DNA of 64,000 nucleotides from Monosiga brevicollis MX1 (Eukaryota > Opisthokonta > Choanoflagellata > Craspedida > Salpingoecidae), in contig NW_001865051.1 in assembly GCF_000002865.3 (NCBI RefSeq), positions 430,066 through 494,065 of the forward strand, in the 5' to 3' direction. This document shows positions 1 to 64,000 of the stretch, piece after piece (position 1 is the first letter of the stretch; each line of letters begins with the position of its first letter). The notes under the pieces are model-generated. The model saw nothing but the letters and a program-made list of their open reading frames with translations. It was not told the origin of the DNA and searched no databases. The translations under genes were made by a program, and so were the position numbers.

Positions 1-947
1 TTCATGTTTGAATCCCCTCAATTCTTTGACATGTGCCAAGCTGTCGCTCTTTTCTTATGAATTGTGGTCTCGATCACAGCCGCGCTGCTCGCGAGGTCTT
101 TCATGAGTCTGGCATTGACCTCAACTCGGGGTTCATTGACGAAGCACAGTTTATTCAGGCATGCCTGCTTGAGGCACATGGTCGTGGATTCCGCGGCAGC
201 GGCGGGCTTCTTCGCGTCACCGCCACTGGTCAGTGTCCCAGCGATACACTTTGCAAGCCTCATCATCAGTGGCTGCTCGTACCTGCTCATGCGTGCGCTG
301 AAATGACACTCGCGGGGTGCAGAGAGCGGTGCCACACAATTGATGAGCGCATCAGAATGGGATGGCCCAACTCCTTCGCCTAAGCGTGTGGCTGGTTCCA
401 GCGGCAGCCGTCTGGCGCATCAGGTGCTGACGTTTGCCTTGTCATGCCTGCTGAACACCCATTATTCTCGCGCGCGCACTCATTGTCTGTCGTATCTCCT
501 TTGCTCTTAGCTCTCGCCCGTTGGGTCACCTTCGGGTCGTGTGCATATTCGCCGCAGTGCCGTGTACAAGCTGGGCGCGCGTACGTCCTCTACGGCCAAT
601 CATAGTTTTTCTTGGCAGTGCTCTCTTCCTGATCTCATTTCTCCATGAATTCTCCTTTCCGTTCCGTATTTTGCCTTCCAACCCTCTGTAGTGCCTCATT
701 CGCCGGCATCCAAGGCTAAGATCACCCAGGCAATCATGGAGGCGCCCTCGCCTGTAGCTGGTGTGGTGCGTTGCATTTATTTCGTCCATGGCATGGCCAG
801 AATTGCGATCTTCTGGCCTCTAGTCGCTTTTTTCCATGGCGCTGCTTATTTCATGGCGCCCCCTTTTTTTGGACTCGACTTTTCTCTTCTCATTTGCGTG
901 CTTCGTTGATGGGGGCATCCTTCATCACAATCTTGGTGGGATTCTAG
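1..947. other. Unresolved left-edge region, possible 5' exons of the phosphatase gene
   Basis: No gene model is secure here. On the plus strand an open frame at about 74-230 follows a possible acceptor and ends at a possible GTCAGT donor. A second short open stretch lies at about 690-765. On the minus strand 18-290 is an uninterrupted 90-codon frame starting with ATG. None of these shows a domain I recognise, and no Kelch repeat is visible. The phosphatase downstream needs at least one more 5' exon, which could be here or left of the window. Confidence 0.3.
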
Positions 948-2825
948 CCTTCGTATATCATTGAGCTGGCCACAGAAGTGCTGAACGAGATGCTGAAACC
1001 CGAGTACTTGCACAACTTAGGTATGTGGGTATCGTTCTGTACAACTTCTCCCTCAACACCTTGGGCAGCAACAAGGTAGTCTGGGTTTCAGTATATGCTG
1101 GGAAGGCTCATGTCGCTGCCACATCTCGTTGCCCTTTGCGCTTTGGTTTCAGATGATCAAGTGAGCGACAAGTTTACTTTGATCAAGTTTGCCGAGCTTG
1201 AGGCTCTGCTCGCATGTGCTGAAACAGCCTTGAAGCAGGTCGATACACTGCTTTGCCATGTCCATGATGTCGTTTTCTTGTGACTGGTGTGAACTGCATC
1301 ACCGGCTGATGATGGCTGCCTCGCGACCGCTGCGTCGTCTGGGCGGGTTCGTTTATAGGATAGCACCGTTCTCAACGTGTTGGCCCCGGTCAAGGTCTTT
1401 GGTGATATTCACGGCCAACTGGCAGATCTGTTGACGTTCTTTGACACTTATGGCTCACCCAATCATCACACGGGTGACATTCACGCCCTTTCGTACCTCT
1501 TCATTGGTGATTTTGTTGATCGAGGCAAATTCTCCCTCGAGGTTATGACCTTGTTGTTGTGTCTCAAGCTGCGCTATCCCGAACGCGTTTTTCTCGTACG
1601 CGGTACGCAACTACGGCTGTGATTCCATCCAGTCTCTCTCTACCCCGCTGGAGCCGAAACCACGAGTGCATTATTTGTCTTGCATTCATGGCTGGCAATG
1701 TGTTCGCGTCCACGCCGCAGGCAACCATGAAGATGGCGATGTCAATGCCTACTTTGGCTTCAAGGATGAGTGCCTGGGTCGCTTAGGTCCTACAAACGGG
1801 CATACCATCTGGGAGCGCATGAACAAGGTATGCGACATTTCCTGTTTAGAGCTCCATGAGCTGTGGTCATGCGCTGCGCACTGCGCGTGTCGGAACTCAC
1901 AGCGCTTCTTGCAGGTTTTCGGCTGGCTTCCATTGGCCGCCCTAGTGGATGAAAAAATTCTTTGCGTTCATGGCGGCATTGGCAAGGCAAGTCTGCCTCG
2001 CGTCTGCAAGGGCAAGGGCAAGGGCTCGCCCGTCCTCAATTCCGTGCTCGAGCTCGAGGCCTCTCGGGGGATTCAGATTGATTGAGACTGGGTCATGTTT
2101 TGTTGTTTTGTCGCTGTAGGAGTTTACAAGCGTGCAGCAGCTGCGTGACATTCAACGTCCTCTGCCACAGCCCATGACGTCGAGCTATGCGGCCATTTTG
2201 CGCGATGTCCTCTGGGCAGATCCGACAGATAATGACTATTCACTAGGTAGCACCTGTTGGCTGCGTCAGACCTGGTACCTCGCTCCTTCCATGTATCTTC
2301 CAGACACTGATGCTCACGCCACCCGCCCGCGGCACTTGTGGCTGGTGTATCAGGTATTCATGCCAATACAATTCGCGGATCGGAGATTTGCAACTTTGGG
2401 CCCGATCAAGTCGAGCGGTTTTTGCAAGAGAACAGTAAGTTGCGCACGAAAGACAAGCCAACTCGAGGATTCCCGTCATCAAGTCTGTTCGGTGTGCAGC
2501 ACGGCCCACCAACACTGATAATATGAATGGGGTTCGTGTAGATCTGCAGATGATTGTTCGGGCGCATCAATGCGTGATTGCCGGTTACGAATTTTTCGCC
2601 AAGCAGCAGCTCATCACTGTGTTTAGCGCTACCAACTACTGTGGTCGGTACGGCAACGATGGCGCCATGTTGACAATCAATCGTGAACTCGCCGTCGCCT
2701 TTAGCGTCATTCGGCCCGGAGATATGCGCTCGACCTGGGCGGCTCGTCAGCCCACTTCGCCGCTGCCACCCAACTTCAGTGACGCTGATGCCGATGACGC
2801 TGAAGGTGTCCCAGGCCAGGCGTAG
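948..2825 (+). CDS. PPP-family Ser/Thr phosphatase, PPKL/BSL (Kelch-phosphatase) type, 5' partial
   Basis: Metal-dependent protein Ser/Thr phosphatase. Phase-consistent exons are 948-1020, 1153-1238, 1359-1602, 1721-1827, 1914-1986, 2120-2246, 2354-2434 and 2542-2825 (TAG). The PPP signatures appear in order: KVFGDIHGQ, FIGDFVDRG, LVRGNHED split by an intron, ILCVHGGIG, LWADPTDND, IVRAHQCVIAGYEFF and FSATNYCG, so the metal-binding Asp, His and Asn residues are present. Features typical of plant BSL and alveolate PPKL enzymes rather than PP1 or PP2A are DVNAYFGFKDEC, GWLPLAALVDEKILCVHGG, RDIQRPLPQP, and the preceding linker ending STVLNVLAPVKVFGDIHG. PPKL proteins carry N-terminal Kelch repeats; none is visible, so either they lie left of the window or this copy lacks them. 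The intron after 1986 has a GC donor. The family call is from remembered family sequences, not a search. Confidence 0.82.
1987..2119 (+). promoter_or_regulatory. Probable GC-AG intron in the phosphatase gene
   Basis: The exon ends at the Gly-Ile-Gly-Lys codons and continues in phase 0 at Glu-Phe-Thr. No GT donor fits, but AAG|GCAAGT is the classical non-canonical GC donor, and the acceptor is CTGTAG. Reading through instead leaves the conserved PPP alignment. Confidence 0.6.
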
Positions 2826-3267
2826 TGGTTGAAATGTAGCCTGGCGTGTGCAGGGCCTGAGCCACTGACCACCACTTCCTTCCGAGCTTACCCGATTAAC
2901 AATTCAGACCTGCCTTCATCTCCATTGGCACATTCTCTTCCATCTTGTCAGCTTGAACGGTCTCAGGCTTCCGCTGAAACTGGTTCTGTTTGAAAGACAC
3001 GAATCGCAGCTCCCCTCGCACCATTCTGCACTTTTGTGGCATCGATCAATTTGATAAAAGCAACAGCGAGCGACACAGAAGACAAATATGGGTGGCGCAG
3101 CCACTCGAGCACTTTGAGCGCTTGGGCTGAGCGCCCAGTGCCGGGAAAAGCAAGGTTTGTGCGGAAAAGTACCACAACCAAGGACAAGATCAAAATCGGA
3201 AAACACGCAAGATCAAGGCCGGAAAACATTCGGATGGTGTTGGAGAGAGCAGGCAGCGAGAGATCGC
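2826..3267. other. Convergent intergenic region
   Basis: This segment separates the 3' ends of the phosphatase (plus) and the receptor kinase (minus). I see no coding signature or repeat in it. Confidence 0.5.
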
Positions 3268-6200
3268 TACACCTGGCTAGATGTATCGAGTTTGGTTGAC
3301 AAGTTCAACGGCAGGGCAGGCTGCGGTCGACTGGTGGTTTCATCGACTTGCGTCAAGCGACGGGTCATGGGGTTGCCATTGGAATCTGACGAGGCCGAAA
3401 CGTTGCGCGTGTCCATGAGCTCTCGATAAATAATAATCGCCTACAAAGACCGACAGGGTGGTTAGGTATGTATAACTGGCACCGTTGAAGATGGGGCAAT
3501 GAAAAACATTGTGCTGTGGCAAAATATGTTTGGGTTGCTGGTGAAATTATGCAAACCTTGAGCATGTTGTAGATATCCTTAAAGGCAGGTCGCTTGTGTG
3601 GGTCAGGGTCCCAGCCCGAGCGCATGATCAAGTAAAACGCGTCATCGCACCGGGTTGGTTGACTCAACCGGTACCCATTCAAGACCTGAGAGTCATCAGA
3701 CATCCAAGTGCAAACAAAGGCATCACACCATCGCGCAATCGCGATCAGCTACTTTGCTCAACATACTGAATCACACGGTGGCCAAACACAGCGTACCTCC
3801 ATTTGAACCTGGAAATTTGACTTGGGGCCATACGGTCGTTCGCCGTGGGTGAAGATCTCCCACATGGTAATACCGAAGCTCCAGACTACGGTCGAGGGCA
3901 TCAAATAAAGTCAGTCAAGGAAGAGATTAAGCAACCGAGTATATTTCTTCAACGGTGGTCTCAACAAAAGCACTCAAGCCGCATAGATGGGGCGCAGATA
4001 AGCAATGGCAAGGACAAACGCCGGGCTTGGCATCAAGACCAGGTGAGAGAAGAGCAGATGAGTTTGCTGCACAGGCGTACCATCGGTTGCTTCAGAAAAC
4101 TTGCGTGACACGACGGCCTCGGGAGCCGTCCAGCGGATGGGAACCTTGGCGGAACTTGCCGTGTAGTAGTCATCGGCGTTGGCCACGCCACGGGACATTC
4201 CAAAGTCCGAAATGACACAATTAAAGTTGCTGCGCACCCCACACCAAAAGGCAGATCAAACAAGACGCAAAAAGAGGGAATGAGCTTTCGCCACATCAAG
4301 GATTGTGGTCGCTCGGGGTGATCTGCCGAGCAAGCCTGGGCGAGACAGACACTTACTGTTCCAAAAGAATGTTTCGAGCGGCAATATCTCTGAGATTGGG
4401 GCAAAGTGTGGCACACAACCATCAGTCATCATGGGGTGCACGGTCGCACATGAATACGTGCCAGCAACTTCTCCAACAGCCCAATAGGCACGCACCGGTG
4501 CACAAAGTTGAAGTCAGCCAGGTAGCTCATGCCACGCGCAATGTCCAGGATGAAAAAGGGAAACCAGGATTCATTGGCATCCTCGCGGCGCAGGTACAGT
4601 TCAAGCGATCCGTTGGGGCAGAAAGGCATCACGAGCACAGGACTCTTGATCGTCACTGCCCCCAAAAGGGTCAAAACCTGCGTCGTCAGACATACGGGTG
4701 AAGAGCGGCGGGGCGCAAAAGTGGGGTGACCTCAGTTTAAATGGTCACGGTGAGGCACCCGCTTGCTGCTTTCTCAGTTGTCCCGGCAATCATGTTCACC
4801 ATACATACGTTGGGGTGATCAAATTGGGCTTGCAAAGACGCCTGGGTAGACAGTGTTCCAAGTACAAGTGAGGCGCTGAAACCAGGCACCAGTCAAGTGC
4901 GGTACTTTTGACTCACCTCTGCCAGCAAGTTAATGGCCTCTCGACGATCAGCTGTCTTCTTGAGCATCTTGACAGCTACTTTGATGGGTGTCTTTCCCTT
5001 GAGTGGCGGATCCACGCCTGCGGTTGACTTGGAAGGCAGCTGGGTTGGATCGAGCGTCGCGAGCCAGACCTCTCCAAATGCACCTACAGCACGTTAAATG
5101 ATGGGTCCTGGGTTGAGCGTACATAGCCAGCAAAGCCCGACAAGAGCAGCGCAACCAACATATTTTCCCGACCCAAATAGTTCGCGCAATCACGTCTGTA
5201 CATACATACCAGAGCCCAGAATTTTGTCGAGGACCAGAGAGCGCGAGGGCAGCTCGTAGGGTTGCTTGTTGCGATGGATGTGCCCGTACAACTCTTCGTC
5301 ATCCTCATTGGAATTCTCTTCCATCAGATCTTGATGCAAGTTCTTAAAGTTGTACGGTTTCTCGCCCAGCACGGCTTGTTCGGCCAGAATTTTATCGACC
5401 TGGCGGCGAGCACGCCGTCGCTCTTGGTACACCAGAAGCACGGCGAGAATGATCAAGACCACGACTACGGGGATTACAATACCGACAATGACGTCGGAGC
5501 CCGAATCACCCTGGCCACTACTGCTGGCAGCGATTGTAACGGCCTCTGTGTCACTCGCAGGGCCTCGACCTGCTGCTGTGTTGGCAGCGACGCGAAATTC
5601 GTATGAAACGCTGCGTTCCTTATCCAAACTGAGGTCATACATGCGCGCCGTCAGGAGCTGGGAGCTCGCCTCTTCACCGTCCACGCTCGTCCACAAAATG
5701 TAGGACACGATTTGGCCGTTGGGTTGCGATGGCGGGTCCCAGCTGATACGAACCCCATCGGCCGTCTCAAACGCAGAGACCGTAGGCGCGTCAAAGGGAA
5801 TACCTTCGGTCGTATTGAATGTGATGGGCGCACTGCGCGGCCCGCGACCCGCACTGGTTCGTGCAGCAATGGTTACATTATACAAGGCAGCTGGCAAGAG
5901 CTCGTCGAGCAGCAATTGCGGGGTCGTCGTTGTAAAGGTCCCTTGCTCCTGTCGCCGTCGCCGATTCATCAAAGGTTGTGTAGCAACAGCCTGATCAGCT
6001 ATGGCAGCACTGTCAACTTCAGCGTCTGGCTCGTCAGGGCCGGCAGCGGCGTTTCGAGCAGCGATGGTGCCGGTGTTATAAGTGCGCCCTACCCGCTCGA
6101 CGACGACCTCATACGTCACCTCGCCATTGGCGTCGGTGGGCGAAAGAGGGGCCCAAGACAGCTGTGCTGAGCGGGTGCTATCTGTTGCACTGCCAGAGGT

Positions 6201-9200
6201 GGAGAGGTCAGATACATTCGGCTGCACTGGTGCCACTGCAGGAATGTCTGTCGCCGTCAGAACCACGCGCAGAGCGAATTGCAAAGCACCAGCGCCGGCG
6301 TTGTTGATCGCCCGCACCCCAACAGCATAGAGTGTGTTGGGATGCAGTCCAGTCAGCTGAGCTTGTGCTGTACCTGCAGGTGCAGTCACAAGAACGGGCG
6401 TACGCGCGCAGCTGGGCAAGGGTGCGCGGCAGAGGGTAGGGTCCGGTGGTGCGGTTGGTGTGGAAGTTGTGGTGGTGCCCACGCTTGTGCTGCCGCTTGG
6501 AACCGTACTCAGCGTGGGGACCGTGCTCACACCCGAGCTCACGCTTGTCGGGCTCGTGCTGCTCGTAGTGGAGCGGGTGGTGGATGAGGTGGATGAGGTG
6601 GACGAAGTGCTCGTTGACGACGTAGCAATCGAACTTGCCGGCTGCGCTGTCAGCGTGGATCCCTGGCTCGCGTCGACGTCCTCAGTGCCGGGCTGAATGT
6701 TGCTTGTGGAGCCGCCATTGGCGGTGCTGCTCGTCGTTGAGGTGGAAGTTGTGGGGGTCGTGGGGGTCGTGGACGTAGTTGTAGTAGAGGATGATGACGT
6801 GGTGCTCGTCGTTGAGGTGGTGGTGGAGACGGCATCCGCGCAGGCATTGGATTGTGCAGCAGCAGTTGCGGCCCCGCGATCCGACAGGGGACAGGCGTAA
6901 AGCTCGTAATTGAGTAGCTCGCCATTGATGCGCTGTGGAGACTGCCAGGTCAAGGCCAGGTTATCAGTGCCAACTGAGACGATGCGGGTGGCCGTCACTG
7001 GCTGAGCTGGGGCCTCGGCCGTTCGTATGCACAGCGGATCAGAGGTGGGCCCGTAGCCCACAACGGTGGCGGCTGCCACCCAGATCGAGGTGAGAGTGTA
7101 TGGAAGCAAATCGGGAATGGTGAAGTTGACCAGGCCACCATCTTGCCAAGCAACGAGCTCAGTTCCCGTGATACTACGGTCCTCAACAGCCACAGGCTGA
7201 GCTGCATCGGCGGGGTGCGGGAAAAAGCTCTGCAGAAGCGTGTTATTCTCTGCATCACCACACTCGCTACTCTGCACCCACGAGACATTGTATTCTACAA
7301 TCTCGCCATTGGGAAAGTATGGTGGCCGCCAACTGGTGACCAACGAGGTGGCATTTATCGTAGTGCGATTGCCAAGATCTTGTACGGCCTCACCCGGGCG
7401 GCTCGGCAGAGTCGTAACGAGAATTGGCGTCGACGCCGGTCCAGCCAGCAGTGCCCCGTTACGCTCAGTGTATGCACGTGCATACAAGCGATATTCAGCA
7501 TTGGGCTCCACTGTCATGAAAACGAAAAGGGGAAAAAAAACAAAACAAAAAACATCCAGCAATTGAGCATCAGGGATGGCGGAGGAGCAAGCGAAGCCAT
7601 CGGGGTAGGTCCTCAGCCCCAGAACTAGCAATTGCAAATTCAGCAAAACCAAGTTCCAAAACCATGGCACAACGTACGGTTGGCAACGCTTAGCTGGCCC
7701 ACTTCGCTGTCATCAGCATCCACCACAATGTCGACTACACATTGTCTCTACACGGAAAAAAAAAAAAAAAAAATTGAATAAATAAAAATCCAACACACCA
7801 TCCGAGAAGATTACAAGCGTGGTGAGCAGCCCACGTCGGACGTGCGCGACCTTGACTGGTATGCAGGTTCAGGGCCCTGCATGCCTTTGCCATGTTCCCA
7901 GTTTCAAACAGTAGCTGTCACACTTACCGCGGCCTGTCCATCAGGGCAAAGCGTGCGAATCGTACTCGTCCACTCGTAGTTGAAGCGATAGCGCACAATC
8001 GGTCCCGTGCGCGTGACCGGCGCATATAGTCCAACTGTAAAGCCATTACTCCTGGAAAAACAAAACCCCAAAAGCCAAATGAACAAAAGCAAGAACGAAA
8101 CAAACCCTTCGGGACGCAAAGGCCAGCAACCGTAATCTCGCAAAGAACTCAAGTCAGAGCAGGTCTTTCGAGTGCAGGCCGAGACGCACCCGAGGCTAGT
8201 GACTTGTACCGAGGGCGCCTCGATGGGGGCGCTAACGGCTGTGCGTACGCAGGAGACGGCAAAGCTGCTCGACCCAATTTCCGTGTATGCTTCAACGCCA
8301 AAAATATAGTTGGAATAGGCCATCAACCCCGAGGCTGCATAGGCTGTGAAAATCGTGTCGGCACAAACATATTCGAGCTGGGCGAGTTCCTGAATGGTGC
8401 AACCGGCACTGGCGTTGGTGCGCCTGGCGTAGCACACACGATAACCCGTAATTTCACCGTTGTCTGGGTCGGGCCGATTCCAGCTGAATTGCAGCGAGGT
8501 GGCTTGCAAGTACGTCGCGGGAAAGCGAAGGTCCAACGGAAGGGTGGGACGATCCTCCAGCGTGAAACCACCCACAATGGCAGACGAATCGTAAAAGACG
8601 TCGCTGCGGGAGAATGCAATCACATAAAACTGGTATTGGGTATCTGGAACCAAACCCTGCACCCAGAACGCCGTGGTGTCTCTAAGGGAACCACAAAAGA
8701 AACAAGAGGCGGATGTCAAGCACAGTGCACGCACTCCGCACCAGGCATGCTTTGAGGACCAGCGAGTTGCGAAAGAGTCGACGAACGCAACTTACGCGTC
8801 GACGACCAGGCCAAAACCTTGCGGTGTATCCACGGCCCCGAGAGGATACTTGAGGTCCGTACCGTTGGCCAATTGAAAGGATGGGCCTTGGGCATACAGT
8901 GCATATCCGCCCAAGCTCGTTGTTCCTGTCGGTGGCTGCCACTCGATCAAAGCCGCCCGTGAAGTGATGTTGGCAACGCGAACGAATCGCGGCGCATTGC
9001 CTATGGGTTTTCAATGAAGAGCCATTTTTGAGAAAGCGAAAGCACACGACGTTGGGAGAGGCATGCATGTGTTCAAGCACCGTAGCCTTGAGTGAGCATG
9101 GGCATCACCTGAGCTACGCTGCGTTTCCGGGGCTATGACTGGCTCGGAGAAAGGTCCAACGCCGACTTGGTTGATGGCAGCAATGGAAACAAGGTAAAAT

Positions 9201-12200
9201 TCATTGTACTCGAGCCCTTGAACAACGGTGACACCAGCATCCCCATCGGCTTGGATTGTGAGATTGAGCGGCAGATCGGGCAAAGATTGCGGAGTCACGA
9301 TGAGGAAGTAGGCCGATACCTGACCATTCTGGTCTTGGGCATCAAGGCCATCCCAACGGACGAGCAGGTTGTTTTCGATGGCGTTGATGGTCACGATAAC
9401 AGGAGCCGCGCTCGGCAAGGCGGGTGCGGTTTGGAAGGTACTGAATGCCGACGTGGGACCCGAGCCAGCGTCATTCATAACAAGCAGCGAGGTCTGATAC
9501 ACTTGATTGGGGCGTAGGCCCTCCACGGTAACGGGCGAGGCGGTCGCGTTATAGGTCACAATCTCCTCAGTTTCGCCATCCACTTCGGCCACGCGCGCGA
9601 CTTGAATCAGGTACACAAGCGAAGCCACTGGGCCGTTGATAGCCCCCGTCAGAGGCGTCGTGGAAAACGACAGCTAGGTCGAGCCCACGCGTAGATGAGC
9701 ACGAGAGACGACCCCAATGTCGGACAACGTAAGAACATGACAGAAACACCGCAAGAGTTGCCAAAGGTCGGTGATTTGAGGCAGCGGGAGCGCCAGCTCA
9801 ATCACCAGCCATGACGAGAGGGCAGGGGCAGTAGCAGTAGCAGGGACAGGGTATTGAAGGCAAAGCGGTCTCAAGGTGAGATATCACACAGTGTACTCGC
9901 TTCGTACCGTGACATTTCGTGACCCACGACGAACAATGGCGGGGGCCGCCAAGACGGCTGTGGGTGGTGCCGAGAGTGAAAGAACTTCAATGTTATTCGG
10001 CAAGCTGGCGCCGGCGCTGTTGATGGCCACGACCACGATCGCATACTCGGTGTACGGGGTGGCGGGGATGGTAGCCGTCAAACCCGTGGCCTGTGACGAA
10101 AGGAAAAGCGCGCCCACAGCGAAATACAAGGCACATGATTCTGTCAGACGCTTGGCCTTCTTTGCCAACTCATGAGGATCCTTGCAGCTTCATGAAAGAA
10201 CGACCAAAGATACGCACTGAGATGGTGAGCGTTTCGCCCACAGAGTTGGCAAAGGCACGCGTGACGTTGTATGAGGTCACGATGCCATTGGGCAGCTCTG
10301 GAGGAGCCCAGGTCAAGGTGATGGACGTCGACCTAGAACAGGTGAAGGGAAATGCAAATCAAATGAACATGGCGGTCACCTTTTTCTATTCTTACGGTTC
10401 GTTCACGAGCACATGCACGTGCAGGCCACACGTCGTTGCCCGTGCTCGTGCACGTGAAAGCGATAACTCAAGCGGATACACGAGCGTACGTGATGTTGAC
10501 GGCCTCAAGGGAACGAACGGCGGAAGCTTGTCCTTGTGCTGTTGTGAACACGACGCCCATACTTGCCGGGCCGATACCCTCGATGTTTTGAACGGCCACC
10601 GTCACCGTGTATGCGCGATATGGCCGAAGGGCAGTCAGCATCAGGCTCGTCGTGGTTGGGTCCTGTGAGGAAGCAGGTAGGCCCGGGCTTGTAATGACAA
10701 CACGGTAGCTTTGCAGCTTGCCGTTGAGCGTGAGTGGTGGCGGTGATTCCCATGACAGTTGAGCTGTGGTGGCTGTTATCTCAGAAACCGCCACGTTCAG
10801 CGGGGGTGCACTGGGAATGGCCGCGTCCGTGTCCACGCCGACAGGAAGGGAGAAGGAAGAATTGCTGCGAGAATCGGCGTATGAGGCCCACAGCGTGTAC
10901 GAGCTGAACTCTTCAAGGTCGCAGAGATAAAAGGTGTTGCTTGCATCACACATGAGGGTTCGGTAGAGAAAGTTGAGAGGGTCGTCCTCCCGCGAGGCAA
11001 TCAGGAAGTGGGTACCACGCGGCCCACATTCCAGTTCGGTGCAGGTGGCATTTGTGTTGATGTGAAGGAGCGTTGGCGCAGGGGGCACCTGCACTGCTTG
11101 TGTCGCGGTGATGCCGGCAACGGCGATGGTAGCACGCACGTAGACCCCGCTGCCAACCGTAAGCGTGTAGGCCTCCTGACCCACCACGCGGATGGAAGAG
11201 GTGGAAGCATTGTTGATAGTGATGTTCAGAACAAAGGTGGCATTGCCCACCACGATATTTTCAGTGGTCCAACTGATCTGCAGTTGTGTCTGGCTCGCAG
11301 TTGGGCGCCCCTGGGTCGCACGAACAAACTGATATCTCAGAGGGTCTAAGACAACGGAGGCAGGAATGCGTGGATCTTGCAGGGTCGTAAAGTTTTGTTC
11401 AACAACCTCGCCCGCCCCATACGTTGTGTTGAGCACTTGAAACTACATAACCGGGCGATGACGAATGAGACGGGCGGCCTTTGATAAGTGCCATGTTCCG
11501 TGAGAGCCCCCCTCTCAAGGATAAGGGAGGGGGGGCCACAAGCAGCAAGGCGTCTCGTTTGGATAGGACGGATAAGACGGATAGGACAGGTAAGAACCAG
11601 CCCACATCAAGCACTTTGAAAACTTTACCAACCTGGAAACGGTAGGTGCGCAAGGACAGAAGGTCGGCCGTGATCCTAGCGGTTTGCGTGAGAGGAATGT
11701 CGTGCTCTTCCACAAAACTAAGAAAGCCATCCAGACCATGTGCGCAAGGTGAGCGTGATGATGAGTTTCCCAGCAGGCAGGCTTTGGGCACGGGGCACGG
11801 TCGGAGGACCATCAACCTACTCGAAAAACATGGTGCGCACGGTTAAGCGAAGGTATGCATGTTCCACACCATCTTCCTCATTGAGGCTGGGTGGTTGCCA
11901 GGCAAGAGCGATAGCGTCGAACGTAACGTTGGTGGCGACAATGTCCGTCACAACGAGGTTCGGCATGGGCTGCGTGGCGGCGCGTACTACCACCGGGGTG
12001 CTTGCACATGCCAGGCAATTGCCTCGTGTTTGCAAAGTGATGGTCACCGTTTCATTTGGCCAAAGTTGAGTCAGGGTCAGGTTGTTAGCGCTGGTGGGCA
12101 GAGTCAGGGTACCTGCATTGTTGCTTTGGGAGGAAGTGTAGCTGAGGTCGATGGCGCGGGCACGGTTGTCATCGCTGGCCAATGACCAAGTGATGGTGGC

Positions 12201-14204
12201 TGTGGTTGTTGTGGTGCTAAGGACTACGTTTGAGACGGCTGGGGCAGCGGAAAGAAGGGTCTCAAGAGTGGCACTGTCGTTCACGACGGAGGATTCGTTT
12301 AGCGTTATGGTGGCGGTGATGGCATAGGTAGCACTTGATTCAACACCAAAGGTGATGGCGCGGGGGCGTAGGAGATCGTGGCAGGTCTGCTGAGTGAGTG
12401 CCGCCAAAGTCATAGTGTCCTCCTCAGAGCCGCCATCAGCGTCCAGGCGCGTGGCTTGGAGGGTGGTGCGCATGGCACGGCATTGGTCGTTGTACAAGTT
12501 GCCCGTCAGGAGCGACAGGTCCCAGCCCACAACGGCTTGTCCCGACGTGGAGAGGGGCAGGACCGGTGTCAAGTCCAGAGACCAGTTGAAGGTCGCGAGC
12601 CGTGCTGCCAGCGACGTCGAGGGCCGAAAGTACTGCGCGCCAACAACCTCCACGACTGAAGTAGATGGGACCGGGGTGGTGGTGCTGGTGGCGTTGGGGT
12701 CGGGGTTGGTGGTCGAACTGGGGTCATCGTTGTCGGGGGCGGCGAGGCGAGTGGCGACGAGGCGCACCCAATAGCTATGGTCAGCCAGGGTAGGGGCTAC
12801 GAACTTACGAGCCACGTTGCACGGGTTTGCGTTGAGGGGCACTTCAAGAACGGTTGAGGTGTGAAGGCTCTCCAGCTCAAGGGTGTATGAGGCGTTGGCC
12901 AGAGTGGAGCAGTTATCAACGGTGAGCAGGACGCGACTCACGGACCCGTGGTCAAAAGTCAGATTGCCCGCTGGGGCGGCGTTCAGGTCACTCTCGACCA
13001 GGGTTGTGATGGGTGCGGGAATTGGAGGTGCATCGTCATCAAGGACCGCGCGTATGTGTATGGTGGCATTGGGCCACAGAGGAACGCTGAATGGGGTAAA
13101 GGGGGATGGCTCTTGGGGCAGGAGGACCGTGTAGAGACGGTCGCCGGCGGAGCTGTCGACGGTGATGTTGAAGGCCACGGGCAAGGCGCTAGGGAGGGAC
13201 GCGAGCATGGCTATTCGAGCTACGAGGGCATGGGGGGCCTGCGTGTTGCCACTTGCAAGCACGGGATGAGCGCCACGACCCAGGATCTGGACGTCGAGGT
13301 CAGGAAGCCGGTCAGGCCGGCTATGACAGACGGCATCCTGGGCCGCGACAGGGTCGTTGACTGGTGCACTGGGGTCAAATGCAAAGCTTTCGGTGCTTGC
13401 AAGACATGGAGCGAGAAGAACACAGGGTGAATCGAGGTCGGGGGAGGCTGAGAAGCCGGGCACACAAGGCTGGCAAATGGTATCTGCTTGCTGAGAGGCG
13501 GGGAGATATGGCTCGGTGCCGGCGGGGCACGGGGAGCCGGCTATGCAAGTCTGAAGGTCAGGGGTATATCGACCTGGGGGGCAGAGTGGGCACGTGACGG
13601 AGTCTGAGGCGTTGAGACAGGAAGCATTGACAAGGGCATTGGCGTCTGGGGTGGGATCGGGCGTCAAAACATTTTGTAGACGGATGGTGACGCTCGTGGC
13701 TCGCAGAGCGGCGTCGCAGGCGGCTGGATCAGCATCGCATTCGGGGCAGGAGCTGGCGACGGAGGCCGGGTTGAGGGTATATAGGACAAGGACCAGGGAT
13801 GCATTGGGTTCAGGATTGACGATGCCAGGGTCGACGAGCTGGAGGCGGATGGCACCGGTGGAGAGCCAGGTCCAGGTGTTGGGCAGCGTGGTAGGCTGAA
13901 AGGCGAGATGGGGAATAAAGGAGGTGTTGTCAAAGCGAAAGTAGCTGCAGGAGGGCAGCAGAAAAGTGACGTTGAGAGGCAGGCTGCTCAGGTCAACCAC
14001 AGTGTCAGCGCTTTGCTCCAGCCGCAGGTCAAGGTTGATGGTGCTGGTCGAGCTCTGGCCTCGTGCGGGCGCCAAGCATGAAAGGAGGAGGGTCAAGAGG
14101 AGCAGCGAGCACGCAACGAAGGAGAATGGTCTGGTATGAGGCGTCGGTCCGGTCGTGTGCCTCTGCAGCGCACGACGGGAGCGCGCAGCCCGGTCGTCGG
14201 GCAT
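3268..14204 (-). CDS. Receptor tyrosine kinase with Cys-rich region, FN3 array and intact kinase domain
   Basis: Single-pass receptor tyrosine kinase. The ATG at 14204 starts a protein with a signal peptide (hydrophobic SFVACSLLLLTLLLSCLAP), an N-glycosylation-rich ectodomain, a Cys-rich segment (CPLCPPGRYTPDLQTC onward) and about ten fibronectin-III domains. A Ser/Thr-rich mucin-like insert (about 6430-6840) interrupts the FN3 array. The TM helix (VIVGIVIPVVVVLIILAVLL) is followed by a basic stop-transfer run. Kinase exons are 5210-7510 (end), 4917-5083, 4809-4841, 4496-4677, 4357-4389, 4081-4229, 3797-3885, 3557-3685 and 3268-3440. They give GSGAFGEVW, VAVKML, HPN-LTLLGAVT, HRDIAARN, DFGMSRG, the activation-loop pair DDYYTA, RWTAPEAV and DVWSFGITMWEI, all in phase. 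Catalytic Lys, Asp and Asn are present, so an active Tyr kinase is expected. Splitting into two genes near 11.5 kb is possible but unlikely, because FN3 domains continue on both sides. I cannot assign a metazoan subfamily. Confidence 0.88.
6430..6840 (-). repeat. Ser/Thr-rich mucin-like insert inside the receptor FN3 array
   Basis: The minus-strand frame reads almost only Thr, Ser and Pro for roughly 130 residues, with a short break near a Gly-Gly-Ser-Thr-Ser stretch. It splits an FN3 domain between its early strands (ending near LLNYELYACPL) and its later strands (from LTGLHPNTLYAVGVRAINN). Such composition is typical of heavily O-glycosylated stalks (known for mucin-like domains, inferred here). 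The short codon repeats probably expand and contract by slippage. Confidence 0.7.
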
Positions 14205-16186
14205 GACGGCGGAGCCACCTGGCCAGCACCAGCGGTTGTGGGCGCAAACCAAACCGCCGCGTCAAGCTGCTGGCATCGAGGGTGGGATAGCTCAAACGGC
14301 CCGAGCCACGGCATGAACCAGACCGGGGTGCCGGGCGCAAGGGGTCTAGAGTGTCTAGAGTGCGATGAAGAATGTTATTTGGGGGTGGGGCTTGGTGCGC
14401 GATGAGATGGGATCGGGCGCTACAGGCACGGGTGAAGCGTGGCACTGGAAGGGCGTGCTGTCTTGACTGGGCAGAAGAAGCGGGTAGTCACACAAGTCGG
14501 CGCCAAGGGAGGCGCGCAGCAAACTAACAACAGAGTTTGCCGAAACCAAGCAAGGGCACGCGTGAAAGGAGGCGAGGGTGGGAGCGTGTATGCATGTGAT
14601 GACGGCGAGCTGTTATCGAATGGGCAGGTCAATAGCATTTATTGGTATTCTGGTGATCACGAGCCACGCACCGACTGGTTGTGAGACGAGGGCAGAGCCG
14701 TTCCAAAACGGCAGACCGAGCCTGTCTGTGACCGAGGTGGCCCTATCTGCGAGGCTGCACGCACGCTTCCTCGTCTGAGTGACCGACACAACTCGAGGAC
14801 TTGCTTGTTGCGTAGCAATGGCGCGGGTCGGGGGTGGTGGTGTCGTCCCAGCGATGACGACAGGAAGAAGAGAGAGGCACAGAGAGAGAGAGAGAGGGAC
14901 TGCATGCACGCTGCGATGAGCAAGGAAGCAGAACCGGTCTCGCTTCCAGAGCCGAAAAGAGAGAGAGAGAGAAGCACGATCGAGTTTCGAGTCGCCCACT
15001 GATCGAGAGAGAGAGAGAGAGAGAGACGCACGAGCGTACACACACACACACGACACGTTATGGTGTTGCAGGGGCAACATTCGGTCATCTGCATACATGC
15101 ACCTGGTATGCATGGGCAAGCGTATCCATTGTCAGATGTATTTGTCAGATTTATGAGCCCGACCAGAGTTACGTGTGCATGCCTTGTTGTTATGGTCCAC
15201 GACGACAACCCTTAACTGCAAAACTCCAATGTCAGACGATATCTGGATTGTGCTGTTTTCGTAGCAAGTTGTGTACTTATTGTAGATATGAATGAGTTCT
15301 CAGAACTAGTTTTTGTAGTGTAGTGTAGAGTTTCTGCGTGATACTGTGGTTCTTGTTGCAACGACACACAAGCACAACGGCTCCATGTCAGTGGGGGCAT
15401 AAGTAACCGCACCAACACAACACAACAGCTTCTTCAACTTCTTCAACCACCACTGCATCAAGTACAACGGGCTCGCCCTTGGTGGCCGCAGGAACGACCC
15501 GGGACTGTGGCAACAACTGTAGTTGTGGTCAATGGGGACCACTTTGTTTTATTTTTTTATTATTTTTTTTTGCGCCGTCACTCGCGTCAGTCGTCGCCGG
15601 GTGCTCGTTGCTGATCGCCTTGAAGTCTTGACTGTCGCGGTTTCTGCGGTCGTGATACCTGTGCTTGCGTTGGCGCCGCTCTCGGGTTTACGACGCTGCT
15701 CTTCCTGCTTGTGCATTCATTCGTCTTTTGCGATCCGCACACACACACAGAGCACAGGTCCCTCGGTCGCTGTTCAGACCCTTCTCCTCTCCTTGACTGT
15801 TCACGTTCAGCTCAGCCAGGTATGCTTGCGTGACGTCGGTCGCGGGGGGCGTAAGGGACCCACCCGGCATCGCAACGCTTCTGCAAACAGAGGCACATTT
15901 CCTGCCAGACAACCCATTTGGCTTGGCGTTGCCTGCATATGAAGCCGCAGCAAGAGCTGAGGACTCGCCCCTCGGTTTGCGTTGGGTCGATCTGCCACGC
16001 CACCGTCACCGCCACCGCCACACCTCACCCACCGCCCTCTCCTCAACCCGTGTTCTTGCGGCACAGACTTGACTGACCAAATCAGCCATTTAGCGCCGGT
16101 TCTGCACCCGGCATCGCCTTTTGCTTTGCCCCTCCCCAACCGGGGGTGGGCCACGCCACGCTCTCCTCTGCCTTGAGTCTCTCAAG
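14205..16186. other. Divergent intergenic region with GA and AC tracts
   Basis: This lies between the receptor kinase start (minus) and the BCAS3 start (plus), so it should carry both promoters. It contains GA-rich runs at about 14870-14905, 14960-14975 and 15004-15026, an AC run near 15040, and a poly-T stretch at about 15544-15572. No coding exon is convincing. Confidence 0.5.
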
Positions 16187-18074
16187 ATGGCAGACGATAC
16201 GCCCCGAATTGTCGCCCCGTCCGCCGTTCCGTACGTGGCAACACCCGCCCCCTTTGCTCATAGTGCCGGCATGATGTCCACTCACTTGACGTTCACCCAT
16301 CCTCGATTCAAACTCCCTTTTTAGACCAAAGTCCTACTTTCACAATGTAGTGGCATTGTTTCAACGCGTCGTACCAGACGGCCGCCAAAAGTCGCCTCCC
16401 CGCCGTGAGCCCGTTCGCTTCGTCAAGCTCCAAGAACTCATTGGTATGCTTCTTGCTTGCCCTGACAACCCCTCTTCGATCCGGAAATGCTGCCGATCAC
16501 CAACTCCTTGTTGCTGCTGATCTTCCCTTCTCTGTATGTTGGTCTCATCTAACATATCCCCCTGCATCGGCCTTGTAGTGCAAGGGCAGCGCCGCATCTA
16601 CATTATCGTGGCCTACCGTGTTGGTGCTCAAGTCTGGCTATTCGACGACAAAGGCGTACGTGGCTCGTCACCACCCTGCTCTGTTTGACAAGGCCTTGGT
16701 GGGATGACAGAGAAGAAAGGGGGAAAAAAAAAAACTCAAAAAAAGAAAGGCAAAAGAAGAGGCACACAGACACACTCGCACAACCTCGCCCTACCGCGGT
16801 CAATATAAACCTCACGTTTCCAATCTAATCACAGAACGCGCATGAGATCTTCTCCCTGACTGATGAAGTGGTGGACACGGCTTGCTTGCTACCGGATGCG
16901 GACGATGTGCTCAAGGCCCACGAGAGCGAGTTTCGCCCCCTCTTTATTCGCGCCCATGCAAGTTGCCTTGCTTCCACAGCGCAACATGCCACCTCGTACC
17001 TGAGATGTCTTTGCTGCGAGCCCTGCTTTACTCCAACCCGTGCCCTTAACTCACCCAGCGACCAAACCGGCGTCGTGCTCTCGCTGACTTAATCTACCAA
17101 CATAGGCCGATATGATTTACTTTCACTCTCTGGTTACCCATCAACCCATGGGCGCAGACATTCAGTGCAAGGAGCCCCCCCTTGCCCTCGCGGCCAATCG
17201 GCATGCCATCGCCATTGTACGCCCTCTCTGCGGCCCGCCGTCTTGTCTGTGCTCCAGGCTTGGCTGGGGCTATTTGTAGGAATGACCATTGTCAGGAATG
17301 ACCACCTTTGCTCCCCCCCCCCCACCNNNNNNNNNNNNNNNNNNNNNNNNNNNNNNNNNNNNNNNNNNNNNNNNNNCCCCTTTTTTTCCCCCCCCCCCCC
17401 CCCCCCTCGCCTCTAGATGTCCAAACACTTTGTCGAGCTTTACTCGGCCACGGACTTTGCACACATGGAAACATTCGACTGCGTAGCCCACCCGCCGTCT
17501 GCGCAGCGCACCGATCTCCACCTTGCCATCAGCGACCGGTTTCTGGCTTTTCCCTCCTCGGAACGTCCCACTGAGGTCCCTTTGACCATTTCGGAACTGG
17601 ACATGCAACCCACCCCCATGCAAACGGCTGCCAACCTGGCCGCTGAAACTGGCTCTCGTCTCATGCAGTGGGGCAACAGGGGCATGCAGCACGTGTCCAA
17701 ACTGGTCAATGGCGGACCTCGGGTTGCCCGTCCAGCTCATGTGAGTTTTTCCGCTAGCTGTTCTACTGGGCCCCATGTCGGATTCGTTCTCGCCGCTCTT
17801 TTTCATATTGGCCAGGCTGTTGAGCGCTGACACCCTCTCCTGCCATCCCTGCATCGACTTCCCTCAGGCGCGTACAGAGTCTGACTCTAACCACGACGTG
17901 ACAGGCATGATCAAGGTCGTTGACAGCAAAACGGGCCAACAGCTGGCTCTCTTCAAGGGCCACTACGGCGAAGTCAACGGATTGCGTTTTGATGAGAGCG
18001 GTACTCTTCTTGCCGTCTCTGACGTCCATGGAAATGACATTTACATTTATCAGCTGGGTACGCCTCTTCTTGGC

Positions 18075-18150
<76 letters not shown>

Positions 18151-21143
18151 AATTTCAGCCTGTTATCCCTTTCTCTCGGCCCTTGCCTCACGGATGTTTT
18201 GCCTTTCACACACTCATTGCCTGCTTTTAGCCCACTTGGCCATGGACGTTGAAGCACCCAGCCCCATTTATCGCCTAAACCGCGGTCTCACACCCGCGAT
18301 CATTCAGAATATGAGTTTTTCTGGCGATGGCCGCTGGATTGCCGTCGCTTCACAACGTGGGACTGTTCACCTCTTTCCCATCCATCCCAAGTGCGTGTCA
18401 TTGCTTGCCTTGAGGGGGATGTACAGGCGGAATCTTGCACGATGCGCAGCACAATCAGCCACGCCTCACCTGGCGGGGCCTTGCTTTGTTTGTCTTCTAG
18501 TGGCGGTCCCATTTCTAGAGACACGCACGTGAAGTCACAAGTTTCCAATGTTAGCCCTTTTCTTCTTTCTTCGGGCCTGCACGAGCTGCAGGGGCGACAC
18601 GCCGCCACCGAGACCATTCAAGCAAAAATCAAGCTTCGTTGCGCCGTGACCGATCCCGATGCAGAGCCCATGGCGCGCGATCTGGACGTTCCCGAGGCAA
18701 CTTCGACCAGCGGGGGACCCAAGGTTCGTGGTTCATTGTCAGCAGCATGCGGGGCATTGCGCATGCTTGTCCCTTATCACGCCCTTATATCTGGCCTCAT
18801 TCTCCCTGGGGCCCTTTGTTGCTTTCTTGCTCTGGCCCATGCAGCAAGCGCGGGCCGCCCACGCCATCTTGATGACCGCTTTTCAGCCGTCTTCCTTGAG
18901 TCGACAACGCCAGCTGGCACCCGCGTGGCAAGCGCCGGCCTCATCCCATTCGGAGCCCGGCGACTCATTTTCAATTCTGGCGTGCTCCCGCATTGCACGC
19001 TTGGGCGAGTTTCAGCTGCGCTGCTTTGCAGCCTCAGATAGCGAGGCAGTTCAGGTAGCCCCGGGCTCCAACCCGCATTCCCTCTCAAGCTCCCCCAGTA
19101 CGGATGCCGTGGCTTCCCTTGCTAGCAACCTTTTTGGAACCATGGGACATGTGGTTGATGGTATGCGTGGCTATCTCGGCCCCTCCTACCTTTCGCAAGA
19201 CGTGACCATCTCCGATGCCACGCCCAGGTCAGGCTCATGCTATCTAGCTTCTGATGGCCCCTTATACGCTTGCTGTGAGGCGGTCTGTTGGCTTGTTGGC
19301 TGATGTTCGTTGCTCATTTTTTTTGTCCCCTTTGGCTTGCAGAGACGGCATCAAGGTTTCGTATGTAGCCACTCGGCAATGGGACTGCTGCACCACGCCC
19401 ATGGTGCTGCCCGCGAAGAATTATCATGGAGAAGTTGTGGCGCTCATGAGCGGCGGTCGCGATGAGCATTTGCTCCGGGAAAAGCACCGCAATCCGGTCA
19501 CCCGTGCGCTCGAGAAGCGGTCAAGCAATCCACCGCACCGCCGCATCTGGATGGGCCCGCAGTTTGCTTTGAAGCGCTACGCAACCAACAAGCCCACGGA
19601 TGCTTCGTCTACTTCCGCGGATGCTGCTCCCGCGCCCGCACCGGAGCGCAGCCTCTTTATGCAAGAGTACAACTTCGTGCGCGCCCCTTTGGAGAAGGTT
19701 CAGTTTGCCAACGACAGCGACATGGCAGACGTGTGTTCCTCCTTGCAGTGCCGAGCTGAGCCTTTTTTTTCTCGGAGGGGTCAATTCTCTCTAGGTCTAA
19801 TTGGTGTCTTTTCGTTGTTTTTGATTAGGTCACGTGGACGTCACCGGACAACACAGACTATGGCACACCCAACCAATCCGTCCTCAACGAAATGCTTGCA
19901 GGTATGGCGTATTGTCGTGAGCGTGGCAGTCAGGGTGTGGGCGCTTTTGGTGCATCGGTAGGATCTTTTTTCTCATCTGATGACCTCGCTTGCTGGGCAC
20001 ACGCCTTGTGCATTGTAGCGATCACCGAGTCGGGGGCGCATTCGCGCGGAGACGATGGCTGGGGCAGTCTGACCTCATCACACATGCAGACATCCTCCTC
20101 ACACCGCCAGGGCACGGCAGCCGCGGCCCGACGCAAACCCAACTTTGCATCCAAGCCAAAGCCCAATCCGCGTGCACTACTGAGCTCCAGTTCTACTCCC
20201 ACTGATCTACCAAGCCGGCCAGGTGGGATCAATGGGTGCAGCGACGATCCGCTTTCGATTATGGGGCAGGGGAGGGAACCCAGATCTCACGTGGATCGCA
20301 GAGTATCGTTGCTGGCTCACAGAGTATCGTTGCTGGCTCACACTGTGTGTGCACTTTTGGTCACACCCTAGGTCGTGGCTCGCCTCCGGGGCGAGAGCGT
20401 TCATTCTCACGTGGCAGTTCGGATTCACTTCCGATGAACGTGGTACGTTCCGTGCCACCCTCTTTTGCAATGACAACAACGCTTCGGGCGGGCTGATCTG
20501 ACCTCCCGCGGGCTGATCTGACCTTCTGGCTGCCTTTTTTTGGGCTTACAGGGCTCTAGTCCAGCCATCAATGTGCGACGTTCGTCCCCCAATGTAAGCT
20601 GGATGAAAGCGGAAAGGCTCGAAGGCGGCAAGGCTCATCTCTGGATTCGTTTTCACACTGGCCCTATTCTCACTTGAGCATGCATTTCGGCTTGGTCGCT
20701 TTCCACTGACTTAGGGACAGCCCACGTTTCGGCTGGGCACATCACCCGAAAGCCCCTTGAGTCGTTCACCTGGTATGTTCTGTCTTTCATGCAAAATTCC
20801 TATCAGGCCTGTCTGTGGCAGTGGTGGGTTGTCTGTCCCTCGAGCTCACACCCGATGCCATCGATTGCCTTTGATGGTTTATTTCTGCACAGAGGGTCTA
20901 AGCACCTCGCCAACCAGCGGTCTGGGCGTGTTGCTGGGTGATGGTAAGGTTGCTAGAGAAAGGCAGTGCGATCCCAAATGCCGTCCTTTTATGCTAGCAC
21001 TCATCAGGGCATGCGGCTTGCGTCATGTTCGAATAGCCGATGCCGATGCGGCTGTGCCGCGGGTGCACTCTATTGTCTCACTCGAGAATCTTCAAGATGC
21101 CTTTCAGGAGGACGAGCCCATGTTTCGCATGGATCGCGAGTAG
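16187..21143 (+). CDS. BCAS3: BCAS3 homologue (WD40-like beta-propeller protein)
   Basis: Human BCAS3 is a beta-propeller protein linked to autophagosome formation sites (with PHAF1) and to cell motility. Here the ATG at 16187 opens a short exon (MADDTPRIVAPSAVP). It splices in phase to KSYFHNVVALFQRVVPDG, then REPVRFVKLQELI and YRVGAQVWLFDD. Further exons give VVDSKTGQQLALFKGHYGEV, NMSFSGDGRWIAVASQRGT and VHLFPIHP. The C-terminal region contains HRRIWMGPQFALKRY, nearly the human sequence HRRLWMGPQFQFK, which I take as diagnostic. Low-complexity Ser-rich exons follow, ending in FQEDEPMFRMDRE and TAG at 21143. One intron holds a 50-N assembly gap between poly-C runs and another a 69-base poly-A, so exons near 17.2-17.4 kb may be incomplete. 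A 21-bp in-frame duplication (20299-20340) doubles SQSIVAG. Exon joins after 19.9 kb are tentative. Confidence 0.83.
17327..17376. other. Assembly gap (50 N) between poly-C runs
   Basis: Fifty Ns lie inside a BCAS3 intron. Both flanks are C homopolymers (about 17312-17323 and 17388-17406), and a short GGAATGACCA repeat lies just left. Homopolymer-driven sequencing failure explains the gap; the true length is unknown. Confidence 0.95.
18079..18147. repeat. Poly-A tract in a BCAS3 intron
   Basis: About 69 uninterrupted A residues follow a GT donor and precede the next acceptor. No target-site duplication or retroelement body adjoins it, so slippage expansion is the simplest reading. Confidence 0.9.
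20299..20340 (+). repeat. 21-bp tandem duplication within BCAS3 coding sequence
   Basis: Two perfect adjacent copies of a 21-base unit starting CAGAGTATCGTT. The unit is a multiple of three and doubles Ser-Gln-Ser-Ile-Val-Ala-Gly in the Ser/Gly-rich tail without breaking the frame. Confidence 0.9.
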
Positions 21144-21249
21144 CCAAGCTTCCCATTCATGCTGCCTTTGGGTATCTTAACCACATCCCGACACTCTTCG
21201 AAATGTTCGTTCGTGGCCTACCAGGCTCAACCCGATGATTCGAAACAAG

Positions 21250-21255
21250 AATAAA
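21250..21255 (+). terminator. Candidate polyadenylation signal for BCAS3
   Basis: AATAAA lies about 107 bases after the BCAS3 stop in an A/T-rich segment. It is a plausible 3' processing signal, but choanoflagellate signals are not well defined and no transcript end is visible. Confidence 0.4.
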
Positions 21256-21532
21256 AAAGTTATTGCATGCATGTTTAAAATCAATAATTCATCTTTACCC
21301 TATTGATCGATTGATAAATTTCTGAGCCACGACAATGGGGCGGAACGATACATGCCGTCTAGTTCTTGAGTCAGTTGAGACGCATGGCTTTGGAAAGCAA
21401 AGTTGTAGTCCGTGACCCCCCCACCCCCAAAGTCAAGTGATTTGAAGCTACTTCCATCATCCAGGTGGGTAGCCGAGACAGACAGCAGCCCGACAGGGGG
21501 ATGACTTGTTGTGCAAGACGGTGCGCAACAGC

Positions 21533-22488
21533 TCAAGCATTGTGCTTGACACTTGAGGCCCCCGCGATACCCAGAGAGGTCATGTCCTGATCCAGTTCGG
21601 CATCTTGAACCAACATGAAGCGCGGGGTCAGTTTGCGCCGTGCAGCTCGCCGGTCGCTGATGTAGTTTTGCCCTCGCTTGCGCTCGTCTGCTATCGCAGA
21701 GTCTGCCATGGCAGCTGCTTCGACATCGTCCAGTATCGGGCCAAGGTGTCGAATGCCTAACAAGGAATACCTTTGTCGCCTGGGGTGTGTTGCAGCAAGG
21801 TGGGCCATGAAGCAAGAGTCAGACAGCAGGTGCACATGTTTTTCCGTGGCGATTCCGAAGATGAGTGCAAGGAGGCTTCAAAGGTGATATCTGGCTCGAG
21901 ACACGGACCGCTTGGTGAGCGCAAAGCGCGCTTGGTGCTGAATGTGTTGACGAAGCTGCTCAAGTTCTGCGGCAGGTACTGCAGCAGGTGCTGCGGCTGG
22001 CTCGTCCGGCGCCTGCGACGTGTGTCCTGATCCGCCAGAGTAGGACAGGTGGAATACATACAATGAGGAGCAGCGACACTCCAGAGCATGCTCGTCAATT
22101 GGCCCTGGAACGCAAGCAAAAGCAAAAGACACTGGCCACGAGCATGGGCGCTTGCCAAAGACTCACGGGTCAAATATGTGCGAAAGGCGTGAATATCGCG
22201 CAAGGTCATGAGCGCTCGGGTGGCTTGCGAAAAAGTCATGGGGAACCGCCGTGTTGTGCCCGAACGCGCTTTAGCCTGCGGTACACGTTTATTTACACAA
22301 GGCAAGGGTGATCCGGCACGGTGCCGTGAGCATCCCACGCTCCTGATGACCGGCATGCAGGCTCAATCCTAGCTGCACGTCGTACACACCTCGGCTTTGG
22401 CATGGCAATTGGTGACGTGGGCGCTCAAGCTGGAAGGTCGCACAGAGCGCCCACAATGGGGGCAAGCCCCTCGCGTACCCCCTGCCAT
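21533..22488 (-). CDS. Small C2HC zinc-finger protein, 190 residues
   Basis: I do not recognise an orthologue. Four exons join in phase: 22390-22488, 22167-22275, 21909-22026 and 21533-21779, 573 bases in total, starting ATG and ending TGA. Near the N-terminus ACPHCGRSVRPSSLSAHVTNC has C-x2-C-x11-H-x3-C spacing typical of C2HC fingers that bind one zinc. A helical stretch follows (FSQATRALMTLRDIHAFRTY), then an Ala/Pro linker, a heptad-like segment (AAELEQLRQHIQHQARFAL) and a C-terminal part rich in charged residues (ADSAIADERKRGQNYISDRR). The third intron uses a weak GTCCGT donor, accepted because phase and protein sequence continue cleanly. A further 3' exon toward 21300 is possible if the TGA at 21533 is spliced around. 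A role in nucleic-acid or protein binding is only family inference. Confidence 0.6.
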
Positions 22489-23334
<846 letters not shown>

Positions 23335-26300
23335 TCACACTGATATCGCGCAGGCAGCAATGTCGCTTGCACGCTGAACCAAAGCATCGTAGTCGTCCAC
23401 AGTCAGGATGAGCTTGCTAAGTGCAGCGCCATCCGTGCGATCTTGGCTGTCAAACTGTCTGGAGCGCCCAACATAGTACGACACGTTTGAGGAAGACACG
23501 CCCGCACCCGTGAGTACAGCCATCAATGTGGCATCAAGTTCGTCCACGATGCGCCGTGCCGTCGCAGTAATAGCCCGAGTTTGATTCCGATCACTGTTGC
23601 TGCCGTCCGTCTGAAACAAAACGATGCGTCTTGAGGCGTTGTAGCGAGCCGGATCGCTTGCCTTCAAATCCCGCAAGCTCTGCTCAACCAACTCCAGAGC
23701 TGGCAAGTAGTTGGTCGCGCCATTGACGGCAATCTGAGCCACGCGCTGTTGCAGCTGAGCCCAGTCGGAAGTGAACAAGGGCTCACTGCCGAGCGCAGTT
23801 GCCGTCGTGCCAAACGTAAACAAGGCCATGCGGTGTTGGCTTGCAGCAGAGTCTAGATGGAATCCTTCACGCGCGATGGTGCGCACAAACGCCCTTGCCT
23901 GTTCCATGTAGTCGGTCATGCTTCCGGACACGTCGACCACCATCAAGACGTCGGCCGCCTCTGCATACTCAGCATGTGACGAGTATTGCTGAACATATCG
24001 CAGGGCACGCTCTGGATTACCTTGTCGGCCAGCAAAGAGCTCATCTCGCAGCTTGAGAGAGGCCACGTGGGCGGCCTCGCACTGCCGCAGTGCAGCAAAG
24101 GACGCGTTCAAGAATTCCGCGTGCACAGCCCGCCGTGCCTGATCAAGCGCGATGGGCAGCTTTGAAAAGCTGCCGGATCGGATGGTGTCTGGGTAATGCT
24201 CCTTGAGCAAACTTTTAAGATCCGGCAAACACAAAACGAGGCGGTAGCTACCAGGATTGTCCTCTCGCGCCGTGCGGCCCTGAATCTGAATCTGCTCGGC
24301 AACTTCCGTGGACAGAAAGGCCTGAATGACATGCACACCACCCTTGGCCTTGATGTCACGATTAAGCACCGTAAAGTCTGATCCTCGGCCAAAGGGCGCC
24401 GTGGCCAAGGTGATGGAGTTTTGGCGCGTGGCCTGCCGAATGCGATGAGGAATGTCTGGCTTGCCTACATCAATAATGTTGATGTCGCGCCCACCCAGCT
24501 TGCCCTGAAACTCAGCAGAGGCCTGGAAGGCCTCGCGTGCTGTCGAATTGGGGAAGAACACAATCACGGCGCGTCCCGAGGAGCGAACATGACACTCGTC
24601 GGCGATCGCTTGATGCTGCTGCGCCATGTTTTCGGTGATTAGCACCGGATCAAGCACGAGCCGCGTGGCGCCATACATGGAGGGCATGACGCATTGGCGC
24701 TCAATATTGAAGCGGTCGTTCAAGAGAGTCGTGTCTTCAGGCATCGTGCCAGTCACGCCAGAAATCATATCAAAGCTTTGAATAATCTTCACGAAACTAA
24801 AGTGCCCTGCCGTAAATAGCATGCCAATGTGATCGGCGCAGACTTCGGGCGGCACGCGCCCACGGCCTTCTTCCATCAGGTAGGCAAACTGCGTCTCGTA
24901 GCCGTACACCACATCAGCGCTGTTTTCATCCAGACCCTGCCGCTTGTACACAATCCGCCCTTGATCGTCAACGCTGTGTGGGTGCTGGTTCTTCTCAATC
25001 GCAGCCCGACCTGCCACTACGAGGTTGAAGATGGTCGGCATCAGATTCTTCGCGTGGACATATCTCTGTAGCAAGGTCTGGGCTTCGGGTAGCTGCTGAA
25101 CCTGCTGAGCTGTGAGCGTTTTATTGCTCCACACTGCTCGCATGAGTGCGGTAAAGTCCTTGTCGTGAACAAGCGTGCCTGGGTTGTAGGGCTCCGTCAA
25201 GAAAACGGGCGACAGCAGAGTGTCCACTTCGTCGACCAAAAGAATTGTCGGCCTTGTGTGGCTCTGAGGCTTGCCGTCGGACAGCTTGCCCGTCACAATC
25301 AAGGTTTGGAGAGCATCCCGGATGTCACCAGAGGTATTGAGCGCCTCCCGTGCCAAATCTGTCAAGGTGCTGTATTGAATGTGTTTGCTCACAGCTAACA
25401 GCTCAAAAAAGGCCTTAAAGTCTTCATAGTCGCGAGTACTGAGGATGGCGCTGTAACAGGCACAGGCCACATCAAAGCCCAGGAGGCTGTAGATGACGCT
25501 AGCAAACCCCAGCAGAATACGCTTGCCTCCACCCGTTTGCAGCTGTACAAAGGCACCTCCAAGCTTGGACTTGGCTGCATTTGGCACGAAGCTCTTGCAC
25601 CAGGCACCAAGGCCAGCAATCCACCCCTTGGACTGGCTCAGCCCGACAAGCTCGAACAGGGCCAGAATTTGGATGACATGCAGCTCCTTATAGATGCCGT
25701 GACTGGATTTGGTTGTTTTTGCAATTGTTGCACGACTGGAGAGGCTCCAAATGGCAGACAGATACGCCAACAGGACGGGTAGCTCACGCTTGAGCGCGCT
25801 GGCATCCCGTGCCAGCTTACGGCCATGCTGTTGTGCCGCATGCACCAAATCTGGAATGGCAGATGGTGGCTTGCGGATCAGATATTCAAACTTGGCCTGA
25901 TACCGATTGTACGCCTCTCGCAATTGGTCAGCATGTTTTGTCGAAATGGCATTCGTGCCAAGCTGCATTTTATTCAGCGCAACGTCAAGTGTCATGCTTC
26001 GAGTTGCCTCCTGGCGCTGACGGATGAGGGCTGCTGCAAAGCGCTTATAGTCTCGCTTCACCTCCTCACCGTACTCGCCTGCTGCTGACAGCGCATCTCC
26101 TAGGTCTAGGTCTGCGGTATCATCAGGTCCAGTAGTCTGCACCTGGTCAAGGCGCTCCTTTGTTCGACGTTGGACCTCAGCCTGAACTTCGTCCGAGATA
26201 CAATTGGACGCGAGTTCTTGCATACAAGCCAAGCAGGTTGCCAGGCTCGCCAGGTTCTTATTGCCCACTTTGTCAGCTTCTTGGACAAGCTGCAGCAAGG

Positions 26301-29300
26301 CTTTGACTTGCTCCGACGCCATCGAGAGCGCAGGCGCAGGCAATTGGGCCTTGGCTTGTTGTAGAAAAGCGCCGTCAAGGTCGAAGGAAAAGCGCAAAAG
26401 GGCATTCATGGGCTGCCAATCCTTGGTTTTAGCACATGCTAGCACGCTGGTCACGGCCTGGCGAGCAAAGTTGAGCAGAGAATTATCGAGGCGGCGCCTG
26501 GCATCCGCAAAATCTCTCACCAAATCCGCGTCGGCAACCACCTTGAGCTGGCCAATCCATGCATAGCATGCCGCAATCTCGTCAACCTGGTCATGTGCAG
26601 ATAAGCGCTGCTTAAACACTCGAACCAGGTCTTGCGTGAGGCTACGCCAATGGGCGACAATGGCAGTCAGCGTTCTGGCAGGGTCAAACGAGCTCCTGGC
26701 TCCAAAGAAGTTCTGGCTGCGTTGCTGCGCTTCAGCTTGCGAGCTAGCCAGGTATTTCAGCCTTTCCAAGCGTCGGTCCAGCTTTTCAGCTTCAAAGTTC
26801 GGGGTCAAAATGTCGTTCAGTGATGGCTGATCAACATCCTCTGCCCCCAACTGCGCGCCACTCGTCTCCGCAGAAACATCTCCTTTGAGTTGTGCGAAAC
26901 TCTGCTTAGCGTCTTGAAGCAAGGTCATATCAAAGCTCTGCGACTCCTCCAATCGCTTCATATTCCCGTCAAAGATGGCAAACAGTCGCTCGACGCCCTG
27001 AACGTCAAAAGCTCTCGCCATGTCAATGAAACAGTTCAGATCATCATCTGCCCGTTTGACAATGGCATCGCAGGCTGGCACGATGTAACAGGTTTGAAGG
27101 GTCATCAGGAAAGAATCTAAGCCCTTGTCTTTGAGCTCTGTCTCCAACGCCAATAAGCCCAAAACACGCCCAACAGCTGCTGCTGTGAACAACGTGCCAG
27201 TCCTTTTGTCCCTCAGCGCTTCAGCCTGGCGGGTTTGCAGCTCTTGGACGCCGCGCTGGCAGATGTTACGCAGCTTCGAGACGAAATTTGGCCTCTCGTG
27301 AACACCATCTTTGGCAAAAGTTTGTGCCAAGTTTCGAGCGGATTCTGGTGTCAGCAATTCTAGATCCTCTGCATCCTGGGCTTGTTGTATAGCATCATGC
27401 ACCTCATTTCGCTGTACACTCAAAGGGCTCTCCGAAGATTTGAAAGGCGGCAACTCGTCCCCCTGCAGAGGGTTGTAGAAGAAATCATCAAACCCACACA
27501 GCTTCGCGCGGGCCAAGCTTGGGCCTAGTTCAAAGAGGGTCGTTTCAATCTCGTCAAGTTCCTTGGCGGCAGCTTGCTCCACCCACTGGTTGACATCATC
27601 GGCCAAAGCCAGCAAGTTTGGAAAGAGCGTGTTGTCAGGGTCGTACTCTTGTGCGCGAATACGCTCAACAGCCTTGACAAATCGACTCAGTTTGGGGCCG
27701 GCACGGGCTTGCACAAGCTGCTCTACTTGCTGACGTATGGTCGTGTCAATCTCTCTGGCGTATACTTCAACTTCTGCCAAGTTGCCTTTGGGTTCAGCTG
27801 GCATTTCGTTGGCAGCATCGTTGTTTGCGTCCAGAGAGCTATCGTGAATCAGCCGGCTGGCGTCAAATACGTCATCGCGTTCGCGACTCCTCCAAGAAAT
27901 GAGCAGTGCATACAAGACCTCGGCTGTAGCAAACTGGTTTGTCGTGGTTGCTTTCCACAAGCGCTGGTGTAGACGCTTGTAAATGCTGCGGATACTCTTG
28001 GAAAATTCAGCCTCCACGTCGTGTAGCTGAAGATCAGGAAGGACCGGCGCAAGCACCTGCAGCCTGGACAGTTTCTCGTCCAACTCATCCATCTCCAGCA
28101 AGGTGCCTTGCAGCTTGTCGCCATGGCTCTGCGATTGCAAAACCTGCCGCTCCATGCGCCGTGCTTGCTTCAGTATGTCCCTGGTCGTTGGCGCAGCTGA
28201 CGCACCGCAGATTGCACAAGAGATCGGTGGCATGCAGCCCATTCAGGCGTTTCATGTGTTGCAGCGAGCTCGGTGAGAAGTTGCTCAGCACACTCATAGT
28301 TTGCCTCCTCTAGATACGCGTCAAACTGGGACCTGATCTCCTTCAAAGCGCGGTCGTCATCGTCATGCAAGTGGGCTAATAGCTGATCAATGCCAGAAAA
28401 GTGCTCCTGCAGTACGCTGGCGCCCAACAGCGCTTGTTTGGTCTCTTGAGCACTCGCGAGATTGCCACTACTTTGGTTCTGGCGGTGTTCCAAAACGAGC
28501 TGCTCCAACTTTCGGTTCACAGCATCCTTTGCTTGCGCATACACGGGCTGCCCAAGCTTCTGCATGTCGGGGTTACAACTGTCATTGAGGCCTTGGAGGT
28601 AGGCCAGCTCAGCTCGTGTTTGCCCGAGGTCCCCAGTAGCCGTTGCACTTCGGACTGCGTCAAGCAGAGTTTGCGCATGAGCTTGAACTTGGTTCATGAG
28701 ATCGGTGCGCCTGACCTCTAGACTCGTACGCAGAGACGACCAATCCTGAGACTGAAACAAGGGACAATTGGAGCGGATGTGCTCTGCAAAGGCAATGGTG
28801 CGGACCAGCCAGGCCATGTCGTTCTCCCGCGTTGTGGACGGAGCCTTGACAACTTCAAAGGCCTGCAATGTTTTGTCAACCTCGTCCACCGCTGTTGTGA
28901 GGCGACGACACTCGAGTTCAACGTGCTCAGGCCCCAGCGTGTCTTGTAGAGGATGAAAGCGGCAGAGATATTGCACCTCAAAGTCATTGATTGGATCCTT
29001 GGTTGAAATCGACTCGCACACCGAAGAAACGAGGCTGCCAAGGCTCTCGCGCAGCGCCTGTTCTGTGCGTCGCAGCACAGACTCGGTCGTGGCAACTTGA
29101 AGCACGGTGACCATTTGTACAGTCGCGTTGTCTTCATGTGCTTCAAAAAGCTCTGAAGGCTCTTGCAGTATCCGACCATCCACGATGATGGGGTCAAGGC
29201 AGCGATATGAGACGAGCTTCTGCGTGGCGCGAGCCATAGCCTCGAAAGCATCTTGACTTGCTTGGCCCTCGACGATTTTGTCAAGGATTATGTTGCTCTC

Positions 29301-31172
29301 CGTGTGCAGAGCGGCCAGCTGGCTGAGGAGTGTGCGCGCTTGATTCTGCACATCCCGCACCGCGCTATTGCGTCGAAACACTGCGACAAGCAGCGAAAGC
29401 TGCTGGAGACTCTTTTCGGCCGCCGACAAATTGTTTTTGGCCATTGCATCATTAATGGGGCGTCCAACGCCGGTCCGAATGGCGCCTTCAAATGTGGCCT
29501 TTTGGCTCTGAAAGTACGGCGCCTGGCCGGGCGGCAAATACTTGGAAGCAAAATTTTCTTCTAGCCCTTGCAACAAATTTAGAGTACGCCCGAGTCGCTG
29601 GACTGTAGCCTCATCTGCACTGCAATCGGCAATCAGGTCGCTGATGGTCTGGATCACCTTGCACATGATCTCGACCGCAGCGTTGAGCGCTTGCTTGTCG
29701 TTCTCAAACATGGTTTGCACGACCTCGAGCTCCGAGACAGAGCTATAGGCACAACCGCGTTCATGCAGGTCGAGCGCCTGGTGCAAAGCCGGCCATTGAT
29801 TATAATCAAACAAACCAGCTTGTTGCGTGCTCTCTTTTAGAGCGGCAACCACGGTGCCAAGCGTGCGCTGCGCCTCTTGGGCGTGTTCGCGCAACTGCTT
29901 GGCCAAGGGCGACCAAAGCTGCTTGACTTGGCACATCGATGCCAAGCAAGAATCAAACTGGATCAGTTGCGGCACCTCTGGTAGGACGTCGGCATCAAAT
30001 GGGAGTTTCTCATTGGCCTTGCGGATGCGATCATGCAAAGCCTCTCCAACGGCGCGTGCCATCCCCTTCAAAGTCTGTAGCAGTCGAGAATGATCCCACG
30101 ACTGTGTCGACAAATCTTGGAGCTCTGGGCAAATACTGCCAAGCTCCCAAAGCTCGTGTTCGGCCACTGATGGCTGCTGCAACTCCGAATTGAAACAAGA
30201 CAACTTTTGCAGCAGCTGCATTTGACGTGCTGCCTCGTGATACTCGGCTGCACGCAACGCACTGACAAAGCCCTGGATGTGGCGCTGTACTAGCGCCGCC
30301 ACCTGGCTAAGGCCCGAAATGTAGCGCTCAGTAATCGCTTCATCGGCAATTGGTTCAGCAAGGATGCGCATGGTGGTCAAGGGGGCAGCGCCTTTCCAGA
30401 AGTTCTGCTCCTTGTTTGTCAAGATCTCGATCAGCTCCTCCAAGCGCTTGCCGACGACAACCCGAACTTCGGCCACCTCGCTATCCTTCAAGGGGGATCC
30501 CAAGGTTGCCGACCCACTTGCGCTGTATTTAACGTGCTCCAAGACGCGGTACCATCCAGCATCGTTATCGTCTGCAGTGCAACGAGGTTGAAAGGAGGAT
30601 TGACTCGAGTGAGAAAAATGTAGGATCGGTAAGGACGCCTAAGCGAGCCGAATCGGGTGATGCAAAGATTTACCAGCAGACTGGACGTGACGAGGATGGC
30701 AGTCCTCGTAGTTTTGCCCAAGGCCTGTGGCGTGCGAGTATGAGAAAAGCGGGTATCGAGTCGAAAGAAACATGGTGGGCTCGCCGACCTCACCTGAGAA
30801 AAGCAAGGTATTCTGTGTTTGTTTCAAGCACTTTGGTGGCCCAAGACTGTCATCACTGTCACTATCACTGTCACCGTCACCATCACCATCATCATCACCG
30901 TCACCATCCAGGTCAGGATCCAGGTCGATGACTTCGAAATCTTCATCTGCAGCAGGTCCACGCCGTGCTTCTAAAAAGGTTTTAAGACATTGAATGAAGT
31001 TTTTGGCGTCTCTTTTCTCTTGAGATGACAGTGAACCGGGCAGAGTATCAACTTGATCCGATATCTGTGCCACACAATTGAGCAACTGCTCAAACGCCTC
31101 CGCTCGGTGGAAATCGTCGTGCATTTCAATGTCGCTGAACATGGCATCTACGCGTTGTTGATTCCTGTTCAT
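23335..31172 (-). CDS. Giant SecA-like ATPase with C-terminal vWA domain
   Basis: About 2,500 residues. Exon 1 (30794-31172) encodes an acidic Asp-rich N-terminus and splices in phase (G|AC) to an exon starting at 30571 that runs 7.2 kb to TGA at 23335. The N-terminal ~1,500 residues are predicted helical with no recognised domain. A SecA-type DEAD motor follows: FVQLQTGGGKRILLGF (Walker A position, about 25.53 kb), ACYSAILSTRDYEDF, ILLVDEVDTLL (Walker B), SGVTGTMPED, TLATAPFGRGSDF and IQGRTAREDNPGSYRL (motif VI). These match bacterial SecA motifs in order, but Walker A has GKR instead of GKT/S. The C-terminus is a vWA domain with MIDAS DVSGSM and QTDGSNSD. No signal peptide or TM segment is seen. 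The reading frame changes within about 28.17-28.24 kb. That may be a 38-base GTGCGT...AAG micro-intron, an assembly indel, or two genes (790- and 1635-codon frames). Function is unknown; a remodelling or translocation ATPase is only inferred. Confidence 0.8.
28170..28242 (-). other. Reading-frame switch inside the SecA-like gene
   Basis: The upstream frame ends with TGA at 28170, while the downstream frame is open from at least 28242 and includes an ATG there. Both frames are coding-like right up to the overlap. A GTGCGT donor and a GAAG acceptor 38 bases apart would join them in phase (length 2 mod 3), but 38 bases is very short for this genome. A one-base sequence error is equally possible. 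Confidence 0.6.
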
Positions 31173-31631
31173 GATGCTGTTTTCCAGGCTTGGGCTACCT
31201 CGCCCTGCCCTCGAGCGACAATGGTGCTGCGAAAATGCCCTGTCGAGTGTCTGTGTGGGGTGCTTTCAAAGCTTCAGGCGGACTCGCTTTGATTTGCTTG
31301 TGAACCAAACCAAACCAAAACAAAAAAAAAAAAGCTGTGGAATTCCCAAGATCTTGCTAAAGCATGATTGTGTCAGGCTTGCTCATCATAATTATTATCA
31401 CAAAATTGGGGTATCAATTCATTCTCATAAAAGCTTCTCGGGCCACAAGCTTTGCTGACCAAGCAGGGTTAGGGAATCGCACTGCGTTCAGCCACTGTGG
31501 TAGCGGGCAAGGGAAAAGAGAAGGCACAGCAAGGGGTCACTCAAGTCCCCAAGATACATAAACAAAGGGGGAGGTGGGATGGGCAGTCAATCACAGTCAT
31601 GTCACGTTTAAAAGAACAACACAAAGCGCGC
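31173..31631. other. Intergenic region upstream of the SecA-like gene
   Basis: Presumed promoter of the SecA-like gene (minus) plus the 3' flank of the SERBP1/Stf2-like gene. It holds a short poly-A at about 31321-31333 and an A/T-rich patch near 31385-31430. Nothing else is visible. Confidence 0.45.
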
Positions 31632-31847
31632 TTAGTGGGCGGCAGCGGCGGGCGCAGGGCTGTGGTATTCCTCGAGGCCTTGCTTGATATCGTCACTGGC
31701 GCTGCCCCAGTTGTGAGCGCCACTGCCGTGCTTCTTTGAGTCGGAGGAGACACCCGAGTGGTGGTCCTTGCCAGCGTGCGCCTTGGCGCCAGCTTGTTGC
31801 TTGATCTGGGAGGGCTTGAAGCCTTGCGTGCGGTACGTCTTCGTCAT
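31632..31847 (-). CDS. Small SERBP1/HABP4/Stf2-motif protein, 71 residues
   Basis: Intronless 71-codon gene. The ATG at 31847 is preferred over an in-frame ATG ten codons upstream because MTKTYRTQGFKP resembles the start of Stf2-type proteins (MTRTNKW in yeast). The key motif is KKHGSGAHNWGSASDDI, matching the K-x-G-S-G-x-x-N-W-G-x(3)-D-[DE] core shared by human SERBP1 (RGGSGSHNWGTVKDEL) and yeast Stf2 (KKQGSGKGNWGKPGDEI). In the larger proteins this part belongs to the HABP4/PAI-RBP1 domain, associated with RNA or ribosome binding; Stf2 is linked to ATP synthase stabilisation and desiccation tolerance. The rest is Lys/Gly/Ala-rich, polar and likely disordered, ending in poly-Ala. The function of a stand-alone short form here is not known. 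Confidence 0.72.
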   Translation of the reverse strand: MTKTYRTQGFKPSQIKQQAGAKAHAGKDHHSGVSSDSKKHGSGAHNWGSASDDIKQGLEEYHSPAPAAAAH

Positions 31848-32103
31848 GGTGGACAGGTGAGGTGATGCAGCAGCCAAAAAAAAGGGCAGTCGGGCGTCGA
31901 GTCCGAGCGCTTGTCAGGCCAGTCGTAGCAGGTTTCGTCTGTGTCTATGATCGTTCACGAACACGAGATGATAGTAAAATGCCACTGGCCCGCCCGCCCG
32001 CGTCAAACGTCAAGCGTCCACAGCTACAGCCACCACAGCTCGCCCTGCCCCGTGTGTGTGTGTGTGTGTGTGTGTGATGGCCCATCAAAACAGCTCGGGC
32101 GTC

Positions 32104-32176
<73 letters not shown>

Positions 32177-32456
32177 TCTATTGATGTGTTAGGGAAAAGT
32201 TATGTGTTGGGGTCGTGTTGGGCCAGCGGTACGTGTGTATTGCCAAGGGACCCAGTGACGCGCGATGTAATTTGTGCAAGGCTTGTGCAAAGGCTTCCCT
32301 CCTTGCGCAAAGGAAAACACGTCACAGGACCCTTTGGAAGCTGCTAGCGCTTTGGAAGCTGCTAGCGCATCATGAAAAAAGGCTGACAAATGGTCCCTGA
32401 CTATGATGCAATTTCTTCGCTTCGGAACACAAGATGAATTGTCATCATTTTCGTTC
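31848..32456. other. Intergenic region with two TG microsatellites
   Basis: Contains TG runs at about 32053-32077 and 32106-32170 and an 18-bp perfect tandem duplication (TTTGGAAGCTGCTAGCGC) at 32333-32368. No exon is convincing. Confidence 0.6.
32106..32170. repeat. (TG)n microsatellite
   Basis: About 32 uninterrupted TG units, with a shorter run about 30 bases to the left. Confidence 0.95.
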
Positions 32457-35400
32457 TCACGTCTGGTTGTGCAGTGTGCGCTGGCGCAGGCGGGCCAGGC
32501 GATCACGGATACTCTCCAACTCTAAGGAAGGTAGTTCAAAGGCACGACAACGATAGGGCCGTGTGAGTGAGCCATCTCTTTCCAAGACTGGGGAGCGCCC
32601 ACCGATGGCGCCTGCCATGGAGCAAGAGGCCTCCGATCATGCTACCTTGGTCTCGAGGACTCGCAGTCGCAGATGCCAGCACGCCCAGGCTCTGTTGCGG
32701 AGTGTGCGTGGTCGGTTGTGTCCGCACGGGCGATGGGGCTGTGCTTGAGGTGCGTCGCTGAATCGGTGAGGTCGGGAGGGACTCGCCCGACGGCGGCGCG
32801 TAGCCCTTTGAAAATACCCGCTGCGGTGAAGAGGGAAGGAGGAGTCGCTCCGGTCTATGAAATCGTCAACACAAAGCGGCGAAATAGCAAAAGTTTGAGA
32901 GCCACCGAAAGCAAGAAGCTAGCAAGGAAGCGGATGGCACAGGAGAAAAAAAAAAAAACAGGAAAGAGAACAAGGAAGAAAGAGCGGCGGTGGCGGTGGA
33001 GGTGGTCGGCACGTACTGTGATGCTGCCAGGGAACCCGCCGGCGACGCCCACTCATCCTCGTGTACCGGTGATTCATGTCCCAAGCTCAGATCCAGTGGC
33101 AGCTCCAAGGGCGAAGGTGCGCCGCGAGCCACATCAGGTGCGCCGCGAGCCACACCAGGTGATGCGGTTCCAGGCATGTAATCCAATCCGCTTGCTCCAG
33201 CCGCAGCGGGCGCCGTATCCAACGTGACGGAGATATCGGAGTACAAACTGTCAGCTTCCTGATCGAGCCAGTCACCCACGGCGTCGGTGCCTATTTGCTC
33301 GTCAGGCGCTGATGGCGTCAGCGCTCGAGCACGGCTTTCTTCTTCGGGTGCAGAAGGCGTTACTGCCACAAAACGACCCGTTCCATCATTTGCTTCGCGG
33401 GCTGAGCGGTCCAAACTCGTTGCAATCCGCCGCACACCAGGGCGCGCTTGGCTGCGCTTGGCTGACGTCGGCAAACGCGCTCGCGCCGGATCACGAGGGT
33501 GGGCAGCGACGGCGTGCTTGCTCGGGGTCCAAGCTGCTTCAACAAGATCGGACTCTGTTTCAAGTGGGGCACTGGGCTGCCGAGCTACCGCCGTTGGTCT
33601 CGCTGCAGGCTCGGCGGGAGTAGAGAGCGGCGGCGTGGGTGCGGTTGGTGTGCGCGGAAGCTGGTGGCGCGTTTGAAAGGCATGGCTGGGGCTGAGCTGC
33701 TCTACCATATCCTCCAACCCAAAACTTGGCCCAGCGTTGACGCCAAAAGGCTGAGCCAAAGACCTGGTACTGGCCCCTGGACTAGGAAGCGGGGAGCCAT
33801 CGACACTGCCCAGTTCGCCCTCGCCCGACTCGTCATCCCCATCCTGCATCAACTGGGCAACTCGAGAAGCGAGGTCATCGAGAGGATCAGCGCGCGGTTG
33901 CGGTGCGGCCAACAAGCCGGGAGTCTGAGCTGTGTTACCACGCGTCGAAGCTCGAGCAGCCACTCCGGGTGATGGTGCCTGTTCAATCTGGGCCGTGTGG
34001 TCGCGGGCAAAGATGGGCTTGGGTACGCGCGATGGTGCTGGCTGACTGGGGTTTGAGCTTTTCCGCATGGGCGGAGAAGAAGAGGGGGTTGTGTCCACGG
34101 GTGCACTCTGACGAGCGACATTTGGTTGTCTATTCTGGCTCTGAGCCACAGGCTCTGGCCTAGTAATGGGTTCCGGTCTGTCCTCTTCGTGTAAGGCCTA
34201 TGATCCAAGAAATCAATCATCATGTGATGACGCACGTTGGCCACATAAAGTCAGTTTTCAAATCAAACACAAAGGAAAAAAGGAAAAAAAAAGGGGAAAA
34301 AAGGAAAGGACAAACCTGTTGAAGAATGTCTTGAACGGAGCGAGGTGTCGGGACTCGTAAGGAGCGATCGTTGCGTAGGGAACGTGGTGTTGTCTGCTGC
34401 ATGGCCGACAAGAAGGCGCGCGGGGATGAAGGTTCGGTTGGTTGCATGAGCTTGGTCTCGGCCAGACTCCGCTCGGCAGGTGCTTGATGCAACGAGGAAT
34501 CAAGCTGCTGGGCCTGGGAGACATGGCGCCGACCACCATGGGAGCGCAGATTGCGCAATGCAGCAAACTGTTGGGTGGCCCGTGGCGTGGCAGGTGTGAA
34601 CATGCTGGCCAGGCGCTGATGCTCGTGTCGCCGCTCAGCCAGTCGGCTTTGCAGTTGCTCTCGCAGTTCTACCACCGCATGGGCCATGCAAGAATACGTG
34701 AACACACGATTCACCACCAGCATCACAGGCACAAGTCATCTGAGCTGGGTTGGTGGCGGCCAGAGGGACACCCGACCTTGAAACGCAGCGGCCTGGACCT
34801 TGTTGTTCGTCACGACCCGCTCGCTGGCTTGAGCCAAGGCTTCAAGCTGTCGTCGAAATACGCCATCGTGGTGCTCCTGGCTGGTCTGCCTCAGGCGCTC
34901 CAAGATGGTGGCTAGACCATGTAAGAGGGCTTGCAAATCGAGATCCTCACCGGCCGGTTTGGATGGTCGTAGCCGTCCTGTCGTTGCAGCAGAGATGTAG
35001 ATTGGCACACGGTGAGGCGAAGGGAAGTCAGTGGCGCGGGGTGTCTTCTACACCGGGGCACTGCCGTGTACCTGCATTGATATCTGCTTGACAGTAGGCC
35101 CGTAGTTTGGGCGATAATGGCGCTTCGTATTGGTGTCCGTCAAGACACACTTCTGGCCGTTGGTCGCTGGTGATGGTGCGAACAGCTTCGCGGGCGCCCT
35201 CTATAAATGCCAGGAACCAATTCCATCGATGAGATTAGTGACAAGGACCGCTGCAGGGCAGGACCAGTGCACAGACCAGTATCGTCGTTGAACGCAACAA
35301 GTTGGGACCAGTGCTGGGATGAAACTTGTAGGATGGTGCGCAGGCGACTAGCGTCATAAGCAAAACGGTGCCCGCCAGTTTCACTGGCAGCAATGGCGTC

Positions 35401-36507
35401 CTTCTGTCGTTCAATCACGCCAATTTGCCTTTGCAGATCCCTATCACAGTGTATGCATGGCACGCGTATCAGGAAGCGGCAGGGGGGAGGAGATGTGACC
35501 GGTGTGTGGCCCGCCTGCAGGCTGTGGCACAAGACCGTACCCGAGCTGCTTGAGCAGGGCCTGCGCTGTCTGACGACAGTCCTCATGGACGGCAGCCGCC
35601 TGCAAAGCCAGGCGACCAACGCTGAACGCAACAAAAAAAAGCAAATCAGTATCAGGAACTAAATGTTCCATGATTGGGACGAGGTGGGCCAAGGCTGAGC
35701 TTCGCTCTGTTCCTCTCGTGGTGCGATGGCGAGGATCGAGAGGTCTTACGCCTTGCAAGCACCCTGTGCTGCCCGGTGCTGTGCTTCAATAGCGGCCTAA
35801 CAGTACGCAAATCAGAAATTGAGCCTCGGCATGAGGCGGAGATACATGAGCGGCACGGAGGCTCGACGTGGAAACGGGCTGACCTGACGCTGATAATCGG
35901 GGAGGCCAGAGAGTGAGGGCAGGGGCTCAGACACGACGAATTTGCTTCCAAAGCATTGTTGACCGAGGGCCCCCAGCACAAAAGTGGCGAGTTTAAGGAG
36001 CAACATGAGCAATCTTGATCCTACAGTGGATACAAGGGAGATGGATGAGTGGAAGGCCGGCACTGGTGATGCGGATGCAGGATGGGGGCGTTGACATCGC
36101 ACTGACCTGATATAGCGTGAATGACACTGCTAATATTGGCTTCGATGCCACAGTGTGGATGTTCCTGCGCTATTTCGGCGATCCATGTTCCACAGGCACG
36201 GCGAAACTCAGACTCGGCTTTGCGGTCGAGCATGGGCCAACAGTTGCTGGGGCAGCCGGTGGGTGGAGAGGAGGAAACATGAGGATATGGAGCCCAAGGG
36301 CCGCAGGACCAAGGCAAGGAGCAGTAAAGCGAGGTCATCAAGCATCCTGCGCAATCATGTGGCAGACCGGAAAAGCTGGCGGGCGCGCTGGCGATTGAGT
36401 TTGTGCAACAGAGCATAGGTCACGGCAAAAACGGCCTGCGACGTGGGTTTGGCGAGAAATTCGCTGTCGAGCAGGTCCCGATGAGTCAACTGTGCTTGCA
36501 TCGGCAT
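32457..36507 (-). CDS. HAUS6: HAUS6 homologue, augmin complex subunit
   Basis: Augmin (HAUS) recruits gamma-tubulin to existing microtubules for branching nucleation in mitosis; HAUS6 is the subunit contacting the nucleation machinery. The N-terminal exons give FLAKPTSQAVFAVTYALLHK, QRARQLFRNCWPMLDRKAES, EFRRACGTWIAEIAQEH and LLMLLLKLATFVLGAL. They correspond to human HAUS6 (FKFCWPPFDQKSDTEFRKHC, KFIHLMYHFARFV). Downstream exons (about 35749-35796, 35540-35625, and others to 34.7 kb) encode coiled-coil helices such as ALQAAAVHEDCRQTAQALLK. The long 3' exons (33018-34199) encode a disordered Pro/Ser region containing FQTRHQLPRTP, close to human FLTRNQIPRTP. The last exon ends RDRLARLRQRTLHNQT and TGA at 32457. 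About a dozen exons are phase-consistent. Some donors have C at +3 (GTCTGC, GTCAGT, GTCAGC). Confidence 0.82.
33121..33161 (-). repeat. Short imperfect tandem repeat in HAUS6 coding sequence
   Basis: Two near-identical copies of GCGCCGCGAGCCACA(T/C)CAGGT give Gly-Val-Ala-Arg-Gly-Ala-Pro followed by Asp-Val-Ala-Arg-Gly-Ala-Pro in the disordered tail. The repeat keeps the frame. Confidence 0.8.
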
Positions 36508-37094
36508 GGCGGAGGTGATGGGTAAGCTGCGCCGGGGTGCGAGACTGACGCTTCGTCGTGGCCTACGGCCGCGGCAGGCACATGATACTGCTGCACGAGC
36601 ACATCCGGGGGCAATTCCAGCAGATGCAGGACGTTCAAGATCGCGCCCTGCACAGCCCCAAAGCATCGGATTAGAGCGCGAACGAGACCCAAAGTCAGCA
36701 CCGTCTCTACCCCAAGCACCCTTTCAATCTGCCATGCGGTAGCGCAGCCGCACAACCATCGCACGAGCCCGCCACCCCACTCCAATCGCGTCAGCGATAC
36801 AGTACCTGAACCGTTGCCGCCATCGCTCCCAACTTTTTTAAAAAAAAAATCAGAAAAAAAAAAAAAAAAATCACACACACGCTCAATGTCAGACTTTAAT
36901 GTCAGACGGTTCGATTCGTCGTTTTGGCTGGAAGATGGCGGTGGCGGTGGCATTTGGGTGGGGGGGGGAAAGGGGTTTGATGCAGAGGAGCCGCGGAGGA
37001 AAGAAGGGCAATGGCGAGTGGAGGAGAAGGGGTTGTGGGTGTTGGGGTGCAAGCGCTCCAGGGGCGGGAGCTGGGTTCGGACAGGGCAAGTGGC
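36508..37094. other. Divergent promoter region with A and G runs
   Basis: Lies between the HAUS6 start (minus) and an unrecognised plus-strand gene. It has a poly-A near 36839-36870 and a G run near 36960-36970. Earlier ATGs at 36899 and 37011 could extend the downstream gene; their sequence is Gly-rich and unconvincing. Confidence 0.4.
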
Positions 37095-38813
37095 ATGTCG
37101 GGTAGTGAGCGCGGGGTGGAAAGCGATGAGGACAGCTTGCCGCCTTTCCAGCGTGATGAGCGGGATGAGGAGGCTGCTCACAGCGCGTGGTATCTTGGTG
37201 GGCGTGAGGATGTGGAGAGCGCAAGTGAAGACGAAAGCAGCGAGTTGTTGTCGGCCCAGGAGGTTCAGCCTGTGGACGGGCAGCCTCGCGAGCCGCAGCC
37301 TGCCAAGCGGAGCCGACGCCAGCTCCGCCGCGATGCATACAATTACAATAGTATTCTAGCAGCCGAGGCCTCTGCCCACCGGAGCGCGCCCAGCGTCATC
37401 ATGGAAACCTATGCGCTACCTCTTGCCGTTTCCGCTTGGAATGACCCAAGCGCCGCCCCACCCGGGGCGCTGTCCAAAGTCGACTTGGCTGCCGACCTGG
37501 ATGTGGGTGAAAGTCGGCTGCCCAATGAGGAGGGATTCGCCAAGAGCGTGCAACCATTTACTGCCTTTGAGCGCGTCAGTCCGGTTTGCTGCTGTACCAT
37601 GCCCATCTGTGCATTCGTTTGGCCTTGTCTTGACCTGGTTTGGGACACAGACTGCCATTGCTCTGGTTCATCTGGACTCTATGGTCGAATGCAGTACCTT
37701 TTTAGCACGGCGGCGGAGACGGTGGCCCCTGACCACGTGCGGACCCGAGGGCCCTTTCCCCTGCTCGAGGACGCATTACGACTAGAAATATACCGGCAAT
37801 GGCCGACTCTACGGTTTGTGCCTGCAAAGCTCATTTTGCCGTAATGATGGGATAGAGGAATCACAACACGTTCAGACTTTCTCGGACCTCTCCATCAGCT
37901 TCCACATCTCTCACCCCGACCTTCCTCCCTGCCCCTTTGGCTGGTAGAGAACAATTGCAAGCACATGACCATGATGGTTTTGTAGGGGAGACGTTGCCCG
38001 AGAGCTTGGTGTCCAAGCTGGCGCTTCGCCTCGCCGATCGCCTGACGGTATGTTGAAGTGACTCGCTGGCTCCATCGACTCGCGTAGCGGTGCGCTTGCC
38101 CCAGGGTCTTCCGTTTCGGTCATGGCCCGCGCTCTGATCCTGTCCCCGTCTGGGGGTTGCCATTGGAACTGTTGGCGATAGACGTTTTTGAGTCATGTCC
38201 TGCTGCTCCATAATTATTGCGGTCAGCCTCGCACGCGGGGCCTCCATCATCAAGCTTTGTACGTGATTCCAGGCCCGCCATGAGACACTCTTGTGCATGC
38301 TGATCCAACCCGGAGGATGCGTTGGAATGCTGGTTTGACCCTTGTGCATTTGCCTACACGCTTGCCTACTGCTCACCGCTTGATGTTTTCTTTCCCGGTT
38401 GCCAGATGCCAGCTGCATGGTCGATACTGCGCTCGACGCCAGCTTAGCTGTATGTCTGTGCGCGTGCCCCACTCGCATCGGCAGTCACAGCGACCCTAGG
38501 CCTCATCTCATTTGTGTCCAATTTACTTTGCCGACCCACTTGTGCAGTGTCTGAAGTTACCGTATCCCTTGCCACTCAGCTCAGCTCCGCTGGCTTACCG
38601 AGTCGGTTAGTCGTGTTGCCTTGGCTGCCTGCTGCTTGTTGCCTGTGCACGCTTTGCTGGGGGAACCCCTGATCTTCTGACGCATTGGCGGTACCCTCAT
38701 ATCCCCACCATAGGGTAGCCGAGTGGTACATTTCGCGCATCGAGCCCATCCAAGAGATGAACGCCTCTCCGGCCGCCTCGCCGCCTCCCTTGGCCGACGA
38801 TTTGGCGGCCTAG
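37095..38813 (+). CDS. Unrecognised acidic multi-exon protein
   Basis: I do not recognise this gene. The first exon, from ATG at 37095, encodes an acidic N-terminus (GVESDEDSLPPFQRDERDEE), a basic patch (AKRSRRQLRRD) and YNYNSILAAEASAHRSAP, then continues to a GTCAGT donor after TAFER at 37574. Later exons at about 37694-37816 (FSTAAETVAPDH, FPLLEDALRLEIYRQWPTLR), 37880-37948, 37986-38047 (GETLPESLVSKLALRLADRLT), about 38549-38605 (SEVTVSLATQLSSAGLPSR) and 38711-38813 (VAEWYISRIEPIQEMN) give helical, protein-like sequence ending in TAG. The joins between 38.05 and 38.55 kb do not resolve, so an exon is missing or misplaced there. The pattern (acidic disordered start, basic cluster that could be a nuclear localisation signal, helical C-terminus) would suit a nuclear protein, but that is only inference. 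Confidence 0.5.
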
Positions 38814-39794
38814 GAACAGTGTTTGCAGTGTTTGGCACGCATTGCTCTGCTTGATTCCATCTGCCATGTCGCTGGTCGACGCCCCCTCTTGATGTTTTTG
38901 TGATGTCCTTTAATTTCACATGAGCAGTTCTGCTCCTACACCCCAAGTTGACCCCACCGATATCATAATTGACCCCTCCGCTCCTGCTGGTGCCTGTTTG
39001 CTTCTTTTGCTTTTTTTGCTGACAATCAGAGAACAACAAGGAAGGTTACTCATTTCCAATCTAAGGTACAAGAGAGAGTTGACAAGAGGAAAGACAGCTC
39101 GTGCGGAATGATCCTCCCGTCCGCTCTCTCATCTCTCATCTCCTCTCTCTCTCTCCAAACCAATATCATCTCTCTTCTCTTGACAAAAATAACTTTTTCA
39201 TTTTACCGCTCTCAAGTGGGTTTTTTTTTTTTTTTTTTTTTTTTTTGGGGGGGGGGATCTTTTGGCAGCGCAAGGATAGAGGAAAGGGGTGGGCCGGGAT
39301 GGTCATGGTGCGTGCAGGGGTCTGATTCATCGGCTTGCTTGTCTTTGTGTTTTTTCAATGTTGTAGACCTCGGTTCAGGGTGTGAGCTGAACACGGCCCG
39401 CTCGCCCGATTCGAATCGAGGATTGACTTTCGGTTTGGTGCAAACAGGTGTGTGTTCCCGGTCAAATCCCTCCCTCCCGCCCGGTCAAGGCGTGCATGTT
39501 CGTGTGTCTGTATGCATGTGCGTGTGTGTGTGCATGCGCGCGTGTGTGCATGCTTTGAATCGGTAGTGCCATCTTTCCATGGGCCGCTCTGATTGTTTTC
39601 GAGCAACCTTGTTCCGCCCCTGCCTTGACCTCCGCCCCCCTTTTTTTTATTTCTGCTGAAAACGCGATTGATTTTGCTGCCATTGTGCCAGCCCTTGAAC
39701 GTCTGAGCGGCAAATCGCCAGAAGACCGCTGACGGTGGACACCTGATCTTTTTCTTCTTTTTTTTTCTGATACGTCTGCAGAGCAACTGGCATC
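38814..39794. other. Intergenic region and likely 5' UTR of the PTB-kinase gene
   Basis: Contains a CT-rich run near 39122-39180, a poly-T/poly-G junction at 39218-39256 and a TG-rich patch at 39495-39550. A CTGCAG acceptor just before the kinase start (39776-39781) suggests a 5'-UTR intron. No coding exon is convincing. Confidence 0.5.
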
Positions 39795-42173
39795 ATGGCA
39801 AAGCCGGCAGGCGAGCTGCCTGACTTTGACAAGATGAAGCACAAGACCATGATGCGGATGGGTGAACTCACGGCCATGGATGAGGAACAACGCAAGCTCA
39901 TCATGGAAATGGTCAAGCAAGGTTCCCTCACGGTTGAAGATGCCGTTGATGAGGTCAAGCGGATCAAGCCCAAAACTGTTGGCTGCAAGTTTCTTGGAAG
40001 CTGCCCCTCCCTGGTCGAGGGCACGGGCGTCACTGCCCAAAACGCGGAAGCCCTCATCAGCAACGCCCTGGAATACTTCAAGCAGAACAAGATTGTGACC
40101 GTCAAGGCCTCGGCCATGATCTCCACCATTGGTCTCCGTATTGCGGATCCGGCCGAGGATGGCCTCGTGTATGAAAACGAGTCCATGCCCATGATCCAGC
40201 ACTTCTGCATCAGCGGGGGAAAAACGCTGGCCGTCTTTGCTGTTCATCACAAGCTAGGCCTGGTCTACACCTACCTGCTGCAGTTTGGCAAGGCTCGCGA
40301 AGCAGCAGATGCCCTTGAGCTCCTGCAGGATCGCCAAGCTCTGTCCAGAGAGACCAAGGTCCTGGGCGGCGTTGCTGAGGAGAATGAAGAAGACGAGGAA
40401 GGTGACGAGGGAGCGGACGTTGATGATGATGATGATGACGACGACGACGACGAGCAGCCGTTCTGGCTCAGCCACGTCTACTACGTGGGCACCATCAATG
40501 CCGCTGATCATTCGGGACAGAACACTGTCGAGCACGCCATGGGCCTTTTGGCCGATCAGGTTCGCGGCAAGCCGACCAAGTTCAAAGACCTCGCTGCGAC
40601 GGATGGTCATCGTGTTTGCCTCGTCTTCTCCGCCGAGGGCGTGCGCGTGGTTGACGCAGCTACAAAAGAACTGCTTTTCAACACGCTCGTCAAGGCTGTA
40701 TCCTTCCATTGCACGACCAAGCTGAAAAAGGGCGATGCTTTTGCTTACATCGAGGTCGACGACCGCCGCTCTGACAACGAATGCCATGTCTTTGTGTGCC
40801 AGCGCAGCCCCAAGAATCAAGCTGACCAGCTGACCGAGGCTATGAACAAAACTGTGCAGATTGGCAAGGACCGTGTGGGCAACCCTTTCCGGGCCTTGGG
40901 CAAAAAGCGGGAAGCCGTGTCAAGCTCTGCTCTCGCTGCCATTCAGCTGCCACGCAAGAGCCTCAAGGCCGTCAAAGCCATTGGTGCTGGTCAGTTTGGA
41001 AAGGTCTACCTCAGCGAATACTCTGTTGATGGGGCCGAAGTCGAGGGCGAACCCGAGCTGCGTGCTGTCAAAATGCTGCGTGGCCAGGCCTCCGACAACG
41101 ATCGAGATGAGTTTCTGCGTGAGGCAGAAACCATGCTCCAAATCGGCGCACACGAAAATCTGGTCTCGCTCTGCGGTGTTGTCCTCAACAAGCGACCCAT
41201 GCTGATGGTTCTCGAATACTGCCAATATGGTGATCTCAGTGATGTTCTGCGCTCGCTCCGACGGAAAAACATCAAGCTGAACCTCGGCGAGCAGCTGCAC
41301 ATGGCCAATCAACTGGCAAGCGGCATGCAATACATCGCCTCCAAGCACTTTGTACACATGGATTTGGCTGCCCGCAATTGCCTCCTCGGTCCCAACAGCT
41401 CGATCCGCATTGCTGACTTTGGTTTGACGAGACCCCATGACAACCAGAAGAACTACTACAAGCAGCAGGGCGTCATGAAGCTCTCCATTCGCTGGCTTGC
41501 CATTGATGCCTTTCAGTACAAAATTTTCTCTGAGAAGAGCGACGTCTGGTCCTTTGCCGTCACTGGTACGTGCCCTTTTGTCGCCCCTGCCCTGTAATTC
41601 GCCCGCGTCCCACCTGTCTCCTTCTTGGTCTTTTTTTTTTTTTTTTTTTTTTTTACCCTTCGACATGTTCTCACCTGGTGCTGCTGGCAATGCCAAAATC
41701 AGTCTGGGAAATTTTGGCGTACGGCCGCCAGCCGTATCATGGAACTGAACTTAAGCAGGTTATGAAAGCAGTCATTGCAGGGCGGCGCCTCAGTCAGCCC
41801 AAGGAGTGCCCAGACGATGTTTGGGACATGCTTTATTCTTGCTGGATCAAAGAGCCCAACCGCCGACCCACCTTCCGACAGCTCAAAAAGGCCGTCGATT
41901 TTCTCATGGCCGAACACAAGATTGAGCTCTCCGCCATCCGCGATGTCGGGGCCCTGCTCAACGCCGACTTAACGGAAAACATTAAAATGCTCACCCTACA
42001 GCGTCGCAAATCCAGCCGCGCTGATGCTGGCGCTCGCAAAGGTAAGCGCTCTAATCATCGCGTGCCTTCCCCAACCCTCTTTCCATTATCGAAGCCGTGC
42101 CTCATGCACCTTGCATTTTCACCATTACTTAGCATCTGCTGCACCATCGGCGATGGGGGCATTGGCCGAATAA
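39795..42173 (+). CDS. Cytoplasmic tyrosine kinase with two N-terminal PTB domains
   Basis: Exons 39795-41565, 41703-42041 and 42133-42173 join in phase to 716 codons plus TAA. No signal peptide or TM helix. Residues ~60-190 (CKFLGSCPSLVEGTGV to REAADALELL) and ~225-350 (YVGTINAADHSGQNTVEHAM to VFVCQRSPKNQ) look like two PTB/PID domains, separated by a Glu/Asp-rich linker with ten consecutive Asp. The kinase starts at ~395: IGAGQFGKVY, LRAVKML, EFLREAETM, LVLEYCQYGDLSDVL and DFGLTRP, with DVWSFAVTVWEILAYGRQPY across the intron. Two motifs deviate: the catalytic loop reads FVHMDLAARN (HRD Arg replaced by Met, Asp kept) and the APE position reads RWLAIDAF. With catalytic Lys, Asp and DFG present, activity is possible but its regulation should differ. 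An AATAAA overlaps the stop codon. The PTB calls come from pattern and position. Confidence 0.83.
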
Positions 42174-42811
42174 ACAACATTGTTTGACTCAGGAAAAGAA
42201 AGAGAAAAACCTCCCCGCGAAAAAAAGAGTGCCCGTGTTGTCTAGCGGGCGGATTGATTTGGCCTTTGGACAACGCTGTTTTCCATTTGTTTTCGCTCCA
42301 TAAGCTGACTACTTCTCATCCCAGCTCTCTCTTTGCCGTGTGGCCCTGGTTTGTTCACATGACAATCAGATTCTTGACTCCGTTTCACTCCTCTCGTCCT
42401 TTTTTGTTCGACCACCCACTCCTTTTTTTTTTGATTGAGTTTTTTTTTTTTATCGGGCCTTTGTGCATGGAGAGTTCGTTTGTTTGCACGCGTCCTTGTC
42501 GAACAGTGAACGACAGCAATAGACTTGATAGCCGACGCTACTGGCTGTTTTGCATTCTGACCTGATTCTCGTTGTTGATAAACTTTGCACCATGCTTCAT
42601 GATAAACAAAATTGAACTGTTCTGACAAGACAAACCTTGACTGCCATCGAATCAATTCGTCTTCATAGCGCTTTGCCTCTCATTTCGATCATTTTATTTT
42701 TCATGTATCACACAACAACGCTCGGATGGGACAGAAGACTGCCTCCTAGGTGCCTTGAGGTCAGAAATGCAATCTTCTTATTCTTTCTCTTCTTTTTTTT
42801 TTTTCATGAAA
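42174..42811. other. Convergent intergenic region
   Basis: Lies between the 3' ends of the PTB kinase and the next minus-strand gene. It has short poly-T runs near 42423-42432, 42440-42451 and 42789-42804. I see no gene. Confidence 0.5.
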
Positions 42812-45800
42812 TCAAGAACGTCTGGTGATGCATGGTGCATTGCTAAAAGGTGCTGGGTCCAACATGACCAGCACGGCTGGTAGACCCGGCTGGGTAGGTG
42901 GCACGAGGACAACTTGACTAGAGCACTGAAGCGGGTGGTCTGGCAACTGCCAGGCACCGGTGGGTAGCGCATCTGTCGTGCAAAGCAAAATGCCAACGCG
43001 TGGTCAGGATCATAAAAAGGCATATCAAAATTCGGCAAAGCGAGCAAAAACAGCGTGGCCACGCCATTTCGCCAGGTACCTACTGGTTGCAAGTTGGGCA
43101 ACAATTTGGCTTGTTCGCTTGACAGGATCAAACACAGCAACCACCCCATCCTATCAGCGAGCAAGCAAGCGGTGCGACTTTGGTTGAGTGGGGGCTTTCC
43201 GGTGAGGTGCGCGAGATGCCCACGCATTACCTTGCGAAGAGTATAGAGATTGCCTGAGGTTGCATCCAAGCCCACATTAAGCCACGGCGCAGTAACAACA
43301 GGCTCGGGCAAATGCATTTGCAGATCCATTGCTTCTTCTGGTCCAAAACTTAATCCCAATAGTGCACTTTGTGATTGTCCTCGCAAATCCACCTCCACTA
43401 GCAACCAAACTTGGGCTTGGCCCTTGCTCTACACGAGTTCATGGATTGCATGCGCCATGAGCCGCGACTATATACCCAAGGGCAGGACGGGCTGTATTCC
43501 TGTACTGAAATTCGCCTTCAAGGCAACCTACCACACCTATACCGCCGAGGCGCCAAGCCTCAAGCTGCACTTCTGGGACATCGAGGTGTTCAATCGCCAT
43601 GGTGCGCTCCACGGAAATAACGTGCTCGTTGCGTTGATCAAGCCGCCTAAAATGTTTCCAAATGTCAACGAAGGAACAAACGAAGAGCTCACTCACCAAG
43701 CTGCACCACTTTATAAGCAGTGCGAGAAGCATTTGGGAATGCAAAACGTACAGAAGAACCAGGTCAGAATTCGTGCACAGAGCCACCAAAAAAGTGGACT
43801 GTGATTCCCATGCCTAAGGTCGAGACGTTGAGAGTTCAAGTGGCTGAGCAAGGGTGTCATCTCCGAGTCTGCAGCAGCTTCTCCAAACACGGGCCACACT
43901 CACCGCCTGGACGCTCAGCGTCTCGCCTTGGCAAGCCACAGTGCGGCGCGCCAACAGACGGCCCGAGCTATAGGTGGCCAAGCGTTCAAGGGCAAGCATT
44001 GATTTGAGACGTAGAGCGTACCGAGCAAAGTGAATCATACGCCCTGAAGTCAGCGCCATACCTCGATCGCCACTCAAAATGGCATTGCATGGCAGTGGGC
44101 TGATAAGAGCAAACGAGAAGGTGCCCGTCCAGGAGTGCGCAAGCATGATGGCAAGGTTCTGAGTTGCCCTGGCTCACGTTATGCCAGAGGTCAAGGTCGC
44201 GCAATTCGGCGTCTGCCAAGGCGAGGGGTCGTGCCTCCATCGACCCGAGATTTACCACGCTATCGGCAAGAGCAGGTGAGCAAGAGGTGAAAATGCTAGC
44301 GTTGCACATGCACATCTTTGGTTACCAGCAGCGAAGCGCACCATGACTGGGCCGACTGGGTATTCAGAACGGCGAGATGAGCCCCATGAGCAGCCACGTG
44401 GGCTGATGTGTTCTGGCCAAGGCCGGGCACGGTCAAGAGATGTGCGCGGCTGTCATGTGTCGCCCCGCTGAGCGTAGCCAGAGGCACCAAAAGAAACCAT
44501 CCCTATTGGCATCCGTGAGCATGCCCATCAGCCTAATATTAAGCGAATGGCAAGAAAAAGAAAGGAGTAGTGTACACCTACTTGTACTGACGCCTGGCAC
44601 ACAACATGCTCCTCGCAGAGGTATGCCTGTGCTCACAAACCCGCGCGCACCATGGAAGGAAATCACCTCGAGTCAGCACTGCACGCCAATACCCGACAGG
44701 TCAGCAAAAGTGGCCTTCTCTTCGTCGCACCTGATCGACAAGGCTAGGCGCAAGTTGAAGCTGTGACGGCTGCTTCGTGGAGACCATGCGTGGTTGCCTA
44801 AAGCAAGGCGCGTATGGTAGTCAAGTGTGAGCGAGGATGCGCCGTGGCTGCTGAAGCGGCGAGGTGCTGAGCACTGCTCACTCACCGCCATGACTCGGGA
44901 AGTGAGATTGTTCTGAGACTCGGTTGGGCCAGGGTTGTGGGTGGTGCGTGGTTTGGCTCATCGCGATAGGCAACTTTGTGAGCCCGACCATCTTGGCTCC
45001 GCTCGGATTCTGTTGCGGGGTGTAGGAGCTGTGTGGGGGACCCCATAGCTGGGACAGAGGGCAAGGGCAGGGTCGAATGCGGCGCTGTTGAGGGCAGAGG
45101 GACCAAGGCTTGTGTTGGGGTGCCGTCGAGAGGTTGCATGGGCTCAGTGGGTGCAAGCTCTAGCGTGGGGCAAGTTTGATCCTCGGGAACAAGATCTTTT
45201 GGTGGTTCCGCAGGCTCACTGACAGCCAGCGGTTGTGACTCTCCAAAGAGAATCTGCGTTGTGCTCAGCTGGCTATCCGCACGTGGCCTGGGCCGCACGG
45301 GCGAAGACAGGCTGTCCAGCAGAGGCTGACTGGCAGCGGTGAGCGCCGTCAAAGAAGCGGGCATCGGATCCGGGGCGGGCTTCACCCCGTGATTCGGAGT
45401 GGGGTGCATGCCCGGTTTCACGTTGGGCAGATCTGTGTGGAAACTGGCTGCACCGATTGCCTGCACGGCTGATGACAGCACTGGCTGGGCTTGCGCCTCT
45501 GCATCTGAGCGTGGCTCGGCGTCCTCAAGGCCGGTGTCCAGAGTGGGAAGCGGAGTGCTGCTTTGTGAGGAACAGGAGCTCGAGCCATCAGCGCATGTGG
45601 TTGCATTGCTGTCAAAAGGGGATTTGGCAGCGCGCAGAGACGGGGTTTGAGTGTCAGCCAAGGCAGGACATGCTACAGTAAGTTGATCCGGCGGGGAATT
45701 GTGGCCATTGATGCGTTGCGCTGGGGTCATGAGTGGGGGTGAGGCACCTCGGTGAGTGACCGAGATGAGTGTTGTGGAAGTGCCTTCGTCGTGGTTGGGC

Positions 45801-46477
45801 TTGGGCGCGGTCTCGGCCTGGGGCTGAGTTTCCTGCGGGATGGACTCGTGAATGGCCTGAACTGGTCCAGAAGAAAGTGCTGTCAGGGGAGGCGACGAGG
45901 GCGAAGAAACTGGCAAAAGAGCAGGGTCCACCGCATTGTCGCCTGTGGGTGTCGGGCTGGTGTTTGAAGGCAAGCGGCTCTGGTGTGTCATGGATGAGTT
46001 CTCTGCGGCAGGCCCGAGTCCAGCGGATGCGGTGTTCGCGTTGGATGGGCGCGTGAGGTCAAGAGGAGGACGGCGAGCCAGCGGGCCGCGCGCAATCAAG
46101 GCAGCAGCCTCAGCGGTGGATGCCAACGGCTTGCGCCGTCTACCTCGAGCCCGGCCACCACCAAAAGCAGGCGAGCGCGGGCGAGCGCCCGGCTCCAAAG
46201 ATACCGGGTCATGTCGTTTTACTCCCTCAGCGGTGTGAGGGAGTAGGCCGGGTATCCTGGTGGTGTTTGCGAGAGCAGCGACGCTAGAGGCAGAGCGGCG
46301 ACTAATGCGGGTTTCAAGCGTTGGCTTGCTGGGCGTTGTCGATACGATGGGATCTGCATCATTAAGGTCGCGGAGGGCTCGTTTCTCTGCAGGCAACGCA
46401 GTACTTCGGCTGTCTGCCGTGCGCACCGTTTGCAGCGCCGCCCAGCGCGCCCGCTTTCTGCGCGGCTGGTGGCTCAT
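42812..46477 (-). CDS. Unrecognised protein with long disordered N-terminus
   Basis: I do not recognise this gene. The first exon (about 44891-46477) starts MSHQPRRKRARWAALQTVRT and encodes about 530 residues of Ser/Pro/Thr-rich, probably disordered sequence with several Arg/Lys clusters (GGGRARGRRRKPLAS) that could be nuclear localisation signals. Several short 3' exons then encode a beta-rich region: WFLLVPLATLSGATHDSRAH, GAHLAVLNTQSAQSWCASLL, MIHFARYALRLKSMLALERL, EVQLEAWRLGGIGVVGCLEG, QVWLLVEVDLRGQSQSALL and WLNVGLDATSGNLYTLRK. The last exon reads WQLPDHPLQCSSQVVLVPP and ends TGA at 42812. Strand blades suggest a beta-propeller, unproven. Near 44.15-44.2 kb the frame moves by one base across a 19-base GTGAGC...CAG stretch, too short for an ordinary intron. 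A competing plus-strand frame at 43250-43804 is open but less protein-like. Exon joins at 44.55-44.8 kb are unresolved. Confidence 0.5.
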
Positions 46478-47008
<531 letters not shown>

Positions 47009-49569
47009 ATGAAGACCGGCGTTGGGCACCGACCTGGCGCGGCGGGGACCGCTGGCCCGTGGCTGCTTGTTTGTTTCTCGCTGCTGCTGCTGCCGTGTTT
47101 GTTGGTACACGGGAATGAGCCCACAATGGAGGTCCAAGATGGACTTGTGACCATCTCCAACTCACCGCTCCTGGTGGTGAATGGTGAAGAATCCCGCGAA
47201 GTGCTCCAGGTTTGCTCTCCGCACCCTCCATCGATGACATCCATCCTCCTTGGCACCACGCCATCCTTGCTGCCTTCTCGTTCTGCTTCTCGTTCTGCGT
47301 GACTCACGCTCTTGTCTTGTTATTTTGTGCATGTGGTTTGGGGACTCAATCGGCAGCTGGGGCGCGAAGTCGATGCACTTGCTGCGCAGCTGCACGCCAA
47401 CTTCAGCAACTTGAGCGCTTCTGCCGCCCAGCTGCTAGCGGAGCAGACCCAAGCCCAACAAAACTTCAAAGCGGTCAATGCATCGCTGCACCAGCTGACA
47501 GCCGACTTGACCGAGCTGCAGCTTAACACCTCAACGAATCTGGGCCACTTGCGCGACGCCGTCCCTGTTATGGTGGCCACGCAAGTGCACAGTTTAAACG
47601 AAAGCGTGGCCGCAGCTCTCGTTGCTCTGGCCGGCAACGTCTCAGCCCGCCTCACCCAGCTCCGCAACGACATTCCCGACATGGTGGCTGCACAAGTGGA
47701 TCCAGTAAACAACGCGCTGACCACCTCCCTCGCTCAAATGACCCAAGACCTTGGGGCTCTCAAAGCGGGCCTGGCGGGCAACTCTTCTCTCATTCAAGAC
47801 TTGCAAGGCGATACTGCCGACTTATGGGCCGCTCTGGCTGCCAACATCTCGACCATCGAGACCATGATCTCAGGCCTTCAGGCTTCCATGCAGAGCCTGA
47901 CCCCTGATACTGGCCTCTTACCTTCCCTGCCCGTCCGCAGTTGCCTGCACGCTCGTCAAATTGGCCATCGATCTTCTGGTACTCTCATACCATAGCCCTA
48001 CTGCCTTTGGCGTTTTTGACACAGCCTCTAACTTGATGCACTTGCTTCGTGTAGGCGTGTACTGGGTGCAGCTCGCTCGGCGCCTTGAACCAACGCAGTT
48101 GTATTGCGATATGACCACTGACGGTGGCGGTTGGACCTACGTTGCTCGCGGGCCCGCCACAAGCAACGGCGCCACTGGATCAATTTCCCAAGACCCCACC
48201 CTGGCAGGCGTGTACGTGGCGTTGCTGCCTGCGCCGCTCGTATGCATGACACGGAGCAAGTTTTCCTGGGTGCCGAACACTCCTTGTAGCTCACGCGCAT
48301 GGCTTTTTTTCTGCCTTTCACCCATAGTTGGCAACTCTCAACGGACGAGATCAACGCCATTGTTGGAAACAATGCTTACGAGCTGTACATTGGCCAGGGT
48401 CTCAATGGCGACATCAACACGACCAACGAATATAACGGTAACCCAAACGCAGGCTCAGTCGTCGATGACATTCAGAGCTTTCGCGTTCGATTGCAGGTGT
48501 GAAGCGCCACGCCAACTTGCATCGCCATTGCCTTGATCCTCCTCTTCGCCATTTCCTTTTTGCTTGCTCGGCAAACGGGCACGAAATCAGGAAAGAGAGA
48601 GAGTGAGAAAAAGAGGGAGGAGGTTTTTTGACCTTGTTTAATGTACTGGTGCGCGCTTGGCAATAGTTTACGCCCCTCACTTTTGAGCGGGCTATGGATT
48701 TGTACTATGCCTGGGACGGCTCAGAGTGGGTTCAGAACAACGATACCAATCCCCATCGTTATAGCGATCGTGGTATGGCCCTAAATTGGCAACAGCGCCC
48801 CCACTTTGTTTGTGTCTGCATGAATCTCATATTCCTCGTGCCCTTGGCGGCGACTTGTTGTCACAGGCCCTACATGGCAAGCCTATGACCAGGGCAATTT
48901 GTGCTGTGAACGAAGCGAATCGGGCGCGTGGATCAATTGTGCACCTGCGCCCATTCGCAAAGAAGGTGGGTGCTGTGACTTTTGCCAGCGGCACTCGCTC
49001 GTCAACTCTCATTCGCCTTGGGTTATTCTGATGTGGTTTACCTGTTAGGTCAATTTTCCAATGTCAACCTCAATCAGGTGAGACATGTCATTCCAAAGCA
49101 ACAAGCTTGACCACCGAGCTTGCTTGCTGTGCGCACGGTGCCAGCTTTTTTCTCGGTGTCTTGATCCAACACGCCTTGGTTGTTAAATGGGTAATCTGCT
49201 GAACCTTGTTTCATTTTTTTTTCTTTTTGACTGTGCTTTTAATTGTGTGCGTGTATGTGTGTCTTGTTCAGCATTTGCGCTGCAAGTATGACGACTATCG
49301 CAACGATGGCTTGATCATGTTTTTCCGTGAGGTATGTTCCCACAAATATGTTCGGCAAGGCAGTGTGGTTGCAGGCGAGGCGATGTGCGGGGGGTGCCCT
49401 GATCGTTCAGGTCTAGGAGAGACTTCATCTTGTACTTTTGCCTCCTTGGCATTTGTCATTTCTACGCTCGCAGCGTCCACATACGCAGCTGCAACTCCAA
49501 CCAAGCTGCAAGGCGGTAGGTCACGATGACATCAGTTTTTTATGTATATATATTTTGTTGTTGTTGTTG

Positions 49570-49600
<31 letters not shown>

Positions 49601-49607
49601 TGTCGTT

Positions 49608-49645
<38 letters not shown>

Positions 49646-50718
49646 TGTTGGTTGATTCCACCTGGGTGCTTTTTGCAGTATCAGAGGTGTGCGAATGTTC
49701 TGCCTCTTACCATGCTTCTGCCTCTTACCATGCTTTTGTCTTTGCAGTATCGTGATATGGGTTTTAGTATCAGCGGCACGTATCGTATTCAACCTATTCC
49801 TGAGGAAGACCCCTTTGACGTTTACTGTACGTTTTGCCGCCATGGAACGACGCAAATGAAAAGAGAGAAAGAGTGGACAACTTTAATCTCACCTCAGTCC
49901 CACTTCCCGATGGTGCGATCGCTACTGGCAATGCCTTGCAGGTGATATGGAGACGGATGGCGGCGGCTGGACCTATGTGGCGCGTGGCACGTCAATCTCA
50001 AACAATGTTCTCGGCGATGTCAGCCTCGATCCCACTGTTGACGCGACCTGGCATCTGTCGGCCAAGACAATCATGGGTAGGTGGTCGTTTTGCCCATTCC
50101 CTTGGATTTTGATGTCATCTAGCCTGATCTTTAATTCTAAACCTCGGCCACGGCTATGCGCTCTGTCGCCCTGCGCTTGTGTAGCCATTGTGGGCAACAA
50201 GCTGCCATTCAACAGCTACATGACTATGGGCCAGAATGCAGTTTGCACGGGTGGCAACTGCGCGGCTGAGGAGGCCTACTACCGTGTCCGTTTGGAGCAG
50301 CAATCCTTCACCCTAGAGCAACCAATGTTCTCGTATTCAGGCTGGACAGGCAGCATGTGGTCAAGCCAGGGCTCGAGTGGTAGTCAAGCTGACCGTGGAC
50401 CAAGTTTCGAGCCTGACTCAGCCAATTATTGCTGCAATCGCGATAGCGATTCGGGTGCTTGGACGGGTTGTGCCCGGTAAGTTGTACACCCTGACTTCTC
50501 TGATCAAAAGCGGATCAGCCTGCCTTGCATCTCTGTGACAGTATTGTCGGCCTGATTGCATGCTTTCTGCAACTCCTCATGTTTGCAAATGCTTTTTGTC
50601 CAGGGCATCTGCCAACCAAGAGGGTCAGTGGTCTAATCTCAATCTGAATCAGCATCTGCGCTGCAGCACTGACACGACTACCCGTTCTGGCCTCATCTAT
50701 TTCGTTCGTGACGCCTAA
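47009..50718 (+). CDS. Secreted coiled-coil protein with two fibrinogen-like modules (paralogue A)
   Basis: Thirteen phase-consistent exons (47009-47209, 47357-47978, 48055-48211, 48328-48496, 48667-48772, 48867-48965, 49049-49077, 49272-49331, 49474-49515, 49748-49826, 49942-50076, 50185-50476, 50604-50718) give 701 residues and TAA. Residues 1-35 are a signal peptide (WLLVCFSLLLLPCLLVHG). Residues ~70-270 form an amphipathic helical stalk with many Asn-X-Ser/Thr sites and an internal repeat (LRDAVPVMVATQV, LRNDIPDMVAAQV). Two fibrinogen-C-like modules follow, each opening with vYCDMxTDGGGWTYVARG and closing with NxCCxR, AWxxCA and NQHLRC-x-D; the first ends GLIMFFRE, the second GLIYFVRDA. 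The opening is classic fibrinogen/ficolin/intelectin sequence, but the closing half differs from animal fibrinogen domains. No TM segment, so the product is probably secreted. Lectin-like binding is family inference. The gene at 51368 is a tandem copy with matching introns. Confidence 0.88.
49557..49646. repeat. Trinucleotide repeat (TTG/CTG/GTC) in an intron
   Basis: Runs of TTG, CTG and GTC units in series inside an intron of paralogue A. Read in one frame they give poly-Leu, poly-Cys or poly-Ser, which is not evidence of coding. Confidence 0.9.
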
Positions 50719-51367
50719 GTGCTGTTGTCACAAATACGCAAACGTTACCTCTGCGTGGATTTTTTGACTCTGCATCTTTGCGCGACAGCTTCGCCTCGGC
50801 GAATTGACCCTTGGTCTGGCCAGCCCACGCCTGCAAAGACCCCCTCGGCCGCGTTAATTGTACCCTTTGATCACCCCTATTCCACTCTTTTTTTTCTCTC
50901 TCTCTCTCTCTCTCTTTTTGACTGCACCACTTCTTGCCAACTATATTCAAAACAGTTTGTCTTCCTCTCCAAAGAAACAGCGATGTGTATGTTTGTGTTT
51001 TGGTGTTCGCGGTAACACACACACACACACACACACGCACACACACACACACACACACAACGTTGGCTTTGCTGAGAGAACCTTTATATCACACACACAT
51101 GCTTTTTTGAAAAACAAAGTGAGCCTGCACCAGCTGGGGGTGTTTGGACTGTTGGGGCTGGTGTTGGGCTGGTGTTGGGCTGGTGATTGACATGTGAATG
51201 CAGCAATGAGGAGAGGGGAGGGGAAGAAAGTGATGGCATGATCCCCTGGGTTGAAGCGGCTCTCGTCCTGCTCTTCTCTGGCTTTGCTCACGGAAACAAC
51301 ATGTACGCTTTGGTGCGGCACGGCACGGCAGGCAGGAGACACCATCAACGCTCGAAGAAGTTGAATC
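50719..51367. other. Intergenic region between the twin genes
   Basis: Contains a CT-rich run (50897-50922), a CA microsatellite (51015-51060) and a short GGTGTTGGGCT duplication near 51160-51182. This should hold the 3' end of paralogue A and the promoter of paralogue B. Nothing coding is seen. Confidence 0.55.
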
Positions 51368-54962
<3,595 letters not shown>

Positions 54963-55214
54963 GTTTAGTTTCCGAATGCGCGCCTCAAACTCGGCGTTTG
55001 CCGCAAAAATTTCAGCCCTCAAATTACGGGCAAGGATGATTGAGCGCAATTCTAGAGGACTTTTGTTTGCCTGCGTATTTGCAGACTCCGTTACGCTAGC
55101 CATGCCACGCTGTACATGCCTTTGATCCAAGTCTCAATCGATTGTATTGTGTGGTTGTTTTGTATTCTGTGGTTTTGGAACGCTGACCCGTCTCGATGGA
55201 AACGCCAGATCATC

Positions 55215-57014
55215 TCAGACTTGAAGGCGAATGGGCCGCAGGAGGCGGTCAGTTGCCTCACGGTAACAGCGCTCTTCTTGTTCAAAGGTATCCTGCGATA
55301 TGAGCAATGAGCTGGCATTTGTGTTGGACTCTCATAGAGCTCACACAACTCGACACTGGCGTAGTTGTCATTGCTGCGCACAACCAAAAGAGCGCGAGTG
55401 TTGCACGCACCGAGTTTTGCAATGCAGCAATGAAGCTGTTCCAGTGAGGCACATTGGGAAGGTGTTGCATGTATTGATGTATTTTCTGCACAGCAAAAAG
55501 GGTTTGGGAACCAGGCCATCCACAAACATCAGTGAGCATATCAATGGTTTCTAACGGGTGTGTGCGATGGGGGCAGGGCTGCGTACATAAAATAGAACAC
55601 GCCAGGGTGCACGAAAGATATCGCGATTTCCATGCAAGATGCCAATGCCGTAGGTCTCGGCATCATCACAAAGCAAACCCTGCTCACAGTGATCGGTTCT
55701 GTGTCGGGAAAGGATGCGCGTGAGCGAGTCGAAGTCATGTGCTTGACCACCTGCAGCGGAGAGACGCTGCAGTTGCAGCTCACACTGACCGCCAATTCCA
55801 GCGACAGCTGAGGTCATACATCCGTGTTGGATTGACGGCATAATAAACGTTCAGCAAACCCTGGTCTATCGGCGAAGCGTGCGTCAAGTGAGTGCGATCG
55901 TGTGAAGGGATGGCGTGCCACACCGCGTAGCCACTTGAGGGAAAAACAAGATCTTCGAATCATTCGCCCAGAGCTGGGTAGGTCAAGAATCACAATCGTC
56001 ATTGGCATGCCACTGACCACCCCATTCAACAACGTAATTGTGTCGAGCCTCGGTAATGCCATCCATAAATCCCGAGTGGCGCATGCGCTCAAGGTGCATC
56101 AGGAAGATGCCAGAGTTAAGGCCAACAGGACCGTAGACGGGATGACGGCCCGTCTTGATAATGTCACGGTACCAGCTTTCACCATCCTTCTCGTTTTCAG
56201 CTGCCATGGCGGCCTCTTGCGTCTCATCAAACCGATCAAAGACATCCCAGAGTGCGCCAACGTTGTCGAGAAAAATGGCGTCTGCATCGACGTAAATGAG
56301 CCTAGGTGCATACGGCCGTTCAGCAAGTAGGGTAGGCAGAAGTGGCGTGGAGTGGCGTGGAGTGAACATGCGCGACAAGTCGGGCAGATCTACAGCAACG
56401 GAAGTGATGGGATGCCCAGCACACACTTGTCAAGTTTTCGGAAGAGACGAGGAAAGAAGAGGCGCTGGGCAGCACAGGGCCGGAAAAAGTTTGCCCAGTC
56501 ATGTTCCGGGTCGTGGGGAAACCAAGTTCGGTGAAGTTGCAGGAGAAAGGTGACGCCATCTTTCTGAAAAGACGGGGTGGCAATCTCATCGATGGGATTG
56601 GCATACAGGACATCGTCACCGATGATGTGCAGGTGAATCGCGATAGGGGCCCTGCCGCGGCAACATGAGGCGCGAGCCAATGGGATGAGCAATTCAGGCA
56701 GTGCTGGCCGCGCATGTCGACCCCAACTCAAGCGTACTTGGCCCAATAGACGAGGCTGTTTGCCAGGGCTCGCATGTAATCAGACTGATTACCGCAGGCG
56801 GTGGTTGCAACGTGTACCACCTTGCTTGCAGCACCCACTGGTGCAGGGCTGGTCGTCAGAAGTGCCAACCAGAGACAGGCGATGCCCCCTGTCCAAGCAA
56901 ATCGTGATGCTGATGGATTAATCCTCAAGAGAACTGGGGTTTCTGCCGGGAGCCTTGTCGAGGGAAGGGCGGTGTCAGCGTACCTGCTACAGCGCGGACA
57001 TTGGCTCGGGCCAT
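55215..57014 (-). CDS. GT8 glycosyltransferase, glucoside xylosyltransferase (GXYLT) type
   Basis: GXYLT enzymes add xylose to O-glucose on EGF repeats (for example in Notch) in the secretory pathway. The ATG at 57014 (MARANVRAVA) splices to a hydrophobic anchor or signal (WTGGIACLWLALL), then VVHVATTACGNQSDYMRALAN. The next exon has HDWANFFRPCAAQRLFFPRL, close to human WKKLFKPCASQRLFLP. Then come RLIYVDADAIFLDNVGALWD (the GT8 DxD metal site as DAD), GPVGLNSGIFLMHLERMR, DQGLLNVYYAVNPTRMYDL with CRWNW, and DHCEQGLLCDDAETYGIGIL with HGNR. The last exons read PNVPHWNSFIAALQNS and DTFEQEERCYREATDRLLRP, ending TGA at 55215. The order matches GXYLT throughout. The short N-terminal hydrophobic segment fits a type II Golgi/ER protein. 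An upstream in-frame ATG at 57119 would give a longer N-terminus. The acceptor near 55.97 kb is uncertain. The natural substrate here is inferred. Confidence 0.82.
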
Positions 57015-58004
57015 GACGTCAACCTCATGCCCGTCGCCAGGCGTGTCGGTAGCACCGCTGCCTCGGACAGTCCCGCCGTCAGCTGATGGTCTCAAGAAGG
57101 ATGAGCGCCCAGTATCCACGCGTTACAACAATGATACCCCTTGTCGTCGAAATGGCCCGATTTGGAACGAAAAAAAAAGGTCCTAGGCAAATTCACGCAG
57201 GCCCAAGTGTCGCATGCCACCGCAGTGCCGTGCAGTGCCAAGGTCGCTAGCCAGGGCAAGATCCAGATCGAGAGAGAGAGAGAGAGAGGTGAGAGGGGTG
57301 AGAGGTGGTCGTGTGGCATGCATTCCGATGCATGATTGCATGCATTTCTCGAGTCATCATGCTGAAAACAACATCTTGTCTCTTTTTTTTTTCCTTCTTT
57401 CTTCCCTCTGTTGTCTTGCTGCTTCGTTTGGTGTTTACCTGCAACGCAGATTTATGACGCTTGCCGCGCTGCCCTCATGATTTTTTTTCCCCCTGGGTTC
57501 GTTGTGGCCAATGCTACCTCTTTTGGGTTTGTGTTCATGGCAGGGCGAAGATCGATCTTGAGGTGGCATCACAGCTCATGACTGGGTGCTCTTTTCGATG
57601 GCTGTGGCAGCCTTGCTTTGCTGAAAGGGCAAAGGTACAGAGAGGGATATGGATTTGGACCGAAAAAGACGGCGGTGTAGGCAAAAAGAACTAGTGGCGC
57701 GTTGCTGCGCCAACCTCAACAAGCATGGGCACGCCCTCACTCGCTCCGGAAAATCATCCACATTCGGGAGCGGCTTCATCCGACGCAGGGCGGCCAAAAA
57801 TGGGGGAGAGAAGCATGGTCTTGTCTGAGCTGGGATCAAAAAGGGATAAAACACAAGCAGTCACGCTTGGCCGGAGAAGGACAATAGGTTGAAGACAACT
57901 GGCTGGGAAAGTGCGCATGTAAGGAAACAAGATGCACGGGCATCGGAGAATATTCGCTCATGATATTCGGCCTCGCAATCGGCAAATTGGACAAGATAGC
58001 AAGT
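57015..58004. other. Intergenic region, no clear gene
   Basis: Lies between the GXYLT start and the NDUFA11 3' end. It has a short GA run near 57272-57290 and T/C runs near 57382-57395 and 57480-57492. Open frames on both strands near 57576-57887 overlap each other and show no domain. I see nothing convincing. Confidence 0.45.
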
Positions 58005-59163
58005 TTAGTGATGCTCTTGAGGCTAAACAAAAGGGGCAAGACCATGATGGAAGGTGAGCAAGATTAAAACAGCACACAAGCACAAGGAAAACCCCCGACC
58101 GGCATGAACCAGTGCAGGTGCAAAGGCGAGCACAGAGGCCAGACATGCCAACCGAGCATGGAGGGCCAATGCCAGTCTTTCTGCGAGGAGCGGTAGCATC
58201 AGCCATCCCATCACATACGTTGCCACCCTGCTTGGCCGTAACTTCATCCTGAATCATGCGTGCCATGGCTGACATGAAGCCCACACCCACACAGCTTCCC
58301 ATCGACACGGCGGCACCGCCTACAACGCGTCCAGGTGCGATGGTTATTGCAGCGATAGGAACAGTCTCACCGCGGACCAAAATGACCACAGTGAAGATCA
58401 AGAGAGACATGTGGGGGAATGCGTTGACCTGTGGCTTTAACAACACGTACCGCGCATTGTCACCACTGCTGCCGCCGCGCATGCGCCTGCGGCCGTGCTG
58501 AATGCATCGTCCTTTTCGCGCACCTAGACAACAGCCCGGACGGACATACACTTGAGCCTCAAAGCAAGCATGAACAACGAGGCTTTTGATTTTTTTTTTT
58601 TTGAGTGAGAGGTAAGAATGGCACAGTACCTGCGTCATAGCAGCCTTGGAGACGGCATAGGTAGCCGCCGCCGCACCTGTGTAAGACGAGTCAAGCCAAG
58701 CCGTCGGTGACATCCAACGAGGATAAGTGAGAAAGAGGGGGAGAGGCTGGCTTGAAGGTGGGATGGATGGACACCAGCAGGCAAATACCGACGGCGCGAA
58801 CGCGAACAACGTACCAAAAAGGGAGGCATTGCGAGAGATCATGCTACCCGTGTTGAGAATGAGAGGAGCAGTGCGCTCGCCCACTACGGGCTTGGCCTGC
58901 CATGCCGAGGCCACGGCACCGAAGAAAGCACCTAAGCGAGCCATCCATCCCAGAGCGCATGAGGTCGCATTCAAGGTCGCCGCCACACCGCGCCCTTGTT
59001 CCTCCCCCTCAGCCAATATGACAGCATTACCACCAGAGACCACCACCACCACCACATCCACATCCCATGCTCCACACCACACCACACCAGCACGCAACGT
59101 ACCAGCCCCGACGCCGACGGCGGTCGACTCGGCCACCTGCTCCATCATGCTACCGCCCGTCAT
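58005..59163 (-). CDS. NDUFA11-like complex I subunit (Tim17/22/23 family)
   Basis: Small integral protein of the mitochondrial inner membrane; NDUFA11 (B14.7) is an accessory subunit of respiratory complex I. The ATG at 59163 begins MTGGSMMEQVAESTAVGVGA (59103-59163). In-phase exons follow: GAFFGAVASAWQAKPVVGER with TAPLILNT, then GAAAATYAVSKAAMTQ, VREKDDAFSTAAGACAAAAV with VTMR, and GGAAVSMGSCVGVGFMSAMA with RMIQDEVTAKQGGN. A short last exon ends at TAA 58005. The product is about 126 residues with four Gly/Ala-rich helices, the size and layout of the family. VREKDDAFSTAAGACAAA aligns with human VREKPDDPLNYFLGGCAGG, which favours NDUFA11 over Tim17, Tim22 or Tim23. Long open frames through the introns are spurious. 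Confidence 0.74.
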
Positions 59164-59636
59164 GACTGAACAGTTTCAACTACTAACTACACACACACAG
59201 AGAGATACACACAGAGATAGAGAGAGAAAGACAAAAGGGGGATGGTGGTCAGCATGTAGCTACGTACGAGACCAGACCCCCATCCGGCGCCGGTTGTCAT
59301 CCTTTTTGAGCAGTGAGAAGGCAGTGACGATAACTTTTAAATTGAGGCGAGTCAAAAAGCATTGGATGTGGAGTGCCGTGTGTGGCCAACTGGACACAAA
59401 AACGCGTACATGGTATCCAGCACACACAGACCCTCTCCTTGGCAATAGATGGGCCAATACACCTCCACGCAAAGAGTATAAGGCATGGGATGCGGGTCAA
59501 AAGAGAAGGATAAATCAAAAGGAACAAACCGAAAAACAAAAATTCAAAAAAAAAAAAAAAACCATAAAACGGGTCAAAACGGCTGTGTTGGCTGGCTGGC
59601 GGGCCAGCTCATTTCGATGCAGAGGCATGGGGCAGC
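59164..59636. other. Intergenic region with AC/GA repeats
   Basis: Holds the NDUFA11 promoter and the 3' flank of the SH2 gene. A CACACACAGAGAGA mix lies at 59188-59230 and a poly-A at about 59547-59561. No gene is seen. Confidence 0.5.
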
Positions 59637-62246
59637 TTAGGGTACAACGGCCTTGCGCACGTCAGTTTCCTTCACCTTCCAGGTCATGACATGGGCCTTG
59701 CGCTTTTGATCCTCGGCTGGTGCTTGAAACTTGGTACGAAGACGCTGAACAATCCCCATCATGCGAGCCCCCGAGGCTAGGTCATCAGCATCCATGTCGG
59801 CGTCCGTGTTAGGCAGGGCGCCACCACTCTCACGCAAGAGGTTAGCCTCGGCCAGTTTTGGGTTGGCCAGATAACGCGCCTCGCGCTCCTCGCGGTGTCG
59901 CTCCCATTCACGGCGTCGCTCCATTTCTTGCATTTCCAACCGATCTATCTCCATCTCTGCCTGGATCCGCTGATTGTACGGCTTGCTGCGCGCCTGCTGT
60001 TGCATCTCGGTGATATGCACCTCAAACTCAACGCGCCGTTCCGATTCACGCTGATCGAGTCGACGCAGGTACACGGCCAATTGCTCTTGGACACTTCGCC
60101 CACCTCCTGCAGGATTTGGGTCGTTCTCGTCCACGGGGGTGGGCGAAGTGGTGTTCATAAGAATCGACTTGGGAGCTGAGGGCGCCTGAGACGTTCCAGA
60201 CCCCGGTGCCACCGAGGTGTCTACTGTCACTGTGGTGGAGTCTGATCCCGTTTGCTCTGCTGGGGTCTCGCGGGTGCGCTGTCGGCGCAGAGGGCGAGGC
60301 GAGCGCGCCATCAACACGGGGTTGTCGGCGAATCGGACCGACTTGTTGAAGGAGTCTGGGTCATCGGGCTGATCATCGGACGTGGGGGAGACGGCTGAGG
60401 CCGGTTCATCTCGATCCAGGTGCTCTTGACTACGTCGCATGTCCTCGACGGCCAGGGTGAGTGCCGCGGCCTCTGCTTCGATCAGGCGCGTTTGCTGCTC
60501 AATGTCAAACTCGGCGTCCTGGTCCATCGAGTCGGGGGTGCGATTACGGCTGATGGACGTGGGCGCCGAGCCTGAGCGATGAGGGCTGGGGAGTGTGGCC
60601 GGGGGCGTGGGGGTGACATTGGAGGCCTCGACTGGCGTGTGAGCGCGGGCGGACGCCGTCACAACGGCGCTGCCGCCGTTGGAAGCGCTGCCCGTGGTCG
60701 AGTGGGTACTACCCCGGTGTGAGAAGTCACCCGTGGCGATGGCGTTTGCTTGCGCGGTGTATCGGTCCTGCTCAGCGCTATCCTCGGCTCGCCGCTGATG
60801 AAGGCGCAGTGTGGTCTCGGCTGCACGTAGCTGGGCCTGATACATTTCAGCCTCGGCCCGCATGAGGGCCAGCTGCGCCTCGGCCGCTCTGAGGATGTGG
60901 GAAAGATCAAGTACGGATAGCCACATGTGACGTGAGACAGTCAGAAGACTCGCGCAGTGAAAACAATCAACATCAACAAATGTGGCTTGCCACAACCCAC
61001 CGAAGCTGTGTGCCCGTAGGCTGGGCGTTGGGAGGCAAGCCTGAGTAGCCGAGGCTGGGTCGAGGGCCGCCATAAGGCGCCACCCCCGGATAAGCACCGT
61101 GGGCGCCGCCCATGAGACCGGGGTGTGCGAGTTGTGGCTGTGATTGCTGCAGAACCGGGTGATGCGGATGCATGGACATGGGTAGGGCGCCATAGTGGGG
61201 ATCGTAGCCGTAATGCGTCGCAAGGGCTGGGTGGTTGGGAGCGCTGTGCAGGCTGTGCACACTGCGGGCTGTGCTGATGGCAGAACGGGTGGAGCGAACG
61301 GATCGGAGCGATTTGGGCTGGTGGCGGTGACGGTCGCGATCACGATCACGAGGGTGGTCGCGCGCATCGCGCTTGTCTTCGCCATCATCGACCGAGCGGC
61401 GTGCGGCCCGAACGCTGCGGTGGCTGGTATGATCATCGCCATGGCCGTGGGTGGACAGCGCCTGGCGCGAGGTGCGGCGCTTGGTGGATCGTCCGAGGGT
61501 GCGCTGGTATTCTTCCTCCTCACGGCGAGCATTGGCTGCCCAGCGCTCAGAATCGGACATGCCCTTACGCGTGCCAATGGCGGATGGTTCCTGGGATTGG
61601 CCCAGAATGCCGCCGTCGCCGTCGTCCGAATCTGAGTCGGGGGCAAAGTCGCCGGGGCCGGGGGGTTTGTGGGGATGGCGGGCGTCGCCGTGGTCCGAGT
61701 CGTCTGAGTCATCGGATGAGGAGGCGTGCATGAACTGGCTGTGATCCGTGGGCACGAGCTTGAGGCCGAGTGCCTGGCGCTTCTCCTGGGCATAAAACTC
61801 GACCAGTTTGGCAACGGTGGGGAAGGTGCGCTTGGTGCCACGGATGCAAAAGCCGGGTGGCTGGGCGCGCTTCTCGATGAGGTAGTTGACGAGCTTGTTT
61901 TGTGTGGTGCGCACGGACATGCCGTAACAGTTGGGCTCGCTTTTGACGTCACTGTGGGTGTCACGAGCACACGGCAAACTTTTCGTCATGCGATCGCCAC
62001 GGGACAGGATCGATGAATGGAAGCAGGAAGAGGAGTGAGGGAGACGTACCGAATCAAAAAGTTGCCGGGGCGGCCCTTCTTCAACATGTCCATGGCCATC
62101 TGGCGCACCTCGGTTCGAGGCATGCCAGAAACAAACCAGGAGGCCATTTCTGTTTCTGGGTCGATGGGCTCGGCTGACATGCTGCGCACAATGCTCGAAT
62201 TGAGGCTGCTAATACTGGCCGCCACGGAGGACGTGGTGAAGGCCAT
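59637..62246 (-). CDS. SH2-domain adaptor with disordered middle and coiled-coil C-terminus
   Basis: Exons 62050-62246, 61001-61951 and 59637-60888 join in phase to 799 residues and TAA. An SH2 domain spans residues ~35-130: ASWFVSGMPRTEVRQMAMDM, GRPGNFLIR (FLVR motif with the phosphotyrosine-binding Arg), CYGMSVRTTQNKLVNYLIEK, GFCIRGTKRTFPTVAKLVEF. It should bind phosphotyrosine peptides. The middle is disordered: Asp/Ser-rich (SSSDDSDDSDHGDARHPH), Arg/His/Asp-rich (DRDRDRHRHQPKSLRSVRST) and Pro/Gly/Tyr-rich. The C-terminal third has helical heptad-rich stretches (AEAQLALMRAEAEMYQAQLR; EMEIDRLEMQEMERRREWER) likely to form coiled coils. There is no kinase, phosphatase, SH3 or TM segment, so it is probably a cytoplasmic scaffold. 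I know no animal protein with this order. Confidence 0.85.
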
Positions 62247-62738
62247 GATGAATGGTTTGAATGTTGCGTCGCGCTAGATGGAACCCGACTCAAGCAGAGT
62301 GCGTCGAACAAGCCCTTTACCACCACTGACAAGCCCCAGTCGCACAGGAGAGACAGGGCGTGCGGGATAGGCCTGGATGGGCGATGTCACTCAACGAAGA
62401 ACAACCCGGATGGGGGGGTGACCAACCCAAACCCCTGTCGGTCCAGCAGTCGCGCGTTCGTGTGAATCAAGAGGAAGCTGGGGAGGACCACCACACGGTA
62501 TCCGAGAAGAGTTGAAAGCAGGCATACATCCGTCCGCACGTCTACGTACCGACGGTGGGACGCACGCAGAAGCCGTCGCAGCAGTAGCAGGCGCAAGAGG
62601 GGCGGAGACGGCCCCATGCAAAAACTACTGTCCTCTACTACTGGACTGGACATTAACGTTAACACGCCAACGTTAACGTTAAGATTACGTTTTAACGTTA
62701 AAACGTTTGACTTCATTCACACACAAACAAGATGAGAT
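62247..62738. other. Intergenic region with an AACGTT cluster
   Basis: Upstream of the SH2 adaptor and downstream of a possible small gene. A cluster of palindromic AACGTT units lies at 62654-62707. No other feature is seen. Confidence 0.5.
62654..62707. promoter_or_regulatory. Cluster of five AACGTT palindromes
   Basis: Five AACGTT hexamers, partly overlapping GTTAAC, occur within about 54 bases roughly 400 bases upstream of the SH2 adaptor ATG. Five copies of a 6-mer in such a span is far beyond chance. Binding sites for a transcription factor are possible; a degenerate microsatellite is the alternative. Confidence 0.45.
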
Positions 62739-63307
62739 CTAAATTTCATGATGATGACAGCATCTTTCGCTTTGCCTTTGGCTTTGGCTTTGCCTTTGGC
62801 TTGTGTGATTTTTTGACGCTGTTGGTACTGGTGCTGGAGGGTAGAGTTGGACGGACGATCCTGGATCTAAAGTCTGGTGGAGACTTGCTTGGTGCGGGGC
62901 CCGGCTGTTCTTATGACGGTGTGAACCAAAGTCGCCGCCGTGCCCCAGCTCACGGCGACGCTTGGCCAGAGACGAGACGGCACGCCATTGATCGCGGACT
63001 TGTCAGCAAAAGGCAAACACACTGTTAGCGTATCATTGAGGCAAAATTAATGGTAGCAAAACTATTGGCCTCGGGAGTCTCATGGCGGTTCACTTGGAAC
63101 GGTGAATGGCAGCTCGACGCCACGCCGGCGGTGCACAAGGGCAGCCAGACCGGACTCTGCCCCCCATAGCCAAACGCAAGGATCGCCAGCGCAGAGAAAA
63201 AGGCACAAAAGAAAAAAAGAGGGTGTTATTACACAAAACAACTGTTCTGAGTGATAAGAACACGGTGGCCATTCTTCACGTGTTTGACTTGCATTTCGAG
63301 TTGTCAT
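62739..63307 (-). CDS. Possible small basic protein, 116 residues
   Basis: I do not recognise it. Three exons (63280-63307, 63094-63156, 62739-62998) join in phase to 351 bases, from ATG to TAG. The protein starts MTTRNASQTQSGLAALVHRR, continues RGVELPFTVPIRDQWRAVSS and LAKRRRELGHGGDFGSHRHK, and ends in a Gln/Ser/Arg-rich tail with HHHEI. The central part is basic and looks like real protein; the tail includes a low-complexity stretch (QRQSQSQRQS) from an underlying CTTTGG-like repeat. The splice signals (GTGAAG, GTGAAC) are acceptable but not strong. A plus-strand frame over 62732-63028 competes and is mostly low-complexity Phe/Gly. It would be divergent from the gene at 63431 with about 120 bases between starts. 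Confidence 0.42.
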
Positions 63308-63430
63308 AACCCCTCTCTCTCTCTCTCAAACTCTCTCTCTCTCTCCGCGCGGTCGGTTTTTTTTGGTTTGTGGCGCAAGAGCGTATTTTTCTTGGTCGTG
63401 GTCTGTGCGTGCATTCGTGAGACCGGCACC

Positions 63431-64000
63431 ATGTCGTCCAACGAAGATGTTGAAGAAATCAGGTCAGTTTGTGGTTGACGAATGTCTTTCAGCATGCATG
63501 CCTGCGTGGGAAGGAGGAACACCGTCGCTGCGCTGGTGGGGGTGCACATGGCTCACCTTCCCTGCTGAACCACGTTGACCAACGATAGCACCTCGGGTGT
63601 CCAAGGCAGCGACATCCAAATGTGTACGTTCCTCATGCCGCATGCCCCCTTGCTGCCTGGGCGCCTCGCCTTCTGCTCAAATTAAAAGTGGTTCATATGC
63701 CTGGTGCGCTTGTGTTTGTTGGCCCATCCTCAATTATGATCTGCCATTGTAGCGCTGAGCGACATTAACACCATGTTGGCCGACCCTGCTGCCATGGCTG
63801 CTTTTGCCGTACGTCATGCTTCTCCCTCATGCCGCCCTTGATCTCTCCTTTTGCCCTTGGTGTCCTCGTCGGGCTCGGGTGGGGTGTCATTTTGCAACGC
63901 TGCGTCGGCTGAATTCGCGCCATGCCTTGTGCCATTTGTCCTGCACCTCCTGGCAGAATCAGCTGCAGAGCATGGTAGGCATGTCGAGTGACTTGATTGA
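63431..64000 (+). CDS. 5' end of an unrecognised gene, runs off the window
   Basis: The ATG at 63431 opens MSSNEDVEEI, splicing in phase to STSGVQGSDIQM, then SLSDINTMLADPAAMAAFA, then NQLQSM at about 63956-63975, where either a GTAGGC donor or read-through (VGMSSDLI) follows to the window end. Introns have ordinary GTCAGT, GTACGT and GTACGT donors. The segment is acidic then helical and hydrophobic (MLADPAAMAAFANQLQSM). No domain is assignable from so little sequence. Confidence 0.6.

Follow-up and report, generated by a model that had tools for sequence, protein, structure and literature searches.

Within the window, i.e., the whole stretch of 64,000 nucleotides from Monosiga brevicollis MX1 that was analysed, a SecA-like gene copy (hereafter the window copy) lies on the minus strand at positions 23335–31172. 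An earlier sequence-only reading of this interval placed the motifs in one frame, which holds for 23335–28242; the whole of 23335–31172 is not one frame, being divided by a predicted intron and a one-base shift. The predicted exon 1 (30794–31172) begins with an ATG and comprises 126 codons plus one base, and is followed by a 222-base GT-AG intron (30572–30793; GTGAGG ... TGCACTGCAG), predicted from sequence and preserving the frame, and by the predicted exon 2 (28190–30571), which would encode the first half of a helix-like arm. Relative to the intact paralogue C51, a one-base frame shift near 28189 (28185–28195) splits this upstream part from the frame encoding the motor, and the upstream frame runs into a stop at about 28170. 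A PTB-tyrosine-kinase frame was also observed near the locus.

The claim that SecA motifs and a von Willebrand-type (vWA) domain share one frame was confirmed, all of them being carried by the 1,635-codon frame 23335–28242. In order, this frame contains the second half of the helix-like arm (25756–28173), the SecA-like motor region (23968–25755, with ends set by the analyst's choice) and the vWA domain (23338–23958). The motor motifs are TGGGKR at the Walker A position (25519–25536, residue 903), DEVD as motif II or Walker B (25222–25233, residue 1004), SGVTGT as motif III (24745–24762, residues ~1161–1162), FGRGSDF as motif V (24373–24393, residues ~1284–1285) and GRTAR as motif VI (24265–24279, residue 1322); DVSGSM of the vWA domain follows at residue 1437. 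The stop codon occupies 23335–23337, about where similarity to C51 ceases, the 3' flanks being unalignable.

At the level of sequence, the C-terminal vWA domain with a complete MIDAS is also supported, and the refuting case of a C-terminus without a MIDAS fold did not arise: VWA_2 of Pfam was matched at E 1.4e-10 and 42.2 bits (cut-off 27), and the MIDAS residues are present as DVSGS (1437), the T in GATNY (1508) and TDG in QTDGSN (1544), as they are in C51 and C31, the two intact paralogues that bear a vWA domain. No vWA structure was listed in the PDB sequence searches (E up to 1; profile search E up to 0.01), which leaves the Pfam match and the MIDAS residues as the basis of the call.

A long N-terminal helical region had likewise been expected, and the composition is indeed helix-like over a long stretch, proline and glycine together making up 6.8% of the exon 2 part; hhalign self-comparison revealed no convincing internal repeats in the arm, the best secondary alignment reaching 4.4%. 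The three most hydrophobic 19-residue segments of each protein lie away from the N-terminus, with hydropathy peaks of 1.95–2.13 within the motor or just before it. The usual guide value for a membrane span over 19 residues is 1.6, and since the peaks exceed it, a soluble location is an assumption.

As for the motor, a generic DEAD helicase in place of SecA was the profile outcome that could have overturned the first assignment, and in the sequence comparisons it did not occur. SecA accounted for all 22 matches of the PDB profile search at E up to 0.01 and SecA/SecA2 for seven of the eight NCBIfam models matched at E up to 1; the best match had an E of 8.5e-10 and 37.3 bits, far below the whole-protein cut-offs of these SecA/SecA2 models, which are at least 800 bits. 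Pfam SecA_DEAD fell short of its cut-off of 24.6 bits on the window copy (19.6 and 20.0 bits in two scans) and on C31 (22.0 bits), and passed it on C48 (34.9 bits) and on C51 together with its neighbours (24.8 bits). Alignment by hhalign to SecA/SecA2 gave 98.3% over 471 columns at about 20% identity. The features expected of the SecA superfamily were thus found, namely motifs in order, SecA-like spacing and a profile similarity above that to other DEAD proteins: the motifs lie at 903/1004/1162/1285/1322, compared with 90/198/359/478/514 in Lactococcus lactis SecA2, and motifs II and III are 158 residues apart, the corresponding distances being 161 for SecA2 of L. lactis and 180 for SecA of Escherichia coli, with a collinear hhalign alignment. 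The insert between motifs II and III is approximately of SecA2 length and was not matched by the SecA_PP_bind profile in the Pfam scan. A further difference from SecA and SecA2 is the phenylalanine directly before GRG in motif V, where the 12 other compared rows have alanine.

Only about 107 residues separate motif VI (1322) from the vWA domain (1429), which points to the loss or reduction of SecA's scaffold, wing and tail; the helical scaffold/wing and C-tail were not found there, and SecA_SW was not among the Pfam families matched at E up to 1 in the motor frame. With SecA/SecA2 the family has in common motifs I, II, III, V and VI as well as the distances between them, and it differs by the addition of a P-loop domain, a long arm and a vWA domain.

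Three intact single-frame paralogues of 2,564–2,790 codons (C51, C31 and C48) were found in the genome, each with an extra N-terminal P-loop domain that is absent from the window copy. Judged from sequence, the family is a nuclear multi-gene one composed of a P-loop G-type domain, a probably helical arm of about 1,500–1,550 residues, a two-RecA motor of SecA type and, at the C-terminus of two intact members out of three, a vWA domain; C48 has none, and this presumed "hand" is therefore not universal in the family. The N-terminal domain has a P-loop and a DP[AP]G motif recognised by eye. Searches with it gave nothing significant, either in Pfam for three members (best E 0.0036, to AAA_16, with AIG1 unlisted) or in the PDB (best E 0.12, GIMAP5 at 0.3), and assignment to GIMAP/AIG1 or another named GTPase family was not supported by these profiles. 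Constraint shows in the comparison of C51 with C31, where identity per 100 residues is 55–76% over residues 2001–2500 and 56–66% over residues 2501–2790, and 22–37% over residues 401–1800, where the arm evolves faster. Turnover within the family is suggested by pieces on C52 and C41 that resemble relics.

The window copy matches C51 at 96%, restricted to 23346–30513, and the similarity starts abruptly near 30511–30513, in the middle of the gene. Its exon 1 has no relation to the paralogues' P-loop domain, and its first 88 residues matched only themselves within the genome at E up to 0.1. The sequence-only picture of a SecA-like motor, a vWA domain and an arm was supported in part, and had not foreseen the truncation, the shift, the altered Walker A or the P-loop domain of the paralogues. 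A Walker A motif is present at the position named in it, as TGGGKR and not as canonical TGGGKS, the form found in all three intact paralogues. The serine or threonine of Walker A normally helps to hold magnesium, and with arginine in its place the window copy is probably without normal ATP use. The predicted G-type domain and the full-length frame are lost from this copy, which is most likely a non-functional or dying recent duplicate of the C51 gene and, barring an assembly error at the shift, probably a failed one.

The shift near 28189 may be either an assembly error or a very recent event; a micro-intron as its explanation was considered unlikely by eye. If it were an assembly error, the locus could be an intact expressed gene, a variant lacking the G-type domain, in which the first exon would be new and the motor altered. 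Comparison with C51 gave no stops in 2,388 compared codons and a dN/dS of 0.38, far from neutral, and at positions on which the remaining three copies concur, own departures number six in C51 and seven in the window copy, a symmetry that, once the shift and the altered Walker A are set aside, indicates no excess decay. The intron keeps the frame, has good consensus ends and is preceded by an ATG. These observations fit a working gene, which we nevertheless regard as doubtful given the replacement of a Walker A serine constant in the other three copies, the mid-gene onset of similarity to C51 and the first 88 residues without a relative in the genome.

Limited searches turned up no close relative among bacteria, phages or viruses. 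Pattern-based scans of genome contigs and viral contigs confirmed none, and since they demand exact short peptides, only close kin were within their reach; a viral scan with the motor of the ankyrin-SecA giant on C16 also found nothing. None of 50,697 phage records was matched by tblastn. Among 72,556 plasmid records, the C51 piece had 13 matches at 21–26% identity (four annotated as SecA, SecA2 or SecA-like) and the C48 piece 28 at 20–42%, the higher values over short stretches (15 with a SecA-type annotation), the remaining matches being unannotated, hypothetical, DEAD/DEAH helicases or "prepilin peptidase". Two PHROGs families of unknown function were matched, one at the motor and one at the vWA domain. 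Within the reach of these scans and searches, a recent transfer from bacteria was rejected. A SecA tree had been suggested as a check, and in a tree of 16 rows (from which Rhizobium L029 and Paenibacillus L043 were left out, lacking a usable annotated protein) the family fell in with no single bacterial lineage. Measured by path, its closest bacterial row was one of the plasmid-borne giant proteins from Rickettsiales that live as symbionts in Euplotes (Ca. Megaera polyxenophila and Ca. Bandiella woodruffii); these proteins likewise have a SecA-type motor. The Megaera protein (1,589 aa) is 25–26% identical to the family over 203–214 residues and, unlike the window copy, reaches 128.8 bits with SecA_DEAD and lacks any match to vWA at E up to 0.1. 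No recognisable paper on eukaryotic SecA-vWA proteins was found in a literature search covering mainly non-subscription papers.

The account that we favour, with a probability of about 0.45, is that the window holds a partial duplicate from a family of giant proteins which act as ATP-driven protein remodellers, the window copy itself being likely to be dying. Our best guess, by inference, is a remodeller gated by its G-type domain whose vWA domain holds the target. The vWA domain would bind an acidic residue of the target through its metal, the motor would thread or pull the bound polypeptide with the SecA2-sized insert as a possible clamp, and the G-type domain and arm would switch or assemble the machine. 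Tentatively, the family may represent a single-chain, non-AAA+ remodelling machine of a eukaryotic lineage, built of a G-domain as its switch, an arm of 1,500 residues, a SecA-type polypeptide motor independent of the translocon and a MIDAS hand to catch the target. Rea1/midasin is a vWA-bearing remodeller, and the mode of action could resemble that of Rea1/midasin or of MoxR-vWA, with a SecA motor replacing the AAA+ module. By analogy only, an ATPase motor is used with a vWA domain in Rea1/midasin and in the MoxR-vWA chaperones described in the accessible text of PMC8195603, both having AAA+ motors in contrast to the SecA-type motor here; the eight Pfam families matched by the motor frame include no AAA family.

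It is rather unlikely that the family serves instead as a sensor of innate immunity or of invaders, in which the G-type domain and SecA-like motor would form a nucleotide-driven switch assembling on invader material and conflict would explain the fast turnover. The several copies, the 96% recent duplicate, the probable relics and the fast-evolving arm are consistent with this, as are the effector domains of the symbiont Amoebophilus, which include GIMAP-type GTPase and SecA-like types (accessible part of PMC3482391), and the ATPase-vWA pairs that form the core of bacterial conflict systems (PMC8195603, same text as above). Against it, no confident effector or death domain was found (Death_3 at 17.3 and 13.7 bits, cut-off 27), PADLOC returned no match for four pieces at E up to 0.01, and four large copies are a modest expansion.

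A true eukaryotic translocase or secretion motor, driving proteins through a membrane in the manner of SecA, is improbable: the SecA motifs, the SecA2-sized insert and hydropathy peaks allowing membrane contact near the motor speak for it, while the short stretch between motif VI and the vWA domain, the unmatched SecA_SW and the remoteness of the family from SecA on the 16-row tree speak against it. Bacterial secondary SecA_DEAD proteins are encoded next to genes for type I secretion (Kamneva et al. 2015, accessible text of PMC4452313), also in favour of a translocase, and so is a Methylosinus match of 638 aa, which by these neighbours we think is of the secondary kind. In those proteins SecA_SW is absent or fragmentary, as here; they are bacterial, unlike the present family, and vWA is unmentioned in that text.

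SecA and the SF2 helicases both have a RecA core, and an alignment to RhlE covered 52 columns around motif VI, yet it is highly improbable that the protein is a standard SF2 helicase of nucleic acids joined to a vWA domain; a generic DEAD helicase was rejected on the uniform SecA result of the PDB profiles and on the hhalign controls UvrB (0.9%) and RhlE (6.6%), which are single sequences where the SecA side is an alignment.

To our knowledge, SecA has been studied almost only as an export motor. On the favoured account of a remodeller, the family keeps the ATPase core and insert, sheds or shrinks the translocon-docking parts and gains a P-loop G-type domain as well as a MIDAS hand; if so, a SecA motor would be seen working without a membrane channel. 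The intact C51 paralogue permits direct tests, the window copy being the wrong one to study and not the best representative of the family.

The 39.5 Mb genome also encodes an ankyrin-SecA giant (C16:126515-137638, 3,707 codons), which like the family has a SecA motor in one long frame; it differs by its ankyrin repeats, an AAGRGTD motif V and a SecA_DEAD score of 167 bits, and lies off the family on the tree.

The 1,635-codon frame at 23335-28242 (-) carries the SecA-type motifs and then the vWA MIDAS in the order given by the sequence-only reading, which had taken it for a SecA-like ATPase fused to a vWA domain. In Pfam, VWA_2 scores 42.2 bits (cut-off 27) and SecA_DEAD falls below its cut-off (19.6 bits against 24.6), and seven of the eight NCBIfam families at E<=1 are SecA or SecA2 (best E 8.5e-10), with all scores far under cut-offs that are set for whole proteins. 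Among PDB sequences, phmmer gave 14 matches at E<=1 (13 SecA and one SeqA), all 22 sequences matched by a four-sequence profile at E<=0.01 were SecA, and neither search returned a vWA structure. Alignment of the family by hhalign to three SecA/SecA2 proteins reached 98.3% (E 1.6e-14, 471 columns), and to five proteins, including one symbiont protein and a second Monosiga gene on contig C16, 99.4%, against 0.9% for E. coli UvrB and 6.6% for E. coli RhlE, a slightly uneven comparison, since each control entered as one sequence and the SecA proteins as an alignment. The PDB profile matches and these controls thus identify a SecA motor rather than a generic DEAD motor.

The spacing of the motifs is that of Lactococcus lactis SecA2 (motif II to III, 158 residues compared with 161). 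Only about 107 residues separate motif VI from the vWA domain, indicating that the SecA scaffold, wing and tail are absent or shrunken; SecA_SW had no match in the motor frame (Pfam, E<=1).

A search of the Monosiga genome (39.47 Mb, 57 contigs) with the window frame gave seven matches: the window itself, three long frames named here by contig, namely C51 (C51:70152-78524, 2,790 codons, 93% identity), C31 (C31:68311-76554, 2,747 codons, 48%) and C48 (C48:684721-692415, 2,564 codons, 40%), and three small pieces, two of them on C52 and the third on C41, which are spread over several frames, one with an internal stop, and look like relics. Near its start each long frame has a P-loop (GKSGAGKS, APTSSGKT or GDSGVGKS, then DP[AP]G), whose domain has no significant family match in Pfam or the PDB and, within the genome, matches only these three frames and the C41 piece. 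The middle 1,536-1,571 residues (6.5-7.1% Pro+Gly, 52-54% helix-favouring residues) fit a helical arm, for which composition is no proof, and hhalign self-comparison gave no convincing internal repeats there. The window copy has the vWA domain, as do C51 and C31, both of which retain the MIDAS residues; the C48 frame has none, and inspection by eye of C48:692300-694400, translated in all three forward frames, showed none either. Identity between C51 and C31 per 100 residues is 22-37% over 401-1800, 55-76% over 2001-2500 and 56-66% over 2501-2790, which marks the motor and vWA as the constrained parts.

The window copy is 96.2% similar to C51 over 7,169 aligned bases (30513 to 23346, BLAST); judged by eye, the similar segment ends abruptly, in mid-gene at about 30511 and at about the stop codon (23335), and neither flank is related. 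Upstream of it lies a predicted first exon (ATG at 31172, (-)), whose first 88 residues have no other match in the genome, together with a predicted GT-AG intron of 222 bases (-) that leaves the reading frame intact. A dying duplicate is somewhat more likely, since the loss of the P-loop domain, a one-base deficit relative to C51 near 28189 that ends the upstream frame, and arginine in place of the Walker A serine all point one way. Against decay, it has no stops in 2,388 codons compared with C51, a dN/dS of 0.38 (non-synonymous differences number 154 and synonymous ones 120; binomial test against the share expected under neutrality, p 1.8e-13), and 7 lone departures where the other three copies agree, against 6 for C51 (2,086 columns), so that either the copy is young or the shift is an assembly error. 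Some 420 bases downstream of its stop is a 342-base GA dinucleotide array (22571-22912).

Pattern-based scanning confirmed a relative neither in bacterial or archaeal contigs nor in viral ones; phage records had no match and plasmid records only weak ones. In a tree of 16 rows, built on 539 of 805 columns, a 100/100 branch of 3.69 changes per column separates the four family members from C16, the SecA rows and three giants from Rickettsiales; as the tree leaves 3 of its 13 inner forks open, includes four rows of odd composition and samples few proteins, only the family's remoteness is safe.

The C16 gene is a second giant single-frame SecA-like gene (C16:126515-137638, 3,707 codons, ankyrin repeats), whose motor reaches 167 bits against SecA_DEAD and which matches SecA on 129 plasmid records at E<=1e-10. 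Plasmids of Rickettsiales symbionts of the ciliate Euplotes bear giant SecA-like genes, two in Ca. Megaera (1,589 and 5,225 codons), which the C16 gene matches at E 5e-54 and 3e-53, and one in Ca. Bandiella (2,966 codons). A weak SecA P-loop domain match (19.2 bits, cut-off 27) lies in a 218-codon frame at C30:295467-295673.

Past its anatomy, everything on the family is what we infer. A protein remodeller is favoured over a translocase because docking parts are missing or reduced and a MIDAS hand is present. The protein is assumed to be soluble, though it might contact a membrane: the top 19-residue hydropathy values (1.95-2.13) lie just before the motor in C31, and C51 and C48 have theirs right behind Walker A, where the peak is probably a buried motor helix. 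A role in immunity is also conceivable, as the copies turn over and GTPase and SecA-like domains are both included in a list of symbiont effectors (PMC3482391).

Elsewhere in the window, an open frame at 39771-41597 (+) combines a PTB/PID domain with a tyrosine-kinase-type domain, and four open frames within 5190-14261 (-), perhaps pieces of one large gene, have fibronectin type III matches, the fourth under the cut-off.
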